Virus record (IMG/VR): IMGVR_UViG_3300025327_000027
Coordinates: 1-64,000 of that record
Strand: one strand, 5' to 3'
DNA length: 64,000 bases
Source of the DNA: a virus
Program-made: the position numbers and the translations under genes
The notes under the pieces: model-generated
Seen by the model: the letters and a program-made list of their open reading frames with translations, nothing else
Database searches by the model: none
What the model was told of the DNA's origin: nothing
Part shown: positions 1 through 64,000 of the stretch, piece by piece
How positions within the stretch are numbered: the first letter of the stretch is position 1
How the letters are laid out: every line of letters starts with the position of its first letter

Positions 1-95
1 CGGCCTTCAGTGCATAGCTTATTGCCCTCATCGACTAGCCTACCGCCTTCAGCGAATAGCTTAGCTCTTTTTTTCAGGGCTTGAGTTATGTCCAT
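1..95 (-). CDS. KLxxEG-repeat protein, 5' end only
   Basis: A reading frame starts at ATG (95-93) on the minus strand, behind a GGAG five bases upstream, and runs off the window. After about 11 residues it enters a seven-residue repeat of the form K/R-L-x-x-E-G-x (for example KLFAEG, RLVDEG, KLCTEG). The same peptide repeat is encoded at 1256-1471. Function unknown. Short acidic/basic heptads of this kind occur in other phage proteins, and I know of no established role for them. Only about 31 codons are visible, so length and C-terminus are unknown. Confidence 0.55.
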   Translation of the reverse strand, partial: MDITQALKKRAKLFAEGGRLVDEGNKLCTEG

Positions 96-124
96 GACGT
101 CTCCAAACTTAAATTATGAAGGAA

Positions 125-148
125 GGACGGGGCTTTCGGCCCCCTAGC
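125..148 (-). terminator. GC-rich hairpin, possible terminator
   Basis: GGGGC (129-133) and GCCCC (139-143) form a perfect stem around a five-base loop. It lies downstream of the minus-strand gene ending at 319 and just upstream of the gene starting at 95. There is no long T-run, so termination is only plausible. Confidence 0.35.
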
Positions 149-318
149 TGTACCCCATGAGAATGAAGCAGATGAATCTAAAGGCTCTCACTGCGCCTTA
201 CTAAGCAGCACTTCTGCTATACGTTCATGTCTTGCGATGGTTGCGCTTGGGCGATTTGCGTCCAGATGCCCCGTTTAACCCGTACGCACGGCTTCGTACT
301 TCGCCTGAGGACTGATTA

Positions 319-652
319 TTACCATCCTTGTGGCAGTATGCAGTTGTCTGGCGCACCCTTGAACATGGGCGCTATGTCTTCGTCCCTGTACCCAGCTAGA
401 CCACATCCAATGCGTGTTACAGTGAATTGTATCTCTGGATGCTGAGTGGCGAACACGATGAAATTGTCAACGTACAGGCGAATATTCTAGTGTTAGTACA
501 TTCAGATGGCGATCTTTAGTGGGTATCGCATAGCTATTGCCCTGCAAGCCTATACCTTCACCGTAGACAGCACCGTAATGCTTCAGCGCATACAGCGCAG
601 CGCCTCTACCATGGCGTCCAGCGAGGTTAGAACCGAATACAAACACTATCAT
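319..652 (-). pseudogene. Macro-domain-like phage protein, frameshifted
   Basis: The frame starts at ATG 652 (GAGG eight bases upstream) and begins MIVFVFGSNLAGRHG, followed by GIGLQGNSYAIPTKD. This is a widespread small phage protein family resembling macro (ADP-ribose-binding-like) proteins. The frame stops at 467. A second frame, offset by one base, immediately supplies the expected C-terminal half, including VTRIGCGLAGYRDEDIAP and ending NCILPQGW at 319. Removing one base in the TATT near 480-490 joins the halves into a protein of about 110 residues. It is either a recent frameshift mutation, a sequencing indel or a programmed shift. I see no classical slippery heptamer. The start overlaps the stop of the upstream gene by four bases (ATGA). 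Confidence 0.75.
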
Positions 653-849
653 CGCTTTGCCTCGTATCCATCGACACCGCTCGGGGTGTGTCTCGTCTGG
701 CAGTACCACAGCGTCCTGTACGTCCGCGTCCTGTACATTCCCCGGCAGATGGTTACGTCTGCGGTGATGCACTCGCCGTCGTCCCCTGGGACAGCCGCAT
801 GGTGCTTGATCGTGGATCGCACGATCGCGTACGTGTTGTCGTTACTCAT
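649..849 (-). CDS. Small phage protein, unknown function
   Basis: This 66-residue protein starts at ATG 849, chosen because GAGGAG lies eight bases upstream; a longer frame back to 894 has no such site. It is polar and has three cysteines and several histidines, with no recognised domain. It ends in an ATGA overlap with the macro-like gene, so the two are probably translationally coupled. The 55-base hairpin element at 869-923 lies just upstream, so a transcription boundary may sit there. Confidence 0.55.
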   Translation of the reverse strand: MSNDNTYAIVRSTIKHHAAVPGDDGECITADVTICRGMYRTRTYRTLWYCQTRHTPSGVDGYEAKR

Positions 850-868
850 GGCAGGACTCCTCATAGAT

Positions 869-923
869 GTTGATCGAGTCTGATAAGCCTGCAAGGCTCG
901 TGCCTTGTAAGCTTAGCGCACTA
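869..923 (-). repeat. 55-bp hairpin element, copy 1
   Basis: This sequence recurs at 2592-2646 with only a few changes. Its core forms a 12-13 bp imperfect stem (AAGCCTGCAAGGC against GCCTTGTAAGCTT, read on the plus strand). In both copies the stop codon of a minus-strand gene lies at the element's right edge, so the hairpin directly follows a gene. A transcript-end or processing signal is the simplest reading. Confidence 0.6.
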
Positions 924-1169
924 TTCGCCTGCTTCTTGCACAGCGGGCCTAGTGGGCCCGCGCTGGCGCCGCAGTGCGGCTGCGATCCGCCGCGCTTCGC
1001 GAAGCGTGTGCGCGGTTTGCCACGCATGCCCCGCGATATGGTGGAGCGAGCGCCTCACATGGTAAACCCCATGCTCCTGAGCGATCGACACTCCGTCTCT
1101 TCGCTCGACGTAGCCACACGCGAAACCGTAGCCAGTGAGGCGCCCGCGGCGCGTATGTAGACTGGTCAT
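921..1169 (-). CDS. Small basic phage protein, unknown function
   Basis: This 82-residue, Arg/His-rich protein starts at ATG 1169 with GGGGAT about five bases upstream. Its C-terminal half looks helical, with the stretch TLREARRIAAALRRQRG. I recognise no family. It is transcribed with the other minus-strand genes here, and its stop codon lies inside the 55-bp hairpin element. The coding assignment rests on the ribosome-binding site, the gene spacing and the shared terminal element. Confidence 0.5.
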   Translation of the reverse strand: MTSLHTRRGRLTGYGFACGYVERRDGVSIAQEHGVYHVRRSLHHIAGHAWQTAHTLREARRIAAALRRQRGPTRPAVQEAGE

Positions 1170-1255
1170 ATCGTTATCCCCATTGCTTCGACGTGAAGCG
1201 CCGAAACCGCTTTGGCACCATGAATCCCAGAGCGCCGCAGTACCTCCGCAGCGCT

Positions 1256-1471
1256 CTACCGCCCGGGAAGATCCGAGCGAACAGTGCGACTTGGGCGGGA
1301 CTTGCGCCTTACAGTTCTTCGCTTTAGCGCGTAGCTACTGCCTTCAGCATATAGCTTACGGCCTTCAGCGCGCAGCTTATCGCCTTCATCGTGTAGCTTT
1401 TCGCCTTCATCGATTAGCTTACGGCCTTCATCATAGCTTTTCGCCTTCATCATAGCTTTCTCCTTCATCAT
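1256..1471 (-). CDS. KLxxEG heptad-repeat protein, possibly degenerate
   Basis: This 71-residue frame starts at ATG 1471 (GAAGGA six bases upstream). It encodes about five units of K/R-L-x-x-E-G-x from a 21-base DNA repeat, followed by a basic tail. Just upstream, at about 1480-1582, two or three more units lie in another frame, separated by a stop. Between them are units of 18-19 rather than 21 bases. The array therefore looks as though it lost two or three bases in several units and went out of frame. It is related to the partial gene at 1-95. Function unknown; it may be a broken copy. Confidence 0.45.
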   Translation of the reverse strand: MMKEKAMMKAKSYDEGRKLIDEGEKLHDEGDKLRAEGRKLYAEGSSYALKRRTVRRKSRPSRTVRSDLPGR

Positions 1472-1773
1472 AGTTTATCCTTCATCGCGTAGCTTGGCGC
1501 TTTCAGCGAGGAGCTTTTCGCCTTCATCGTAGCTTATCGCCTTAGCGATAAGACTAGCTCGTTTTGGACTATCTGAGTTACATTACTGCTTATGGACGTC
1601 CCGTCCGTACTAGGACCTACGTACTAGTAAATGTAGCGAGCCTTTCTTAGGTAGGTAAGGCAGACGCCTGAAACTTACATCGGCGAGCAAGGCTCTAGCC
1701 GACGTGAATATCGGCCCTTTGATTACACAGGGGCCAGCTGCGGCGGAGTTTAGGTTATCCGCATACCTTCCGC
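1472..1773. other. Gene-free stretch with decayed repeats and a hairpin
   Basis: Positions 1472-1582 continue the 21-base repeat out of frame, with no usable start codon. Positions 1713-1735 form GGCCC/GGGCC around a 13-base loop, downstream of the minus-strand gene ending at 1774, and may terminate it. I see nothing else. Confidence 0.5.
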
Positions 1774-2397
1774 TTAGGCGGGGATGATGCCGAACTGGCA
1801 GCGAGTGACGAGAGTCTCCAGCACGCCCTGGTACTCGGACGGACCCTTCACGCGACCGTGGAAACGGTACGTGCCTCCGACTCGGACACTAGGCATTTTG
1901 CTGGCCCACCACGTCAGGATGTTGCCATCGGGAGTGAGAACCTTGACGATGTTGCGGTCGAACCGCCCCAGCGTGATGGTTCGCATCTGCACGACGCGCA
2001 CCTTAGGCAGAGTAACCTCTTCGCCATTCTTCTTGTCGAGATGGACGCTGTCCGCACCAAGCGCCTGAAAGTTCGCATCCTCGCTGCCACGAATGGCGAT
2101 GTCGAGAATTGCGGCGATCAGGTTCACTTGCGAGAACGCAACGTCGCCTTCCTTCGCACAGGCAGCACGCACCTTCTGACTGAACTGCGACGCATCCGAA
2201 GGGATACGCGTAGCGTAGGCCAGAGCTTCGTCCGCGTCCTGGAAGTCGTCGGCCGAAGGAAGAGAATCCTCTTTCGCCTCCGCAGCCATCCAGTACGCAG
2301 CCTCCGCAGTGCCACCGTCGTCGCGATCCTTACGGACGAATCGCCCCTCGATGCGCACCATGCGCGCCACATATGCGAGAAAATCTCGCTTTTGCAT
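1774..2397 (-). CDS. Phage protein, possible C-terminal OB-like domain
   Basis: This 207-residue protein starts at ATG 2397, with AGGAG seven bases upstream. The N-terminal two thirds are polar and helical. The last 60 residues alternate hydrophobic and polar positions and end with GTYRFHGRVKGPSEYQGV, then ETLVTRC. That ending resembles the short 'hGxVKxHxEYxGxxxTxLTRC' C-termini seen in several phage proteins that I take to be OB-like. No catalytic residues are recognised. A clear promoter with a palindromic spacer (2493-2521) lies about 100 bases upstream. Confidence 0.75.
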   Translation of the reverse strand: MQKRDFLAYVARMVRIEGRFVRKDRDDGGTAEAAYWMAAEAKEDSLPSADDFQDADEALAYATRIPSDASQFSQKVRAACAKEGDVAFSQVNLIAAILDIAIRGSEDANFQALGADSVHLDKKNGEEVTLPKVRVVQMRTITLGRFDRNIVKVLTPDGNILTWWASKMPSVRVGGTYRFHGRVKGPSEYQGVLETLVTRCQFGIIPA

Positions 2398-2492
2398 TAT
2401 AGTCTCCTGTATTTTAGTAGCACCTCATTGTCAGCATTCCTAGCATTTGCTAGGCGCACGACTCTGTTACCCGCCCAGGATTCGGCGGAGTG

Positions 2493-2521
2493 ATTATACG
2501 AGTTCCCCGTGGAACTCGCAA
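2493..2521 (-). promoter_or_regulatory. Sigma70-type promoter with operator-like spacer
   Basis: On the minus strand, TTGCGA (2521-2516) and a perfect TATAAT (2498-2493) are separated by exactly 17 bases. The spacer contains a palindrome with 8-bp arms (CGAGTTCC ... GGAACTCG, 2499-2518). The promoter points at the gene starting at 2397. A repressor bound to the spacer would block RNA polymerase, so this is a candidate regulated promoter. Confidence 0.6.
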
Positions 2522-2558
2522 TACGCACGCGCTTATTTCGTCTGCATTATTCAGCGCG

Positions 2559-2588
2559 AGCCTATCTCATTATTCAGACTGATAGGCT
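2559..2588. repeat. Inverted repeat AGCCTATC/GATAGGCT
   Basis: A perfect 8-bp inverted repeat (2559-2566 and 2581-2588) with a 14-base AT-rich loop lies immediately beside the second 55-bp hairpin element. It is probably a transcription-end structure or a protein site. Direction is not clear. Confidence 0.4.
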
Positions 2589-2591
2589 ATG

Positions 2592-2646
2592 GTTGATCGA
2601 GTCTGATAAGCCTACAAAGATCGTACCTTGCAGGCTTAGCGCACTA
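2592..2646 (-). repeat. 55-bp hairpin element, copy 2
   Basis: This is a near-copy of 869-923. Several changes fall in the stem, and most keep pairing as G-U when read as minus-strand RNA. It begins at the stop codon of the membrane micro-gene ending at 2644. Confidence 0.6.
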
Positions 2647-2712
2647 GATCAGCACGCAGTACGCGAGAGCGATCCCAATGAGGACCCAGAATTCAGCCCG
2701 TAGTATGTGCAT
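2644..2712 (-). CDS. 22-residue membrane microprotein
   Basis: ATG 2712 is preceded four bases upstream by AGGAG. The product (MHILRAEFW then VLIGIALAYCVLI) is a short N-terminal stretch followed by one hydrophobic helix of about 15 residues reaching the C-terminus. It follows directly on the gene ending at 2720 and ends in the 55-bp hairpin element, so it looks like the last gene of a small operon. Function unknown; phage micro-proteins of this shape are often lysis-related or interfere with host membrane proteins. Confidence 0.5.
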   Translation of the reverse strand: MHILRAEFWVLIGIALAYCVLI

Positions 2713-2719
2713 GATTCTC

Positions 2720-2986
2720 CTATGTATGCGCTCGTGTGAGGTCGCGCAGTGCTTGCGGCATTCGCATCTGTGCCTGCCACAGATTTGGTTTGATGCGCAT
2801 GTACTTGTAGGTTCGGTTCTCGTACCTTTGGCGAAGGAAGTGAATCGTCTCATTGAGAGTTTTCACTTCGCTCCGAGTGCGCACCGTTCGCTTTGCCGCC
2901 GGAGGCAGACCAGCCTTACGGCGGCACACCTCGCATGGTACTACACTCGGAAACTTCGCGCAAAGGCTAAGGCACTTGTCGAGCAC
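2720..2986 (-). CDS. Small CxxC protein, unknown function
   Basis: This 88-residue, Arg/Lys-rich protein starts at GTG 2986, chosen because a perfect AGGAGG lies five bases upstream. A CEVC motif near residue 18, with nearby cysteines, suggests a small metal site, but a second CxxC is lacking. It is followed after 7 bases by the membrane micro-gene. No family recognised. Confidence 0.6.
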   Translation of the reverse strand: MLDKCLSLCAKFPSVVPCEVCRRKAGLPPAAKRTVRTRSEVKTLNETIHFLRQRYENRTYKYMRIKPNLWQAQMRMPQALRDLTRAHT

Positions 2987-3124
2987 TTAAGCCTCCTGAT
3001 TTCACGCAGGCAAGTGCCTGCGTTTCGCCGCTATGTCGGTCGGTGCGGCATGTGGTGACTCTGCATTGCCCGTGCCAGCTTGTTATCGCTGGCGATGCGA
3101 GGGGGGAGCAAACGGCGTGCCAAG

Positions 3125-3345
3125 TCGAGATTTCGCGGGGTTACGTGCGAAGTTGCGCATATCCATAATACTGAGGCATGGCATGAAACTTGCTGCGAGG
3201 GTAGTTAGGGTTACTGCCGAGGGTAAAAAAGGTGTCAAATTGAGCAGCAAATCTTGGCATGAAACTTGCATACCTAATGAAATCAGGGGTTTACGTGAAA
3301 AGTTGCGTATATCCCTTGATTAGTAAGAGGGAGAAGAGCAAGTAA
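3125..3345. repeat. Imperfect direct repeats
   Basis: A unit around GGGGTTACGTGCGAAGTTGCG (near 3136) recurs as GGGTTTACGTGAAAAGTTGCG (near 3287). GGCATGAAACTTGC occurs at about 3178 and 3257, with a diverged copy near 3358. These are repeats of about 30 and 14 bases in a non-coding region. Confidence 0.55.
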
Positions 3346-3384
3346 TGTGCCAAGATGCTGGCATGAAGGATGCAAGCTAGAGTA

Positions 3385-3437
3385 GTGTGACATTTATATC
3401 ACACTTTCGTGATCTTTTCGTGATATAAATGTCACAC
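3385..3437. repeat. Perfect 18-bp inverted repeat
   Basis: The 18 bases at 3385-3402 are the exact reverse complement of 3420-3437, around a 17-base loop. Each arm contains the GTGACATTTAT half-site seen in the nearby palindromes. A related imperfect palindrome (GTGACGCTTATGTCAC) follows at about 3453-3468. Confidence 0.8.
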
Positions 3438-3721
3438 TTTCGTAATATGTTCGTGACGCTTATGTCACACCAAATAGAGGGGATACTTGGACTAATGCCT
3501 AATATTTAGGCAGACCGTCAGTATATCCATATGACCAGTATTTCCCCACAAATAGCAACAAGCGCGAGAATGCTGAGGATATACGCACGCTTAGAGGGGA
3601 GAGATGCGTGGATATTGCGCGAAATGTTGCATAGGGGGGGTGGGCCTATTGACGTCGGCCTCGCTGTGATTATATCATCACATACACACGGGATGCTAAA
3701 AAGTGTGGACCTATGCCAATT

Positions 3722-3770
3722 CAGATACTTAGCGTGACATTTATGTCACACCACTACCCGTAGTGGGTCC
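3722..3770. repeat. 49-bp palindrome/hairpin element, copy 1
   Basis: The element contains GTGACATTTATGTCAC and then a second stem, CCACTA-cccg-TAGTGG. The copy at 3856-3904 is nearly identical and has a paired change in this stem. Confidence 0.75.
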
Positions 3771-3855
3771 TTTGTAGTTATACACCACCTGTTGTTGTTC
3801 AGAGTGGAATCGTGCAAAGGGGGCGAAATCGGGCCGTTCCGGCCCATATCGCGAT

Positions 3856-3904
3856 CAGGTACTTAGCGTGACATTTATGTCACACCATTACCTGTAATGG
3901 GTCC
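3856..3904. repeat. 49-bp palindrome/hairpin element, copy 2
   Basis: It has the same layout as 3722-3770, but the second stem is CCATTA-cctg-TAATGG. The C-to-T and G-to-A changes are compensatory and keep the stem perfect, which argues for a selected structure or a symmetric protein site. Confidence 0.75.
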
Positions 3905-4070
3905 ATCAGTCGTGCTATTGCCTTACATCAGAGCCGTTTCTCTGTATAGTCGTAAGTCTTTGGATTGAACAGAGGGATGCCTTGTTGCAGCGTATCAAAT
4001 GATGTCTTCCTCGGTTGTATACTGCGTTGGTCATCTCTGCTGATGGAATTGTCTTTGACTTGTCGGTGAA

Positions 4071-4379
4071 TCAAGTCTCCAGCCCGTCCTTCATGAACGA
4101 CATAGCGTTCATGAGGTGCTCATATACATCTACAGGCATTGTCTCCTTACAAGAGTTGCAGTACACCTTGCCTACCGTGATCTGAATGAGACCCCGTAGG
4201 CCACAAGGTAAGTGTACCCCCCATACGATCGTGGTCTTTACAGGCAAGAGCATCTCGTTCCACTCCCGCTTATCGGGATCGTACACTCTCTCGACGTTAT
4301 CCACCTGCACTTCTTTCAAGGTCCAGCCTTGGAAAGGATAGATGTCATAATACCTTAAATTGTTCTTTAGCTTACTCAT
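4071..4379 (-). CDS. Small CxxC protein, paralogue of next gene
   Basis: This 102-residue protein (ATG 4379) has a YPFQGW motif near residue 14 and ends with CNSCKETMP followed by V-Y-E-H and a helix. The gene ending at 4381 shares YQGW near its start and CQTCGKEMP plus a helix at its end. The two adjacent genes are therefore diverged tandem duplicates. The CxxC pair suggests a partial zinc ribbon. Function unknown. It is the last of three minus-strand genes that probably share a transcript. Confidence 0.65.
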   Translation of the reverse strand: MSKLKNNLRYYDIYPFQGWTLKEVQVDNVERVYDPDKREWNEMLLPVKTTIVWGVHLPCGLRGLIQITVGKVYCNSCKETMPVDVYEHLMNAMSFMKDGLET

Positions 4380-4380
4380 A

Positions 4381-4731
4381 CTATTGCTTTGGATCGGCTA
4401 GTCGCCATAACTCGATTGCCTTTGAAAAGTAGTCCTGAACCTCCCACGGCATCTCCTTGCCGCAGGTTTGACACCACCGCTTTAGGAAGCCCTTGTACCA
4501 GCCCCAGTTGTTTTTCTTCAAATGGGGAGGGTGGGTTCTTACAGGGCCGCGTTTTTCGTGCTCTTCATAGTGCTGAAAGGCATAGATCTCCGTTTTCTTG
4601 TATGGCGTGAAGTTCTGATTGCCCTTAGGTGTGATGATTTTGTCACGCAGTTGTATTCGCCACCCCTGGTAGTCAAAAAACATTAGCGAGCCCACCGCTC
4701 TCGGCAATTTGCAAGACTCCAGGAAAAACAC
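4381..4731 (-). CDS. Small CxxC protein, paralogue of previous gene
   Basis: This 116-residue protein is rich in Trp and Lys, with CQTCGKEMP near residue 90 and a C-terminal helix. It is paralogous to the gene at 4071-4379. The frame opens at GTG 4731, but the start is uncertain: ATG 4683 would give a protein that lines up better with its paralogue. Neither has a strong ribosome site. It is probably cotranscribed with its neighbours. No function recognised. Confidence 0.6.
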   Translation of the reverse strand: MFFLESCKLPRAVGSLMFFDYQGWRIQLRDKIITPKGNQNFTPYKKTEIYAFQHYEEHEKRGPVRTHPPHLKKNNWGWYKGFLKRWCQTCGKEMPWEVQDYFSKAIELWRLADPKQ

Positions 4732-4740
4732 GCCCGCGCA

Positions 4741-5040
4741 TTACTTCGACCTTTGCGGGCTTGTCCGCTTGTAAACTTCTTTGCTACCGATTCTTAGGCC
4801 CTCGTAGCCGTGGACAGCGACGTTAGCCGCCATCTTACGGTACTCTACTAGAGCACGTTCCAGGAATGGTACAAAGGGATTCTCGTCGGAGAACACAGCG
4901 AACGTAGTGTCCTCTGGTATGTCGTCATGCCGGCACGCCGCGCGAAAGGCAGACGATGCCGCGACCAGCATATCCTCCACGGCAGCGATACTTCCGAGGC
5001 GCTCTTGTTCTACGAAACCTCGTGAGCGTTTTTTGGCCAC
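4741..5040 (-). CDS. Phage protein, unknown function
   Basis: This 99-residue, largely helical protein starts at GTG 5040 behind GGAAGGA. It begins with a basic segment (AKKRSRG), followed by an amphipathic helical region. It is the first gene of a three-gene minus-strand group. No domain recognised. Confidence 0.55.
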   Translation of the reverse strand: MAKKRSRGFVEQERLGSIAAVEDMLVAASSAFRAACRHDDIPEDTTFAVFSDENPFVPFLERALVEYRKMAANVAVHGYEGLRIGSKEVYKRTSPQRSK

Positions 5041-5114
5041 TACTTCCTTCCGTTCGGTGCGCTTGGCATAAGGGGAGCTAGAAGAGTATGATACCTTTTA
5101 CTGAAGGAGTTCAC

Positions 5115-5333
5115 ATGAAAAACCGCAACAAATACCTGCACTTCCCCGTGACCATCTGGTCACGGGACTGCGATGTACCCGACCATCGAGTCTTCGACGT
5201 TGATTATCAGCTTGTAAAGAATTGCGACTTGTGTTGCGTGTACCCCGAACTATGTCCAGTAGAAGTTGTTCGAGCAGTATTTCATAATATGTGGATGGAC
5301 CTTCCAGGGGACACGGTAATCGAAGACTTTTAA
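5115..5333 (+). CDS. Small phage protein, unknown function
   Basis: This 72-residue protein starts at ATG 5115, chosen for AAGGAG six bases upstream; the frame stays open back to 5088. It has a CDLCC cluster and a further cysteine (LCPVEVV), so metal binding is possible. It is acidic. It is the first plus-strand gene after the minus-strand block. No family recognised. Confidence 0.6.
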   Translation: MKNRNKYLHFPVTIWSRDCDVPDHRVFDVDYQLVKNCDLCCVYPELCPVEVVRAVFHNMWMDLPGDTVIEDF

Positions 5334-5340
5334 CCGTACT

Positions 5341-5357
5341 AAATAGGGTAAAATAGG
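5341..5357 (+). promoter_or_regulatory. Candidate phage promoter (AAATAGGGTAAAATA)
   Basis: One of seven plus-strand copies of this element in the window (also 7066, 16253, 20143, 29824, 32647 and 47057). It precedes the methyltransferase gene by about 85 bases. TAAAAT could be a -10 box; no fixed -35 is seen. Confidence 0.55.
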
Positions 5358-5442
5358 TTATCAGAACGAAAACCGGAGTAACTACTCGGATAAATCGTTA
5401 GTGGGATAGTTACCCCCTTTCGGTCCCCCATTAAGAGACTAC

Positions 5443-6048
5443 ATGTCGAAGAATCCTTATCCGAATCGTCCATATCCAGTGGGGGTACTATCGTATCCAA
5501 CCACGAAAGCTACAGCTTCTTTTGTGTCCTCGGTCAAAAAGTACGCGCTGTTAGAGTATGGGGAAGCAGAGCTACTGATTGACATCCCCAATCTATTGAA
5601 CATGGGTGGGGATTACCTGAATCTTGGCCACGGTGCCGGAGGTTCAGCACTCCTCTTGGCTCAAGGGCTCGTTGAGACTGACCTGCATGGCGTGGTCCAT
5701 TCAGTAGACACATTCAAGGATCGAACTTGGGGACGGACCGAATCCATGGAAATCGTAGAGTCGTTCCATCTAGGCTCAATCGTCAAACTTTACAAGGCCC
5801 GAACGGATCAAACGGTTGACCTGTTCAACGATCTGACGTTCGTCTTCATCGACGCTGACCATAGCTACGAAGGCGTGCTACACGATTTTGTCAACTACGC
5901 GCCAAAAGTCATCAAAGGGGGGGCCGTGGCCTTTCACGACACCAACCAGGAACCCTCGAATAGAGTGATTCGCGAGCAGGTATTATCTGATTCATCCTGG
6001 CAACTGATGATCCACGTTAATAGAATTCAAGTATTTCAGCGGGTCTGA
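5443..6048 (+). CDS. Class I SAM-dependent methyltransferase
   Basis: This 201-residue protein has the class I Rossmann layout. A glycine-rich motif I (LNLGHGAGGSALLLAQGL, about residue 60) is followed by an acidic strand end (VHSVDTF), LTFVFIDADHSYEGV (about residue 128) and GGAVAFHDT (about residue 167). This pattern is typical of the methyltransferase_24 group, many of which methylate sugars or small molecules. The substrate cannot be read from the sequence. A second methyltransferase follows, and glycosyltransferases lie at the other end of the window, so glycan methylation is a reasonable inference. Confidence 0.8.
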   Translation: MSKNPYPNRPYPVGVLSYPTTKATASFVSSVKKYALLEYGEAELLIDIPNLLNMGGDYLNLGHGAGGSALLLAQGLVETDLHGVVHSVDTFKDRTWGRTESMEIVESFHLGSIVKLYKARTDQTVDLFNDLTFVFIDADHSYEGVLHDFVNYAPKVIKGGAVAFHDTNQEPSNRVIREQVLSDSSWQLMIHVNRIQVFQRV

Positions 6049-6139
6049 CAAACCCCAAGCTGCACGATCCTAAGTACGATGAGATCGCTGCCAAGGAGTT
6101 CTGCGGAAATCGATTCGAAGCCTATAACTGACATTCAGG

Positions 6140-6196
6140 ATGCCGACAATCGAACTGATTCACGAGTTCAAGAAGTACTACATGGTAACGGAGTAA
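6140..6196 (+). CDS. 18-codon open frame upstream of methyltransferase
   Basis: ATG 6140 to TAA 6196 encodes MPTIELIHEFKKYYMVTE, and its end carries the GGAG that serves the next start (GTG 6200). Just before it, 6045-6128 is another open stretch of about 27 codons without ATG/GTG/TTG. Either this is a leader peptide or both are remains of a lost gene. Confidence 0.3.
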   Translation: MPTIELIHEFKKYYMVTE

Positions 6197-6199
6197 TCT

Positions 6200-6754
6200 G
6201 TGAAGTTGAACGTGGGAGATAAGGACTTCTCGGGTATCTATACCGAGGGTGGGTGGCTAACAATTGATGTATCCCCACGAAGTCGAGATAGCCATCGAGA
6301 CAAGTTTATGGTTATGTCGGTGCTGGAAATGCCGTCTAATTGGACCGATTGCTACGAAGAGATCCACATGATCCACTGTTTGGAGCACATTAATCGCAAT
6401 TTCAGGCAGCAAGTAGTAAAGGAAATTTACCGGGTGCTCGCACCTGGGGGTATCATTTACATAGAAGTACCTGATTTTGAAAAAACAATTGCTTTTCTCC
6501 ATGATGCTTTTATTCGTGGAGATGAGAAGGTACAACATAATCTTACAACTTCTATATATGGTAAACAAAGATTTCCAGGTGACCAGCACTGCTGGGGGTA
6601 TACGCGGCATACGCTAGGGGACCTATTCATCGAAGCGGGGTTCAAGTCTTTCCAGATCGGCCTAGCTGGTCCGGATTATGCAATGGGGGAGGTCAAGATG
6701 ATCTCCTCGCATTATAAACAAGAGCCAGTGCTATTGGTTAAAGGAGTGAAGTGA
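6200..6754 (+). CDS. SAM-dependent methyltransferase (type 11-like)
   Basis: This 184-residue protein starts at GTG 6200 behind GGAG. It shows the usual order: N-terminal KLNVGDKDF in place of the glycine-rich motif I, ID after the next strand, then HCLEHI and EIYRVLAPGGIIYIEVPD. This fits the methyltransferase_11/23 group found in phage and bacterial glycan clusters. Motif I is short and atypical, so SAM binding may be altered. The stop overlaps the next start by one base. Confidence 0.75.
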   Translation: MKLNVGDKDFSGIYTEGGWLTIDVSPRSRDSHRDKFMVMSVLEMPSNWTDCYEEIHMIHCLEHINRNFRQQVVKEIYRVLAPGGIIYIEVPDFEKTIAFLHDAFIRGDEKVQHNLTTSIYGKQRFPGDQHCWGYTRHTLGDLFIEAGFKSFQIGLAGPDYAMGEVKMISSHYKQEPVLLVKGVK

Positions 6755-7062
6755 TGGACGAAGAGAAGACACCAGAGACACTAACGCCCGAGGAAACGCT
6801 TGTTCTACGGGAGGCGGAAAACGCCGTAAGCGATGAGCAGGGCTTTAAATCTGACGTAGCGAAGACCCGCCAACTGATCGATGCCGGCGAGGTCATGCTA
6901 TTAATGGCCGTAGAGGGTAAAGGCGTCACCCCTGTCCCTGTAACTGCCGTTTTTCAGCAGCTTTTTGGCCTTCTAAACCATATAGATCAGCGACTTATTA
7001 ACCTGGAAGAGAAGCTGAAGGTGAGTCTCGAAGGGGAGTCTCGAATTTTGACTCTCAATTGA
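6754..7062 (+). CDS. Acidic helical phage protein, unknown function
   Basis: This protein of about 102 residues starts at ATG 6754, within the TGATG overlap and behind GGAG; a GTG one codon earlier is possible. The N-terminus is very acidic (MDEEKTPETLTPEE), and the C-terminal 40 residues form a likely coiled coil (FGLLNHIDQRLINLEEKLK). It may be a small adaptor or assembly factor. No family recognised. Confidence 0.6.
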   Translation: MDEEKTPETLTPEETLVLREAENAVSDEQGFKSDVAKTRQLIDAGEVMLLMAVEGKGVTPVPVTAVFQQLFGLLNHIDQRLINLEEKLKVSLEGESRILTLN

Positions 7063-7065
7063 GCC

Positions 7066-7080
7066 GAATAAGGTAAGATA
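7066..7080 (+). promoter_or_regulatory. Candidate phage promoter (GAATAAGGTAAGATA)
   Basis: A variant of the recurring AAATAGGGTAAAATA element, placed only a few bases before ATG 7085. A transcript from here would be almost leaderless. The very short distance makes the promoter reading less certain here. Confidence 0.4.
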
Positions 7081-7084
7081 AAGT

Positions 7085-7435
7085 ATGGGAAAAAAGAACC
7101 ATAGTTTCGATACCTTAGACCAAAGCAACATCAACATCTTGATTGAGTTGATTGTTGATCCCAACACTACGGAAGCTCTGCGCGTACGCATCCTGAACAA
7201 GCTCCTAGGTGCCACAGAGGCCGATGACTTCTTCGAGACCATCGCCAAGGAGAAGCTGGACTTTGGTCCATGTCCGTGTTGTGGCCACGAGAACGATTGG
7301 TTGATTCCGGAAGAGTCGCTCAATCGTATGGGTATCGTTACACACAAACGAGATGATCGCGTGAAGCGAATGACTACGGAGGCGGATTGCCCTCGTTGGA
7401 AGGAAGCTTGCTCAAAGAAGCGTATTAATATATGA
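7085..7435 (+). CDS. Putative zinc-binding phage protein
   Basis: This 116-residue protein has a central CPCCGHENDW motif and a later cysteine pair (CPRWKEAC), which could form one zinc site. The first 60 residues are helical. It lies between the methyltransferases and the lysis genes. It could be a small regulator or a nucleic-acid-binding protein; no family is recognised. Confidence 0.6.
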   Translation: MGKKNHSFDTLDQSNINILIELIVDPNTTEALRVRILNKLLGATEADDFFETIAKEKLDFGPCPCCGHENDWLIPEESLNRMGIVTHKRDDRVKRMTTEADCPRWKEACSKKRINI

Positions 7436-7453
7436 TTGAAAAGTATTTGAGCA

Positions 7454-8092
7454 ATGCCTGATCCAGACGATTTTAAGAGCACTCTAGATGAGCTAGAGAA
7501 GGCTATGCTACAGTCCTTGGGACTAGAGCAACCGGTCAAGCCTCCTATGGTTAGAGCGGGTCCGACCAAGACTCAAGTCAATCTTCCACCAGACAAGACT
7601 CCCGAGTACATAAAGCGAGCCGAAGAGGACGTTCCTCGCATCGCAAGTCTTCGCAGCAAGATGGAAGCTGCGGCTAAGAAGCATCGGGTGCCAGTAGAGT
7701 ATCTAGCGGGTATCGCAAGTCGAGAGTCTCGTGGCGGTAAGGCACTGAACGCCATGGGCTACGATGACGAGAATCAAGACTTCGGCGTCATGCAGGTAAA
7801 TCAGAACTACCATCAATTGGAGGGTACAGATGCCCCCGACTCTCGGGCACACATCGATCAGGCGGCTGGAATCCTTCGGGATAACAAGCGTCAGATGGAC
7901 AAGAAGTTTCCAAAGTGGTCGGATGAGGAACGTTGGAGAGCCGCCATTGCGGCTTATAACATGGGGGCCAGCAACGTCAAATCAAGAGAACAAGTGGACA
8001 AAGGTACGACCGGAGGCGATTACAGCCAGGACGTGCTCATCCGAGCGCGAGCGTTCAAGCAGCGTTTTCAGACGAACAAGAGGAAGCCCTAA
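7454..8092 (+). CDS. Endolysin, lysozyme/transglycosylase-like
   Basis: This 212-residue protein has an N-terminal 75-residue linker-like region and then a soluble lysozyme-like domain. The catalytic glutamate is expected in LAGIASRESRGGKAL (about residue 95). GVMQVNQNYHQL and AAIAAYNMGASNV are the other landmarks of the goose-type lysozyme/SLT fold. It would cleave the glycan strands of peptidoglycan at lysis. There is no signal peptide. The stop overlaps the start of the holin candidate, a typical lysis pair. Confidence 0.85.
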   Translation: MPDPDDFKSTLDELEKAMLQSLGLEQPVKPPMVRAGPTKTQVNLPPDKTPEYIKRAEEDVPRIASLRSKMEAAAKKHRVPVEYLAGIASRESRGGKALNAMGYDDENQDFGVMQVNQNYHQLEGTDAPDSRAHIDQAAGILRDNKRQMDKKFPKWSDEERWRAAIAAYNMGASNVKSREQVDKGTTGGDYSQDVLIRARAFKQRFQTNKRKP

Positions 8093-8418
8093 TGACCCTC
8101 GAACAGGAGCTACAACTATTTGAAGATGTCGGTTCAATCAAGGCGGGTATTTCTAACTTGAATAGACTATTGGACGCGCATACTACCCAGGATATGACGC
8201 AGTTTTCTGACATGACAGAGGCCGTCGAAGCGGTAGATGCTAAGGTGACCAGCATCATCAAGGATCTCGCTATTACGGACGCGGTACGGGCGGAACACGA
8301 CAAGCACGTCAGTACCCTTGCGAACCGTAGAGCGAGCATTGTAGGCTCTATCGCAGGCTTCGTTAGTTCAGCATTCATCACCTGGATACAGATTCACTTT
8401 GGAGGAGGCGCCCGGTGA
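8092..8418 (+). CDS. Probable holin, C-terminal membrane anchor
   Basis: This 108-residue protein has about 75 residues of coiled-coil-like helix, then RR followed by one hydrophobic segment (ASIVGSIAGFVSSAFITW) near the C-terminus. This tail-anchored layout matches the XhlA-type or other single-span holins that accompany an endolysin. It directly overlaps the endolysin stop (ATGA), which supports a lysis role. Topology and function are inferred. Confidence 0.65.
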   Translation: MTLEQELQLFEDVGSIKAGISNLNRLLDAHTTQDMTQFSDMTEAVEAVDAKVTSIIKDLAITDAVRAEHDKHVSTLANRRASIVGSIAGFVSSAFITWIQIHFGGGAR

Positions 8419-8635
8419 GCATCAATCCAGCATTCTCGATGATATTGAACCGTTAATGGCTACGATTGAACAAAAGTTAGAGGACTTCCTAAAGGAACAA
8501 GTGCGTGGTGATAAAAAACCACTGACACTTGAAGAGATTTTCCAGAAGACCTTAGATATGACGACACCTAGCCAGCCTGGTGACGTGCGCAATCTAAAGG
8601 AATATGAGAAGAAGAAGGTGGAAGAATGGTTCTAA
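8399..8635 (+). CDS. Small acidic phage protein, start uncertain
   Basis: A 78-codon acidic frame opens at TTG 8399. A strong GGAGGAG (8401-8407) instead points at GTG 8415, which opens a 14-codon frame (MSINPAFSMILNR) ending in TAATG at 8456-8460. The ATG within that overlap (8456) restarts the main frame, giving a product of about 59 residues (MATIEQKLEDFLKE...). Translation may therefore run through a leader peptide and then reinitiate. No domain recognised. Confidence 0.55.
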   Translation: MEEAPGEHQSSILDDIEPLMATIEQKLEDFLKEQVRGDKKPLTLEEIFQKTLDMTTPSQPGDVRNLKEYEKKKVEEWF

Positions 8636-8700
8636 AGCACGGTATCAATAGAGTAGGCCACCGTCATCCATTGGCAGAATCCTTTGCATTACTAGCATAG
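8626..8700 (+). CDS. 24-codon open frame before terminase
   Basis: ATG 8626 to TAG 8700 overlaps the end of the previous gene and fills the gap before the terminase. The product is small and His-rich. A weak GGTGG precedes the start. It may be real or chance. Confidence 0.3.
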   Translation: MVLKHGINRVGHRHPLAESFALLA

Positions 8701-8703
8701 GAT

Positions 8704-11700
8704 GTGGTTATGCGCAAGGGACATCGTAAGCCTCTAACTAAAAAAGAAAAAGCCTTCGCGAAATCTTTGGCTAACGGTACTGGCTCGATTAAAGCCGCTA
8801 GATTGTTTTTGAAATGGAAGTGCGGTCATGGCACGCCTGAAGCGCAGAAAGCTAAAGACTTAGCCCGAAGCCCACGTATCCGTGAAGAAGTCGATAGACT
8901 GAAGAACGTTGATAAGGTTGAAGCCGAAGCGGAGATGACAATCGATCAGACTCCAGGCTTCGAGTTGGAAGATTTGCGCAAATTTGCCTATGATCGCCTA
9001 AAGATCATCGCTGAAGACTCAGGTGTCAACCCTTCCGCTCGCTGGAACGCCGTCGAAGCGCTAGAAAAGCTGAATGATCCGAGTAAGGACATCAACCTCA
9101 TTTACCGCTATATTGACATCATGTGGCGCTACTACGAGGGACACTGCCCTGCATGTCACAAGGACTTCCCCCTCTGGAAGATCCAGAACAACAAGCTTGA
9201 GGCGTACCGTGAAGAGAACGGTATCCCACCAAGCTCCCCGATCGAAGATCGATTGGATCGCCGTCTAGCCCTCCTACGAGCGGCTGATCCGGTACGACAG
9301 CCTCACCCTGGACAGGTGCGAGCGATATCGGCCGCCGAGCGTCATCTTGTTGGTACTGGTCCAGCCCGAGGCGGTAAAGCGACGGCTCCTGATACTCCAA
9401 TTTTAACTCCTAAGGGTTTTGTGCGATTTGATTCGTTACGGATTGGCGATACTGTCTTTGATGAAGCAGGACAGCCGTGCCAAGTCATAGGAGAATCCCC
9501 TGTATGGAAGACGGGGGATTGGTATAGAGTCATTTTCGATACAGGTGAGGAGATTATTGCGCATGAGAATCATGAATGGGTAACCCATCAGTATAACTAT
9601 CGGGAGGCAGTAAGGAGTCGAAAAGGAACAGCACGTTACGCTAACCGTAAGCGCAACGTAGTTCCGAATCGAATTATCAACAAGCGAATTCGAGCATTGA
9701 CACCGACCGTGGTTTCTACCAAAGACATCTTTAACACATGTAAGGCTCGTGAAACTCACACTAATCATGCAATTCCAGTAAGTAACGCAATACAATTCCC
9801 TGCTCAAGACTTGCCTATTGATCCTTATTTATTAGGGGTCTGGTTAGGGGACGATACAGCATTGTCTGGCCAAATTACTATCGCCGATCAACCAATATTA
9901 GATAAGTTGCATCGTCTTGGACATACATATAATAAGATTCAAAGTTCTAAATACTGTTATCGCATTCACGGGTTATATGAAAAGCTAGTGACATTTGATC
10001 TGAAATCCAATAAACATATCCCACTAAACTATCTGTACAGTTCTTATGAACAGCGTCTTGAGTTATTACGTGGATTAATGGATACTGATGGTTATATCAA
10101 CAAAAATGGTAACTGTGCGTTTTACAATACGAATAAAAACTTGTGCGATGGCGTAATGTTCCTATTAGCGAGTTTAGGAATCAAACGTTCTGTGGAATCT
10201 AAAGTAGGCACTTTATATGGGGTTAAGCATAAAACGTGCTATATTGTCAAGTTTACCACAACAGTGCCGATCTTCTCGTTAGAGCGAAAAGCGAAGCGAC
10301 TACCTGCGACAGTTAAATCTAATCAACAATATCATTACATTGTTGACGTTAAGAAGACACAACCAGAGCAGGCTCGGTGTATTGAAGTCAATTCACCTAG
10401 TAATCAATATTTAGTAGGCAAATCTCTAATACCGACGCACAATAGCTTCCTGCTGGGTATGTTCTTGCTGATGTACGGCCTCATCCCAGGCGTAGAGAAC
10501 TGGCTGCTTGCGCGCATCTATGAAAACGCCGACAAGGAGTTTCAGTACTATCAGCAGTTCCTCAACGTACTCTTCTACCCTGTAGCCAAGCACATGATGA
10601 CTGTTCAGGTGGACCGCACAGGAGACAGCAGTATCAAGACACGCTGGGGCAACATCACAGAGACCCGATCGGGTAAGGCCAAGGGTTCGATCACAGGTCA
10701 CGAGCTTGAGATCATCGTTGTAGCCGAGCCGGCGTGGGTAGAGGCAAGTCTCTTTGAGGAAGTGCGCGCCCGCATGAGTTCCCGCATGGGACGCATCATC
10801 GCGTTCGGTACGCCTAAGGGCTTCGGTGGCTTCCTGTACCGCATGAAGAAGCTGTCTAACCGTGGCCCGGATGGACACATCCGCAATGCTGAGGAACGCC
10901 TGATTCGCAACGGCTGCCCTTGGAACCAGAGCCTTGCTCAGTTCTCCCTATCACCCGAAGAGAACCCACAGTACGTCATCTCGGAGAAGGAAGCTGCCCG
11001 TGGCGAGCTTACGCGAGAGGAGTACGAATCGGAGTTCGAAGGGAGGATGACATCCGCAGAAGGTGCCCGATTCCCATTGATTCAGGAGCAGCACGTCCAG
11101 TCGCTCAATCCGGGCGTAGTCGAACGCCTGGTGTATGTCCTGGGGATCGACCAGGGACCCAAGAACTTTGGTGGCTGCCTGATCGGTTGGGACGGTCAGC
11201 GCATGTACGTTATATGGGAGTTCTTTGATGACACGGAGAAGACCATCAAGGCTAACATGATGGAGATCAATCGCAACCTTCCTGCGGTCATTGCAGCCAA
11301 GGGGGGCACCGCAGAGAATTGGCAATTGACCATCTTTGACTCAGATCCTCCAATCCATGGCATTCTCCTTGAACTAATAGAGGAGCGAAAGACATGGAAG
11401 ACGGATGAAACGTACCGCCCCAAGAACCTGAAGGATTACACCAACTGGCGTGAAGAGACCATGGAGTGGATCAACTACATGGCTGGCCGTGGCTTCCTCA
11501 TCTTCGACAAGGAGTGCGACCTTTTACATGAACAGTTGCGTGCAGCTCTCATCAAGCCACTTGACAATCAGAAAGAAAGGCAGACAGGCAATGACAAGGG
11601 ATGGCTCGTAAAGGACCCATGGAGAGGTGACCACGTTATGGATGCCTTCCTGATGGCCTGCTTCTGTATAAAGGAAGAGTTGATTCACATGCCGATGGCA

Positions 11701-11895
11701 GGCGTGAATCCAACCGCACCGTTTGAAGCAGAGCGCCTGCATCAAGAGTATCAACGTATTAACCAGGAACGTAGAGAGCTAACAGGTAAAAATGATAACG
11801 AAGCTTGGCGTATTGTGTATGGTCACGAGCGCACCTCACCGGCAAAGTTTTGGTATCCACAGAGCTTCCATGTGGATAATAGTGATGAGGGGTAA
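8704..11895 (+). CDS. terL: Terminase large subunit interrupted by an intein
   Basis: The 1063-codon frame encodes the packaging motor. Residues 1-75 (LTKKEKAFAKSLANGTG... then ARSPRIREEVDRLKN) resemble the small-terminase fold, fused at the N-terminus. The ATPase Walker A (GTGPARGGK then S) is cut by a 355-residue intein (residues 226-580). Walker B reads LEIIVVAEPAW, with Ala where Asp is usual and the catalytic Glu kept. Next come the coupling motif region (IIAFGTPKG) and the RNase-H-like nuclease (VLGIDQGP, FDSDPP, DHVMDAF). The spliced protein would be about 708 residues. The start is GTG 8704 or ATG 8710. Confidence 0.9.
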   Translation: MVMRKGHRKPLTKKEKAFAKSLANGTGSIKAARLFLKWKCGHGTPEAQKAKDLARSPRIREEVDRLKNVDKVEAEAEMTIDQTPGFELEDLRKFAYDRLKIIAEDSGVNPSARWNAVEALEKLNDPSKDINLIYRYIDIMWRYYEGHCPACHKDFPLWKIQNNKLEAYREENGIPPSSPIEDRLDRRLALLRAADPVRQPHPGQVRAISAAERHLVGTGPARGGKATAPDTPILTPKGFVRFDSLRIGDTVFDEAGQPCQVIGESPVWKTGDWYRVIFDTGEEIIAHENHEWVTHQYNYREAVRSRKGTARYANRKRNVVPNRIINKRIRALTPTVVSTKDIFNTCKARETHTNHAIPVSNAIQFPAQDLPIDPYLLGVWLGDDTALSGQITIADQPILDKLHRLGHTYNKIQSSKYCYRIHGLYEKLVTFDLKSNKHIPLNYLYSSYEQRLELLRGLMDTDGYINKNGNCAFYNTNKNLCDGVMFLLASLGIKRSVESKVGTLYGVKHKTCYIVKFTTTVPIFSLERKAKRLPATVKSNQQYHYIVDVKKTQPEQARCIEVNSPSNQYLVGKSLIPTHNSFLLGMFLLMYGLIPGVENWLLARIYENADKEFQYYQQFLNVLFYPVAKHMMTVQVDRTGDSSIKTRWGNITETRSGKAKGSITGHELEIIVVAEPAWVEASLFEEVRARMSSRMGRIIAFGTPKGFGGFLYRMKKLSNRGPDGHIRNAEERLIRNGCPWNQSLAQFSLSPEENPQYVISEKEAARGELTREEYESEFEGRMTSAEGARFPLIQEQHVQSLNPGVVERLVYVLGIDQGPKNFGGCLIGWDGQRMYVIWEFFDDTEKTIKANMMEINRNLPAVIAAKGGTAENWQLTIFDSDPPIHGILLELIEERKTWKTDETYRPKNLKDYTNWREETMEWINYMAGRGFLIFDKECDLLHEQLRAALIKPLDNQKERQTGNDKGWLVKDPWRGDHVMDAFLMACFCIKEELIHMPMAGVNPTAPFEAERLHQEYQRINQERRELTGKNDNEAWRIVYGHERTSPAKFWYPQSFHVDNSDEG
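9379..10443 (+). mobile_element. Class 3-type intein in TerL Walker A
   Basis: This 355-residue intein begins with Ala (ATAPDTPILTPKG), not Cys or Ser, and ends PTHN before Ser. The Trp of ENHEW (block B), the Cys of ARCIEV (block F) and the Thr of PTHN (block G) form the W-C-T triplet of class 3 inteins, in which the block F Cys acts first. A two-motif LAGLIDADG endonuclease is embedded (LGVWLGDDTA and LRGLMDTDGY). Removing it restores the P-loop GPARGGKS exactly. It is AT-rich compared with the exteins and is a relative of the intein at 61368-62537. Confidence 0.9.
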
Positions 11896-11921
11896 ATGAA
11901 CGCTCCGAAGAGCGTTCATTA
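11893..11921. terminator. Bidirectional terminator-like hairpin
   Basis: AATGAACGCT (11895-11904) and AGCGTTCATT (11911-11920) form a perfect 10-bp stem with a six-base loop, between the convergent terminase gene and the minus-strand gene ending at 11919. Confidence 0.65.
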
Positions 11922-12305
11922 GACGAGCGGATCAGGTGTATTGAGGCTTGAAACGCCGCGTCTAGGGCCGCCTTTGAGTCTCAAGGTATCCGTTGTTTTG
12001 TTCAAGGCAACATCAATGAGTCTGACTAGATCCTCATAGTTGCCCTTGTCGAATGCCACTTCTCCAGTCCGTCCAACTAGGAAGTTACCCTTCTCGGTGA
12101 ACTTTAACGAGTAGAGATCGAACTCAACTTTAGGCGGCAACACCGGAACATCCAATAGGGATGCCCCGAATGCCACAGCCTCCATAGCCGCAATACACTC
12201 ACCAGTAGCTATTGCAATCTGTCTGCCTGTACTGTCTTTGACAGTCACTATACCTGTACCAGCATTACATGTAGCAGAAAATGTCCCTAATTCTACATCG
12301 GCCAT
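11919..12305 (-). CDS. Phage protein, unknown function
   Basis: This 128-residue protein starts at ATG 12305 behind AAGGAAA. The first half is beta-rich (FSATCNAGTGIVTVKDSTG), and the middle may form a helix. No family recognised. It ends in the hairpin shared with the terminase gene. Upstream (12306-12393) a 23-codon coding-like stretch without a start codon (ending in AVLAKTVL) may be a relic. Confidence 0.6.
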   Translation of the reverse strand: MADVELGTFSATCNAGTGIVTVKDSTGRQIAIATGECIAAMEAVAFGASLLDVPVLPPKVEFDLYSLKFTEKGNFLVGRTGEVAFDKGNYEDLVRLIDVALNKTTDTLRLKGGPRRGVSSLNTPDPLV

Positions 12306-12393
12306 GTTGTTTCCTTATAGCACAGTCTTCGCCAGAACGGCAAAAGCTTCTGCTTCCTCTTTGGTATTTTTCGCATCAGTGCTTTAGCCCCAA

Positions 12394-12996
12394 TTAGACC
12401 TTAGGCTGTGCAGCCATGAATTCTTCATACTTGGCTTTTAGGTCTGGATGCTCATCCAAGTACACGGTCATCGCGAATGCCGTTTCGAATACCTTCGGTG
12501 GCTTGGTGAAGATCAGTGTGCGAGTGAAGTCAACCGTCTTGGATGCCTTGGCTGTACCTTGTGTGGCTACTGCCTTTTCGAATTTGCTTGCACGAACCTT
12601 CAGCATTTCGATCTTCTCGCGTAGGCCCGAGATGCCCATCTGGCGGAAAGTCTCTTCAAGCGCCTCAGGTGCGTCCACGATGCCCTTTTCAGCGCGACGA
12701 CCACGGATGGTGTTCACTGAGTCGTTGTACTGCGCAGTCTTCAGGCGGATACATGCGCGCAGCGCTTCAAGAGCTTGACTCTCGTATGAAAGATCGGGGT
12801 TGCGCACGAAGATGCCGAGTTCGTCCATTAGCTGGCGAACTGCTTCGCTGCCGGGCTGGTTCGGTGTGAAATCGACCATCTGAGCGTTCGTCAGGTCGAT
12901 TAAGCCGTCGGGCGCAATTTTGATGTCGATCCCACCATGCCAGTTCCAAACGACCTCATACGGCGTAGGGTTATGCAAGCGATTTATAATTGCCAT
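12394..12996 (-). CDS. Phage protein, unknown function
   Basis: This 200-residue protein (ATG 12996, AGGAG upstream) has a beta-rich N-terminus (NPTPYEVVWNWHGG, IKIAPDG) and a helical C-terminal half. It resembles small virion-associated proteins in layout, but no family is certain. An endonuclease gene has inserted immediately upstream; its stop is at 12998, two bases away. Confidence 0.65.
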   Translation of the reverse strand: MAIINRLHNPTPYEVVWNWHGGIDIKIAPDGLIDLTNAQMVDFTPNQPGSEAVRQLMDELGIFVRNPDLSYESQALEALRACIRLKTAQYNDSVNTIRGRRAEKGIVDAPEALEETFRQMGISGLREKIEMLKVRASKFEKAVATQGTAKASKTVDFTRTLIFTKPPKVFETAFAMTVYLDEHPDLKAKYEEFMAAQPKV

Positions 12997-12997
12997 G

Positions 12998-13525
12998 TTA
13001 TTTCTCCTGTTTTAGATACGCTAGTGCGTACATTAGAATTTCAATAGAATCTTGTAGTTGACCTATACCATTATTACATTGATGACATAATAATCCACGA
13101 ACTGCGTTAGTTTTATGGCAATGGTCCACAACACGAATTGGTCTAGTTTTGCAAATTGCGCAAAAATGCTTTTGTTTTTCTGAGAGTACCTGAAGATTCT
13201 CATCTGTTAAGCCGTAGCGTTTCTTTAAGTGATAAAATTTAGCATAATTAGGATTACGCTGTTGCCACTCTATAGATTGCTCTTGTTCTTGTTTTTTGCG
13301 CTTGAGGTGATTTTCTCTGCTACTCTTGAGTCGTCTCTGTTTTCGATCTTCATCTGACAAACGTCGCGTACCTCCTGTACTCCGCGTTTGGACTCCATTA
13401 CGAAGAAGAAAGTTTCTTACACATCCAGGTGAACATTTGTAAATAAAAGCCAAATCGGCTAAACTTGTCCCGTTCTCATAACCGTCGCGGATTTCGGTTC
13501 TATACGCTTGTAACTTTGATGGCAT
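12998..13525 (-). CDS. Endonuclease VII-type homing endonuclease
   Basis: This 175-residue protein has an N-terminal helix-turn-helix-like segment (SLADLAFIYKCSPGCVRNFL, about residues 21-40) for DNA recognition. After a basic linker comes the recombination endonuclease VII core: CAICK, VVDHCHKT, RGLLCHQCNNGIG. The cysteines bind zinc, and the D-H-x-H motif binds the catalytic metal. AT-rich codons and insertion between two minus-strand genes mark it as a mobile gene. It has its own promoter at 13534-13563 and only a poor ribosome site. Confidence 0.88.
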   Translation of the reverse strand: MPSKLQAYRTEIRDGYENGTSLADLAFIYKCSPGCVRNFLLRNGVQTRSTGGTRRLSDEDRKQRRLKSSRENHLKRKKQEQEQSIEWQQRNPNYAKFYHLKKRYGLTDENLQVLSEKQKHFCAICKTRPIRVVDHCHKTNAVRGLLCHQCNNGIGQLQDSIEILMYALAYLKQEK

Positions 13526-13533
13526 CTGACTAT

Positions 13534-13563
13534 ATCATACCACAAGTATGTACTAACTTTCAA
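13534..13563 (-). promoter_or_regulatory. Promoter of the endonuclease gene
   Basis: On the minus strand, TTGAAA (13563-13558) and TATGAT (13539-13534) are 18 bases apart, just before ATG 13525. The ACTTGTGGTATGAT stretch resembles the one before the HNH gene at 54869-55252. Confidence 0.5.
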
Positions 13564-13581
13564 TGTCGCTAAATACTAAGG

Positions 13582-14271
13582 TTACAAGTTTATGTCCTTT
13601 TTGGTAATTTCTAATGGAAAAACCTTCCCAGTGCCCAAACAAATGGCCGGGGTGTTGGTCTGTTTGGTTGTGTAGAATTGAGTGTCCGTGTACTTCCCAT
13701 GTACCAGCAAACGAGGTCTGGTAGCGAAGCAAATCTTGTTAATACCCTTGGCCTGAGATTTGATGGTACCGAAAGTTTCACCATCAGGGCCTTCGTGCGT
13801 CACCAGGAGATCCACCGGACCTGCCGTACATGCCGTACGAACCTGATCCATTGTGTAGTTGCCTTCAAGCGTCCAAGGCTTAGGACTGTATGTACCGCCC
13901 AATCCAAGTACTCGAATACAATCATCGGTAACCTCAAGAAGAGTGCTATTGCCGTTGACCAAGATGTGCAGATTGAAACATAGCTCGCCATAGCCCTGAC
14001 GAACCATACGCTGAATCCAAAGATGATCCTCGTGCTTGCCCGCAACAAGAAGAGTGGGAATAGGCAGATTTCGCTTACCAACCAAGTAATCAATAAAGTT
14101 GCCAGGCCCAGCGACGGAAGCGCGGGCTTGACGGCTCGCTCTAACAGGGTCAGGCCAAACACCAAAGTTCCCCGTCGAGATGACCCAATCGAACCCCCCT
14201 GGCTCAGCCATGAGTGTATCGTAGAGGCGATCGATCTCACCATACAGAGACCCTACTAGTGCGATTCGCAT
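13582..14271 (-). CDS. Metallophosphoesterase-like, degenerate metal site
   Basis: This 229-residue protein has the calcineurin-like motif order, but the motifs are altered: VGSLYGEIDRL (usually GDxHG), FDWVISTGNFGV (usually GD), VAGKHEDHLW (usually GNHE), LLVTHEGPDG and LLVHGKYT (usually GHxH). GGFDWVISTGNF and the GLGG motif recall the CWF19L1/Dbr1-like branch, where metal ligands are partly lost. It could bind, rather than hydrolyse, a nucleotide or RNA end. The stop lies 57 bases before the promoter-bearing endonuclease gene, and the start overlaps the gene upstream by one base. Confidence 0.7.
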   Translation of the reverse strand: MRIALVGSLYGEIDRLYDTLMAEPGGFDWVISTGNFGVWPDPVRASRQARASVAGPGNFIDYLVGKRNLPIPTLLVAGKHEDHLWIQRMVRQGYGELCFNLHILVNGNSTLLEVTDDCIRVLGLGGTYSPKPWTLEGNYTMDQVRTACTAGPVDLLVTHEGPDGETFGTIKSQAKGINKICFATRPRLLVHGKYTDTQFYTTKQTNTPAICLGTGKVFPLEITKKDINL

Positions 14272-14555
14272 TACTTTTTTTCCAGAGCCTTGATGCGTTT
14301 CTCAAAATCCTCGACCTGGGCGTCCATGACCTTGAAACCTGCTACGACTTCACCCTGGAGCATCTTGATGATGTCCAGAGCTTTGAGGGTCGCGCGTGCA
14401 TCTACGAACTCAGCGATGATATCGGCCAGGAGATTCACCTCATGGTTGATGGCAGCGATCTGCCGGATATCCAGGTTGTGACCAATGGTCTTCCCGAAGA
14501 TGGTTGAGAGCTTCGAATAGAGCTTCTCGTTGAAGGGCTTGATGGGATCTGACAT
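14271..14555 (-). CDS. Helical/coiled-coil phage protein
   Basis: This 94-residue protein (ATG 14555) is predicted to be almost wholly helical, with a C-terminal coiled coil (VMDAQVEDFEKRIKALEKK). No catalytic motif is seen. It overlaps the metallophosphoesterase-like gene by one base, so the two are probably translated together. Function unknown. Confidence 0.6.
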   Translation of the reverse strand: MSDPIKPFNEKLYSKLSTIFGKTIGHNLDIRQIAAINHEVNLLADIIAEFVDARATLKALDIIKMLQGEVVAGFKVMDAQVEDFEKRIKALEKK

Positions 14556-14562
14556 GTGTCTC

Positions 14563-14916
14563 CTAGAATAGGTTGCGTAGCTCGTCTTTGACGAAGACTG
14601 AGAAGCGGTTTCCGAAGTCCTGGAAGCCGAGGCGGATGAGTTCCTGAGACTGCTTGGCGTCGAAGGTCTCCTTGTTAATGATGTTGATTACCTTGCAGAA
14701 CGGGGTCTTGTTCCGGTCGAACTGAATCGCCATGGCGCAGTTCTTGCTGAGACCGATAGAAATGAGATCTAGCTCCTTCTTGATCGTAGCCACAACCTCT
14801 TCGAATCTCTTCTTGGGCGGTTCTTGTGGAGTACCTACCACAACTCCATTCCCAAATTTCGCATCAAAATCAACTGGTTGGAAGCTTTTCGCCCCCTTCT
14901 TCTTACGTATTCCCAT
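14563..14916 (-). CDS. Phage protein, unknown function
   Basis: This 117-residue protein starts at ATG 14916, with AGGAGG-like sequence nearby (AGGAGGATAT). It has a basic N-terminus (GIRKKKGAKSF) and a mixed alpha/beta body. The first 14 bases overlap the end of the HNH gene upstream, as expected where a homing gene has inserted and brought its own C-terminus. No family recognised. Confidence 0.6.
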   Translation of the reverse strand: MGIRKKKGAKSFQPVDFDAKFGNGVVVGTPQEPPKKRFEEVVATIKKELDLISIGLSKNCAMAIQFDRNKTPFCKVINIINKETFDAKQSQELIRLGFQDFGNRFSVFVKDELRNLF

Positions 14917-15361
14917 AGATATCCTCCTTCTGTATTAAAGTTTTGATCTTATTATAAGCTTTCGCAGCATCTTCTTCTGAGTCAAATGAACCGAGATTTA
15001 CTACTGATGTCCATTTCTTGGATTTCTTATTCCAAGAAACACCAGCATATTTGCTTTGTATAGCTGATCTATTGCGTCTATTTTTTGCACTATCTGAAGG
15101 TGTAGACCATTGGCAGTTGGATGGTTCGTAGTTTCCATTATTATCGATGCGATCGAAAAATAAACCCGGTTTCCAAGTTGGCAACATATCTTCAATAAAC
15201 GAGACAGAATTATTCCAACGATCACAGATCTTGATTCCTCTACCTCCATAATAAGGAAAATTATAATGGTTTGAGTTCAAACAGCGTTTTCGCATATTAC
15301 GCCAGGCTTTGTATACCGGATGCTCTTTACCTTTCGAGCACAGCCCATGTTTGTTATACAT
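14903..15361 (-). CDS. HNH/AP2-type homing endonuclease
   Basis: This 152-residue protein has an N-terminal HNH-like nuclease with the family signature YYGGRGIKICDRW (about residues 39-51), then LFFDRIDNNGNYEPSNCQW (about residues 79-97). Its C-terminal AP2-like DNA-binding segment is KYAGVSWNKKSKKW followed by EEDAAKAYN. It is AT-rich, overlaps the integrase stop by eight bases and the next gene by 14, and is one of four members of this family in the window. Confidence 0.85.
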   Translation of the reverse strand: MYNKHGLCSKGKEHPVYKAWRNMRKRCLNSNHYNFPYYGGRGIKICDRWNNSVSFIEDMLPTWKPGLFFDRIDNNGNYEPSNCQWSTPSDSAKNRRNRSAIQSKYAGVSWNKKSKKWTSVVNLGSFDSEEDAAKAYNKIKTLIQKEDIYGNT

Positions 15362-16196
15362 ACATATCTTCTAGATCTTTTTCTTTGGGAATATATGCCC
15401 AATATACATCCAAAGTTGTAGATACTTTATCATGACCTAAAAGAGCCGAAATAGTCTTTGGGCTGATCCCTTTTTCAAGCAGACTTGTTGCTGCTGTGTG
15501 TCTTAATCCGTGTGTAGTGATAACCGGAATTTTAACCAGACGGCATAGGGCTTTGAGAAAAGGGTTCAAGTCCCTAGACGGAAACACGGGCGTAAGTTCC
15601 GAAACACCTATATTATACCGAGTCAAAAGGATAGTTTCAACTTCCTTGTTCATAGGCAAGGTGCGAAATTTGCCAGTTTTCGTTGGCCCTATACTCCCTG
15701 TAGCTAAGTCTTTACTCCTCTGTATATGTATCACACCATTCAAGAAATCTATATCTGCCCAAATCAGACCAAGCAATTCCCCTTTACGCATACCCGTAAA
15801 CAAGTGAATCCTCATCATATGATCTAAATCTAATTCAGGGACGGTGGATGCGATAGGCATATTTATGATTTTAGCGGCTTGCTCTCGGGACCAGGCTTTG
15901 ATTTTAGTCTGAGGACGAGACGTATCTTGAAAATGCTGGAACATGAGACGCTTCTTGTCTAGTTCGATACCATATGTGAACTTCATGTACTCACCTAGGA
16001 CTACGAAACATCCTTTTATGGTGCCAAGCGATAGTTCATCTTCTTTCCAGCTTTTCATGCATGCGGAAATAATAGCCTCGGGTTCAGATATGATAGTCGA
16101 AAAAGGAGCAATGTGGTTGTTGAACATTGATAGTTTCGTCTTGACCGTATTCGGTCTGCCATACAACTGCCCCCGGAACGCTTTTGCCTTCGACAT
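15354..16196 (-). CDS. int: Tyrosine recombinase / integrase
   Basis: This 280-residue protein has an N-terminal SAM-like arm domain (about 1-100) and a catalytic domain with all expected residues. Arg is in TGMRKGELLGL, Lys in TGKFRTLP, HGLRHTAATSLL supplies the His and second Arg, LLGHDKVSTT the third, and the nucleophile is a Tyr in LDVYWAY. It could integrate the phage or resolve genome multimers. It sits alone among accessory genes, with no repressor or excisionase recognised nearby, and a homing endonuclease follows directly. GGAGG lies about 13 bases before ATG 16196. Confidence 0.85.
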   Translation of the reverse strand: MSKAKAFRGQLYGRPNTVKTKLSMFNNHIAPFSTIISEPEAIISACMKSWKEDELSLGTIKGCFVVLGEYMKFTYGIELDKKRLMFQHFQDTSRPQTKIKAWSREQAAKIINMPIASTVPELDLDHMMRIHLFTGMRKGELLGLIWADIDFLNGVIHIQRSKDLATGSIGPTKTGKFRTLPMNKEVETILLTRYNIGVSELTPVFPSRDLNPFLKALCRLVKIPVITTHGLRHTAATSLLEKGISPKTISALLGHDKVSTTLDVYWAYIPKEKDLEDMYV

Positions 16197-16252
16197 GTTT
16201 ATTTCTCGACCTCCGTTGAGATATTACGCTTCTTCGTCGCCTTCTGCAACCC

Positions 16253-16267
16253 AAATAGGGTAAAATA
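16253..16267 (+). promoter_or_regulatory. Candidate phage promoter (AAATAGGGTAAAATA)
   Basis: An exact copy of the recurring element, in the divergent gap between the integrase (minus) and the tail gene group (plus), about 30 bases before ATG 16296. Confidence 0.6.
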
Positions 16268-16295
16268 ACCGTAGAACTATTAGGAGGAGAAGTGT

Positions 16296-16586
16296 ATGTT
16301 CAAATATCAGAAACTCATAAATAGAGAGCGCCAATTTCCCGTCGTCCGTGAGCAACTTCAGAGTGACGGCACCGTCAAGATCACCAGAGAGAAGGAGCCC
16401 TTGGTTCTGGTCGGTTTCGGGAAGCATGACCTCGTAGATTTCATTGGTAGCATTGACCTTGTTAACGAAGCATTTGTCAAGAACTGGCCCCCCCGCTACC
16501 GCAGACAGTCGATCTGCATCAAGGACGAGATTGACCTCTTCCATGAATTCACAACTTGGCTAACAAAACAGGCAACTAAGAGGTAA
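16296..16586 (+). CDS. Small phage protein, unknown function
   Basis: This 96-residue protein starts behind a strong AGGAGGAG and is the first gene after a candidate promoter. It is mixed alpha/beta with a Trp/Arg-rich C-terminal half (KNWPPRYRRQ). It heads the tail-fibre gene group, so a virion or assembly role is likely. No family recognised. Confidence 0.65.
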   Translation: MFKYQKLINRERQFPVVREQLQSDGTVKITREKEPLVLVGFGKHDLVDFIGSIDLVNEAFVKNWPPRYRRQSICIKDEIDLFHEFTTWLTKQATKR

Positions 16587-16587
16587 C

Positions 16588-16869
16588 ATGCAATTCGCAG
16601 CCCCCAAAGTAACACGATTCGCCTCTGGCGTAACCGACTCACCCGTTGAGAACGGCAGCTCAATCAAAGTCTACGGCATCCATGTACAAGGGACATCAGC
16701 CGGTCAAGTCCTCGTAGAAGAGAACGACGGCTCGACAGTTCTGTTTGAAATCTCAGTTCCAGCCAACGGTTCGTACGTCATGAACGTCCCGTTCGTTTCA
16801 GATCGAGGAATCAAGATCACAACTCCCGCAGCCGTCACCTGCACGGTACTTCATTCGAACGTGCTCTAA
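16588..16869 (+). CDS. Small beta-rich virion-like protein
   Basis: This 93-residue protein follows the previous gene by one base. Alternating hydrophobic residues (SIKVYGIHVQG, QVLVEENDGSTVLFEI) suggest a beta-sandwich of the kind found in head-decoration or tail-associated proteins, and it resembles the small proteins at 37093-38814 in size and style. Function is inferred from context only. Confidence 0.6.
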   Translation: MQFAAPKVTRFASGVTDSPVENGSSIKVYGIHVQGTSAGQVLVEENDGSTVLFEISVPANGSYVMNVPFVSDRGIKITTPAAVTCTVLHSNVL

Positions 16870-16877
16870 GGCTAGTT

Positions 16878-17135
16878 TTGGCTAGCGATTGGTCTGCACC
16901 AGAGGACTTTACGTCTGCCAACCGAAAGGCTTGGAAGTCTAAGATCACCTCTGCCTCGGACACGGTGGACTTCAAGCACGTCTCTGAAGCCCCCGAGAAC
17001 CTCATGCTCACACCTGAAGATTTCGAGATTGTACCTGAAGATGTACAGTCCGACAAGGAGGAGTGGGCCATTGTAACTCTTGCACCCGCTAACGACGCTG
17101 ATCAATGGACACCTTCGGTCGGTGAGAACGACTAA
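16878..17135 (+). CDS. Small acidic phage protein
   Basis: This 85-residue acidic protein starts at TTG 16878; no ATG fits the upstream part, and the ribosome site is weak. It overlaps the next gene by one base. Position in the tail group suggests a virion or assembly role. No family recognised. Confidence 0.5.
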   Translation: MASDWSAPEDFTSANRKAWKSKITSASDTVDFKHVSEAPENLMLTPEDFEIVPEDVQSDKEEWAIVTLAPANDADQWTPSVGEND

Positions 17136-17362
17136 TGGCCAAAATGTGTAAAAAGTGTAGTTCAACTGATCGTTACAAAGATGGAGATTGTAGCCTATGT
17201 TCTATTGCACGCTCGCTCGCCGCTGCCAGGGCCGAGCACGAAGAGCTACTTGAGCGCGCGCTAGATGGCACGCTCAACAAGACGCAGGAGGCGCGCCTCA
17301 AGGCGCTGCAAGCGGCGCTCGTGTACGTTGCCGAACTGCGGCGATCTTTACAAGAGCAATAA
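17135..17362 (+). CDS. Zinc-ribbon plus coiled-coil chimera
   Basis: This 75-residue protein has two parts. Residues 1-24 contain CKKCSSTDRYKDGDCSLC, matching the N-terminal zinc ribbon of the endonuclease at 24827 (CVKCGSIDRYKK...CRPC). Residues 25-75 are an Ala/Leu/Glu coiled coil. Base composition changes at the same point, from AT-rich to very GC-rich. It looks like a homing-endonuclease ribbon fused to an unrelated helical protein. Function unknown. Confidence 0.6.
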   Translation: MAKMCKKCSSTDRYKDGDCSLCSIARSLAAARAEHEELLERALDGTLNKTQEARLKALQAALVYVAELRRSLQEQ

Positions 17363-17364
17363 GT

Positions 17365-20061
17365 ATGTCAATTACTAATAGTAATGCATTAGTTCATACA
17401 TTCTACATCTGGCCGCAGATGGGTCTCAACCTTAGCGAGCAGTGGGGAAAGGTTCGTGAAAACTTCGAGAATCTACATCCGCTCGCGAAGGCTGCCCAGC
17501 TAGCGCTAGATGCCGCAGAGAACCACGAGCCAAAGAACAATGACCTCTCAGGTCTGGCAATCGGTGAGCGAGACTTCCGCAATCGCTGGCGCACCTGGTA
17601 CGATCCAACACGCGACCGCTACGCCATTCAGTTCAACCAAGGCACGGAAGCTCAGCCTGTATGGGACGACTTCCTTACAGTACGAGACTCGGACGGCCGC
17701 GTTACGGTTCACGGTACGGGAGGTATCGATTCGTCTATCGGCGGTTTCTATTCTCCATTACCTCGCAACCTAGCGGTATCTGCTGCGTTCACTCCTGCTT
17801 CGTTCGAGTGGCAATTTCAGCACAACTTGAACACTAAGCCTATCCTCTGGGATGCGTACAACCTAGAAGATAAGAGCGTAACTCCTCTTACAGTTGACGT
17901 TAGCGATCCTAACGTCGCTTACTTCTATTTCGCTATAGCTACAGCAGGGCGTGCCATTGCCGTCGCCGAGCAAGCACGAGGTGAAGGCATCCGAATTACG
18001 GACGGCACTAATACTTACGAAGGCAGCACTCGTCTAGGTTTCAACATCGATGACTTTTACCTAACCAAAGATAGTTATGGTAAGCCAGTTGTCAATCTTC
18101 AACCTATCGATCAGGCATCAATCGACCACGGTTCAATTAGTGGTCTAACAGATGATGACCATACACAGTATCTTCGCACAGACGGTACTCGTGCTCTTAC
18201 AGGGAATCAATCTGCTGGAAACAACAAGATTACTAATCTTGCAACTCCAACCGCTAACGCTGATGCAGTAACGAAAGTTTACGCTGATAGTCTGGTAGTA
18301 GGCGGAAGTATGGTAAAAGTTGAAGATTCAGATGGTCAATTTTTCAATACAAACACCATCATCTTCAATAAAGAATCTGATCATATAATTGGATTTTACA
18401 TTACTCCAAATTCATCGGGTAAACCCGTGATTAACATTCGAGGAGGGGACAACCACGATGAATTGAAAGGTCTCCTAGATGATGACCATACACAGTATCT
18501 TCGCACAGACGGTACTCGTGCTCTTACAGGGAATCAATCTGCTGATAACTTCAAGATTACAAACCTAGGTCAACCAACTGCTGATTCTGATGCTGTCCGT
18601 TTACAGGATATTGGTCCAGGCTTCTATGGTCTTACTGTAAAGCAGACTGGGACGCCCAACGTTTCCTTTCGAGGAATCAAAGTCATTGAATTTGATCGCG
18701 GTGGTTTCTATTTAGGCCAAAATAGTCCAAATACCGATACAGTCGTCATAAGCACGGCTAGAGATAAAATCAGCATAACGGATGGTAGATTAGCCTATTC
18801 TACAGATCATGTGGGTTTCAATCACAATCAATTTTATTTGTCATCTGGTAGCCAAGGGAAACCAGTTGTAAATATTTCGTCTAGCTATGCCCCTAACGGT
18901 TGCGTGACTATGATTCGTAGTGCGGATAGCAATAATTTGACGACTATATCCGCAGCCTGGGTTGTTTTCAATGAACGCGGCGAACCAATGAGTAGTGCGG
19001 GTTCAACTTCCGAGGGACTCCAAGAAGCAATCAATTATGCTGCATTTCATGGCTACGATCTCAAGGTGTATGGTGGAGGTATTGCTACAAAAAATGGACA
19101 AGATGTAGCAATCATCAATTGTACTAATCAAATTACTGTGCCTCCAGTTCAAGGTGTGGATTGGCAAATTCACGCTACAATCAACTTTGGAGGGTCCCCT
19201 TCTGGTACTCCAGCCGGTGTTCTGTTTGATAGCGTCATGGCTTCGGACATTTCGTTTCGAGGTCAGATTGTGGTTCCTTCGTCTTATACTTTTGGCGTTC
19301 GCTTTGCGCCTATTAGCGAACTTCCACAAGATCCAAATGGTCCAGTAGTTACGTCTTCCACCATTAGACTTCCTTCTGTAGTCAAAGTCGGTGGGATCGC
19401 CATTGAACTAGACTGTTCAGCGGGAGGGATCTCGTCCAACTTCTTCGAGTTCACCGAGCCGAACGGCGGCGATACTGGTGTTAGAGTTCTCCCTGGGTCA
19501 GGCTTCTCGTTCGATAACAACGAAACCAGAATAGTAGATTGCCATGCTCAATCTACTTGCATAAATGCTGGTTTCAGTAATGCTTTGGGAAATAATTGTT
19601 TTGGAAATATTTGGAGTGTTCAATGTGACCCTCTTGTAGGAGGCGTCGGAATTGAGATCTTTAGTAAAAACGATCATTTCAATGCTTCAATTACTAATCT
19701 AGAGGGTCTGCCTACCAACGGCGTAACTCTCAATAACGCCGCTTCGAGGAACATCATTATCTTTCGTAAAAATGATGCTACGAACGCTTACAATGACGCC
19801 TCAAGCACTGGTGATAACATCATCATCATTGCGCCAAATACCGCATCTCAAGCGGTCAACTTTGGCGGCCAAAAACTGTCTAACATGGGAGCCCCTACCG
19901 TCAATACCGATACAGCACGACTAGGAGATATTGCCTTCACGCTCAGTGATGGCGTGAGGAGTTTTGTCACTCAAAGTCCGGCTCGCACGATTAGATTCAA
20001 TCAGAACGATTTCTACCTTACTAAAGAGTCGTCAAGCACACCTCAATTGAATCTGCGGTAA
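17365..20061 (+). CDS. Tail fibre / tailspike protein
   Basis: This 898-residue protein sits at the end of the small tail-gene group. Residues 1-150 form a virion-attachment-like region. Two fibre repeats (DDDHTQYLRTDGTRALTG, then ITNL) follow, with the T4-like 'DHTQYLRTDG' signature. Several short blocks (ITDG...YEGSTRLGFN, FYLTKDSYGKPVVN) recur along the chain. From about residue 500 a Gly/Asn-rich, right-handed beta-helix-like region follows, as in receptor-binding or depolymerising spikes. The last 45 residues repeat the fibre blocks. It probably binds the host surface. Catalytic residues are not recognised. Confidence 0.85.
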   Translation: MSITNSNALVHTFYIWPQMGLNLSEQWGKVRENFENLHPLAKAAQLALDAAENHEPKNNDLSGLAIGERDFRNRWRTWYDPTRDRYAIQFNQGTEAQPVWDDFLTVRDSDGRVTVHGTGGIDSSIGGFYSPLPRNLAVSAAFTPASFEWQFQHNLNTKPILWDAYNLEDKSVTPLTVDVSDPNVAYFYFAIATAGRAIAVAEQARGEGIRITDGTNTYEGSTRLGFNIDDFYLTKDSYGKPVVNLQPIDQASIDHGSISGLTDDDHTQYLRTDGTRALTGNQSAGNNKITNLATPTANADAVTKVYADSLVVGGSMVKVEDSDGQFFNTNTIIFNKESDHIIGFYITPNSSGKPVINIRGGDNHDELKGLLDDDHTQYLRTDGTRALTGNQSADNFKITNLGQPTADSDAVRLQDIGPGFYGLTVKQTGTPNVSFRGIKVIEFDRGGFYLGQNSPNTDTVVISTARDKISITDGRLAYSTDHVGFNHNQFYLSSGSQGKPVVNISSSYAPNGCVTMIRSADSNNLTTISAAWVVFNERGEPMSSAGSTSEGLQEAINYAAFHGYDLKVYGGGIATKNGQDVAIINCTNQITVPPVQGVDWQIHATINFGGSPSGTPAGVLFDSVMASDISFRGQIVVPSSYTFGVRFAPISELPQDPNGPVVTSSTIRLPSVVKVGGIAIELDCSAGGISSNFFEFTEPNGGDTGVRVLPGSGFSFDNNETRIVDCHAQSTCINAGFSNALGNNCFGNIWSVQCDPLVGGVGIEIFSKNDHFNASITNLEGLPTNGVTLNNAASRNIIIFRKNDATNAYNDASSTGDNIIIIAPNTASQAVNFGGQKLSNMGAPTVNTDTARLGDIAFTLSDGVRSFVTQSPARTIRFNQNDFYLTKESSSTPQLNLR
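18151..18217 (+). repeat. 67-bp direct repeat in the fibre gene, copy 1
   Basis: It is identical to 18478-18544 and encodes the DHTQYLRTDG fibre repeat. Exact identity suggests recent duplication or ongoing gene conversion. Confidence 0.85.
18478..18544 (+). repeat. 67-bp direct repeat in the fibre gene, copy 2
   Basis: This is the second exact copy; recombination between the copies would delete 327 bases in frame (109 codons). Confidence 0.85.
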
Positions 20062-20142
20062 CCGAAGGCAAAGTTGCTTACTACAGTTCAGGAGCAAGAC
20101 GGTCGTCCGTCAAATGTCAGCGTAATCCGTTTCAACCTAAGC

Positions 20143-20159
20143 TTTAGGGTATAATAAAA
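20143..20159 (+). promoter_or_regulatory. Candidate phage promoter (TTTAGGGTATAATA)
   Basis: A variant of the recurring element with a perfect TATAAT, 22 bases before ATG 20181, at the start of the portal gene group. Confidence 0.55.
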
Positions 20160-20180
20160 GAGCAATAAGGAGGCAACACT

Positions 20181-20495
20181 ATGGCAAATGATCTAGATGA
20201 ATCCCAACATTCCTCGGTATTGGCTAAACGCCAAGTTGAAAAGGACAAGCTTGAACAATCCACAGAGGCTTTCCAGAAGGCATTGAAGAAGGTTTTCAAG
20301 CAATGCCTGAAAGACGAAGACACCCGCGCGAAACTACACCAAGAGATGCAGAATGGTAAACGGGGTCTTGGTTCGAATCCGACGATGGACCAGATCGGTC
20401 GAGCAACCCGGTCAAACGGTGGAGGCTTTGGCGACTTCGGTGACGAAGAGACTGGTTTGGAAAAAAGATACTGGGAAAATGAAAACGACGGCTAA
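20181..20495 (+). CDS. Small helical phage protein before the portal
   Basis: This 104-residue protein starts behind AAGGAGG. It is charged and helical for 60 residues, then glycine-rich and acidic. Its 3' end is overlapped by an inserted HNH/AP2 endonuclease gene, so its native C-terminus may have been altered. A head-assembly role is likely from position only. Confidence 0.6.
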   Translation: MANDLDESQHSSVLAKRQVEKDKLEQSTEAFQKALKKVFKQCLKDEDTRAKLHQEMQNGKRGLGSNPTMDQIGRATRSNGGGFGDFGDEETGLEKRYWENENDG

Positions 20496-20931
20496 ATTAA
20501 AACGTGGTGGCCAATCTACACATGGTATGTCTGGAACTCCCATTTATGGGGTATGGATGGCAATGAAGTATCGTTGTTTTAATCCTAAATGCAAAGAGTT
20601 CAAGAATTACGGTGGTCGTGGAATTACCGTCTGCGATCGTTGGATGGAATTTAAGAGCTTCAGAGATGATATGTTGTCTACTTATCAATCTGGTCTTCAA
20701 TTGGACAGAATAGATAATGATGGAAATTACGAACCATCTAATTGTCGTTGGGTCACACGATCGCAAAACGGAAAAAATAAACAGCATAAAGCTTCTAAGC
20801 AGAGCAAATATGACGGGGTTATTTGGCACGCAGATAAATGGCAAGCATCCGTCCGATTTAGAACTCATTCAGAGGAGGAGGCTTTTTTCATTTACACAAA
20901 ATTAAATGATTACCTAAAAAGCCTTATTTAA
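20479..20931 (+). CDS. HNH/AP2-type homing endonuclease
   Basis: This 150-residue protein starts at ATG 20479, chosen because its N-terminus then matches its paralogues; the frame stays open further upstream. It has NYGGRGITVCDRW, LQLDRIDNDGNYEPSNCRW and a C-terminal AP2-like segment (KYDGVIWHADKW ... EEEAFF). It lies between two genes of the portal operon, overlapping the first by 17 bases and touching the second. It is AT-rich. Confidence 0.85.
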   Translation: MKTTAKLKRGGQSTHGMSGTPIYGVWMAMKYRCFNPKCKEFKNYGGRGITVCDRWMEFKSFRDDMLSTYQSGLQLDRIDNDGNYEPSNCRWVTRSQNGKNKQHKASKQSKYDGVIWHADKWQASVRFRTHSEEEAFFIYTKLNDYLKSLI

Positions 20932-21294
20932 TTGTTCAACAAGAAAAATGATACAATTGAATTTGCAAAATTAGAAGTAAAATGTCAATTTTTAGAACAA
21001 GAAAATGAAAAACTAAATAAACAAGTCGAGAAGCTGCAAGAAGCTTTAATCGCAAGCACGGCCCCGAAAGCGTTTGACGCGATGCAGAGAGACAAATCTC
21101 TTCCCGACACGAAGGAAGAGATGGAAGCGCGAATGAAAATGCTTAAGGAGCACGCCTACGTTGCATCTTATCTTGAAGAGATGGAAAAACCTAGCTTCGA
21201 CGGCGTGGATGAAATGACGAATTGGCTGTCATCTGGTTATGCCAAAACTTCAATGGCTGATACTCCGATTGATGAAGGTAATAAAGAAAGTTAA
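20932..21294 (+). CDS. Coiled-coil protein upstream of portal
   Basis: This 120-residue protein starts at TTG 20932, immediately after the endonuclease stop; no clear ribosome site exists, and the true start may have been displaced by the insertion. A strong coiled coil (LEQENEKLNKQVEKLQEAL) is followed by an acidic tail. It overlaps the portal start by one base. It may be a portal or scaffold accessory factor. Confidence 0.6.
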   Translation: MFNKKNDTIEFAKLEVKCQFLEQENEKLNKQVEKLQEALIASTAPKAFDAMQRDKSLPDTKEEMEARMKMLKEHAYVASYLEEMEKPSFDGVDEMTNWLSSGYAKTSMADTPIDEGNKES

Positions 21295-24200
21295 TGGCTG
21301 CTTCGACCCCATTTCAGCAAAGAGTCTCTAATGGACAGCTAACGTCCTTGGATAACCTGCCCCACATGGACCCCGCTATTGGTACAGCTATTGCATCTTA
21401 TTCAAATTCAATCAATTCGAACAGACAGAGCTACCGTTGGCTACAGGCTCTCGTGTGGATCGAGAATATCCTCTTCGGCCTAGGTCGGCAGTGGAACTCA
21501 GACATCTTGCACAGCCGCCTGTCTCGCAACACCGACACAGGCGATCTGGCTGTCATTTCCAACGTCTCAAAGAAGATTCCTCAACCGACCAACGATTTCG
21601 TGGGTCGCTACGTTGAGACCAACATCTCTCTCCTTACGGAGAACCGTCCACAGCCCCGCATCACTGCAAAGTCAGATGCGCGTGACGACAAGCAAAAGGC
21701 AGAGCTTTCTCAGCTTGTACTGGACTACCTATGGGAAGAGCACAATCTTCCAGAGAAACATCGTGAAGCGGCCCGCTTGATCCTTTACTGCGGAATCGCT
21801 TTTATGGAGATTTGCTACGATCCAACCGAGATCCGGCACCTTGCTGTCCAGCAGACTGAGACTGAGCAGACAACTGCTATTCCCGGTCCTGATGGTCAAC
21901 CCATCATGCTACCCGTACCTCGCCAAGTTCCAGTGATCGATCCTAAGACTGGCGCGCCCAAGATAATTGGCGAGCTTGAGTACGGCGATATCGCATGCAA
22001 GCTTGTGGGCCCATTCGAACTTCACTTCCCACAAGTTCACTCGTGGGATGATATCGATTGGGTCATGAAGGAAGCGTTTCTTCCAACACAGACCCTAAAG
22101 GACCGATTACAGGCGGAAGGACTGAAGAAGGTTTGCGTAAAGAAGAACGGTTGGGATCTTGAGGTTCTCAAAAGCCTTGGTGCATTCAACGTACAGACAC
22201 TTCCCCTTTGGTGGTGGGAGCGCCTGACTACGGCTATTGAAGGGCCTGGCCCGAACATCTACGTAGGTAATCCTGAGCTATGGGACGACCACGCAGTGAT
22301 GCGCACATTTGATCGCAAGCCGTGCCCAATGTGGCCAAACGGTCGTACGATCATCACGGTCAACGATCGAGTGCTCTACGATTCCCCCAAGGACGTAGGT
22401 GCGCGTGCGTATGATCCACGCTGGCCACATCGTTGGCACCCATATGTTCGCTTCCGTTGGGAAGCCCAATGTGGATCGATCCTTGGTCGTTCATTGGTAA
22501 GCAAGTTGCTTCCCAAGATCAAGCGCATCAACGCAATCGATACCGCTCTCATCATGTGGCGTAGAACTGTGCCAATGGCAGCTTGGGTCCTCCCGAAAGG
22601 GTCGAGCCCAATCGAGGATATACAGACTGGCCGTGCAGGCGTATTCTTCGAGTACGATCCTCGCAAGACCATGGGTGCTGCACCGCAACCGGTACCTCCA
22701 ACGCCATTCCCTGCCGCATGTCTTGAAGAGCGAGAGTTCTGCAAATCTGAAATGGAAGCTATGGCGGGGACTGAGGAGGTACTTCGTGGTCAGCGCCCTG
22801 AAGGTGTGAATTGTTGGACAGAAGAAGGTGAACTAACTAATTCAAATGGTGTACCTGTTTTAGTTAAGGACATAAAAGTTGGTGATGAACATATCGCACT
22901 AACCGGTCCTGGTCCTATTGGAGCTTGCCATAAAAATTACTATAATGGTAATATGAAAACCATTAATTCTTACGGAAATTTACCTGTAACTGTAACAGAA
23001 AACCACAAATTTCCTGTTCTTGTTGGAACAAAAATCATACAGAAAAAAGCATCAGAACTTAAAATTAAGGATTTACTATTAGCGGGTTATTTTAGGTATA
23101 GAGATGGAATTGAAAAACTTGATATTAATGCCTATATAACTGGACCGGAGAAAATAGGAGGAGAAAAGCACGGTAGAACAACTATTACCAATAATCAAGC
23201 AAATGAAATTAGAAGTAAATTAAGTAACGGAGAATTAGGCCAAAATTTAGCTAAAGAATATAAAATTAGCATAGCTGCTATCTCCAGAATTAAAAACAAT
23301 AAGTCTTTTAAATTAAATCCTAAAACTAAACAAGTCCCATTTAAGCCTATTATAGATTTGAATGAAGATGTTTTATGGTTATTTGGAATGTATCTAGCGA
23401 AAGGCATGGTCGCATATGCAAAGAAAGAAAACAAAGTAACAGAAGTCAGATGGACTTTACATACTAAAGAAAAAAACTTAGCTGACAAACTTGTTTGTAT
23501 ATTAAAAAATGATTTTGGATTAAAATCTACTATTCGATACAGAAAAACAGCAAAGGCTATGGATGTTTGTGTATCTAATAGGATGTTTGCTAGATTAATG
23601 TTATCCCTCTTTAATACAGGCGCATTAATTAAGCATATTCATCCGGATCTTTTCCGTACTATAAAATCTTTATTACCTCTAGTAGCAGGTTGGTTTGACG
23701 GTGACGGTAGCAAAGACGGTAATACTTTAAAAGGAAGCACTATATCTAAGAATATTGCATCTCAAATGAGAAGTATTTTACTCGATGAAAAAATTTATTG
23801 TACAATTAATAAAGTAAAAACTCAAAATAATAGAATTGCAAGATATCCTCAGTATTGTCTACGGACTAGTGCTAGCGATGCTGATCATTTGATTCAATAC
23901 AGCAATCGATTTATAGGTTCTGATTTTAAATGTGCATCTAATAATCAAGGTCGTCGTGGTTTTTGGTTTGGTAATTTTTATGCTTCGTATGTCTGTCAAA
24001 TTAATGATATGCAATATGATGGTTATATTTACAATGTAACTATGGATGAAAGGGTAAAAGAAGGTAAAAATACGGGCCAAATCGATGCAATTGATTCGCA
24101 TAACTCCGTGAATTCATTCGGGTTATTTACCTTCCAGAGCGCAATAATGCTAGACGTTCTCCGCAAGCAGGCCCTTAGCTCACGATCTGCCATCCTCCAA

Positions 24201-24824
24201 GCTTGGGACGAGAGTCTCCAAGTTGAGGGTAGCAGCTTGCTCATGGAAGTCATCAAGCACGTCAAGAACGATCCTCGTTACCTTGAGCGCCTGAAGATCC
24301 TAAGCCGAGAGAAGGCAAGCCGATTCACAATCGACAGCTTTTCTGGTGCAGACCTTTCAGACAACGTAATTGTCAAGGTGGATACTGCATCCCAGGCAAT
24401 GGGCTCCCGCGAAGCAAAGCAGGCCCGAGCAATCGAAATCATGCAGTACGCACCTGGTCTCATCCAACTTCCGATCACACTGCAAGAGAAGCTTGTTGAG
24501 GATCTCGGTTGGCCAGACACGATGCAACCAAAGGGCCAGGACATCATCCGCGCAAAGAACATCCTCAGCTACATTAAGAACAACCGGTTCGACCTGGCTG
24601 TTCCATTCCCTGAGGACGATCCTTACGTCATCCACGATCTCCTTGTTGAGGAGCTTAAGGGTGATAGCTTCGTGGATCTCCCACTGGAGCAGCAGAAGAA
24701 GATCATCGAACTCATCGAAGAGTACCAGCGCGAGATCGAGCGCGTCGAGAGGGCGCAATTGAAGATGCAAGCCGAGATGGCTGCAATGCAAGCCGAGATG
24801 GCTGCCCCTCCTGAGGGTAGCTAG
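21294..24824 (+). CDS. Portal protein interrupted by an intein
   Basis: This 1176-codon frame encodes the portal, the dodecameric DNA gate at the head vertex. Flanking sequences (SLLTENRPQPRITAKSD near residue 110, GTEEVLRGQRPEGVN near 500, SAIMLDVLRKQALSSR after the intein) fit portals of podovirus-like phages, whose GV(N)S region precedes a long helix. The 442-residue intein is at residues 507-948. The spliced protein is about 734 residues. The C-terminus is a Met/Gln/Glu-rich helix (KMQAEMAAMQAEMAA). It overlaps the gene upstream by one base. Confidence 0.85.
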   Translation: MAASTPFQQRVSNGQLTSLDNLPHMDPAIGTAIASYSNSINSNRQSYRWLQALVWIENILFGLGRQWNSDILHSRLSRNTDTGDLAVISNVSKKIPQPTNDFVGRYVETNISLLTENRPQPRITAKSDARDDKQKAELSQLVLDYLWEEHNLPEKHREAARLILYCGIAFMEICYDPTEIRHLAVQQTETEQTTAIPGPDGQPIMLPVPRQVPVIDPKTGAPKIIGELEYGDIACKLVGPFELHFPQVHSWDDIDWVMKEAFLPTQTLKDRLQAEGLKKVCVKKNGWDLEVLKSLGAFNVQTLPLWWWERLTTAIEGPGPNIYVGNPELWDDHAVMRTFDRKPCPMWPNGRTIITVNDRVLYDSPKDVGARAYDPRWPHRWHPYVRFRWEAQCGSILGRSLVSKLLPKIKRINAIDTALIMWRRTVPMAAWVLPKGSSPIEDIQTGRAGVFFEYDPRKTMGAAPQPVPPTPFPAACLEEREFCKSEMEAMAGTEEVLRGQRPEGVNCWTEEGELTNSNGVPVLVKDIKVGDEHIALTGPGPIGACHKNYYNGNMKTINSYGNLPVTVTENHKFPVLVGTKIIQKKASELKIKDLLLAGYFRYRDGIEKLDINAYITGPEKIGGEKHGRTTITNNQANEIRSKLSNGELGQNLAKEYKISIAAISRIKNNKSFKLNPKTKQVPFKPIIDLNEDVLWLFGMYLAKGMVAYAKKENKVTEVRWTLHTKEKNLADKLVCILKNDFGLKSTIRYRKTAKAMDVCVSNRMFARLMLSLFNTGALIKHIHPDLFRTIKSLLPLVAGWFDGDGSKDGNTLKGSTISKNIASQMRSILLDEKIYCTINKVKTQNNRIARYPQYCLRTSASDADHLIQYSNRFIGSDFKCASNNQGRRGFWFGNFYASYVCQINDMQYDGYIYNVTMDERVKEGKNTGQIDAIDSHNSVNSFGLFTFQSAIMLDVLRKQALSSRSAILQAWDESLQVEGSSLLMEVIKHVKNDPRYLERLKILSREKASRFTIDSFSGADLSDNVIVKVDTASQAMGSREAKQARAIEIMQYAPGLIQLPITLQEKLVEDLGWPDTMQPKGQDIIRAKNILSYIKNNRFDLAVPFPEDDPYVIHDLLVEELKGDSFVDLPLEQQKKIIELIEEYQREIERVERAQLKMQAEMAAMQAEMAAPPEGS
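22812..24137 (+). mobile_element. Intein in portal, Cys1 to Gln-terminal
   Basis: This 442-residue intein starts CWTEEGELTNSNG and most likely ends SFGLFTFQ before Ser. The HN in DSHNSVNSF looks like the block F 'HN', and cutting after Gln restores GVN-SAIML. Terminal Gln instead of Asn, and Phe at the penultimate site, are unusual. An internal helix-turn-helix (GELGQNLAKEYKISIAAISR) and LAGLIDADG motifs (FGMYLAKGM and VAGWFDGDGS) are present. Motif 1 has Lys where the catalytic acid belongs. It is very AT-rich. Confidence 0.85.
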
Positions 24825-24826
24825 TA

Positions 24827-25216
24827 ATGAGACCGTGTGTTAAATGTGGATCTATTGATCGTTACAAAAAAAGTAATGCTTGTCGTCCTTGCAATATTGT
24901 CTTGTTAGCAAAACATCGAAAAGAAAATCCAAATTACGATAAAAAATGGCGGAAAAAAAATCCAGAAGTCAAATTGTCCATTAACCGAAGATCTCGATAT
25001 GGATTGACTCAAGATCAATACATTCAAATGTTTAATGATCAAAACGGTAAATGTAAAATTTGCAAAACAAAGTCTATTAGAGATGTAGATCATTGTCATA
25101 AAACAGGTAAAATTCGTGGTCTACTTTGTCAAAGATGCAATCTAATGCTTGGTTATGCTCTAGATGATCCAGAAATCTTAAGATTAGGCGCGGAATATCT
25201 TGAGGAGAAAGAATAA
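24827..25216 (+). CDS. Endonuclease VII-type homing endonuclease
   Basis: This 129-residue protein has an N-terminal zinc ribbon (CVKCGSIDRYKK ... CRPC) and a C-terminal endonuclease VII core: CKICK, VDHCHKT, RGLLCQRCN. It starts two bases after the portal stop and touches the next gene, and it is strongly AT-rich. It probably cleaves intron-less or insert-less relatives near the portal 3' end. Confidence 0.88.
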   Translation: MRPCVKCGSIDRYKKSNACRPCNIVLLAKHRKENPNYDKKWRKKNPEVKLSINRRSRYGLTQDQYIQMFNDQNGKCKICKTKSIRDVDHCHKTGKIRGLLCQRCNLMLGYALDDPEILRLGAEYLEEKE

Positions 25217-25459
25217 ATGGCTCTACGAGATAAAGCACAGAAAGCAGCGGGTTCCGGTTCACTACGAGCAGCAGTCAAGAAGGCTACTGCTGGTACCGAG
25301 GCTCCATCGCTGAAACACCCTACACTTGATAGCCCTGAGTCATCCCAGCGGCAGACATATATTCCGCCTATGCCTAAAGATCGTTTCCAATTTTTGAGGG
25401 ATTTTTCTATGAAACCCGGTCTCCGCAATAAAGCCAGCGGCGAAAATACTAACAGATAA
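25217..25459 (+). CDS. Small basic phage protein
   Basis: This 80-residue basic protein (ATG 25217, AGGAG upstream) is predicted to be largely disordered (AQKAAGSGSLRAAVKKATAG). It sits between the portal-linked endonuclease and the IsrB locus. The putative guide segment of that locus overlaps its stop codon. It may be a virion or assembly protein; no family recognised. Confidence 0.55.
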   Translation: MALRDKAQKAAGSGSLRAAVKKATAGTEAPSLKHPTLDSPESSQRQTYIPPMPKDRFQFLRDFSMKPGLRNKASGENTNR

Positions 25460-25465
25460 TTGATT

Positions 25466-25655
25466 TCTGTCACAGACTCCGGACACCGTCCGGAGCGTGC
25501 GAGACACGGAGTGCTAATCCGCCCCTCCGCACCGTAAGCCGTGACTAGCCATTTTGCTGAACTTACTGGACGTGGCAGTCCCAAGCATCTTCGCTGCGCT
25601 ACCCTAACAGCGATGCCCTGCGTAAGTCAGCGGCGAAGGGGCGTACAAAGGAGCA
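25466..25655 (+). ncRNA. Putative omega RNA (HEARO-type) of IsrB
   Basis: About 190 non-coding bases precede the RRXRR/RuvC gene and can form nested stems. A closing GTCAC (25469-25473) pairs with GTGAC (25541-25545). CTCCGGAC-acc-GTCCGGAG (25477-25495) is a perfect 8-bp hairpin. GCTGA-ACTTAC (25556-25566) pairs with GTAAGTCAGC (25622-25631), with one bulge. A hairpin at 25585-25616 (GCAT..CGCTG with CAGCG.ATGC) lies inside it. IscB/IsrB genes carry such an RNA directly upstream, with the guide at its 5' end. The guide would then lie around 25450-25468. Confidence 0.7.
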
Positions 25656-25661
25656 CTTACC

Positions 25662-26690
25662 GTGCATTTCGTCCCAGTAGTAGATAAAGAGCAAAAACCT
25701 CTCATGCCCACCACGGCTAATCGTGCAGCCACTTGGATAAAGTCAGGCAAGGCTACTCCCTTTTGGAAGCGGGGTATTTTCTGTGTCCGCCTCAACCAAG
25801 AGCCTTCCGCTCGCCAACGCCAGGAAATAGCCGTAGGCATCGACCCTGGTAGCAAAAAAGAGGGCTTCACCGCGAAGTCCGAAAGCCACACCTACCTCAA
25901 CCTGCAAGCCGATGCCGTCACTTGGGTAAAGGCTGCGGTAGAAACTCGTAGGAATCTGCGGCGCGCCCGCCGCAATCGGAACACTCCTTGCCGCAAACCC
26001 CGTTTCAACCGCGCCAGGGGAGGACTATCTCCCAGCACCAAAGCCCGTTGGCAATGGAAACTTCGTCTCTGTAAATGGCTGTCCCAAATGTATCCTATCA
26101 CGCAGTTCGTGGTGGAAGACATTTGTGCCAGAACCAAGAAAGGACAGCGACGGTGGAATGTTTCTTTCGGCCCCTTGGAAGTAGGTAAGCATTGGTTCGA
26201 GGGAGAACTCAAGAAGTTAGCGCCTGTGCTTTTGGTTCCGGGCTACGAAACTTTCGAAATGCGACGCGCAGCAGGACTCAAGAAGAGCAAGCAAAAAATG
26301 TCCGAAGTCTTTGCCGCGCACTGTGTAGATTCCTGGGTTCTCGCCAACCATTGGACAGGAGGGCACATCAAGCCGGATAGCGAACAGATGCTTCTGATAA
26401 CGCCCTTGCGCTTTCACCGCCGCCAACTCCACGTTCAGAACTTCAAAGACGGTAAGAGAAAACTCTACGGTGGAACCAGAAGTCAAGGTTTCAAAAGAGG
26501 TTCCCTGGTAAAGCACCCAAAGTATGGGCTTTGCTACATCGGGGGAACCCAAAAATCCAGAGTTAGCCTGCATAGTCTTCAGGACGGCAAGAGGCTGGGC
26601 CTCAATGCCAAGCCAGAGGACATTCAGTTCCTAACTCACAACACCTGGAGGCTGCGAGCACCACTCTCGGTTTCCGTCGCAGAAGAATAG
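25662..26690 (+). CDS. isrB: IsrB-like RNA-guided RuvC nuclease (no HNH)
   Basis: This 342-residue protein starts at GTG 25662 behind AAAGGAG. The PLMP domain is at the N-terminus (KPLMPTTANRAATW, residues 12-25). RuvC-I is VGIDPGSKKEG (Asp61), and the Arg-rich bridge helix of the RRXRR family is RRNLRRARRNR (97-107). RuvC-II is FVVEDICA (Glu152), and RuvC-III is AAHCVDSWVLA (His220, Asp223). A C-terminal region of about 100 residues resembles the target-adjacent-motif-recognising part of IscB (RRQLH, GFKRGSLV). No HNH domain lies between RuvC-II and III, and the length fits IsrB rather than IscB (about 400-500). Expected role: omega-RNA-guided nicking, here probably serving as a homing element. 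Confidence 0.85.
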   Translation: MHFVPVVDKEQKPLMPTTANRAATWIKSGKATPFWKRGIFCVRLNQEPSARQRQEIAVGIDPGSKKEGFTAKSESHTYLNLQADAVTWVKAAVETRRNLRRARRNRNTPCRKPRFNRARGGLSPSTKARWQWKLRLCKWLSQMYPITQFVVEDICARTKKGQRRWNVSFGPLEVGKHWFEGELKKLAPVLLVPGYETFEMRRAAGLKKSKQKMSEVFAAHCVDSWVLANHWTGGHIKPDSEQMLLITPLRFHRRQLHVQNFKDGKRKLYGGTRSQGFKRGSLVKHPKYGLCYIGGTQKSRVSLHSLQDGKRLGLNAKPEDIQFLTHNTWRLRAPLSVSVAEE

Positions 26691-27131
26691 ATGATTACCG
26701 ATGAACAAGTTTCTCTATTAAATTATTGGCCTAAATTTGAACCGGCTATTCGTAACTGGTATAGCGAGGGAACGGCAGGACTTGGGGACATCATCAAAAC
26801 ACAGCAAATCGCAATCGATTCTCTTCCGGATGCGTCTCCTCCAATAAACATTGGAACGGGAGCTGATGGATCAACGCCATACACAACTATATCTGCAAAC
26901 ACCACTTTCACCTTGACAATCATGGTTTCCCAAGCCTTTTCAGCGGGAGCCACATTGACTATCGGATCAATTTCAGACCCTTCCCTGGTAGTCGGAATTA
27001 ACGATTCAGACCTGACCATAGTAGGAAACTACGTCATTGGAGGTCAACTTTTTAATACCGACACAGAATTATTCACATATCTAAACAGTAACTTGTCGCC
27101 CACGGGCGCGATTACTATCATGAAGGCATAA
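26691..27131 (+). CDS. Virion protein, probably tail-associated
   Basis: This 146-residue protein has a helical N-terminus (SLLNYWPKFEPAIRNWY) and a beta-rich Thr/Ile-rich C-terminal half. It overlaps the fibre-like gene downstream by one base. The ATG directly follows the IsrB stop; no strong ribosome site remains, so the insertion may have altered its expression. Confidence 0.6.
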   Translation: MITDEQVSLLNYWPKFEPAIRNWYSEGTAGLGDIIKTQQIAIDSLPDASPPINIGTGADGSTPYTTISANTTFTLTIMVSQAFSAGATLTIGSISDPSLVVGINDSDLTIVGNYVIGGQLFNTDTELFTYLNSNLSPTGAITIMKA

Positions 27132-28012
27132 TGGCAGACATCAAGAACTTTGGCATCAAAGGAGTTGGAAACGACGTACAACTCGGTAAATCAAATCCGA
27201 GGGTTATCGTTACAGGCTCAGATGTAACGTTTCGAAATTCAACAGATACAGCATATGTCAATGCTTCAGGTTTAGATCCCACAACAGCCCAGCATTTTGC
27301 AACTAAAGCTTATGTAGATGCGGTAGCCACTGGCCTAGATGTAAAGGGTTCAGTTCGAGTCAAGACAACCGCTAACGTTACTTTAGCCGGTGGAGCCCCT
27401 AATACGATAGATGGCATTTCTCTTGCTACTAACGATCGCATTTTAGTTGCCAATCAGACCACAGGATCACAGAATGGCATCTATACTGTAACGACTTTAG
27501 GTACTGGAGCAAACGGCACATGGACCAGAGCTACTGATGCAGATTCAAGCACCGAGGTTACGGCTGGCATGTTTACCTTTGTTGAAGAAGGGTCTCTTGC
27601 TGCTGACTCTGGTTGGGTATTAACTACAAACAATCCAATTACTCTAGGCACTACTGCTCTGTCGTTCTCGCAGTTCTCTTCAGGTGCAGGATCACAAGAT
27701 CCGTTGTATAGGCAGCAGGCTTTGACTACAACTGCATCACAGAACATTGGAACATCAGTTCCCGCCAATGCTAAAGTGCAAGGTGTTAAACTAACTGTTT
27801 CTACTCCATATAGTGCAGGAGGTACTATTGCTATTGGAGATGGCACAAACACATACATGACAACGGCGGAAAATGATGCTCAAATCGCTGGAACATACGT
27901 TGTTGAGTTGCTAACCACTACTGTAGTCGCTGCTGTGCAATTGGTTGCGACTATTGGTGGTTCACCTGCTGCTGGCGTTGCAACTGTTCATGTAGATTAC
28001 GTAATCAATTAA
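27131..28012 (+). CDS. Tail fibre-like protein
   Basis: This 293-residue protein has the fibre signature HFATKAYVDAVATGLDVKGS (about residues 56-75), then ATNDRILVANQTTGSQNGIY, a widespread tail-fibre block. The rest is Thr/Ala/Gly-rich beta structure. The N-terminal 65 residues are paralogous to the next gene. It probably forms part of a fibre or its attachment. It overlaps both neighbours by one base. Confidence 0.75.
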   Translation: MADIKNFGIKGVGNDVQLGKSNPRVIVTGSDVTFRNSTDTAYVNASGLDPTTAQHFATKAYVDAVATGLDVKGSVRVKTTANVTLAGGAPNTIDGISLATNDRILVANQTTGSQNGIYTVTTLGTGANGTWTRATDADSSTEVTAGMFTFVEEGSLAADSGWVLTTNNPITLGTTALSFSQFSSGAGSQDPLYRQQALTTTASQNIGTSVPANAKVQGVKLTVSTPYSAGGTIAIGDGTNTYMTTAENDAQIAGTYVVELLTTTVVAAVQLVATIGGSPAAGVATVHVDYVIN

Positions 28013-28341
28013 TGGAAATCAAGAATTTTGACATATCTGGAGTTAGTTCAAATCTGCAATTAGGTAAAGTAGGATTTCGTCTTAAAGTAAACGGAACCGG
28101 GATTGAAGCCAAAGACGCATCCGATTTGGAGCTGGTCAATTTAAGCATTCTTAGTCCTACTTCGGACAATCACGCCGCAACCCGAGCTTACGTTGATGCA
28201 GGAGATTCTATTGCCAAAACTTATGCTCCAGGAACCTTCACACTTGCAACCGAACAATTCGCGATATTTTCACGCCATCTAAAATTAACAACCACTCAAC
28301 GTGCAGAGATTCAAGGAACATCCACACTTAGGATTACGTAA
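28012..28341 (+). CDS. Fibre-attachment-like protein, paralogue of previous
   Basis: This 109-residue protein has EIKNFDISGVSSNLQLGK and AATRAYVDA, matching the N-terminal domain of the preceding protein (DIKNFGIKGVGNDVQLGK, FATKAYVDA). It is therefore a truncated tandem duplicate lacking the distal fibre domain. One-base overlaps link it to both neighbours. Confidence 0.65.
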   Translation: MEIKNFDISGVSSNLQLGKVGFRLKVNGTGIEAKDASDLELVNLSILSPTSDNHAATRAYVDAGDSIAKTYAPGTFTLATEQFAIFSRHLKLTTTQRAEIQGTSTLRIT

Positions 28342-28979
28342 TGGCCGACATACTACTTGATGAGCAAAGTACACCGGTAACCCCGCCTAGCGGATCTGGA
28401 GTAATCTATATAGATTCTACATCTAGTTCATTGCGGGTAGTTAATGATGCTGGAACTATTAGGGAACTTAGACCACCAATCTACAACTTCTCTACTGCTG
28501 CGCAAGTCCTTCCAGCAGTGGTACGAACTTACCTTATAGGGTCATCCCTTATTATTCCTGCGGAGAAGATGAAAATTGGATCATGTTTTAGATGGAAATT
28601 CAACATCACAAAAACGGCTGCGGGTACGGCAACTTCTGTCTATGATGTAGCCGTTGGTACTACGGGGACAACAGCCGACACGGCTAGATTATTATTTACA
28701 AAACCAGCAGGTACAGCCGTCGTAGATACAGGTTTGATTGATATAAATGTGATTTGTCGTGGTCCATTATCAACATCAGGTGTGTTAGCAGGGAGCTTTA
28801 GACTAAATCACAATTTATCCACAACCGGCCATGCAACTACTCCTAGCGTAGTTGTAAGTACTATATCGGCGGCTTTTGATGTTACGGTCGCAAATCTAAT
28901 CGTAGGCATCTGTGCCATAACGGGTACCTCAGATGCCATCACAATTCAAATGGTCCAGGCAGAATGCTGGAACATCTAA
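28341..28979 (+). CDS. Tail fibre-associated virion protein
   Basis: This 212-residue protein has an N-terminal 45-residue segment (SGVIYIDSTSSSLRVVNDAGTI) typical of fibre heads, and a beta-sandwich-like C-terminal part. It probably forms a distal receptor-binding or trimer head within the fibre group. No catalytic motif is seen. Confidence 0.65.
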   Translation: MADILLDEQSTPVTPPSGSGVIYIDSTSSSLRVVNDAGTIRELRPPIYNFSTAAQVLPAVVRTYLIGSSLIIPAEKMKIGSCFRWKFNITKTAAGTATSVYDVAVGTTGTTADTARLLFTKPAGTAVVDTGLIDINVICRGPLSTSGVLAGSFRLNHNLSTTGHATTPSVVVSTISAAFDVTVANLIVGICAITGTSDAITIQMVQAECWNI

Positions 28980-28989
28980 GGAGTTAATC

Positions 28990-29061
28990 ATGTCATCCTA
29001 CATTCAAGACTGCCCGATGAGCATCAATGGCGCATCTACGGTCTCCGGTTGTCGGTCTTAA
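28990..29061 (+). CDS. 23-residue small protein
   Basis: ATG 28990 has GGAG six bases upstream; TAA 29059-29061 overlaps the next ATG by one base. The product contains two cysteines (IQDCPMS ... VSGCRS). The ribosome site, exact packing and the TAATG coupling support translation. Function unknown; it may act as a coupling leader. Confidence 0.5.
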   Translation: MSSYIQDCPMSINGASTVSGCRS

Positions 29062-29819
29062 TGGCTAAGGCACAAAAAGATCCTGCACGTAGTGTGCCTA
29101 GTTCACACCGCGTAAGCCCTATCCGCACCCAAACGATCAATACGCTTGGTGTGCAACGGGTAGGCTTTTGGGCCGATTGGGCACAGCGCTACAAGTCTGC
29201 CAAGGGACCAGAAGGATCGCCTGCCGGGACGTTCACCAACAAGATGCTTGATCCGGTCAAGCCTTTGCCGACTACCAAGGTAGCTTTGCACCCTGACGAG
29301 TATAAGCCTGATGCCGTGAAGCCATACAGGGCTACGCCATCTTCACAGTCAGCACAACCTCAAGGTGGTCGTGCCAACTTGCCTCAGTTCGAGAAGGAAG
29401 TAACCTGGGGTCAGCTAGTCTCGCGTACGCGCAAAACCCCATTTCTCAGCACCAGTAATGAAGACTTCCAGACGATGGAAAGGAACTTCATGGATCACGA
29501 TCTGGTCTACCAGATGAACGCTGATCCGACCTTGTTCCTCAGTCAGGCACTCAAAAACTACTACCTGGACAAACAGAAGATGCAACAGAAAGCCTGGGCC
29601 AGCAATGCTACTAACTTCGAGCAGATGACCGGCATGTTCTCCGCGATGAAGAAGAAGAACTCTCGCGTAGTAGGTCGATTCATCGCTCCAACCGAGAACC
29701 AGAAGCAGGCTATAAAAGAGCAGCAGAACTATCAGAAAAGCGGTAAAGGCCCCAAGCCCATGAATGTTAAAATGGGAGGATATTACTCATCTCCTTTGTA
29801 CCTATCTCCATTCGGATAA
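29061..29819 (+). CDS. Virion-associated protein, unknown function
   Basis: This 252-residue protein starts at ATG 29061 in the TAATG overlap; a TTG-started extension to 29049 is unlikely. It is basic, Pro/Gln-rich and low-complexity in places, with a helical centre. No family recognised. It closes the fibre gene group and is followed by a candidate promoter. Confidence 0.6.
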   Translation: MAKAQKDPARSVPSSHRVSPIRTQTINTLGVQRVGFWADWAQRYKSAKGPEGSPAGTFTNKMLDPVKPLPTTKVALHPDEYKPDAVKPYRATPSSQSAQPQGGRANLPQFEKEVTWGQLVSRTRKTPFLSTSNEDFQTMERNFMDHDLVYQMNADPTLFLSQALKNYYLDKQKMQQKAWASNATNFEQMTGMFSAMKKKNSRVVGRFIAPTENQKQAIKEQQNYQKSGKGPKPMNVKMGGYYSSPLYLSPFG

Positions 29820-29823
29820 GCCT

Positions 29824-29845
29824 GAATAAATAGGGTAGAATAACC
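29824..29845 (+). promoter_or_regulatory. Candidate phage promoter (AAATAGGGTAGAATA)
   Basis: A near-exact copy of the recurring element, followed by ACCGTAG as in the 16253 copy and placed about 15 bases before ATG 29858. Confidence 0.55.
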
Positions 29846-29857
29846 GTAGGATCAATA

Positions 29858-31198
29858 ATGCCCATCAAAAAACAATCGCTAAGACGCATGATTCAAGCGT
29901 CTAACTCGGCATCCCTGGATGTTCCGGCTCCTACACTTGCGCCTGAAATGGACCTCCACGCTCCCAATCCTGCAAGGGGCAGCGTAGCTCCCATGGCTGA
30001 AACCAACATTATCAGCTACGGCGAGCCATACGCTCCCCGCACGGATGTGGATACTCAGGTCATGGGCGACGATACACCTACCAAGGTTTTCACTGAACAA
30101 GACATGGCACGAGTTGCCAAGCCGCCGCGCAAACGTCTGACAGACAAGGAAGCACGAGCCCAGGCAGAACGAATTGAGAAGTCAACTCCTATTGAGGAGC
30201 GTTCATTACGCGCCAAGGCAGAAGCAACATTCAATCCAGGCAAGACTGTAAATCAGCTAGCCATGGAAGATGCCGAGCGCATCCTAGGCCGCAAGCCGAT
30301 GACGCCTCCGGTAACTGGTGCTATGGAAGGTCAGCCCGTTGCGCAGACCGTAGATCGACGTGGTTCTAATCTCGGCCGAGAAGCAGGAGAACGACGTGTA
30401 GCAGATGCAGCGCTCAAACGCGCAGTTCCACAATCGTCTTCAGAGCGATTCGCAGGTCGCATTGCGGCTGCTGACACTCAGGCAGCCTCAGCAAAGGCTG
30501 TAATCGCAACGCCAGTCGCCACAGAGGTGGGTACAGCGGCTACCGATTTTGCATCACGACTTGGTGGAGCACTAGGGCGCCGAGCGTACGGCGAAGCCGG
30601 CATGACCGTTGCGGGTGCGGCAGGCAAGGGCCTTCTAACAATGGCCAAGGGTTCTGTTCAGCCTCTCATTACAATGGGATCGAACATGGCCAAGTCGAAC
30701 GCTGCAACCAAGGCAACACTAGAGGCGCTATCAACTAAGGGCATTGGAGCACGACTACTCAAGGGGGGTTGGGCACGAGGCGCAAACATTGCACGTATAG
30801 GTGCCGCAGGTATCGGTGGCGTAGCGGGAATGGGCAAGCTTGGAGCTGGCGCATTAGCCGATCTGGCAGCCCTGGAGTTCGTAGTCCGCATGGGTCAGAA
30901 GTCCACATCAGAGCGCGCAGAGGCAGTAAGTTCGTTCCGCAGCCAGCTTGCAGACTACCAGAAACAAGGCTCTAAGTACGGTTTCGACGTGACGGGTCGA
31001 GAAGGCGGCGCCGCCAAGCTTCAACTGAAGGCGCTCGTAGGCGCTGATCCAAAGATCGAAGTCAAGGACAATCCAACATTGCGAGCCCGATACGAAGCGG
31101 AGAACAAAAAGCGAATCCGAGCACTTATTCGCAGTGGCGCAGTTCATCCTGTGGCAACTTCGAGACCCGTAATAAAAGGACGAAGCGATGAATATTAA
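29858..31198 (+). CDS. Large Ala-rich virion-associated protein
   Basis: This 446-residue protein has a disordered, charged N-terminal half and an Ala/Gly-rich hydrophobic region (about residues 230-340: GGALGRRAYGEAGMTVAGAAGKG, given here as two blocks joined). The C-terminus is basic. This resembles internal or membrane-interacting virion proteins, but no family is recognised. Confidence 0.6.
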   Translation: MPIKKQSLRRMIQASNSASLDVPAPTLAPEMDLHAPNPARGSVAPMAETNIISYGEPYAPRTDVDTQVMGDDTPTKVFTEQDMARVAKPPRKRLTDKEARAQAERIEKSTPIEERSLRAKAEATFNPGKTVNQLAMEDAERILGRKPMTPPVTGAMEGQPVAQTVDRRGSNLGREAGERRVADAALKRAVPQSSSERFAGRIAAADTQAASAKAVIATPVATEVGTAATDFASRLGGALGRRAYGEAGMTVAGAAGKGLLTMAKGSVQPLITMGSNMAKSNAATKATLEALSTKGIGARLLKGGWARGANIARIGAAGIGGVAGMGKLGAGALADLAALEFVVRMGQKSTSERAEAVSSFRSQLADYQKQGSKYGFDVTGREGGAAKLQLKALVGADPKIEVKDNPTLRARYEAENKKRIRALIRSGAVHPVATSRPVIKGRSDEY

Positions 31199-31241
31199 AA
31201 ACAATCCTTTGTATTCTTCTTGATAAAATCAAACTAAGATA

Positions 31242-31424
31242 ATGTCAGACTTCGTAAACGCTAGCAAGAAGCCTAATCCCAATAAGCCTACATACGTAGG
31301 TAAGCTGGCTCCATTTTCAGGGCGAGCGCGTAAGGGCTCTATGCGTGCAACTCCAGCAGCAAAAGCAATTCAACATCAGCAGTCGCTAGCTAGCAGGGCT
31401 CGACGACATTACAAGAAGAAGTAA
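31242..31424 (+). CDS. Small basic protein
   Basis: This 60-residue protein is very basic (SRARRHYKKK at the C-terminus) and predicted to be disordered. It overlaps the next start by one base (TAATG). It may bind DNA in the virion. The neighbours at 31424-32105 have a similar character. Confidence 0.6.
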   Translation: MSDFVNASKKPNPNKPTYVGKLAPFSGRARKGSMRATPAAKAIQHQQSLASRARRHYKKK

Positions 31425-31585
31425 TGCCTTTAGGTAAAAATGTAAGATACAGATGGAAAACTTATCCCTCTGGTGAAAAAGTACGACTGGCATTCAAAGG
31501 AAATGCGGTCATCGAAGTCAAAAAGAAGGGCGGCGTTGCACATGACCTAAGGTCGATGGCAACTGCCCGTATGAAAGGCAAATAA
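31424..31585 (+). CDS. 53-residue small basic protein
   Basis: ATG 31424 overlaps the preceding stop (TAATG), and the frame ends at TAA 31583-31585, one base before the next gene. The product reads MPLGKNVRYRWKTYPSGEK and continues with a basic beta-strand segment (VRLAFKGNAVIEVKKKGG). Packing and composition support a real gene. Function unknown. Confidence 0.6.
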   Translation: MPLGKNVRYRWKTYPSGEKVRLAFKGNAVIEVKKKGGVAHDLRSMATARMKGK

Positions 31586-31586
31586 T

Positions 31587-31841
31587 ATGAGTTTCGTTCC
31601 AACACGCAGTGGCTACATTAACCCAAAGGCGTCAGGGGGCACTTTACGGCAGACAGCTCAAAAGCTGAAGGTTAGTGGTGCCATCCAACCAAAACCAAAG
31701 CCTGTTTCAAAGGCTCAAAAGAATGCCAACACCTTAGGTCAGGTCATTCGAGGGGTTAATCGGGAAAGGTTGTTTGCCAAGAAGAAGGTGCTTGCCAAGA
31801 AGGCAGCCGCTAAGGACCAACCCATCATGAAACCCATGTAA
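31587..31841 (+). CDS. Small basic protein
   Basis: This 84-residue protein is Lys/Ala-rich and predicted to be mostly disordered. It belongs to a run of four small basic genes between 31242 and 32105. DNA binding or internal-virion packing is possible. No family recognised. Confidence 0.6.
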   Translation: MSFVPTRSGYINPKASGGTLRQTAQKLKVSGAIQPKPKPVSKAQKNANTLGQVIRGVNRERLFAKKKVLAKKAAAKDQPIMKPM

Positions 31842-31850
31842 GGAAGTATT

Positions 31851-32105
31851 ATGCCCGATTCACTAATAAAGCCAGTAGGTGGCCTTTCAACTTCAGTACA
31901 AGCCCAGGTAGGTAGCGGTACTTACCAGGTAGGTGATGCTCCAATGAGCCTAAAGCAGAAGGCCAAGGAAGCACAACTCAACATGCGCACTCGCGTAAAT
32001 GCCAAAGTCCCTCAGAAGATTTCAAGCTACTCACCCGGCCAGAACGTGCCAGGTAAGCCAAGCATCAAGGGTCGTACATCGTTCTCGGACGAAAGAGGCG
32101 ATTGA
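31851..32105 (+). CDS. Small basic protein
   Basis: This 84-residue protein (ATG 31851, AAGGAAG upstream) has low complexity and many Lys/Gln/Ser. It is the last of four small basic genes. An 11-codon frame at 32112-32147, overlapping the next start, follows and may be a leader. Confidence 0.6.
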   Translation: MPDSLIKPVGGLSTSVQAQVGSGTYQVGDAPMSLKQKAKEAQLNMRTRVNAKVPQKISSYSPGQNVPGKPSIKGRTSFSDERGD

Positions 32106-32143
32106 GTTTTAATGTCCAAACGAAATCAAAAAAGGCATTGTAA

Positions 32144-32476
32144 ATGATTGAAGAAGAAGAGACCGACAAGCAGTATACCGACACGGCAGGTCAGGCACAG
32201 GAAGTTGCGCCTGGACCACGAGGTCAGCGTATGATGCAGTTGGGTCTATTGACCAAGATGCAGAAGCGCAAGCCCAAGATGCCGAAGATTGGTATGAACG
32301 CTGAAGGTAAGGCAAACCCTGCTGATGTCGAGAATGCCAAGTTACAGTCTACCCTCGCCCAAAAAGCCATGGATCAGAAGATGGCCATTCTCCAGAAGGG
32401 ACCTAGCAACCAGGCCGCTGAACGTGATCCAATGAAGACCAGCCTGTACCGACAGGCACAGATGATGAAACGCTAA
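32144..32476 (+). CDS. Small Met/Lys-rich protein
   Basis: This 110-residue protein has an acidic first ten residues, then is rich in Met, Lys and Gln with a helical C-terminus. It is the last gene before a strong terminator. It may be an assembly factor; nothing more can be read from it. Confidence 0.6.
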   Translation: MIEEEETDKQYTDTAGQAQEVAPGPRGQRMMQLGLLTKMQKRKPKMPKIGMNAEGKANPADVENAKLQSTLAQKAMDQKMAILQKGPSNQAAERDPMKTSLYRQAQMMKR

Positions 32477-32572
32477 CCAAGAAAGGCGATAAGCGGTGCC
32501 CGATGGGCATCAAGCAACTCTCCGTACTAAAAAGCAAGCAGCGCAGCTACACTCCTCCTTCAGCCGCGCTCT

Positions 32573-32608
32573 CCTCGTAAGTAGTTCCCCCTACTTACGA
32601 GGATTTTT
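32573..32608 (+). terminator. Intrinsic terminator before the capsid genes
   Basis: CCTCGTAAGTAG (32573-32584) pairs perfectly with CTACTTACGAGG (32591-32602), and a T-run follows. It ends the 29858-32476 gene group; a new promoter element follows at 32647. The rest of 32477-32767 is gene-free. Confidence 0.85.
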
Positions 32609-32646
32609 ATCTTTTAAGGCGGCAGAATTCATGCAAACGTTAGTCT

Positions 32647-32661
32647 AAATAGGGTAAAATA
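32647..32661 (+). promoter_or_regulatory. Candidate phage promoter (AAATAGGGTAAAATA)
   Basis: An exact copy of the recurring element just after the terminator and about 105 bases before the scaffold gene, an ideal place for a capsid-operon promoter. Confidence 0.65.
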
Positions 32662-32767
32662 TTGATAACAAGAACGTTCTTCTAAGTCCTCTTTTAGAGT
32701 TTCGTATCGTTCGACGAGTAAAACTAGAAGCATTCGGTTATAACCTCCAAACCGTAAAGGGAGTCAT

Positions 32768-33694
32768 ATGGCGTCAAACATCGAAGAAATCACGGCAAAG
32801 CTGACAGATTCAGCTATGCTAAACTCAGATGAGGCAGAATCGTCAACTGTCGAAAAAGAAACAGTCGCAACTGAAGCAGCCAAGACTGAATCTGGCAAGA
32901 AGGGTACAGCCCAGGATCGCATCCAAGAGCTAGTCGCAGAACGGGAAGCGTTCAAGACCAAGCTTGTAGAGGCGGAAAACAAGCTGTCCCAAAAGGATGG
33001 TGAAATCCATAGTCTCATCGACTCCGTAAAGCAGCGCGAAGGCGCAGCCCGAGTAGTTGACAAGATCAATGCACTTCACTCTCAAGGCAAGTTCAAGGCC
33101 GAGATCGAGGCAATCGATGCCGCGATTCGAGGCGTAGATCAGGATGCATCACAGATCGCAGCAGCAGCGGAGACAACTCCAAAGGTGCCCGTATCAGGTG
33201 ATCTTCTTAAGTTCCAGCAAGAGGCGGCGCGTGACCGAGAGGAAGCGCTGAACGCAATTGCGGCACAAAAGAATGAACTTCTACTCATGAAGTCGCAGCT
33301 AGTCGTTGAGAAGCTATTCGGCAATCTTCCAGACGCAGACTACAATGAACAGGATCGAAAGGTGTTGCAGAACGCCTTGGTAGATCACGTTGATTGGGAA
33401 GCAATTGAAAACGATCCGAATGCCCTAGAGGCGGAGGTCGCCAAGGGTTTCCAGAGCACCGTATCATGGTATGGTGATCCACGCGGCAAGTTGTCACAAA
33501 CCAAAACACAAACAGATACAGGCGAGTCTCAGCAGACTAAGACACCTGACGTTGTGGACTATTCGAAACTAGAGCTTGGTAAGATCGTCAAGGAAACCAA
33601 GGGCAACAAGGAAATCTTTCGCCCTGCAATCTCCGACAACGAATTCCAGGCCCTTTTGGCAGATGAACTCAAGCGATCAGGGGCTAAGCGCTAA
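32768..33694 (+). CDS. Capsid scaffold protein
   Basis: This 308-residue protein is acidic, with a long coiled coil (about residues 55-105: LVAEREAFKTKLVEAENKL) and a second helical stretch (about 150-185). Position directly before the major capsid gene, together with this layout, is typical of a scaffolding protein, which directs head assembly and leaves before or during packaging. No protease is recognised nearby. Confidence 0.75.
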   Translation: MASNIEEITAKLTDSAMLNSDEAESSTVEKETVATEAAKTESGKKGTAQDRIQELVAEREAFKTKLVEAENKLSQKDGEIHSLIDSVKQREGAARVVDKINALHSQGKFKAEIEAIDAAIRGVDQDASQIAAAAETTPKVPVSGDLLKFQQEAARDREEALNAIAAQKNELLLMKSQLVVEKLFGNLPDADYNEQDRKVLQNALVDHVDWEAIENDPNALEAEVAKGFQSTVSWYGDPRGKLSQTKTQTDTGESQQTKTPDVVDYSKLELGKIVKETKGNKEIFRPAISDNEFQALLADELKRSGAKR

Positions 33695-33728
33695 GACGAT
33701 TGTAGCCTCGTAACTAGGATTCTTTTCA

Positions 33729-34937
33729 ATGGAAACATTCGCAACATTAGGCGATATGCTCCTTCGACGCTATGTGGTTGACTTCATCGCACAGATGCAG
33801 CAACTATCTACGCCGATCTATTCGCAGCTACGTGAAGACTCACGCTTCACACCAAGCGGCGATGGTGCATACTTCGCAGTACGACTAGACGGTAACGAGG
33901 CGGGCGGCGGTTGGCGCGGCACTGACGACAACACGCTACCTTCTGCCGGCAACGAGCGCATCAAGACGCACCGCGTACGTCCTAAGAAGTACTACCACGT
34001 AGTAAGCTTCTCAGGTCTCGCAGAGAGCGTTTCGCGCCGAGGCGGTGAAGAGGCTTTCGCTTCCGCAATTACTGATGCCATCTCGGCATCAGTCAAGCGC
34101 GCAGGTGCAAACTTCGAAGTAACCTTCCTTCGCGGTGACGGTACTGGTCGTCTGACAAACGTCAGCGGCGGTCAGACGGCAACAACGGTCAACGTAGACG
34201 ACGCTCGCCCATTCCGTGTGGGTCAGGTAGTTGTGTTTCTCAACAACACAACTGGCCTGAAGACCGCCGGTCCTGCAACTGTTACAGCACGTTCTGTACC
34301 AGGCGCAACGATCACTGTTTCGCAGTCGGTCACAGTCTCGGATGACGACGGCATCTACATCTCTGGCGAGCAGTCGGAAGCGGCAGCACCAGCAGAGGTA
34401 ACAAGCCTCGGCCTCCCGGCCATCATCAACAACACGGGTACGATCTACAATCTAAGTCGATCAACATACCCAATTCTCCAGTCTCAGGTCATCGCTGCAT
34501 CGAGCACATCGCTCGACGAATCGATGCTTAGACGACTCCGCAAGCGCCTGCTAGTGGAAACTGACACGGGTTCGATGGAAGGCTTCGTTTTCATCAGCAA
34601 CTACGATCAGTTCGACCGTTACACAGAGCTTGCACTGTCGTTCCGCCGCTTCAATGACATGAAGCTGGAACTTGGCGCGGATCAGGCCATGACTACCTTC
34701 GAGGGCCGACCATGGCACATCTCGTGGGCAGCAAAGCCTGATGAGGTGTACATGCTTCGCACAAACGCAATTGTTCGCGGCGTGGTTCGCCCACTGTCGA
34801 TCGATGAGCGCGTGAACATGGCATGGCAGCCTGGCATGGATTCTTTTACTGTCCTTTTAAAGTATTACGGCGAAAACGTCGCCCGGCTCGTGAACCAAAC
34901 AGCGAAAATTACGGGTCTGTCAATTCCTACGTACTAA
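33729..34937 (+). CDS. Major capsid protein (HK97-fold type)
   Basis: This 402-residue protein has the size and context of a major capsid protein: scaffold upstream, terminator and small head proteins downstream. Residues 1-60 resemble the N-arm (LLRRYVVDFIAQMQQLSTPI). A KYYHVVSFSGLAESVSRR segment is followed by a helix, and a beta-rich middle (120-210) may be an inserted surface domain. The fold is inferred from layout; motifs are not diagnostic. GC-rich, highly biased codons suggest strong expression. Confidence 0.8.
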   Translation: METFATLGDMLLRRYVVDFIAQMQQLSTPIYSQLREDSRFTPSGDGAYFAVRLDGNEAGGGWRGTDDNTLPSAGNERIKTHRVRPKKYYHVVSFSGLAESVSRRGGEEAFASAITDAISASVKRAGANFEVTFLRGDGTGRLTNVSGGQTATTVNVDDARPFRVGQVVVFLNNTTGLKTAGPATVTARSVPGATITVSQSVTVSDDDGIYISGEQSEAAAPAEVTSLGLPAIINNTGTIYNLSRSTYPILQSQVIAASSTSLDESMLRRLRKRLLVETDTGSMEGFVFISNYDQFDRYTELALSFRRFNDMKLELGADQAMTTFEGRPWHISWAAKPDEVYMLRTNAIVRGVVRPLSIDERVNMAWQPGMDSFTVLLKYYGENVARLVNQTAKITGLSIPTY

Positions 34938-34998
34938 CGGTCTAACTACTTGATTTTATTGAGAATTTAGGTTCTCACTGCACATCTAAGTAGTCCCG

Positions 34999-35030
34999 GA
35001 AAAGCCAATCTTAGCGGGTTGGCTTTTCAA
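34999..35030 (+). terminator. Intrinsic terminator after the capsid gene
   Basis: AAAAGCCAA (35000-35008) pairs perfectly with TTGGCTTTT (35019-35027), which ends in the T-run. It follows the capsid gene by about 60 bases. Confidence 0.8.
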
Positions 35031-35093
35031 ATGTAAAAATAACAACCTCTAAAATAATAGGATTTATGCTCCCCACGAAGGAATGGCCCTTTA

Positions 35094-35131
35094 AGTTGAA
35101 ATAATTGAAAAAATAGCGGATATACTATGAA
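35094..35131 (+). promoter_or_regulatory. Possible promoter of the GIY-YIG gene
   Basis: TTGAAA and TATACT are about 19 bases apart, after the capsid terminator and before GTG 35147. The spacing is long, so confidence is limited. Confidence 0.35.
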
Positions 35132-35146
35132 AGAAAGGAGATAGTC

Positions 35147-36055
35147 GTGCGTGGAACCGTTTATGTCATTCAAAATCAAAAAAATAAAAAAATCTATGTC
35201 GGGCAAACCAAATCGGGTCATCCACAAGAAAGATTTAATCAACATAAACGTTTATCACGAACAGGAAAAGGGAGTATTCTTCATGCTGCAATGCGTAAAT
35301 ACGGTGAAGATTCCTTTTTATTAATTGAAACTATAGATACTGAGTGGAGCAATCTAAACCCTCTTGAAAAAGAAATAATTCTAAAATATAATTCAATTCA
35401 ACCTAATGGGTATAATATTCTTGCTTGGGGCAGTATATCTAATTTAGATGAAGGCTGGTGGAAGGGTAAAGAACGGGCAGAATCCACTAAACAAAAAATG
35501 TCTAAAACTAAAAAAGAGCAATATGAAAATATGACTGAAGAGGACCAAGAAGCATTAAAGGAACAAGGCCGTCAGGCTTATTTAAATCTACCTGAAGAAA
35601 CAAAAGAACGAATAAGAGAAGAACAATGTTCTTGGTGGTCTAATATGCCAGAAGAAGAAAAGAAAACGTTCATATCAGGTCAGGCTGCTAAACGAGTAGG
35701 CCATCTTGTATCCGAAACTACCAGGAAAAAAATATCCCTCTCTAATAAAGGCCGCATGCCATCAGAATTAGCCGTCCAACGCAGCCGAGAAACCAGGCTA
35801 GGCTCCCATCACACCGACGAAACGAAAGCCAAGATGTCTGCTGCTAAATTGGGCAAACTCAAATCAGAAGAAACTAAAGCTAATATGACGCTCGCTCAGC
35901 GTAATAAAAGGACTCCTGAACAAATTGAGCGAGTATTAAAAATCAAAGAAATGTTAACTCAAAATATGAGTCTGAATAGTATTGCCGTCATTGTTGACTG
36001 TACGGCAGAATATGTTCGAAAGGTGCGAAAAGGTCAACGCGGCAGAGGAATATAA
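35147..36055 (+). CDS. GIY-YIG homing endonuclease
   Basis: This 302-residue protein starts at GTG 35147 behind AAAGGAG. The GIY-YIG nuclease is N-terminal (GTVYVIQNQKNKKIYVGQTK, residues 3-22), with an Arg in ERFNQHKR and a Glu in LEKEIILKY. The C-terminal part carries repeated NUMOD3-type DNA-binding motifs (TRKKISLSNKGRMPS, TKAKMSAAKLGK) and a final helix-turn-helix-like segment. It is AT-rich, and its last 15 bases overlap a degenerate tRNA-Ser. It is probably mobile, targeting the capsid/tRNA region. Confidence 0.9.
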   Translation: MRGTVYVIQNQKNKKIYVGQTKSGHPQERFNQHKRLSRTGKGSILHAAMRKYGEDSFLLIETIDTEWSNLNPLEKEIILKYNSIQPNGYNILAWGSISNLDEGWWKGKERAESTKQKMSKTKKEQYENMTEEDQEALKEQGRQAYLNLPEETKERIREEQCSWWSNMPEEEKKTFISGQAAKRVGHLVSETTRKKISLSNKGRMPSELAVQRSRETRLGSHHTDETKAKMSAAKLGKLKSEETKANMTLAQRNKRTPEQIERVLKIKEMLTQNMSLNSIAVIVDCTAEYVRKVRKGQRGRGI

Positions 36056-36120
36056 GGTTACTCAGACGGTCTTGAAAACCGTCGCCAACCTTCACGGGTT
36101 GAGGGTCAAATCTTCCGCCT
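36041..36120 (+). tRNA. tRNA-Ser(TGA)-like, probably degenerate
   Basis: The anticodon arm is perfect (ACGGT-CTTGAAA-ACCGT, anticodon TGA), and a class II long variable arm follows (CAACC-ttcacg-GGTTG). The T arm reads GGGTCAAATCTTCC, which lacks one T and one C compared with the norm. The 5' acceptor (GGCAGAG) pairs with the 3' end only with a mismatch, and the D arm is irregular. The 5' end overlaps the GIY-YIG stop region. Probably a decayed tRNA-Ser. Confidence 0.45.
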
Positions 36121-36150
36121 TTCGCGGGCTTAGTGCGCATCAAAGAATAT

Positions 36151-36226
36151 TGCGTAGTAGCATAATTGGTAATGTTTCTCCCTGTTAAGGAGCATTATGT
36201 AGGTTCGAATCCTACCTGCGCAGCCA
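36151..36226 (+). tRNA. tRNA-Asn(GTT)
   Basis: The cloverleaf is complete: acceptor TGCGTAG with CTGCGCA (one G-U), D stem GCAT/ATGT, anticodon loop CTGTTAA, T arm GTAGG-TTCGAAT-CCTAC, and encoded CCA at 36224-36226. Confidence 0.9.
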
Positions 36227-36276
36227 ATATTGGATTTGTAGTGCCGCACACGGCAAGCTGTGAATCCTTCGTATTT

Positions 36277-36351
36277 GCCCCTCTAGCTCAAATGGTGGAG
36301 CAGCGCACTTGTAATGCGCGGGAGAGGGTTCGATTCCTTCGAGGGGCACCA
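36277..36351 (+). tRNA. tRNA-Thr(TGT)
   Basis: The acceptor GCCCCTC pairs with GAGGGGC, the D stem is GCTC/GAGC, the anticodon arm GCGCA-CTTGTAA-TGCGC, and the T arm GAGGG-TTCGATT-CCTTC. CCA is encoded. All stems pair. Confidence 0.92.
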
Positions 36352-36443
36352 TTATATTTGCAGCTTTACTCAATAGAGAGTACTATATAGACAGGTAAAC
36401 GCCCATTAGTACCGTAAACGTACAGGGATTCCAACTAAGGGAT

Positions 36444-36469
36444 GAGCCTCGACTAGAGGACTCCTTTTT
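36444..36469 (+). terminator. Terminator after the tRNA genes
   Basis: GAG-CCTC (36444-36450) pairs with GAGG-a-CTC (36456-36463) with one bulge, and CTTTTT follows. It lies between the tRNAs and the next head gene. Confidence 0.55.
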
Positions 36470-36487
36470 AACAAAGAGGTAATACAA

Positions 36488-36847
36488 ATGGCACGAACAG
36501 TTCAGACTCGATTCAAGAGTGCTCTCCCAGGTTCAGGTTTTGATTCCAGCGGCTCCGCACGACAAGGAAAACGGCGCGTAGTTGGTCAGATCTCGGTCAC
36601 CAGCTACACAAGCGTTGGTGAGTCTCTGACAGCAGCAGATCTTGGTCTTTCAACTATTGACTACATCGCCATCCGCCACAACGACCAGGCAGGCGGTAAG
36701 GAAGGTTCAGAAGCACGATTCGTTGAGTATAACAACTCAACATCTGACTTCTACATCGTCCAGGCAGGCAAGCCAGCAACGGCCGGTTCACACACCCTAC
36801 AGTTCGAAGCTTTCGGTGATGCACTCGACGCCCCTGAGTTGACCTAA
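36488..36847 (+). CDS. Small virion protein, possibly head decoration
   Basis: This 119-residue protein (GAGG upstream) has a basic, Gly/Ser-rich N-terminus and a beta-rich body (VVGQISVTSYTSVG, DYIAIRHNDQ, DFYIVQAGKP). It is flanked by terminators on both sides, so it is a monocistronic unit, as expected for an abundant head or decoration protein. No family recognised. Confidence 0.6.
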   Translation: MARTVQTRFKSALPGSGFDSSGSARQGKRRVVGQISVTSYTSVGESLTAADLGLSTIDYIAIRHNDQAGGKEGSEARFVEYNNSTSDFYIVQAGKPATAGSHTLQFEAFGDALDAPELT

Positions 36848-36863
36848 GACTCTATAAGATAAA

Positions 36864-36924
36864 CCCCCACCTGGGAGAAACCGGACAATCAATAATCCGG
36901 TAGTACTTCAGGTGGGGATCTTTT
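36864..36924 (+). terminator. Long hairpin terminator
   Basis: CCCCCACCT (36864-36872) pairs with AGGTGGGG (36910-36917). CCGGA...TCCGG forms a second stem inside the loop, and TCTTTTC follows. Confidence 0.7.
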
Positions 36925-36928
36925 CTAT

Positions 36929-37093
36929 ATGCGAAAATACAGAGATTTTACAGGATTCAGATTTAATCAATTAACTGTTATTGGTCTAGAAGGCAGACGT
37001 AATGGTCCTTGTAATCAAGCAAAGAAATCTATGACCTATAATGAATTTATTGGATATTTAAACAATTTAATGGCATTTAGAAAGGATCTGTAA
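36929..37093 (+). pseudogene. HNH endonuclease remnant, core deleted
   Basis: ATG 36929 to TAA 37091-37093 encodes 54 residues in two joined pieces. The start (RDFTGFRFNQLTVIGLEGR) matches the N-terminus of HNH proteins such as the one at 37988 (LTNSRFGRLVAKR). The end (GPCNQAKKSMTYNEFIGYL) matches its C-terminus (GPCNRAKDAMTYNEFKLWI). About 110-120 residues carrying the catalytic core are missing, in frame. It is an AT-rich relic that still ends in TAATG coupling to the next gene. Confidence 0.75.
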
Positions 37094-37371
37094 TGAGTAT
37101 TTGTATTGTCACTGATTCAGAACTAGAAACCCCCTTTAACGCGGCTCATATTTGCTGGAGCAAGTTCAACTACTATGCTTCCGGAGATACAGTCAACGTG
37201 CCCGTCGGTTGCCAGAGCGCAGCAGTCTTACCCCCAACAGGTGCAACTGCTCCGACCATTTCAATTTCAGCAGGCGCAAGCGAAGACACTCTAACCCTAA
37301 CGGGTGGAACTCTTGGCACAGGGCTGCTTTTAGTGTCCCGCCACGGCGGCAACCCAGCCGGCGCGCGGTGA
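37093..37371 (+). CDS. Small beta-rich virion protein, tandem family 1
   Basis: This 92-residue protein contains YASGDTVNVPVGCQSAAVLPP and ends SRHGGNPAGAR. The gene at 37411 shares YGASGDTVKVPLGCLSAAVL and ends SRHAGNPASAR, so the two are clear tandem duplicates. A beta-sandwich decoration or fibre-knob role is likely by position in the head region. The start is overlapped by the endonuclease remnant. Confidence 0.65.
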   Translation: MSICIVTDSELETPFNAAHICWSKFNYYASGDTVNVPVGCQSAAVLPPTGATAPTISISAGASEDTLTLTGGTLGTGLLLVSRHGGNPAGAR

Positions 37372-37410
37372 TTCATGTCAAGCAAAAGTATTTTGTAAAG
37401 GAAGAAATCA

Positions 37411-37692
37411 ATGGATAATCCAGTCAACTCACAAGAGATCACATTCTTCAAGGGATACCACTACGTCCTATCTGCTTTCCATTACGGCGCAAGCGGAGAC
37501 ACCGTGAAAGTCCCACTCGGCTGCCTATCAGCAGCAGTACTTACCCAAACAGGTACAGCACCATCAGCCGTCATCACAGCAGGTTCTCTTGCCGACGGCG
37601 TTGATTCCGTTGCTCTAACAGGCGGCACAGTAAACAACAGCGGTTGCGTGATGGTATCACGACACGCTGGGAATCCGGCATCGGCCCGGTAA
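37411..37692 (+). CDS. Small beta-rich virion protein, tandem family 2
   Basis: This 93-residue paralogue of the gene at 37093 shares the GASGDTVKVPLGCLSAAVL block and the terminal GNPASAR. The AAAGGAAG upstream fits ATG 37411. It is expected to be a decoration-type protein. Duplicate copies may form hetero-oligomers or be functionally redundant. Confidence 0.65.
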   Translation: MDNPVNSQEITFFKGYHYVLSAFHYGASGDTVKVPLGCLSAAVLTQTGTAPSAVITAGSLADGVDSVALTGGTVNNSGCVMVSRHAGNPASAR

Positions 37693-37703
37693 CGAGGTAA
37701 ACA

Positions 37704-37985
37704 ATGGCATTACTTGTTCCAACACTACAACAGTTCCTTGATCTTCGAGACGGCACTACCATTGGAATTACCAAGGTGAAGCTTCTTTCAGCAAGTGATA
37801 CCCTCACAGTTCCTAAGCCAGCGAACACGACAGCAAATGCTTCCGTATCTGTAGTTCGAAACGCAGGCGAGGCCGCTGTAACAGCAACACAGTCAGCACA
37901 GACTGTTACTTTAGTCGGTACAGCCGGTCAAACAATTACTGTTGTTACACTACACCAGTTCGTCAACAGTGGAGCTGAAGCCTAA
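37704..37985 (+). CDS. Small beta-rich virion protein, tandem family 3
   Basis: This 93-residue protein has a diverged relative of the family block (LLSASDTLTVPKPANTTANA) and a Thr/Val-rich C-terminus. It has the same length as its two neighbours and a good ribosome site (GAGG). An HNH gene starts three bases after its stop. Confidence 0.6.
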   Translation: MALLVPTLQQFLDLRDGTTIGITKVKLLSASDTLTVPKPANTTANASVSVVRNAGEAAVTATQSAQTVTLVGTAGQTITVVTLHQFVNSGAEA

Positions 37986-37987
37986 AG

Positions 37988-38572
37988 ATGGCTAAACCTC
38001 TAAACTTGACAAATTCCCGATTTGGTCGATTAGTCGCAAAACGATCAGTAGGTCAAAATAAATATGGAAGTATTTTATGGGAATGTGTTTGTGACTGTAG
38101 TGCTTTGGTAATTAAAAATACCCGAGACTTACGTTCAGGTAATACAAGATCTTGCGGATGTTTAAATGTTGAATTATCCACTCAACGTCTTAAAACAATT
38201 GCTGGGTGGAATAAGTTACCATTAAAAGAGGCTGCACGAAATACCGTTTACCGTCAGTATCAAGCTAATGCAAATTCTAGAAATATAGAATTTTCACTAA
38301 CAGTTGATGAATTAGAAAAACTAACCCAACAAAACTGTCATTATTGTACTAAACAACCAAATCAAATTTGTAAAAATTATAATAACGTGGGTGATTATGT
38401 ATACAATGGTATTGATCGTGTAAATAATGACATTGGGTATATCTTAAGTAATTGTGTGCCATCCTGTGGTCCCTGTAATCGGGCCAAAGATGCAATGACA
38501 TATAATGAGTTTAAGTTGTGGATAAAATCAATCTATAATAATTTGATTCAGGAGATAATATGGCAACAGTAG
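37988..38572 (+). CDS. HNH homing endonuclease
   Basis: This 194-residue protein has an N-terminal RFGRLVAKRS segment plus CVCDCS/RSCGCL zinc-binding region (about residues 35-60) typical of a phage HNH subfamily. The C-terminal HNH core has CHYC, GIDRVNNDIGY, CVPSCGPCNRAK, then MTYNEFKLWI. It is AT-rich, lies between two members of a small virion family and overlaps the second by 13 bases. Confidence 0.85.
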   Translation: MAKPLNLTNSRFGRLVAKRSVGQNKYGSILWECVCDCSALVIKNTRDLRSGNTRSCGCLNVELSTQRLKTIAGWNKLPLKEAARNTVYRQYQANANSRNIEFSLTVDELEKLTQQNCHYCTKQPNQICKNYNNVGDYVYNGIDRVNNDIGYILSNCVPSCGPCNRAKDAMTYNEFKLWIKSIYNNLIQEIIWQQ

Positions 38573-38814
38573 GTTTCCAAAAGAAAGCATCCCTAGGTCC
38601 GGTACTAGTTGAAGTAGTACATCTTACATCAGTTACTAACGGTGACTCTTTCACCACAGTGATGCAACGTCCTTCATTCGTTTCAGTAAGCGAAGACGGC
38701 ACGAGCGCTACCACGGTTGCTACTACGGCTTCGGTTTCAGGCCGAACTGTGACATTGGTCAATGCATCAATGAACGGTACACAGTCTGCAACTGTCCTAG
38801 TATTCGGCTTTTAA
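38560..38814 (+). CDS. Small beta-rich virion protein, tandem family 4
   Basis: This 84-residue protein has GDSFTTVMQRPSFVSV where the others have GDTVxVP, then Thr/Val-rich strands. It is probably the most diverged member of the family at 37093-37985. Its 5' end is overlapped by the HNH gene; GGAG lies about seven bases upstream of ATG 38560, within the HNH gene. Confidence 0.55.
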   Translation: MATVGFQKKASLGPVLVEVVHLTSVTNGDSFTTVMQRPSFVSVSEDGTSATTVATTASVSGRTVTLVNASMNGTQSATVLVFGF

Positions 38815-38832
38815 GCCTAAACTAACTCAGTT

Positions 38833-39579
38833 ATGCGGGAGAAGAAGTATCCGTCGAACTCGGAGCGGCTTAAGGCTAACCCAGAAAAGCAAGTAAAGAG
38901 CCCTCTCCCTAAAGATCTAAGACCCAATGGTTTCATAACTCGACAGCTAACGCCAGGGATCGATCTTCCTGCTGGTTTCATTGCTGACATTAGATGTATC
39001 GATAGTAATCTGTTCTTCGTATTTCACAAGTACCGAGTTAATTACGATGATGTTGTAAATCGTTACTACGGTTCATTGGAAGATCCGAGAAATCCGATTG
39101 GTGAATTTGCTGGGAATGAGATTTGGGGCTGGGTACTGACGGATAACACCGGCAAGCCAATTCCCGAAATGCAATGGCACATCTGGAGTCTTAAAAAGGA
39201 CTTCGGATATTCTCACGTCGCGAACATCGCGTCACAAAATCCTGACCACCTGAAAAGAATTGTTTACCGCCTAGGTAGGGAGAAGCGGTACAAGGAGCGC
39301 TACGGTGCACTTGAATGGAACAAGCAGATGCGTCGAGATGAAGCAGATCACCAAGCGAAACTGCAAGATCAAAAAGACCAAGAGTACTTCGATATCACCA
39401 ACGAAAACAAGTGGCTTTTACGCAAAGCTCAAGAGAATATGGAACGCGGCCAAGTAGCTGCTACCAATCCGACCAAGGAAATCATCACATCATTTCCTGG
39501 TCAGACCAATCGAACCAAGATCGTTAGACCCCTTACAGACAAAGAGGGCGGGTTAGTTACTGGATCTGATTGTGACTAG
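38833..39579 (+). CDS. Virion-associated protein, unknown function
   Basis: This 248-residue protein has a basic N-terminus, a mixed alpha/beta middle with many aromatic residues (IRCIDSNLFFVFHKYRVNY) and a charged helical C-terminal part. It lies between the small virion family and the head-completion gene, so a connector or assembly role is plausible. No family recognised. Confidence 0.6.
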   Translation: MREKKYPSNSERLKANPEKQVKSPLPKDLRPNGFITRQLTPGIDLPAGFIADIRCIDSNLFFVFHKYRVNYDDVVNRYYGSLEDPRNPIGEFAGNEIWGWVLTDNTGKPIPEMQWHIWSLKKDFGYSHVANIASQNPDHLKRIVYRLGREKRYKERYGALEWNKQMRRDEADHQAKLQDQKDQEYFDITNENKWLLRKAQENMERGQVAATNPTKEIITSFPGQTNRTKIVRPLTDKEGGLVTGSDCD

Positions 39580-39584
39580 TAATC

Positions 39585-40034
39585 ATGCTATGCTCGAAGT
39601 GTAAACAGGACAAGCCAAAGACAGATTTTTATAGTAATCAGTCTAGAGTGACTGGTTTATCCCATTATTGCAAATCCTGTACTAGCGCAAGAGATAAATC
39701 TTACTACAATCGCAATAGCGTTGTCATCAAGCACAAGGAAATCGCTAGGGGAGCTGGTATCACCGTAGACCAGTATATTAATCTTAAGGCTACCTACGGA
39801 GACAGTTGCAATATCTGTGGCGTCACGACGAATGTTAATGATATAGCACTCGCATATGATCATAACCATACAACAGATAAGTTTAGAGGCTTTCCTTGCA
39901 CAAACTGCAACAAGGGCATTGGTCACTTCAAAGACGATCCTGATTTACTAAGGAAAGCCATTAAATATCTTCAACGAGGGGATACATGGCAAAAAGCCTT
40001 GGCGAATTCAGAACAGCCATTAGACGTTATCTAA
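39585..40034 (+). CDS. Endonuclease VII-type homing endonuclease
   Basis: This 149-residue protein has an N-terminal zinc ribbon (CSKCKQDKPKTDF ... CKSC) and the endonuclease VII core: CNICG, AYDHNHTT, RGFPCTNCNKGIG. It overlaps the head-completion gene by 49 bases, the longest such overlap among the inserts here, so its C-terminal coding sequence also encodes the start of the next protein. Confidence 0.87.
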   Translation: MLCSKCKQDKPKTDFYSNQSRVTGLSHYCKSCTSARDKSYYNRNSVVIKHKEIARGAGITVDQYINLKATYGDSCNICGVTTNVNDIALAYDHNHTTDKFRGFPCTNCNKGIGHFKDDPDLLRKAIKYLQRGDTWQKALANSEQPLDVI

Positions 40035-40669
40035 AAGAGGCCAACGCCGCAACATCGTATTGGGATAACGACTTTCTCGATTCTATCTTCAATGCGCAGT
40101 ACCGTAAACGCAGTGCTGAACTCATCATGGCATTCGAAGGCTGGTTCGTATCAGTGGTCACCCGTGATATCACGGCAGAACAGGCCCGCTATGCTTTCCC
40201 TGATGGCATGCAGCGAGTCCAGAAAATGGAGCTTGTTCGATTAGACGGCCGTACGGTGCCAATCCTGCGCTATGAGCGCCACCGGGAATACAACCCGGCA
40301 TCCAACTCCGGTTCATCGGGAGAGTCGTACTTACCATCATGGCGACTCCAAGGCAACGGCTTCGTGCTAGAGCCAGCCCCAACCGAGTCCGTTTCCAACG
40401 GCCTTCAGTTGGAGTATGCTGGTATTCCCGTGGCTATAACTACGGAGACAGATTACCTGCACCCAAGCTGGCCCGAACTCTTTGAAGAGCTTCTGATCCT
40501 AGATACCGTTGTGGCATGTTTTGATGCAGAAAGCAACCAGGAGTCAGGTCTTGTTCGTTCAATTCTGCGCCAGCGCATGGAGTGGGAGGAGCAGTTCGAG
40601 CGATTCATCGAGCAGCGTGCAATCAGTACGCAGGAAGTAGAACCGTTCATTGTTTATGAGGATAGTTAA
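39986..40669 (+). CDS. Head-completion / portal adaptor protein
   Basis: This 227-residue protein has an N-terminal helical pair (SLGEFRTAIRRYLKEANAA), a beta domain with WRLQGNGFVLEPAPTESV (about residue 113) and C-terminal helices (FEELLILDTVVACFDAES, then MEWEEQFERFIEQR). This layout is that of P22 gp4/HK97 gp6-like connectors, which bind the portal after packaging. It precedes the beta-propeller gene, consistent with tail assembly order. Confidence 0.7.
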   Translation: MAKSLGEFRTAIRRYLKEANAATSYWDNDFLDSIFNAQYRKRSAELIMAFEGWFVSVVTRDITAEQARYAFPDGMQRVQKMELVRLDGRTVPILRYERHREYNPASNSGSSGESYLPSWRLQGNGFVLEPAPTESVSNGLQLEYAGIPVAITTETDYLHPSWPELFEELLILDTVVACFDAESNQESGLVRSILRQRMEWEEQFERFIEQRAISTQEVEPFIVYEDS

Positions 40670-41087
40670 TGTTGACAGGGGACGAGAAGAAGGAACGAAC
40701 GCGTCTTACACGATTCAAGTTTCGTGCTAAGAATCCCAATTACGATAAGGAATGGGCAAAGGCCAATCCTAAAAAGATTAAGGACGCACAATCGAAATGG
40801 TATAAGGCCAATCCCGAAAAGTCGCCGTGAAGAACCGAAGAAGGCATTTGAAGGCAGTGTATGGTCTGACGGAAGTTGAATTCAATCAAATAATTGTATA
40901 TCAACTTGGACGGTGTGTTATTTGTCAGGACACATTTATTGGTATGCCTCATGTATATCACAATCATTCCACAGGTAGAATACGTGGCCTTCTTTGTGCG
41001 CCATGCAATAAAGGCATTGGTTTACTCAGAGATGATCCAAATCTTATGCGTAAAGCTATTTATTATCTTGAGAAAGAAAGTGTGTAA
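40669..41087 (+). pseudogene. Endonuclease VII gene split by a frameshift
   Basis: ATG 40669 opens a frame with NPNYDKEWAKANPKK, as in the gene at 24827 (NPNYDKKWRKKNPE). It stops at 40828-40830. The core continues in another frame from GTG 40827: YGLTEVEFNQI, CVICQ, RGLLCAPCNKGIG. The pieces overlap by GTGA. The core reads VYHNHSTG where active relatives have VDHxH, so the metal-binding Asp is replaced by Tyr. A dead or dying mobile gene. Confidence 0.75.
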
Positions 41088-43624
41088 TGGGTGAACGTTC
41101 TCCGTTAGCCTTTATAAATTTACTCAATTTTATAGGTTTAAATACTAAGAGCAGCAACGAAGTCAAGCAAGATCTGAGCGTCTCGGAATCGATCAACACT
41201 GATTTATTCCGAAAGTACGGAGCTGTATCGAAGTGCTTTGGTTCTTCCCGAATTCTCAATTCTGTCTATACAGAGACAGGGGTTGCAAAGAAAATTTCAT
41301 GGCTAGGCTTCTGGAAGAACACCGCCCTCAATGGTCAGACTGATCGCCAGATACTAGCAGCAGCCGGCACTAAAATCCAGCGAGTCGAAACCAACGGTAC
41401 GCTAACCCCTCTCACAGGCGCAGGTATGAACATCACCGAGACCTGGCTAGAGGGCCGAGTTCACCAGCACCAAAAAGCTGGTGACCTCATGCTAATTACC
41501 AATCAGAATCCAGATCTGATCGGTGACGGCAACACTCTCATCAAGTACGATGGTCTAGAGATCACACGATGGGGTTTGCTCGGTCCGGGTAACGAATCTA
41601 ATGTTACCAAGCGGATCGACACCGTAGGTGGAACTCCGCCTATCGGTCCGAACAACACATGGATTCCAACTAACGGCACTGCCGTGTCCGATCTCACCAC
41701 CACACGAGACGGCCAGGCAATCTCGCTAACGAAAACTAACGCTGCCGTAACCAATGCCTACATTGAAGAGTGGATGTCAAGCCCACTGATCGGACATAAT
41801 AAACACGACAGTGCCGTGCGCGTGTATGCCTTCATCCCTCTTGGCGAGCTTACAAAGCTTTCGAATGCAGACGCCATCAGCATCCAGATGACATCAGACA
41901 GTATGCTGAACGCAGGCATCACGGTCCCCAACTTCGGTTCGAACTTTTACATTTGGGACATCCCGATCGGTGAACTATTCGAAGGCTGGAACCTCCTGGA
42001 ACTTGGCTTCAGTGATGATGAAACGTCCATTGCTTTCGATGAGCATCTGACCATCATTGGTTCCCCAATCATCACCCAGCTTCGTGGTATTCGCCTGGGC
42101 TTCAACTCCCGCACGGTTGCAACCCTACCCGCAGGCATCCGCTTCAGCCAACTTGAGAGCTTCACCCGAGGCAATGCTACTGTAGCAGCCGGCGCCGCAG
42201 GTGCAGTGTTCAACAGTGGCGGAACGTTCAGCTACAAAATCACGTTCATTTCAAAGCAGGGCTTCGAGAGTAACGCTGGCCCTCAGACTGCCAACATCCT
42301 GACGGTATCAGACCTGGCTTCCCTTGAATTAACAGAGATACCAGTATCGGCTGACCCTCAAGTCATCGCGCGCGGTATTTATCGCACTGTTGCAGACGGC
42401 AGCCTTTGGATCTTCGTTGATCGTATTGACGACAACGTTACAACCACATTCAGCGACACTATTTCTGACGAGGCTCTTGGTTCTCTGACTCCACCAGAAG
42501 CCGGCGACGTGTCTTCAGACAACAGCCCGCCACCCCCATTCGCGATCATTAAGTACTGGAAGCGGACAATGTTCGGTGCAGGCGATCCAAGCAATCCAAA
42601 CTCATTGTTTTGGTCAAACCCTGATGACGTTGAAGGCTGGCCACAGTTGAACACAGCGGTACTAGACGGCAAGATCACTGCAATCTACGAGACCTACTCG
42701 TCTCTAATTGTAGCCACAGAGCTTGGAATCTGGCAGGTATCAGGCGACAATCCGGACTTCCGTACAGACAAAATCATCACCGGCATCGGTTGTGTAGGCA
42801 GAAGAGCGGCAGGTGAGACTCGCATTGATGGCTGGCAAACGGATCGAGACGGTGTTCGCGTCTATGATGCTAACAACCCCAACAAGATCTCGGAGCCTAT
42901 TCGCGACAAATTCGATACATTCAATCACCTCTTCTTTGAGCTTACACATTCTGCTCATAGCAAGAACAACAACTGCATCGTCTTCTGCTTCACTGGGGCG
43001 ACTCCATACTCCTACAACGCAGACAACTACGTCTACCAGTACCCCGTCGATGAGATCGGTCAAGGTTGGTGGTGGCAGCTATCCCTTCCAACCAGCGTGA
43101 ACATCCTGGACATGGAAGAGACCGAAGACGACAACGGTGACTTCCACTTGCTATTCGGTAGTACAGATGGTATGATTTATGAACTGTTCGACAAGAATGC
43201 CAAATCCTGGGCTACAGCTACAGCCGAGGAATCGATCGTTTGCCGATTTAAGACGAAATGGTTGCGCCTAGGCCAGCTAGGTCAGAACTCTGATGGCGTG
43301 AGCGGTCGTGTATCCCCACGCCTGATCGAAGCCATCTCAGACGGCGACCCTTGCACATGGAACATCACTATGGAAACAGCCACAGGTCCGAACCAGGCAA
43401 CGGCTACAGACAGCAAGACCGTGCCCGTAGTATTCGGCGATAACAATGAGAAGTTGATGCGTTATCCCGTCAAGCACAACTTCCAGCCAGGAGAGTATGT
43501 ACGTATTACAGCCGAGCAAAGCACGATTGACATTGACTCAATGCTTCTAGCCTTGAGACTTCTGTTCAAAGTGCAGCCTGGCCAGTTCCCGATCGAATCG
43601 GGCGCGTTCAACAGTGCCTTGTAA
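41087..43624 (+). CDS. Beta-propeller virion protein (tail hub/closure type)
   Basis: This 845-residue protein lies directly after the head-completion gene. Repeated beta-strand blocks occur, including SLFWSNPDDVEGWP (about residue 505), ALYETYSSLIVAT-like and IGCVGRRAAGETRIDGWQTDRDGVRVYD (given in part), and FHLLFGSTDGMIYELFD. These fit the beta-propeller proteins that close the head or form the hub in podoviruses (P22 gp10-like). An FnIII-like insert may lie at about 380-460. It has no enzymatic motif. Confidence 0.7.
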   Translation: MGERSPLAFINLLNFIGLNTKSSNEVKQDLSVSESINTDLFRKYGAVSKCFGSSRILNSVYTETGVAKKISWLGFWKNTALNGQTDRQILAAAGTKIQRVETNGTLTPLTGAGMNITETWLEGRVHQHQKAGDLMLITNQNPDLIGDGNTLIKYDGLEITRWGLLGPGNESNVTKRIDTVGGTPPIGPNNTWIPTNGTAVSDLTTTRDGQAISLTKTNAAVTNAYIEEWMSSPLIGHNKHDSAVRVYAFIPLGELTKLSNADAISIQMTSDSMLNAGITVPNFGSNFYIWDIPIGELFEGWNLLELGFSDDETSIAFDEHLTIIGSPIITQLRGIRLGFNSRTVATLPAGIRFSQLESFTRGNATVAAGAAGAVFNSGGTFSYKITFISKQGFESNAGPQTANILTVSDLASLELTEIPVSADPQVIARGIYRTVADGSLWIFVDRIDDNVTTTFSDTISDEALGSLTPPEAGDVSSDNSPPPPFAIIKYWKRTMFGAGDPSNPNSLFWSNPDDVEGWPQLNTAVLDGKITAIYETYSSLIVATELGIWQVSGDNPDFRTDKIITGIGCVGRRAAGETRIDGWQTDRDGVRVYDANNPNKISEPIRDKFDTFNHLFFELTHSAHSKNNNCIVFCFTGATPYSYNADNYVYQYPVDEIGQGWWWQLSLPTSVNILDMEETEDDNGDFHLLFGSTDGMIYELFDKNAKSWATATAEESIVCRFKTKWLRLGQLGQNSDGVSGRVSPRLIEAISDGDPCTWNITMETATGPNQATATDSKTVPVVFGDNNEKLMRYPVKHNFQPGEYVRITAEQSTIDIDSMLLALRLLFKVQPGQFPIESGAFNSAL

Positions 43625-43702
43625 TACTATGTTAAAATCTATACGTAAGATATTACAGGGCAACGATTTTGACGACTATAGCTAAAATAAGTAGTTACTA
43701 AA

Positions 43703-44704
43703 ATGGCAGGTAATGTTGGCCGATACCAGATTGGTCGCCCCCTACAGGACGTACGATTACGTAACTGGCCGGCAGGCAAAGTCGCCCAACTGAAGCGGGC
43801 TGTTGAGTTGATGGAAAACGAACTCAACAGTACGATGGCCTCACAGGTTGACCAGGGACAGGCAAGAGTACTCTCACCTAAGGTTCCCGTAGTCACAGGT
43901 CTGACCATTCGCGCTGGATTCAAGAACTTCCTCATCACGTACAATGCAGCCAAGGGTATCCAGGATTTGCTGTTCTACGAGATCCAGAAGGACGCTACCC
44001 CTAAGTTCGCGAACCCAACCACGTTCACGATCCCGCAGACTACGCTGACCATTCCGACAACTACAGAGCACGAGACGGTCTATTTCCGAGTCCGGGTCAT
44101 CAACTCTAAGTTCCAAGTAGGACGATGGTCAAAGACTGCCACTGCCACTGGTAGCAGCAACTTCCGTATCTCCGTAGTACGTCAAGCAAAGCAGGCTGTG
44201 CCTTTGACTTGGGCTACCCGAGACAACTGGTTCAACATGGCTTTCGCTACATATTCGCCAACCGCCGCAAGCATGTGCCTCCACATTCACGCGGGCGTTT
44301 GGACGAAGTGTACTGCCGTAAAGACTCCAACTACAATGGCGGCCACGACGCAATACATAGTAACGAATACCAACGAAGTGAACTTCCGAATCCTACGTAA
44401 TGGGGTTGAAATGACCAACGTTGGTACTATGAACGTTCAAGGTTCAGCTTCATATCTCCTTCGTGCTGAAGAGGAAGATACTCAGTATCAGCAGGAACGA
44501 GAAGAGCAGACTGACGTTCACACAATCATTACTCCATTCGAAACCTTCGTAGGCAACGAAGCATCAGTCGTCTATACGCTACAGGCCATGCTAGTAGGTT
44601 CAGGTAGCAGCCGAACAGCGAGCGGCAACGGCGTTGTAACCCTAGACGAAGCAACAGTCGTGATCGATTGTTTCGATGTTGTTGAGATTGTGCAGAGCTT
44701 CTAA
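43703..44704 (+). CDS. FnIII-like virion protein 1
   Basis: This 333-residue protein has an N-terminal helix (KVAQLKRAVELMENELNS), then an FnIII-like domain (about 75-155: ITYNAAKG, YFRVRVINSKFQVGRWS). The C-terminal half is beta-rich. It is similar in plan to the next two genes (helix, then FnIII). It is probably a tail-associated or surface protein. ATG 43703 has no strong ribosome site; a TAGCTAAAATA stretch (about 43679) may be a weak promoter. Confidence 0.65.
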   Translation: MAGNVGRYQIGRPLQDVRLRNWPAGKVAQLKRAVELMENELNSTMASQVDQGQARVLSPKVPVVTGLTIRAGFKNFLITYNAAKGIQDLLFYEIQKDATPKFANPTTFTIPQTTLTIPTTTEHETVYFRVRVINSKFQVGRWSKTATATGSSNFRISVVRQAKQAVPLTWATRDNWFNMAFATYSPTAASMCLHIHAGVWTKCTAVKTPTTMAATTQYIVTNTNEVNFRILRNGVEMTNVGTMNVQGSASYLLRAEEEDTQYQQEREEQTDVHTIITPFETFVGNEASVVYTLQAMLVGSGSSRTASGNGVVTLDEATVVIDCFDVVEIVQSF

Positions 44705-46104
44705 TGTCAACATCAAGTGATCCAAAGATTCCACTACGGGGCATTGCTGCCCTGTTCGATCATCTTGATCCTGGTGTCAAAGCCAAGCTAGCCTCAGCCT
44801 TCGGTGAAGCCGAAGACTTGATGGACTTCCACGCTCTGTCAACGATCGACAAGCAGGATAGACGTAAACTATCTGGATTGATTGCCTCTCCTGTACTTAC
44901 GACTGCAACGAACAACCGGGGCTTCGACGTTTCTTGGCGACGCTTAGATGATCGACGCATTTCATCCTACGAAGTCCAAGTATCGTTCTCAAGCAACTTC
45001 TCTAACCCGGACTCCTACAATATCGTCGATACCTCGCTGTCTCTAGAGGGCATCGGCACTACTGTATACGTGCGCGTACGTGGAGTGCGTTTCAATGGCG
45101 ACTGCGGTCCTTGGTCAGACACAGCCACGATCGACGCTTTTGCGACATCAGCCGGTCCTGTAGTCTACACCCGAGGCTTGAACGACATCCCTGCGTTCTA
45201 CATTGATGGCTCAGTCCTCTCGGCACCTGGACCTATTCAACATCTTGACGTTACCCCTCAGCGAATCAACGGTGGCATTCTCGTATTTGGTTCTTGCAAC
45301 AAAACAGCAACAGTTCGCCTGAATGGTTCGCTGGTTACCAACTCCAATGGTGGAGGTTTCGGTCCAGTCTTCCTCACTCACGGCTCGTTCAACTTCTCAA
45401 AGGCAGATAACGTATTCCCTAGTGCCGTAGTCAATGCGGGAGCAGGTATCGGCACCTTCACTGGCTGGTCCAACTTGCTCAACGCTGCCGGAACAATGGA
45501 AACAGATTACTCTAACGTTGGTCTAGCTAGCACCGATTACTTCCAAGAGGGTCTCGTACCTGGACAGTCTCTTGCAACCCGATTCCTACGATTGTCAAAC
45601 TTCGGTCTAGCCGTTCCAGGAGGTAACACTATTGTAGGTATCGCAGTCACTTTCACTGGTGGATGGTTTGGTGGTGACGTTACAAAGTCTATTCCTTCTT
45701 TGCGCGCACTACAACTGATTGATGGTGGCACTCCTCGTACCTTCTCACAAACAACTGACTTCCCATGGCCAGGTACGGGCACATTCAACTATACATCACC
45801 ACCAGCATCGGGGGCGATTCCATTCGTTACCTTCGGGGGTGTCAACGATCTATGGGGCGAAGTAGCGGGCTTCTGGACGCCTGCCAAGGTCAACGCTGCT
45901 AACTTCGGCGTACAAGTCCAAGGTCGAGTTCGTCGAAAGTTCAATGACGTCGCAGGCGATCAGCGAATTTGGATGTACGGTATGACTACAGTTGTCTACT
46001 CAATCAGTCCTAATTTCGTTGCGCATATTAACGTATTCACAGAGGGTCCCCTTTTGAACCTTACTTTGAACGTGATCGAATTTGGAGAGGAACTAGTACT
46101 TTAA
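44704..46104 (+). CDS. FnIII-like virion protein 2
   Basis: This 466-residue protein has an N-terminal helix, then an FnIII-like domain at about 58-145 (GFDVSWRRLDDRRISSYEVQ, TVYVRVRGVRFNGDCGPWS), followed by a long beta-rich region. It overlaps both neighbouring genes by one base. Shared plan with the genes on either side suggests duplication and divergence. The role is likely virion surface or tail. Confidence 0.65.
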   Translation: MSTSSDPKIPLRGIAALFDHLDPGVKAKLASAFGEAEDLMDFHALSTIDKQDRRKLSGLIASPVLTTATNNRGFDVSWRRLDDRRISSYEVQVSFSSNFSNPDSYNIVDTSLSLEGIGTTVYVRVRGVRFNGDCGPWSDTATIDAFATSAGPVVYTRGLNDIPAFYIDGSVLSAPGPIQHLDVTPQRINGGILVFGSCNKTATVRLNGSLVTNSNGGGFGPVFLTHGSFNFSKADNVFPSAVVNAGAGIGTFTGWSNLLNAAGTMETDYSNVGLASTDYFQEGLVPGQSLATRFLRLSNFGLAVPGGNTIVGIAVTFTGGWFGGDVTKSIPSLRALQLIDGGTPRTFSQTTDFPWPGTGTFNYTSPPASGAIPFVTFGGVNDLWGEVAGFWTPAKVNAANFGVQVQGRVRRKFNDVAGDQRIWMYGMTTVVYSISPNFVAHINVFTEGPLLNLTLNVIEFGEELVL

Positions 46105-46844
46105 TGGACTCGGTAGTCCCGCGTAACAGTATTCCCTCGATGGCCGCAAAGATGCAGTCTCTTCGAGTTGACGACAAGGCCGAAAAGGCTTTGCTGGTAC
46201 GCATTGGTACGCTAATCGATACCATCGTCGAAGCTCAACGTGGTTCAGCTAACGCCCCCGGCAGCATCCCACGTAAGGCCAACGTTAACAACCTAAAGAA
46301 GCCTAAGCCTCTAACAGGCGCATCGGAAAACATCTTCAATGGCGCTTCGGTCTCGATCGATGCTAGCTCTTCGGCTGTAAATCTCAGCCACTACGAAGCA
46401 CAGATCGATAGCAACTCGAACTTCAACGCTCCTACAACCAAGGAAGTCTTTACAACAGGCACGACTTTCAAGGGTTTGGCTACATCCACGCAGTATCACA
46501 TTCGCATCCGACCTGTCACCAAGAACGGCCAGGTAGGTGAATGGGCTATTCTGGATTCCGTACTAACAACGGGTCAGACGGAAGGTGCGGATTTCGACGG
46601 AGACAATCTAGGCTCGGTTGTACTGAGCAAAGCGTTCACCTTCAGTAGCAGCACCCAGGACATCTTCTGTGCGGCTGCGGTAGGGGCAATTGACATCGAT
46701 GCAACCCATCCCCCTACAGGTACCAGTGTTGAACACAATCACGTTGCTCTGGATACCGAAGTGGACATCATCGATCGACGAATCGGCGTAACTACGGTAG
46801 CTATCGAGGGTATCACCCTCGAAGGTATAGCTCTACGACTGTAG
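46104..46844 (+). CDS. FnIII-like virion protein 3, ends at amber
   Basis: This 246-residue protein has an N-terminal helix, then an FnIII-like domain (LSHYEAQIDSNSNF, YHIRIRPVTKNGQVGEW) and a beta-rich tail ending GITLEGIALRL. The stop is TAG (46842-46844). The same frame continues without interruption for 64 more codons of plausible beta-rich protein to TAA 47037-47039. The full product may thus be 246 or, with readthrough, about 311 residues. Confidence 0.65.
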   Translation: MDSVVPRNSIPSMAAKMQSLRVDDKAEKALLVRIGTLIDTIVEAQRGSANAPGSIPRKANVNNLKKPKPLTGASENIFNGASVSIDASSSAVNLSHYEAQIDSNSNFNAPTTKEVFTTGTTFKGLATSTQYHIRIRPVTKNGQVGEWAILDSVLTTGQTEGADFDGDNLGSVVLSKAFTFSSSTQDIFCAAAVGAIDIDATHPPTGTSVEHNHVALDTEVDIIDRRIGVTTVAIEGITLEGIALRL

Positions 46845-47039
46845 GTCCCAATCACAGGCGGAGGCTCGTCTTTTTCAGATATGCGTCTAACCCGAGCCAA
46901 CCCGATTATCTTTTTCAACCTCATGCAAGCGGAGACGGGTGTCACCTTCCCGGTGAACTACTCCTTCGACGTACAAATCAGCATTGCTGGCGGTAGTTTC
47001 GTCAACAGCGTCAAAGACGCAGTGTGGGTGCAGTTCTAA
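46845..47039 (+). other. In-frame extension beyond the amber codon
   Basis: It begins VPITGGGSSFSDMRLTRANP directly after TAG and ends DAVWVQF before TAA. Composition is like that of the coding sequence upstream. An ATG at 46881 could start a separate 52-residue product, but no ribosome site precedes it. Either readthrough occurs or a recent nonsense mutation truncates the gene. Confidence 0.6.
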
Positions 47040-47056
47040 AGGCAACCATCTATACC

Positions 47057-47070
47057 GATAAGGTAAAATA
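47057..47070 (+). promoter_or_regulatory. Candidate phage promoter (GATAAGGTAAAATA)
   Basis: A close variant of the recurring element, 30 bases before ATG 47101, at the start of the large internal-protein operon. Confidence 0.55.
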
Positions 47071-47100
47071 AAGTAGAATCAACCTTTTCAAAGGAGTATT

Positions 47101-48294
47101 ATGGGTGACGGACCATCCGACGCCAATGCCATGCTGCGGTTGAGCAACATTGCCAGCCAGCAGCCAAACGAAATTCGAGAACGACGTACAGCAGCCGAAG
47201 ATACGCTAGCGGGCATCACCGCCGATCTTGGCAAGCCCGGCACGTACAGTCTACCTGCGTCCCAAGATCCAAACGCACCCAGCGCTGCCCCAACGTCGCC
47301 GACTGCGGATGCGCCAGACGACTTGTTAACACGAGACAACGTAACCTTCAACCGCAAGGAAGATACAAAGAGGTACGACAAGCTGCTCAAGAAGGGTTAC
47401 TCTAAGGATCAGGCTATTGGCATGATCCCTGGTGCCGTTGATAACACTCAGGACAGCATCTTCACAAAGCAAACTACAAAGGCTGAAGGTGCAGGCACAG
47501 GCTTCGGTGCAGTTGGAAAGACTACCAAGTTAGATCCCAACAAGGCTAAGGCCAAGCTAGAAAGCAGCAGCATGTTCCGTCAGGTTAGTCTAATGACGGC
47601 TGAGTCGGAACAGCTGTTGAATCGTACAGGTCCACTGTACGATGAAATGATGAAGAGCACTCAGCTACCGATCATCGAAGGTGCCGCAGCAGCCGCTCGT
47701 GAGAACACTGAGAATCTTCGCCAGGCTATGGCTCGTGGGGGTGCTGCGCGAACAGCAGCTTTCGCAGCCGTACAGAAGATCCGTGCTCAAAATCAGATCA
47801 ACGTACAAAAGGGTCAGGCCCTCGCGCAGGCGCACTTGAACCTAGATATGTGGGCACGAGACAATGCCAAGAACGTAATCAACTTCGCTACCAATTGGGC
47901 ACAGAACCAAGCAGGTATTCGCGAGTCGTATCAGAAAGCAATGGACCACGCATCTGACCTGATGTCTGAGAGCGCCCTGCCTTTCATGTTCGCAACCCAG
48001 CAGAAGAGCTTCGAGTACCGACAGATGCACTCAGCAGAGCGCCGAAGCAAAGTTACCAAGTGGGTAAACTTCACCCTTGGTATCGCAGCAGCCGTTGCAA
48101 CGTACGGTAAGAACACCGGTCTACTTGAGCAGGCCAACTCTCAAATCGCTGGCAACAGGGTCGGCTCTTCAGCCTTTGCTGGATCTGATCCAAATGCTCC
48201 AACCAGTGCTCTTGGCACCGCAGATTCAGGCCAGGGAGGTCTATTAACTTCTGACCTCAAAGGCACAAGCGCCTCTTCACTATTCGGACTATAA
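47101..48294 (+). CDS. Internal virion / ejection-type protein 1
   Basis: This 397-residue protein (GGAG upstream) has a disordered N-terminal 150 residues, then long Ala/Gln-rich helices (EGAAAAARENTENLRQAMA, FAAVQKIRAQNQINVQKG) and a short hydrophobic stretch (FTLGIAAAVATYG). Three large genes in a row after the tail genes recall the ejection proteins of podoviruses. Inferred role: DNA delivery channel. Confidence 0.6.
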   Translation: MGDGPSDANAMLRLSNIASQQPNEIRERRTAAEDTLAGITADLGKPGTYSLPASQDPNAPSAAPTSPTADAPDDLLTRDNVTFNRKEDTKRYDKLLKKGYSKDQAIGMIPGAVDNTQDSIFTKQTTKAEGAGTGFGAVGKTTKLDPNKAKAKLESSSMFRQVSLMTAESEQLLNRTGPLYDEMMKSTQLPIIEGAAAAARENTENLRQAMARGGAARTAAFAAVQKIRAQNQINVQKGQALAQAHLNLDMWARDNAKNVINFATNWAQNQAGIRESYQKAMDHASDLMSESALPFMFATQQKSFEYRQMHSAERRSKVTKWVNFTLGIAAAVATYGKNTGLLEQANSQIAGNRVGSSAFAGSDPNAPTSALGTADSGQGGLLTSDLKGTSASSLFGL

Positions 48295-48297
48295 TCC

Positions 48298-49854
48298 ATG
48301 CCTAGTGGCTTTTACGACGCAAAGAATGTTCCCGACTACGGTGTAGGCGAGATGGGTCAAAACATCCAGAAGGTTACCGCTGCAATCGGCGGCATCTTCC
48401 AGGAGCGGTACCAACAGAAGCAGTACCAAGACTTCATTGATGGTCCACAGAAGGACTACGAAGCCAAGCTACACCAGGTGCAGGACCTTCTACTAGATGA
48501 GACCAACCCTGAAGGTCCGTCACAGGGCATCAAGATGATGTCTGGTGCACTGTCTACCTACATGGACGAAGCCGGTCGCTACAAGAACAACCCGCTCATC
48601 TCTGGTCGCGCACAAGCTGCGTTTCAGGGTAACAACTACATGCTTCATCAGATCTTCACATCGAAGATGAATGAAGCCAAGATCGCATATGGCGAAGCTA
48701 CGACAAAGCGCATGAACGTATCGAGCGCTGCGACTGTACAGGAGACTCAGGCACGAACTGGTCTCATCAACGAGCAAACTGCACAACTCAAGGCCGGCAG
48801 GATAGGTGTCACACCAAGCGGCCGGCTGGGCAAGGCATCTAGTGCCAAGGGTGGCCCCCAGTTCCTCACTGGTGGTCCGGGCATGATCGATCCGAACGCT
48901 CCTGCCGATACGCAGCTTGACCAAGCATACGCCTCAGCTTCCGCCAACCTGACCAACCCTGGGAACAAGGCTCAGCAAGATCAGCGTGCTGCTGAAATGA
49001 ACGGCATTCGCAAGAGCCTCGCACAGCAGGATGTCATTGCCCGAGCTGCGCGTGGCGAGCAGCGTGACATCTACGACATACAGTCCGACACTACAAAGCA
49101 GGAAGCATGGGACCCAACCAACGAGAAGCACATCAGCGAAGCTGAAGCTCTGGTCGATCCTGAGGATGTCAAGAACCGCTACATCTACACCAAGATGCGC
49201 GAAGAGCAGCCTCTCACAATGCCTGGCGTAACGCCGGAGATGATCGACCAGAAGTACGGTTGGATGAAGGACCCTGATCTTGCAAATCCAAACGCACCTG
49301 TAACACGCGAGATGTCTGAAATCAACGTTGGCAAAGTTCTCCTTGGACAGGACGGTTGGAACGTCCTGACTGATCAGAAGACAAAAAAGGCACCTCTGGA
49401 CCTTACAGATGCAGCTAAGAACCTACCCAACGATTTCACCCAGCTACAAGGCCCACTACGCCGAGGTATGGATGCAGCCGTAGGTTCGATGGTTACAGGT
49501 ACCGTGATGCCAAAGACCGCAGATGAAGTGAAGGCTCTCATCAAGGCATCGCTCAAGGCCGTCGCTGGTCAGTACATCGGTGGTGGTCATCCGAATGACA
49601 AAGTACACCCCGGTGTTCTCAAGAGCCGTTATGCAGCAGCTAAGTTTGTCGATGCTATAGCCGACAAGTACAGCGAGAGCATCGCCGAGCGGCTTGGCTT
49701 GAATCAGGGTAAGGCAAAGGCAGAGGAGCCAAAGAGCGGCTTCAATCTTCCAACAAAGCTTCTTCGCGAGTACACCCCACTCGGCGACCTAGAAGACATT
49801 CTCGGCGGTGCAGCCGAAGTAGGTAAGAGCCTACTAGGTAAATTGCAAGAATAA
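48298..49854 (+). CDS. Internal virion / ejection-type protein 2
   Basis: This 518-residue protein is helical and rich in Gln, Lys and Ala, with no signal or membrane segment. Residues 60-150 and 220-260 look like long helices. It follows the previous gene by three bases and precedes the very large protein gene by three. The role is inferred from its neighbours. Confidence 0.6.
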   Translation: MPSGFYDAKNVPDYGVGEMGQNIQKVTAAIGGIFQERYQQKQYQDFIDGPQKDYEAKLHQVQDLLLDETNPEGPSQGIKMMSGALSTYMDEAGRYKNNPLISGRAQAAFQGNNYMLHQIFTSKMNEAKIAYGEATTKRMNVSSAATVQETQARTGLINEQTAQLKAGRIGVTPSGRLGKASSAKGGPQFLTGGPGMIDPNAPADTQLDQAYASASANLTNPGNKAQQDQRAAEMNGIRKSLAQQDVIARAARGEQRDIYDIQSDTTKQEAWDPTNEKHISEAEALVDPEDVKNRYIYTKMREEQPLTMPGVTPEMIDQKYGWMKDPDLANPNAPVTREMSEINVGKVLLGQDGWNVLTDQKTKKAPLDLTDAAKNLPNDFTQLQGPLRRGMDAAVGSMVTGTVMPKTADEVKALIKASLKAVAGQYIGGGHPNDKVHPGVLKSRYAAAKFVDAIADKYSESIAERLGLNQGKAKAEEPKSGFNLPTKLLREYTPLGDLEDILGGAAEVGKSLLGKLQE

Positions 49855-49857
49855 TCA

Positions 49858-52800
49858 ATGGCTGAGCCGTTAGAACCAGGTCTATTGCAGCCATCGGCTC
49901 CCGCTGATAGTCTACTAGCCCCAGCAGAAGAAGCACTCTCTTCTCGCATGGCCACCATGACCGATTCTGTTATCGGCCGCGTCCACGAAGCGCTTGGCCT
50001 GACCTACCCTTCAGCCGTGGACCCTATGCAGCAGATCCCTGATACAGACTTCGATGACCAGGCTCGAAAAGTAACGGAGAACTTCAAGGGTCAAGAGGCA
50101 AAGCGTGCTGCGACATTCCACGCAGACGTTGTGCCGCCTCCTGATCCGGATTCAGGTGTTGATACGCTTGCTATCACACGCAACGCTGTCAATTTCATGT
50201 TCCATGACCCGATGGCCCTTGCAGGCGTTACGTGGGACACGGAGCACGTCAATTGGTCCCTTGCAACGATCCGAGACATGGTTGCAGATCACCCGTACCG
50301 AGCCGGCCTTGCAGCCGCAGGTACACTCGCCCCGCTGGCTGCCGGTGGCTACCGCCTGATGAAGGCCGGTGCCATTGCAGACATTGCCGTGGATGACCTC
50401 ATGTTAGCCGGCCTGGTCGATGATACTGCCAGCTACAGCAAGCTGACGGCCCAAGGCAAAAAGCTTATTCAGGGTCAGGCTCAGCAGGTCGGCAAGCTCA
50501 AGGCACTGCGAAGCGCAGTAGCCGATGGATCTGCCTCTGCATCTGATCGTGCGCAGTTAAACTTCTACGAGGCATTCGGCAACACCTACCTAGATGCTCA
50601 TACTAATGCCGAATTGAATCCGGCTGGAACAATCTCGCAGTGGCAGGAGAAGGCCAAGACATTAACAAGTGGCAAGGCCGTCAATGACATGATGGAGATG
50701 GCCAGCAACGTCAAACCGGACGAGGGAACCAAGGTTCTCCATGCCCTAAAAGACCCCGCCAGACTCTCAGATTTGAGCCCAGGCGCACGGGAATTCACTC
50801 TGGCATTCGGAGCCGAGGGTAGAGCCGAACAAGCGGCTATGCTCGATTCTGGCTTCATCGATGAGGAGACTGCTAAAAAGGTTGGTGACATCTGGTTCTC
50901 GACTCTTCGTAAAGACTCGCTACTGTTCAACGAAGGTGCAGCTACCAATCGTCTGAGTCTGGTCCGTCGCATTAGCACCGAGAGCGCAGCGGATAAGGGT
51001 AGGCTCCAGGTCATCAATATCCCTCGAACATCTAGCCCCCACCTGCTATCCCGCTCCCTGGACGAGGAAGGGGTTACCAGCCTCATCAAGCGCCAGCGTG
51101 CGAGTGAACACCTGCTGAAGGGAAAGAGTGATGCAGCCCTGAAGCTACTCGACCACCCTGACGACGCCGAAGCGGTCAATCTCATCAAGAGCGGCCGTGC
51201 TGATGAGGCAGCCAAGAAACTCGAAGAGATGAGTGGCGGCTTCATTGAAAGCGACCCACAGGAACTCGTGGCGCGCAGTCTTCTACAACAGAAGCTACTT
51301 CACCTGAACTACAAGACCCTACGTGATGTGGCAATGAACCCTGCCATCACGAAGACGCGCGAAGAGTACGAGGCTATGTCTCCTTCGATTCGCAAGTTCA
51401 TGGTTCCCCTGGATCGCATGGAGAACTCAAGCGTCTTACGGCGTATGGTTGCCAAGTCCCAGGGCAAGGCCACAGTGGAGGAACTCGGATACGTACACTC
51501 GAACCTATTCAACGAGCTTGGCGGCATGATCAAGAAGGAGGCAGCCAGCGGTGCAGTCGATTGGCTGAAGGCCCTGACTGCTATTCACAAGACTTCGAAA
51601 TGTGTAATTGCAGGTACTCGTATACTTACAAATAAAGGTTATTTAAAAATAGAAGAAGCATTTGAATTTAAAGACGGTTATCACTTTAATTTACCAGAAG
51701 AGACTCCTCTGGTTTGGTCTCCAGTACTAAATACTTGGGTGAAAGTAAATGCTTCTTATTTTTCTAAAAACGAACAAGTGTTTAAAGTATCGTTAAAAGA
51801 TGGAACAGAAATAATTGGGACATCAGATCATCCATTACTCTCTCGTGGTGTTCCCGTTAAAATTAAAGATTTAAATGTAGGACAAGAAATTGATTATGCA
51901 TTAGGCGGCGAATTTCCAATTCAATATCAAACAATTAATTTTCATCCATTTACTAAAACATTTGAAAAGTCTGGTGGCAGTAGTATCATATTTAATGAGG
52001 CTTTGGCTGAATTAATTGGTTGGGTTCTTGGAGACGGCAATGTTAGATCCAATGTAAAAGACAATCAATATATTAACATAACAATAGGAAATGAAGATAA
52101 AGATTATTCTTTATCAAGATTAGATTGCCTATGTAAAGAACTAAATATAACCTATAAAATAAGTCAAGATAATCGTAATAAAGTTCATTACTTTAAAATT
52201 CATAATACATTTTTAGTTAAGTTATTTAAACATATAGGTGCCATATATCAGGATAAAAGTAAAGAATTAAAAGTTCCAGATATTGTATTTAAATCCCCTA
52301 AAACTGTAATCACTGCATTTTTGCGCGGATTATTTGATACAGATGGACATGTAACTAAAAAAGGAGGAGGTAACTTAACCAGCATCAGTAAACCTCTATT
52401 AAAAGATGTTAAGATACTATTAGGCTGGCTGGGGATTCGAAGCGCATATAGCAAATCTGATGATGCAAAAACTGTTGTTATTTGTGGAAAAATTTGCAGT
52501 GCAAAAGAGCATTTTAGACTAAGATTTAGTAGTTTAAAATCTCGTTGTATATCAAATAATCTACAATTATTTGGTATGCCACGAAAAGCACATAGAATCC
52601 AAGATTCAATCAAAATTAGAAAAAAGAATAGAGATATTTACAAAAATAGAATTTCTTCTATTACATCATTTGGTCAAATGGATGTTTATGATATTTGTTT
52701 AGATGCACCCCATATCTTCATTGGAGACAATATTCCACAACATAATACGGCCCTCAACCCTTATTCACATGGACAAAATGTGATGGGTAACGGTGTGTTC

Positions 52801-54432
52801 CTTTCAATGGCAGGCTTCCACCCTTGGGAACCTGAGAACTTCAATCTGCTGCGTACCGGCTGGAAGGCTGTAGGCGACTGGCACGATGCACGGCGAGCCG
52901 GCAAGGCGATCTCTGAGATAACGAACCTCGGTTCGCTTGAGAGTAAGGTTGGAGGCAAGGCCGTCAATATTGCTGAAGAACTGATGAATCCGGTGCTCTC
53001 TGGGCCCCAGGGCATCTTGGACATGTCGTCTATGGAAGCCTCAGAGGGTATTCCTATTCTGAGTCGTATGTTCAATGAGGCCGAGAACCACCAGGTGCTT
53101 CTGAAGAAGTTCTTGACCGGCGTTCAGGTTGCTGCCAAGGCCAAGCTGCCAGGCAGGAAGGAAGGTTTTATCGAGAAACTATCGAACATGTATTCAGCCG
53201 AAGACTCTTCAATGAAGTTCGGCTATTACTTGCACCTACGCCAGAATGGTCTAAACCCGCTAGCCGCAGCTAATGAAGTTGCACGCCGACTTCCGATGTA
53301 CAACACCATCGGAGCACGAGCCGCAGGTTGGCGTCAGCTGCTCCTGCCTTGGGTCTCGTTCCCAATGGAGACGGCGCGAATCATGAAGAACAACATTATG
53401 GACAAGCCTTTCAACACCATGATGTGGATGCACGTACCCAACCTGGTACAGGCTGGTGCAGCAATGCCTTTCGGCAAGAGCTACGAACAGATTGAAGACT
53501 TGAAGCAGCAGAACCCAATGTGGGCACAGAAGTCCTCTGCAATCGTGACGCCGTTCCGTGACAAGAATGACCAGCTTCGCACGATGATGATGGATTTGAT
53601 GCCATGGTCGGCTCTCGCCCCTCAGAGCGAAGCCAAGGACGCAAACTTCCTTGAGAAGATGCCAATGGGTCTCGGCAATCCGTTCCCGATCGTCATGGGC
53701 CTTGGCTTCGCTCTGAGGGGCAAGTCTTCATTCGGTGAAGATATGCCTATCGACCCGAACAGCAGCACCAGCAAGATGGAAGCAGCAATCCTGAACACCA
53801 TGGGCTTCATTGCTCCCCCACTCGTACAGAAGTACCTGCTCAACGCATCGGCACCTTCGACAACCTACCGTCTAGGTCAAGACCTTGGCCAGAACGTCAA
53901 CCCCTCAACAGGCGTGACGGGTGATTGGCTGTTCGACATGGCCCTATCAAACTCGCCAATCGGTCTGAAGAACTACGCAGGTTCGCCAATGACACAGATT
54001 GCTAACGAGCGATACGGTGCTCGCAAAGTAGACAACTATCGTGGTGACCTCGGTCGTAAGTACTCGGCATGGGTACGTACAGGCAATTGGGATAACGCAG
54101 GTGACGTTCTTCGCAGCGTGTACCAGTCGTTCGCAACCGAGACGCCCGACAATCCAGGTCTAGCCTTCCAGCTATACACAGACTGGAAGCAATCGCACTC
54201 TCGTGACCTCATGAAGAGCCCAGGACTCAAGGGTATCTCTCGTCAAGCCTTCCTTCGCAAGCTTCGTGAGACAGGCAATACAGTTGCACCTGTCATGAAC
54301 GAAGCGCGAAAAGACTACCACCAGGCTCTCTTACAAGGCTACTACCAAACAGCCGGCAGCAAGGGTGATGGCCGTAACGTGCTCACTCGGGGCACACGTA
54401 GAGCTTCCGGTCGAAGTTCAGGACGCCAATGA
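49858..54432 (+). CDS. Very large internal virion protein with intein
   Basis: This 1524-codon frame has its extein (about 1142 residues) split at residue 582 by a 382-residue intein. It is helical throughout. The region after the intein (TALNPYSHGQNVMGNGVFLS) resembles the 'NPxxHxxNxxxN' segment of large phage virion or polyvalent proteins. Later hydrophobic stretches (WRQLLLPWVSFPMETARIM, PMGLGNPFPIVMGLGFAL) could contact membrane. It is probably the main DNA-ejection protein. It overlaps the lipoprotein gene by four bases. Confidence 0.65.
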   Translation: MAEPLEPGLLQPSAPADSLLAPAEEALSSRMATMTDSVIGRVHEALGLTYPSAVDPMQQIPDTDFDDQARKVTENFKGQEAKRAATFHADVVPPPDPDSGVDTLAITRNAVNFMFHDPMALAGVTWDTEHVNWSLATIRDMVADHPYRAGLAAAGTLAPLAAGGYRLMKAGAIADIAVDDLMLAGLVDDTASYSKLTAQGKKLIQGQAQQVGKLKALRSAVADGSASASDRAQLNFYEAFGNTYLDAHTNAELNPAGTISQWQEKAKTLTSGKAVNDMMEMASNVKPDEGTKVLHALKDPARLSDLSPGAREFTLAFGAEGRAEQAAMLDSGFIDEETAKKVGDIWFSTLRKDSLLFNEGAATNRLSLVRRISTESAADKGRLQVINIPRTSSPHLLSRSLDEEGVTSLIKRQRASEHLLKGKSDAALKLLDHPDDAEAVNLIKSGRADEAAKKLEEMSGGFIESDPQELVARSLLQQKLLHLNYKTLRDVAMNPAITKTREEYEAMSPSIRKFMVPLDRMENSSVLRRMVAKSQGKATVEELGYVHSNLFNELGGMIKKEAASGAVDWLKALTAIHKTSKCVIAGTRILTNKGYLKIEEAFEFKDGYHFNLPEETPLVWSPVLNTWVKVNASYFSKNEQVFKVSLKDGTEIIGTSDHPLLSRGVPVKIKDLNVGQEIDYALGGEFPIQYQTINFHPFTKTFEKSGGSSIIFNEALAELIGWVLGDGNVRSNVKDNQYINITIGNEDKDYSLSRLDCLCKELNITYKISQDNRNKVHYFKIHNTFLVKLFKHIGAIYQDKSKELKVPDIVFKSPKTVITAFLRGLFDTDGHVTKKGGGNLTSISKPLLKDVKILLGWLGIRSAYSKSDDAKTVVICGKICSAKEHFRLRFSSLKSRCISNNLQLFGMPRKAHRIQDSIKIRKKNRDIYKNRISSITSFGQMDVYDICLDAPHIFIGDNIPQHNTALNPYSHGQNVMGNGVFLSMAGFHPWEPENFNLLRTGWKAVGDWHDARRAGKAISEITNLGSLESKVGGKAVNIAEELMNPVLSGPQGILDMSSMEASEGIPILSRMFNEAENHQVLLKKFLTGVQVAAKAKLPGRKEGFIEKLSNMYSAEDSSMKFGYYLHLRQNGLNPLAAANEVARRLPMYNTIGARAAGWRQLLLPWVSFPMETARIMKNNIMDKPFNTMMWMHVPNLVQAGAAMPFGKSYEQIEDLKQQNPMWAQKSSAIVTPFRDKNDQLRTMMMDLMPWSALAPQSEAKDANFLEKMPMGLGNPFPIVMGLGFALRGKSSFGEDMPIDPNSSTSKMEAAILNTMGFIAPPLVQKYLLNASAPSTTYRLGQDLGQNVNPSTGVTGDWLFDMALSNSPIGLKNYAGSPMTQIANERYGARKVDNYRGDLGRKYSAWVRTGNWDNAGDVLRSVYQSFATETPDNPGLAFQLYTDWKQSHSRDLMKSPGLKGISRQAFLRKLRETGNTVAPVMNEARKDYHQALLQGYYQTAGSKGDGRNVLTRGTRRASGRSSGRQ
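51601..52746 (+). mobile_element. Class 1 intein in the large virion protein
   Basis: This 382-residue intein starts CVIAGTRILTNKG and ends DNIPQHN before Thr. Block B has GTSDHPLL, and block F VYDICLDAPHIFIG. The LAGLIDADG endonuclease looks intact (LIGWVLGDGN, FLRGLFDTDGH). It is strongly AT-rich against the GC-rich flanks. It is canonical Cys1/Asn with +1 Thr and unrelated in detail to the class 3 inteins. Confidence 0.9.
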
Positions 54433-54797
54433 CGCGCGATGACAAGTACTGGACCGCCGCCATTTTCGTAGGGTGGCTGGTCCTGACGCTTTTCTTCTTC
54501 CCCGGCTGCTCTTCCGGAAAACCGCCAATCTCACCTCAAGGCGAGGGTCAAGAGATCGAGTCTAAAGGCCCCTGGACAGACTCCATCGCTGAGGATCGCG
54601 AGTTATCTACATGCGACAAGGCACGTAGAATCTACGTTTTAGCTATCAAGCAAGACATCAATCTTCAGCGTATTCTGGATAACACAACTACCCTAATGCC
54701 TGAAGTAAAGGTAGTCCTAAAAGCGCAACAGCGTGGTTTATGGGAGTTGCAGCACGACCTTTATGTCTGGATAAGCAATTCATGTGCAGAAGTATAG
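54429..54797 (+). CDS. Small lipoprotein
   Basis: This 122-residue protein has a signal peptide with hydrophobic core (WTAAIFVGWLVLTLFFF) and lipobox FPGC followed by SSG, so lipidation at Cys26 is expected. The mature part has two further cysteines (STCDKARR and SNSCAEV). It overlaps the ejection-protein gene (ATGA), so it is made late. Superinfection exclusion (as with the T5 lipoprotein) or an outer-membrane lysis role are both possible; neither is shown. Confidence 0.65.
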   Translation: MTRDDKYWTAAIFVGWLVLTLFFFPGCSSGKPPISPQGEGQEIESKGPWTDSIAEDRELSTCDKARRIYVLAIKQDINLQRILDNTTTLMPEVKVVLKAQQRGLWELQHDLYVWISNSCAEV

Positions 54798-54868
54798 TTT
54801 GAAGCTTTGATATACCTCAGAGGCTTTTTCAACCGTGTCGTAATTCCCAAGATGTCGTTTTCTCCGTC

Positions 54869-55252
54869 CTAGGCGCTGGCTCTGAATTTTCTTCCGCTGC
54901 GCTCGACGCCTTCCGGTAAATCAGATTTGCGGCTCTTAAGGCCGTTCCGTCTACCGTTCCGTCTCACTGCTTCCCGGTGAATCGGACTGCGCCTGAGGTT
55001 CTCTTGACCAGTCACCGCCTCAAGGTGAACGGGGTTTACGCAAGCCCTGTTACGGCACAAATGATCTAGTTCTAACCCTTCAGGCACGGCACCATTTACA
55101 TGCTCCCAAGCGATACGGTGGGCTCGTCTTGTTTTACTACTCTTTAGATCAAATTGACCGTACCCATCTGGGTGAATGTATCCGCACCAAATAATACACC
55201 TATTACTTGGTTTGGTCTTATCGAGAAATCTAGATAATTCTTTAGCGTTCAT
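54869..55252 (-). CDS. HNH endonuclease
   Basis: This protein of about 127 residues starts at ATG 55252 (alternatives 55261 and 55306). The HNH_3-type core is RRAHRIAWEHVNG, LELDHLCRNRACVNPVHLEAV, with a basic tail. It lies at the convergence of the plus-strand virion genes and the minus-strand glycosylation cluster. A well-formed promoter lies directly upstream. It is less AT-rich than the other inserts. Confidence 0.82.
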   Translation of the reverse strand: MNAKELSRFLDKTKPSNRCIIWCGYIHPDGYGQFDLKSSKTRRAHRIAWEHVNGAVPEGLELDHLCRNRACVNPVHLEAVTGQENLRRSPIHREAVRRNGRRNGLKSRKSDLPEGVERSGRKFRASA

Positions 55253-55259
55253 AATCACC

Positions 55260-55288
55260 ATAATACTACAAGTGGCTGAGCTTTGCAA
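55260..55288 (-). promoter_or_regulatory. Promoter of the HNH gene
   Basis: On the minus strand, TTGCAA (55288-55283) and TATTAT (55265-55260) have an exact 17-base spacer. The ACTTGTAGTATTAT stretch matches ACTTGTGGTATGAT before the endonuclease VII gene at 12998-13525. Confidence 0.55.
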
Positions 55289-55397
55289 AAGTACATCCGT
55301 TATCACTTAGAAAGAAAGAAACATCAAAACTATTCTCCTAGCATCATTACTACTATTCGCACCTGTAGCCAACGCATAAGAAGCACTGCACCGATCT

Positions 55398-55562
55398 CTA
55401 ATCGGCGTCTTCGTCTTCAATTTCCGTCTCTTCGACGGGGACCGACTCAGCCTGCTCCTTGACAACAGGAACGTAACGGCTGCGGTAGACTTCTTGTCTA
55501 CAACGAACACAGGTCATACCGTAGTTCGTTTGTATCCCACAACGGCACCTAGTGCTTGTCAT
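55398..55562 (-). CDS. 54-residue zinc-ribbon-like protein
   Basis: ATG 55562 overlaps the stop of the glycosyltransferase fusion gene (ATGA), and AGGAGG lies directly before it. The product has CRCG and CVRC pairs (residues 6-21), consistent with one zinc site, then a very acidic tail (VEETEIEDEDAD). It may be a small regulator. It closes the glycosyltransferase operon. Confidence 0.6.
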   Translation of the reverse strand: MTSTRCRCGIQTNYGMTCVRCRQEVYRSRYVPVVKEQAESVPVEETEIEDEDAD

Positions 55563-56770
55563 CCTCCTAGACTCTTCTCTTGAAGGATTTGGAGTGAAGG
55601 ATTTACCGGAAAGTCTTCGAATCGTTGGAGGAGAATCGGCAATTCCTTGAGGACATCAAATGGTAGCAGTGGTCCACGGTGATACGTGCCCTGTTGTTTC
55701 CTTTCTTGTCGTCCAGGGGTTATGTTTTCTTTTGGGGACCTTAGTGTATTATGAAAATGCATCACTTTAACATCATTTGAAAATACATATTCGTTTGAAG
55801 CACTCTGCTTAGGTTCTGCACGTTCTCCTGGGTGCGTTTGTCTCCATTTTACAATATCTTTTTTGTATAACCTGTGATGAGGCAGAAATGAATCTACCCC
55901 ATATGCTTGAGTTAAGCTTTCCACGATCTCTATACGTCGTACCACACCATACGGCAATTTACTCTGAGCAAATATAGGATATTCTAATCGTAGATATTCT
56001 AACGATTCTGGCGTCCAAATTTCGTCTGTATCTACTATTAGGTAATAATTGGCATGTCCTAATTCTACAATTGGAGCATTCCTAAATGCCAATTGAGCCT
56101 TAGGTGGGACAAAAGGAAATTCTTCTAATATAACTTCAGTTTTAGATTGGCGTTTAAACCATCGCAATACATCTAATGTTCCATCAGAACTGCCTGCATC
56201 ATAGATTACAATTTTGTCAAAATAGCCCTCTAAAGCGGACAGCGCGTAGGGTGCCCAATAAACGTCGTTTAAGGTTAACACAACCGGAACGAGATCTGAT
56301 TTCATATCAAATAGACAATCAGGTAAATTTATATGGGCTTTGTCCTTATCTACAAAATCCATTATCTTATCAAGAAATATCGCAGCATCTTTATCATCGG
56401 CGAAATGGCTTCTTCTAAAATTAACCATCCAACTGTTAGTTTGAGAATTCCAAATTACTCCATCATACCGACTTTGCTGGTCAACAGATATTCTTCTATT
56501 TTTAGTGTTAGCTGATCTAGTGTTCCATTGACAATTAGAAGGTTCATAATCCCCATCATTATTGATTCTATCAAGTTGTAACCCTTCTTTCCATGTTAAC
56601 AACATATCTTCAAAAAATAAATCTGAAGACAGCCAACGATCACACACCTTAATCCCACGTCCGCCATAATTCGCGTAATTGGCAGCATTAGGATTACTAC
56701 ACATATACAGCATATTTGACCAAACCCCGTAAATAGGGTGAGATCTTAGCCTATGAGTTTTTTTAGGCAT
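55559..56770 (-). CDS. HNH/AP2 endonuclease fused to glycosyltransferase
   Basis: One uninterrupted 403-codon frame. Residues 1-150 are a complete homing endonuclease of the YGGRGI family (NYGGRGIKVCDRW, LQLDRINNDGDYEPSNCQW, AP2-like RYDGVIWNSQTNSW). Residues 156-403 are a family-2-type glycosyltransferase, starting MKSDLVPVVLTLNDVYWAP, with YDAGSSDGTLDVL and VDTDEIWTPESLEYL (the DxD-like site). The internal ATG (56305) has no ribosome site, so a true fusion or coupled expression is likely. The start overlaps the gene upstream by eight bases. Confidence 0.85.
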   Translation of the reverse strand: MPKKTHRLRSHPIYGVWSNMLYMCSNPNAANYANYGGRGIKVCDRWLSSDLFFEDMLLTWKEGLQLDRINNDGDYEPSNCQWNTRSANTKNRRISVDQQSRYDGVIWNSQTNSWMVNFRRSHFADDKDAAIFLDKIMDFVDKDKAHINLPDCLFDMKSDLVPVVLTLNDVYWAPYALSALEGYFDKIVIYDAGSSDGTLDVLRWFKRQSKTEVILEEFPFVPPKAQLAFRNAPIVELGHANYYLIVDTDEIWTPESLEYLRLEYPIFAQSKLPYGVVRRIEIVESLTQAYGVDSFLPHHRLYKKDIVKWRQTHPGERAEPKQSASNEYVFSNDVKVMHFHNTLRSPKENITPGRQERKQQGTYHRGPLLPFDVLKELPILLQRFEDFPVNPSLQILQEKSLGG

Positions 56771-57662
56771 TAAAAACCTCTAGCATTTGCTGCACTCGGT
56801 GCTTGACAAGATGCTTAGCCATAACTTCTTTATGTCCAATCTCTCCTAATTTATTTGCACAAGTAAGATTGTTCATACACCATTTCATCTGCTCTTCCAT
56901 GCCTTCTAGGGAATAAGCTTTATATCCAAGATAATGAGTTCCCTCTTGAAACAGTTTCCCCATACCATTCAATGGATCAACTTCAGTAATTAACGGTCTA
57001 CCGACTGCCATGGATTCAATAACACGCAGATTCGGTCCATCGTGTTTCTGTCCCATGTTCCACAATACTCGGCATTGGCCCATAGCTTGAGCCGTAGCCG
57101 GCCATCGATGCTTAAACGCACCATTTACTTGTCTTACGTCGTAAGTCCACTTGTGTGCATCACATATGGTCTTCATCGCAGTAGCTCTATCTAGTCCTCC
57201 CTTTGAACCATGAAAACCAAAATCGAATGCTGGTATGCAAGTAGCTAAGGGGAAGAATTCTGCGTCAGTCGCGTTGGGGCACCAATGAGCAGAAGGATGA
57301 CCTGCAAAGCGATTGCGTTCATTCCATACCGCAAAAAAGACATGATTGTATTTAGCTGCCCATTGCTGATGGAAATCTCCAAATTTACCGTGAGAATCTA
57401 CGAACCAAACAGCAGACGGAATGCTGACCTTATTTGTCGGGACGCAGAAACCAAGCTCTCCAGCACGATTGCGACCGTTATCAAGATCAAGTAAAAGATC
57501 ATAATTACGTAAACGAATATCATCAAAGGTATGCTTATGCCCTTCTCCCATGGGCGTGACTTCATGTCCAAAGTCGAGGAACGATTGGTGTACACTTCTA
57601 GCATAGGATTCTACTGGCTTCTCTCTATTAAAATCTTGACGGTAATGGAGTAGGACCCTCAC
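56763..57662 (-). CDS. Glycosyltransferase, GT-B/GT4-like
   Basis: This 299-residue protein starts at GTG 57662, overlapping the upstream stop (GTGA). The N-terminal half is a Rossmann-like domain (RVLLHYRQDF, NYDLLLDLDNG). The C-terminal sugar-nucleotide site is GPNLRVIESMAVGRPLITE (about residue 210). These are features of GT4-type retaining enzymes. It probably extends a glycan on virion or host surface with the other cluster enzymes. Confidence 0.75.
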   Translation of the reverse strand: MRVLLHYRQDFNREKPVESYARSVHQSFLDFGHEVTPMGEGHKHTFDDIRLRNYDLLLDLDNGRNRAGELGFCVPTNKVSIPSAVWFVDSHGKFGDFHQQWAAKYNHVFFAVWNERNRFAGHPSAHWCPNATDAEFFPLATCIPAFDFGFHGSKGGLDRATAMKTICDAHKWTYDVRQVNGAFKHRWPATAQAMGQCRVLWNMGQKHDGPNLRVIESMAVGRPLITEVDPLNGMGKLFQEGTHYLGYKAYSLEGMEEQMKWCMNNLTCANKLGEIGHKEVMAKHLVKHRVQQMLEVFNA

Positions 57663-57820
57663 TTGATTATATCCTTGGATCTGAGAAAGTCTAGTATGGT
57701 TTCCAGGGTGAAGAACTTGGGGTTGAAGCCAATAATGTACGTATTGCGTTCATCTTCAACAAACAGGTGTTGCTCCTCTTTGTTAGCGTCGCTGGTCCAG
57801 GTTTCTACGTGTATTCTCAT
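57659..57820 (-). CDS. 53-residue small protein
   Basis: ATG 57820 overlaps the stop of the gene upstream (ATGA), and its own stop overlaps GTG 57662 (GTGA), so it is exactly packed between two glycosyltransferases. The product begins MRIHVETWTSDANKEE and ends LDFLRSKDIIK. No ribosome site is seen, so it relies on coupling. Function unknown. Confidence 0.6.
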   Translation of the reverse strand: MRIHVETWTSDANKEEQHLFVEDERNTYIIGFNPKFFTLETILDFLRSKDIIK

Positions 57821-58581
57821 GGGAGGAAGGGGGAGATATAGGTTGGGTTGACTCCGATACGCTTACGTAGCGTAGCATTTGCTGCGACCTGGCGCTTGAT
57901 CTCATCTGGATCTGAATCCCAACGACCGCCAGCGGTATCGCCAATCTGTTCGAACCTGTCTGCGACTTCCTGTAGATCGATCCACTTGTTAGGGTGACAA
58001 ACGAGATTGGCTGCGATTACTCGATCTGACCATTGCCCATGCGCGTGACCTACACCTGAGAACTCAGGATGGAAAGCCCCTACGTGACGGACTACCATGT
58101 TGGATATGAATGTCAAATCACCTCGTGGGCTAGGACCGTAGATCGGCGTAAAACCCAGGTTCTCCTTGACCCAATTGCCGAAGTCTGGAACTGTCTCCTC
58201 AACTACCTTATCCTGTACCCTGCACAGATGGTGGATGTTGGTGTTAAGAACGAACTTGACGTAGCTGTCGAACCAGCCCTCCTCGGTCGGCATCAGATCG
58301 TCCTCAAGGATGCACATGAAGTCGCAATCCTTCAGCGCGTAGAGGGCTCGGTTCTTGTTTGCCCCAACACCGAGGTTGGAACCCTTGATGTACGTCACCC
58401 CAGGGAAGTCATGCACGACATCACATGTATTGTCGTAGCTGCCGTCATCACAGACAATCACTCGCGAACTCAAGGGCTTAGTGTTGATGACTGCCGATAA
58501 CACGGTGCGCAAATTCTCGGCTCTGTTGTACGTGCAAACAGCGATCCCGTACTTAAAAGAGTTCAAGAAGTTTCCTTTCAT
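57817..58581 (-). CDS. Glycosyltransferase family 2
   Basis: This protein of about 254 residues has YGIAVCTYNRAENLRTVL, VIVCDDGSYDNTCDVV, then GVGANKNRALYAL and CILEDDLMPTEEGWF (the DxD site EDD). This is the classical GT2 core. The start is uncertain, because the HNH gene overlaps its 5' end: ATG 58581, or TTG 58566 behind AAAGGA; the frame itself opens at 58614. It would transfer a sugar from a nucleotide donor. Confidence 0.82.
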   Translation of the reverse strand: MKGNFLNSFKYGIAVCTYNRAENLRTVLSAVINTKPLSSRVIVCDDGSYDNTCDVVHDFPGVTYIKGSNLGVGANKNRALYALKDCDFMCILEDDLMPTEEGWFDSYVKFVLNTNIHHLCRVQDKVVEETVPDFGNWVKENLGFTPIYGPSPRGDLTFISNMVVRHVGAFHPEFSGVGHAHGQWSDRVIAANLVCHPNKWIDLQEVADRFEQIGDTAGGRWDSDPDEIKRQVAANATLRKRIGVNPTYISPFLP

Positions 58582-58981
58582 CAAAAAATTTCTCTGCTTG
58601 ATGTTGAGAACCAAATTTTAACGTTATTCGCCATTCTTTATTCTGTTTATCCCACGTTATCCCTGGATATGGACTTTGAAACTCTGCTCTGTTCCTACGG
58701 TTTTTCGTATTCACTGACTTCGTAACCCACCTACAATTTTCCGGTTCATAATTACCATCATTATTAATTCGATCCAATTGAAGTCCGGGTTGCCAAGCAG
58801 AAAACATATCGTCTCTGAAGTTCTCAAACCGCATCCAACGATCACAAACTTTGATGCCTCGGCCACCATAATACTTGTAGTCAGAACATTTAGGATTGGA
58901 ACAACGAGTCTTCATGCTATGCCATGCAGTATAAATCGGGTGCGGTTTGGGTCCAGTTCTGAATCCATGTTTATAAGACAC
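58553..58981 (-). CDS. HNH/AP2-type homing endonuclease
   Basis: This 142-residue protein has YYGGRGIKVCDRWMRFENF, LQLDRINNDGNYEPENCRW and an AP2-like end (YPGITWDKQNKEWRITLKF). It overlaps the large glycosyltransferase gene by 11 bases and the following glycosyltransferase gene by about 30. It is AT-rich. It is the free-standing counterpart of the endonuclease fused at 55559-56770. Confidence 0.86.
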   Translation of the reverse strand: MSYKHGFRTGPKPHPIYTAWHSMKTRCSNPKCSDYKYYGGRGIKVCDRWMRFENFRDDMFSAWQPGLQLDRINNDGNYEPENCRWVTKSVNTKNRRNRAEFQSPYPGITWDKQNKEWRITLKFGSQHQAEKFFDERKLLELF

Positions 58982-61900
58982 TGAAAATAACCTCCTCTAA
59001 CTTATTGATACAATCAGTTGAATTTGCCATGTTCTTTGCTGTAAGATAACCTTTGATTGCAATGTTTTTTCTAAGTTCAACATCTTGAATTAGCTGATTG
59101 GTGAATTGAATACTTGCGTTTATGTCTCCAATTTTTACAACGAAAGCATTCTCTCCATCCAAAACATATTCAGCACCGGTATCCATGAGAACACAAGCCG
59201 CCCCCCCGGTCATGGCCTCTAGTGCCATACGTCCAAGTCCTTCATTTTGACTGCAACCTAACCAGATGTCTGTTTTAAAAAACAGATCACTTAATTCTTG
59301 TCGCGTAGGCGACTGAACGTACTTCACACCAGGGATCTTGATTCTGACATCTTTCTGATCAATTTCACCCACACCGACAAGATCAATCTTGTCACCGTAC
59401 TCTTTGCGAAGAGCTGCAAAGATGACTCCGGCCTCGTTTGATCCCTTGAGCGGATGGTGATGAATCAGCGTGCTGATCGTAATGGACTCGTTCTGGTGGA
59501 TATCGTGGAAGCGCTTACGTTTGATGTTGCGCTTCATGATGTCGAAGTTGTAATGATACCAGCCGATGCGCGTCGCCTTGACTGGAAGATAGTTCCAAGT
59601 TCCCGGCTCTTCGCAGATGTCCGCAAGCCACTGGCTGCTTGTCACGATAGCATCCCACTTCTGGCATAGACCAATCTCTTCTAAGTCCTGGAACCGAGGA
59701 TTGTGGCTGAGCTTCAGCATCACCTTCTTCTTGGCCTGAGGGCACTCGTTGACGAACGCAGGGTTGAGCGGGTTGTCTGAGTTGGAGATCAGAACATCGC
59801 ACTGCGGGATTGATTTCGCTGACTGGTTGAGTAGGATGATTGGAAGCTCGGTGTACTTGATTACGCTAGGATTCAGGTCAGAGTACACGGTAGCAATTAC
59901 AACTTCGTGCCCTCGCTTGGCAAGTTCGTTACCCAGCGTGATGATCGTAGTAGGGCCACCGTGTTTGCGGAGGTGTGGTGTAACCATGCAGATTTTAAGC
60001 TTGCTGCTACCCTGGGGTCGTAGCTTTGAGAGCGCCTGATCGAATCGTCGAACGCTGTTTGCGCGGCTATGGCCCTCCAGGCACTTGGACTGAAACTGAT
60101 TGATGCTCTTTCGAAGATCAGGGGCGATCAAGGCGTCAAAGATTATGGACGCGATCTGACCGACCGGAGTATCATTCGAAAGGATGGGATCGTTCTCCTT
60201 CGGCAACGCTGGTAGATATTCTCGGATACCTCGGTTGTTCCAACCGATGACCGGGACACCACAAGCGATGGCCTCAAGTGCAGGCATGCCGTACGAGTGG
60301 TTCGTCGATGGGTCGAGGAACACATCTGTCTCAGATGCCAGCAGTTGAGCAATGCGCGTACGCGCGAGATTTCCCTGGCAGATGATGCCGGGTATCATTC
60401 CCTGGATGTTGTCTACACCGTAGGCCAGGATGCGAATGTCCACACCCTTAGCTTTGGCAATGTTCTGGAGCGCGATGGCCACTTGGACGCCTCTTTGTGC
60501 GCCCTTAAATGGATACGATCCATTGAGTGAAATCAATAATGTCGGACGCTCGTCACCGCTCTCGCGGGGTTTGCTGGGATAGAAGATCTCTCGATCGACT
60601 CCTGGACTGATTGTATCCAGGACATTCGCACCCTCAAGTTCCTTGGTGATCCAATTCGAATTGCTGATGATGTGCGGTAGCTTGAAAAAGTTGCCCTTGA
60701 GCTGGTCAGATTCAACTGGATCGTTCGTAAGGGCAGGTTCGTATGACTGTGCGTGGAGGACGCCAGTCAGGTTGGGGGCGTCCTTGCATACAGCGTCAAC
60801 CAGCGGGGCCAACTCAGCGGTGGCCGCAATGACAATACCATTGCTGAACACCTTTCGCTTGAACTCGTTAACGAAGTCATCATTGTCTCGGAAGACATAG
60901 TTGCCGCATCGTAACTCTGCAATAGCGTCTACGACTTTGTATCCCGGACGGGGGATAAGCGCAACTCGGGCATCCCCACCGTTGTCATTGATGAAGTTCA
61001 CAATGTCAGCGATGTAGTGCATACCCCCGCAAGCTTCGACGCTGTGCGTCACGAAGCATACAGGCGCGCGAGTGATGCTGTTCTCCTTCAAGATGTCGTC
61101 GAGGACAAGCTTATCTGTCTTCATCTTGCGAAGGGGGACAACCGACTTGTTGAGGTCGATAGACTTGTTCCAAACAGTCCAACTAGGCCAAGCTGCTCGA
61201 AATTTGGCAGATGCCGTCTTGCGGAAATTCATGTGCTGTTCATCGCCTAGACTTTCGTAGGAGGCACCGCGCTGATGGAAGACGTACGTGTCATCAGCCA
61301 AGACCGCGCGCCACTGGTCAAATGTCTTACCGTTGCTGTAGCATATGGTGCGCATCCAAAGGTCTGTATTTGAAGTAGGAATTAGAGACTCACCAGCCAG
61401 AAATAAGTGATCAGGAGAATCAATCCCTAAACATCGCGTAGGAACAGTAGGGCAAGGTTTTATGGATACAATTTTATGATATTGTTGATTTTTCCCTAAT
61501 TTACTAGGAAGAGTATTCAATTTTCTTTGAAGTCGAAACACAGGAAGGTCTTTGGAACATCTAAAGATTACCTTATAAATTTCTTTATGCCGTTTTTGTT
61601 TTTTTGGTGGCCCGTTATTGATTTGACATTTAATTCCAAGACTGCGAAGTAACCAAGCGACGCCTTCAATAAGGTTTAGATTTGTATTATCAAAACTACA
61701 TTTGCCTGACTTGGAACAATGCCCATCTGTATCCATCAACCCCTGAAGTAGGGAGAGGCGTTGAGTATAAGAAGAATAAAGATAATCTTCTGGGATGTGC
61801 TTATTGTTAATAAGATTCAAAGAACGAAGATAAGGAACAAGACCTTTGATATTATGAGATTTGACGCACTTATGGTGCATTACTATAAACCCTGCTTTTT

Positions 61901-63371
61901 CTATATTCTCCCAAATTTCAGGATCAATTCCGGTTAATTGGCTGTTAGCTGAAGTTCCATCACCTAACCAAGCCCCTAAGGTATATGGATCTAATAGGAG
62001 AGGCTTTTCAGGAAATTCTAATGCTTTAGCTAATGGAATCCAGAACTTGTATTGATTTGATTGATTTTTACCTCTGCTGAACACGGTTCCCATATCGAAC
62101 AATTCTTTAGTGCGGTATTTACCAGGAACATAATCAATCCCAGTTTTTCGTAGGTTATCTTGCTTATGCCGTGCTACCCATGACTGTGCTGTCCGTAAAA
62201 CAACATTAAATTTCTCTGATAATTCTTTTGTTGTTAGACCTGAATCAATGGCGTCTGCTACTTGGTTATAAACTAACCAAGATACCCGATGAGGTTTACT
62301 GTTATTTTTATTGTTAACATAATTTTGAGATTCAACATACCAACTATGCCCTTCACTAGCAATAATTTTTTCGCCTGTATCGAATTCCAACTTGTAACAA
62401 GGTTTATACATGATGTCTGTCAATTTTACAACATTATGTAATTTCCCGTCTAGACCATAAATTTTGTCTTCGGTGGTAATATCGCCAAGTTGTTTCCACC
62501 CGTTTCCCGTGTAAATTCGCGTAGTTACGTGGATCATTTCCTCTGCAAAGTTCTGATAGGACTCATCCAAATAACCAATCGAGTGAAGTAGGTTATTAGA
62601 GAACAGAAAGCAAAAACCTGTTGGCATGATCTCTGGGTACGTGCGACCAGTCGTTGCTTCCAATAGAGTGTTCATGTTTTTATATGTGAAGCCAGCATGC
62701 ATACCGACGTTGATGACGGCTGTGTTATTTGTCACAGGGTTGACGATCTTGTTCTTGGGGTCCGCCTTCAGGGCGGCAACCATCTTGCTCAACCAGTACG
62801 GTGTCACCAATACATCGGAGTTCAACAGGCAGGTGTAGGAAAAACTTGTCTCATTGTGCTTGATGCCTCGATTAACCGTAGCCGAGAACCCACGATTCTT
62901 TCGATTAGTCAGCAGTGTAAGCTTGTCAGGATACTTAGCTGCGAAAGCTACAAGCTCAGCATTAGTTGTCTTATCGCTGGCATCATCCACGATCGTCATG
63001 TGATAAGGCCAAAAGGTGCAATCAAGAACCTTCTGGATGCATTCCTTGACAAGGTGGATAGAATTGTAAACCGGGATCACTATGTTGACGCGCTCTTTGT
63101 CGTCGATAGATTCGACAACCTTCTGCATCGCCTTGTAGTAGCTGCGGTTTACGGTGGTAAGCTTGTCCATGTTGAGATAGGTGCTGTCCACCAGGTCGGC
63201 CGGGAACTCCTCAGCTTCGGACGGTTGTTCTGCACGACGATCGAAGATAGCCTGTTCCAGGATGGGCTTCAATACGTCTGGATTCAACTCTGTTAATAAG
63301 AATCGATCCCTGATGAATTCCTCTACCTGCTTCGGGTCGGGGGGTTGCCATTCTTTACCCCTGAAGGCCAT
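58971..63371 (-). CDS. Three-domain glycosyltransferase with intein
   Basis: This 1466-codon frame has an extein of about 1076 residues and three enzymes in a row. A GT2 domain (about 95-300: VNIVIPVYNSIHLV, TIVDDASDKTTN, LLNSDVLVTPYWL) is cut by the intein at EE-TDLWM. A GT4-type domain follows (about 770-1110: SYGMPALEAIACGVPVIGW). A second GT4-type domain is at about 1135-1460 (KICMVTPHLRKHGGPT, QNEGLGRMALEAMTGGAA). Such fusions assemble short oligosaccharides. It overlaps the gene upstream by 17 bases. Inferred role: glycosylation of virion or host surface. Confidence 0.85.
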   Translation of the reverse strand: MAFRGKEWQPPDPKQVEEFIRDRFLLTELNPDVLKPILEQAIFDRRAEQPSEAEEFPADLVDSTYLNMDKLTTVNRSYYKAMQKVVESIDDKERVNIVIPVYNSIHLVKECIQKVLDCTFWPYHMTIVDDASDKTTNAELVAFAAKYPDKLTLLTNRKNRGFSATVNRGIKHNETSFSYTCLLNSDVLVTPYWLSKMVAALKADPKNKIVNPVTNNTAVINVGMHAGFTYKNMNTLLEATTGRTYPEIMPTGFCFLFSNNLLHSIGYLDESYQNFAEEMIHVTTRIYTGNGWKQLGDITTEDKIYGLDGKLHNVVKLTDIMYKPCYKLEFDTGEKIIASEGHSWYVESQNYVNNKNNSKPHRVSWLVYNQVADAIDSGLTTKELSEKFNVVLRTAQSWVARHKQDNLRKTGIDYVPGKYRTKELFDMGTVFSRGKNQSNQYKFWIPLAKALEFPEKPLLLDPYTLGAWLGDGTSANSQLTGIDPEIWENIEKAGFIVMHHKCVKSHNIKGLVPYLRSLNLINNKHIPEDYLYSSYTQRLSLLQGLMDTDGHCSKSGKCSFDNTNLNLIEGVAWLLRSLGIKCQINNGPPKKQKRHKEIYKVIFRCSKDLPVFRLQRKLNTLPSKLGKNQQYHKIVSIKPCPTVPTRCLGIDSPDHLFLAGESLIPTSNTDLWMRTICYSNGKTFDQWRAVLADDTYVFHQRGASYESLGDEQHMNFRKTASAKFRAAWPSWTVWNKSIDLNKSVVPLRKMKTDKLVLDDILKENSITRAPVCFVTHSVEACGGMHYIADIVNFINDNGGDARVALIPRPGYKVVDAIAELRCGNYVFRDNDDFVNEFKRKVFSNGIVIAATAELAPLVDAVCKDAPNLTGVLHAQSYEPALTNDPVESDQLKGNFFKLPHIISNSNWITKELEGANVLDTISPGVDREIFYPSKPRESGDERPTLLISLNGSYPFKGAQRGVQVAIALQNIAKAKGVDIRILAYGVDNIQGMIPGIICQGNLARTRIAQLLASETDVFLDPSTNHSYGMPALEAIACGVPVIGWNNRGIREYLPALPKENDPILSNDTPVGQIASIIFDALIAPDLRKSINQFQSKCLEGHSRANSVRRFDQALSKLRPQGSSKLKICMVTPHLRKHGGPTTIITLGNELAKRGHEVVIATVYSDLNPSVIKYTELPIILLNQSAKSIPQCDVLISNSDNPLNPAFVNECPQAKKKVMLKLSHNPRFQDLEEIGLCQKWDAIVTSSQWLADICEEPGTWNYLPVKATRIGWYHYNFDIMKRNIKRKRFHDIHQNESITISTLIHHHPLKGSNEAGVIFAALRKEYGDKIDLVGVGEIDQKDVRIKIPGVKYVQSPTRQELSDLFFKTDIWLGCSQNEGLGRMALEAMTGGAACVLMDTGAEYVLDGENAFVVKIGDINASIQFTNQLIQDVELRKNIAIKGYLTAKNMANSTDCINKLEEVIFSVL
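61368..62537 (-). mobile_element. Class 3-type intein with Met1 in glycosyltransferase
   Basis: This 390-residue intein starts MIHVTTRIYTGNGW and ends LIPTSN before Thr. Removing it restores the GT2 motif EE-TDLWMR. The class 3 triplet is present: Trp in EGHSW, Cys in PTRCLGID, Thr in PTSN. Met occupies position 1 and Ser replaces the penultimate His. It also carries an inserted helix-turn-helix-like region (LTTKELSEKFNVVLRTAQSW) and LAGLIDADG motifs (LGAWLGDGT, LQGLMDTDGH). It is homologous to the TerL intein. Confidence 0.88.
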
Positions 63372-63738
63372 ACCGCTCTTTTAGTATCTTGATCTCATGA
63401 TTGATGTACCAAACTGCCTTCTCTAGATCCTGAATTTCCTTCGCCTCACGCGACATGCCGTCTTCTTTGTCGCCAGCACGGCAGACGTACTTGACTGCAT
63501 TGCCGCGATCGAAGTTAAGACGCTGGTCTGCAATGAAGTCGGATACCTCGATCTTACCCTTGTTGTAGTGGCGAGGGCGATTAACTGAATCGTACGTGAT
63601 TACGCCTAAAGGCGCAACGACGCCATCGCCTGTCAGCACATCTCGATATACATCCGGTACTGGGACGTGGCGTTCATGTGGCGTGCATGCTCCACAGCAC
63701 TTACCCTTGTCCGAGTCCATTTCATCGTCAAAACTCAT
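63355..63738 (-). CDS. DUF3310 phage protein
   Basis: This 127-residue protein has an N-terminal Cys-rich leader (KCCGACTPHERH) and the DUF3310 domain: VNRPRHYNKGKIEVSDFI, NAVKYVCRAGDKE, DLEKAVWYINHEI. DUF3310 proteins are common in phages beside nucleotide-metabolism genes; their function is unproven. It overlaps both neighbours by a few bases. Confidence 0.85.
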   Translation of the reverse strand: MSFDDEMDSDKGKCCGACTPHERHVPVPDVYRDVLTGDGVVAPLGVITYDSVNRPRHYNKGKIEVSDFIADQRLNFDRGNAVKYVCRAGDKEDGMSREAKEIQDLEKAVWYINHEIKILKERYGLQG

Positions 63739-64000
63739 ACAACGAGATCCTTTAAGTCCGGTGGTTGGTATGTATCAGGTTTCAGCACCTTACCGTCATC
63801 CCGGTAACGGGGTTTGCCGTCTTCCCATAGCTTGCTCATGTTTGAGGCATGAACGCGCTCGCCTGCTTCTTCAAAGTCCCATTCAAAAACATCGGCTGTA
63901 CCTGCTACTACGTAGTCCAGGTCAGCCAGTTCCTTCAGTAAATGCTCATGATCCAATTCAGCGAACGGTCGCATTTGAACGATCTCGTATCTACCGGTAG
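63735..64000 (-). CDS. MazG/PRA-PH-like nucleotide pyrophosphatase, 5' part missing
   Basis: The frame is open to the window edge. It encodes EHLLKELADLDYVVAGTADVF, then EAGERVHASNMSKLWEDGKP and ending YQPPDLKDLVV, a typical C-terminus of phage all-alpha NTP pyrophosphatase (MazG/phosphoribosyl-ATP-pyrophosphohydrolase-like). Residues upstream of ATG 63974 (YEIVQ) read on in frame, so the real start is probably beyond 64000. It would hydrolyse nucleoside triphosphates. It overlaps the DUF3310 gene by four bases. Confidence 0.75.
   Translation of the reverse strand, partial: TGRYEIVQMRPFAELDHEHLLKELADLDYVVAGTADVFEWDFEEAGERVHASNMSKLWEDGKPRYRDDGKVLKPDTYQPPDLKDLVV

Follow-up and report, generated by a model that had tools for sequence, protein, structure and literature searches.

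A full-length class 3 intein, probably with an active homing endonuclease, in the Walker A loop of a phage large terminase

Introduction

How does a phage package its DNA when the ATP-binding loop of its terminase is encoded in two halves? The question is raised by the large terminase (TerL) gene of IMG/VR record IMGVR_UViG_3300025327_000027, analysed here over a stretch of 64,000 nucleotides (the window), in which an in-frame insert separates the last two residues of the Walker A loop. A preliminary description had read the insert as a class 3 intein on whose splicing packaging depends. We describe its sequence, position, residue conservation and predicted fold together with the empty site in relatives, and consider it very likely indeed that it is a full-length class 3 intein, probably with an active LAGLIDADG homing endonuclease, that splices, restores the loop and can home.

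Results

Position and boundaries of the insert

The large-terminase ORF (8704-11895, + strand) begins with GTG and is open throughout its 1063 residues. The insert occupies residues 226-580 in frame and divides the gene into three parts:

8704-9378 (+): N-extein of the large terminase, 225 aa, ending ...GPARGGK, from the ORF
9379-10443 (+): class 3 intein with LAGLIDADG homing endonuclease, 355 aa, from sequence, alignment and fold
10444-11895 (+): C-extein of the large terminase, starting with the +1 Ser (the Walker A Ser) and comprising the remaining ATPase and the RNase H-like nuclease (PHROG terminase large subunit, E 3e-14; alignment with intein-free TerLs)

The junctions read ...GTGPARGGK^ATAPDTPILT...ARCIEVNSPSNQYLVGKSLIPTHN^SFLLGMF, the insertion falling between Lys and Ser of GPARGGK^S; when joined, the exteins read GPARGGKS, a regular Walker A loop. 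This position, between the Walker A Lys and Ser/Thr of TerL, is that of the TerL1-a group of inteins. The boundaries given in the preliminary description are borne out to the base by the ORF, the junctions and the residues, and its reading of an interrupted GGK-S loop agrees with the intein-free TerLs of Microbacterium phage Huwbert (GRRWGKSLFGG) and Curtobacterium phage Shrew (GRRWGKSMFGG), in which Walker A is continuous at the insertion point. The intein has a lower G+C content (40%) than the exteins (52-53%), also at third codon positions (35% versus 52-65%), in keeping with an origin elsewhere.

The TerL extein is very divergent, its best phage matches sharing 23-29% identity. Its Walker B motif reads VVAE instead of DE; decay of the terminase, which this might suggest, was rejected because the intein-free Huwbert and Shrew proteins are alike in this respect (LLAE). 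The first ~130 TerL residues (8704-9090, +) resemble the helical domain of TerS, with a weak match to the PHROG terminase small subunit (E 0.03), which suggests a TerS-TerL fusion at the N-terminus. Near the terminase gene, 12998-13525 (-) encodes a protein with a helix-turn-helix and an endonuclease VII (HNH) domain, a candidate free-standing homing-type nuclease. The annotated TerL of Pelagibacter phage HTVC026P (L091 2360-3481) is without a Walker A loop and begins MKYASKPNQKIWYVAP; the start may be wrongly placed or the gene truncated.

Neither viral nor genome contigs yielded a close relative of the phage when scanned with the TerL C-extein, the portal N-extein and the spliced TerL, and the portal had no match among 50,697 phage records. 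Part of the genome (window 43858-51909) is covered by one near-identical contig, IMGVR_UViG_3300025313_000465 (L093, 99.75%).

Class 3 residues and their conservation

The intein begins with Ala, not with Cys, Ser or Thr, and carries the WCT triplet of class 3 (Trp67 at B:12, Cys334 at F:4, Thr353 at G:5) along with the block B His65, a terminal Asn355 and Ser at +1, where class 3 inteins have Ser, Thr or Cys:

9379-9381 (+): intein residue 1, Ala, without an N-terminal nucleophile
9571-9579 (+): block B His65 (9571-9573)-x-Trp67 (9577-9579; W of WCT), from the alignment
10378-10380 (+): block F Cys334 (C of WCT), the predicted initiating nucleophile, present in 75/75 relatives and aligned with the Cys of 6bs8/6rix
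10435-10443 (+): block G Thr353-His354-Asn355 (T of WCT and terminal Asn; Thr353 10435-10437, Asn355 10441-10443)
10444-10446 (+): +1 Ser of the C-extein

Viral contigs scanned with an alignment of five sequences yielded at least 587 relatives, and the 80 best were retained; the alignment set comprises 75 sequences with clean boundaries, chosen by similarity to the TerL intein and including both class 3 inteins of the window. His65, Trp67, Cys334, Thr353 and Asn355 are invariant in all 75, and at 59 of 71 scored IMG/VR loci, with exteins not all confirmed as terminase, the insert directly follows Gly-Lys. Ala stands at position 1 in 40 of the 75, and Leu, Met, Gln or Gly in most of the others; this residue is thus hardly constrained except to be a non-nucleophile. 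The single Cys at this position (L061) probably reflects a shifted boundary. By sequence alone the TerL intein matches solved class 3 DnaB inteins (E 1e-12 to 1e-10, with 6bs8 and 6rix the best), and these matches together with the five invariant residues argue that the class 3 assignment is not due to chance. The initial Ala and the Trp/Cys/Thr triplet of the preliminary description are therefore confirmed. Alignment, fold and solved relatives all bear out the class and the Walker A site that it proposed, and they favour the block F Cys, which it located in ARCIEV, as the predicted initiating nucleophile.

Predicted fold and homing endonuclease

In the AlphaFold model of the intein (built from 65 sequences; mean pLDDT 93.6) the splicing domain adopts the HINT fold. 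Foldseek matched PI-SceI over the whole intein (E 5e-20), revealing a PI-SceI-like layout, and matched the splicing domain to the class 3 DnaB inteins 6riy, 6rix and 6bs8 (target TM 0.80-0.85). The catalytic residues of the solved class 3 inteins line up with His65, Trp67, the Cys and the Thr (PMC7664689, PMC6195587). The endonuclease has two LAGLIDADG motifs, each with its catalytic Asp:

9850-9852 (+): catalytic Asp158 of the first motif, LLGVWLGDD, kept in 73/75
10087-10089 (+): catalytic Asp237 of the second motif, LRGLMDTDG, kept in 74/75 (Pfam LAGLIDADG_3, E 4.5e-9)

With both catalytic Asp residues intact, the TerL intein is probably still a homing element, likely to invade TerL genes that lack it.

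The intein departs from its relatives at block B position 62 (His, mostly Asp elsewhere) and in its N-terminal motif (ATAPDT, where ALALDT is common). These deviations (positions 2-4 and 62), and the coverage of the TerL gene by one metagenomic contig only, could be taken as signs that the class 3 intein has decayed and lost splicing or homing, leaving the gene inactive or the insert fixed. However, the catalytic residues, both LAGLIDADG Asp residues and the reading frame are all intact, the predicted fold is of high confidence, and the exteins retain recognisable motor and nuclease motifs that a dead TerL would be expected to lose, making degradation very improbable.

Proposed splicing mechanism and dependence of packaging

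The class 3 pathway (PMC6195587, PMC7664689) was used as the model for this intein, and it is from class 3 precedents that we infer how it splices, that it homes and that packaging requires splicing. The TerL precursor would fold, with Trp67 in the core, and His65 and Thr353 would activate Cys334 for attack on the Lys-Ala1 bond, giving a block F branched thioester. Transfer of the N-extein to Ser+1 and cyclisation of Asn355 would follow, and religation to GPARGGKS would restore the ATP-binding loop. The excised intein would then cut intein-less terminase genes at the conserved site and thereby spread. Ser+1 would double as the splicing nucleophile and as the Mg2+ ligand of the mature P-loop, as in DnaBi1 (PMC6195587), an experimentally characterised class 3 P-loop intein with Ser+1 whose block F Cys is required for splicing.

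Because the insert parts the P-loop Lys from the Mg2+-binding Ser, it is reasonable to expect that packaging needs TerL splicing. Another P-loop intein, that of RadA, disrupts ATPase activity and the same was assumed for DnaBi1, with the caution that precursors may keep partial activity (PMC6195587).

The intein might instead act as a regulator, redox conditions restraining splicing so that packaging starts only when conditions suit. DnaBi1 is inhibited in this way by a Cys48-Cys118 disulphide (PMC6195587). That paper terms Cys48 non-conserved; in the class 3 alignment position 48 is most often Cys (36/65 sequences). The DnaBi1-type lock was sought in the TerL intein and the partner Cys was missing, position 48 being Trp; selfish persistence is moreover enough as an explanation, and we regard a regulatory role as very unlikely. 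The glycosyltransferase intein described below has Cys at position 48, so DnaBi1-like redox control, if present in the phage, would be expected there.

Five inteins in one phage

The complete record (67,313 bases) holds five inteins, about one per 13 kb, two of class 3 and three of class 1. The four besides the TerL intein, which the preliminary description does not mention, are listed here with the second class 3 host gene:

58971-63371 (-): glycosyltransferase gene (family-2 and further GT domains), split by the second class 3 intein
61368-62537 (-): second class 3 intein, 390 aa (Met1, GHSW, TRCLG, TSN^Thr), at NFAEE^TDLW of the GT2 domain
22812-24104 (+): class 1 intein, 431 aa (Cys1 ... 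SHN^Ser), in the portal ORF 21294-24824
51601-52746 (+): class 1 intein, 382 aa (Cys1 ... QHN^Thr), in a 1524-aa ORF, 49858-54432, a probable virion protein
genome 64713-65831 (-): class 1 intein in the GMP reductase/IMPDH gene, in the loop GIGPG^SACTTR, just outside the window

Two of these four further inteins interrupt an identifiable conserved or catalytic motif (GT2 NFAEE^TDLW, IMPDH GPG^SACTTR), and all five inteins of the phage have LAGLIDADG_3 matches, that of the GMP reductase/IMPDH intein being below the cut-off. The glycosyltransferase intein keeps all the WCT residues, with the penultimate His replaced by Ser. A literature search found no inteins in IMPDH/GMP reductase, and the table of variable phage genes in PMC7468147 lists none in glycosyltransferases. 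The near-identical contig IMGVR_UViG_3300025313_000465 stops 308 bases into the intein of the virion protein; the assembly may have broken there because intein-plus and intein-minus alleles coexist. Shortly downstream of the portal gene, 25662-26690 (+) encodes a relative of IscB/IsrB, an RRXRR-domain protein of 342 aa; it matches Pfam RRXRR at E 2.7e-35 and, below the cut-off, NCBIfam IscB at E 1.6e-28 in its first 150 residues.

That both class 3 inteins occur in the same genome, give the best within-genome BLAST match (E 6e-64) and occupy neighbouring places in the tree (80/87) would fit a recent jump within the phage. Nevertheless, they share only 38% identity, which does not exceed that to other TerL inteins, the highest identity of the TerL intein is to another contig (41%), and the fENko-Kae01 intein is placed between the two with weak support. 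Tested by the tree, a recent jump from TerL to the glycosyltransferase is thus unsupported, the two inteins not being robustly sisters, and we consider it very unlikely.

Discussion

The intein load of this phage is high per kilobase, since the other intein-rich phages have larger genomes: phage ET08, of 155 kb, has at least five reported inteins (PMC3029335), and the crAss-like zeta phages, of 145-192 kb, have up to three, introns and inteins together having been called unprecedented there (PMC7886860). The count itself is not unheard of. There is a slim chance that all five intein-bearing proteins (terminase, portal, probable virion protein, sugar transferase and GMP reductase/IMPDH) stay inactive until spliced, two by the class 3 and three by the class 1 route, in which case host conditions that affect splicing would strike head filling and assembly together. 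With inteins of both classes in one small genome, among them a class 3 insert in a glycosyltransferase, the phage offers a useful test case for how much splicing load is tolerable and for whether packaging is delayed by it.

Taken alone, the TerL intein is one divergent addition to a large known group, with 33-38% identity to known members. Its best whole-length fold match, PI-SceI (the yeast VMA intein), likewise joins a splicing domain to a LAGLIDADG endonuclease but is a class 1 intein (Cys1) of ~16% identity. The class 3 inteins M. smegmatis DnaBi1 and M. chimaera DnaB1 (6bs8, 6rix) share its fold and catalytic residues, and for DnaBi1 a P-loop site with Ser+1 is stated as well; they are, however, mini-inteins without an endonuclease in a bacterial helicase, and the Cys48 redox partner of DnaBi1 is absent from the TerL intein of the window. 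A class 3 intein in a PD-(D/E)XK nuclease-like protein of human gut phage MT835539 (L098 2081-4024; VDHK^GLP...THN^TNEK) looks like a further case of a host outside P-loop proteins.

Class 3 inteins occupy the same TerL bond in Klebsiella phage fENko-Kae01, Mycobacterium phage Marshmallow and contig L008. The insertion place is shared by dozens of IMG/VR inteins. The fENko-Kae01 terminase intein is of the same class at the same site (38% identity), but it belongs to a 360-kb phage with a different TerL and has Thr at +1; inteins in the Rak2 and K64-1 terminases are mentioned in PMC5259590. The TerL1-a inteins of mycobacteriophages lie between the invariant Lys and Thr of the P-loop (Kelley et al., 2016, PMC5050341). 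Marshmallow gp9, compared here, has in common with the TerL intein of the window the Walker A Lys^Ser/Thr site, Ala1, H-x-W, the block F Cys, THN and a LAGLIDADG endonuclease, while the inteins are only ~33% identical, the exteins can hardly be aligned and the +1 residue is Thr where the window TerL has Ser. Splicing has been shown for other TerL inteins, and DNA cleavage for two of these (Kelley et al., PMC5050341).
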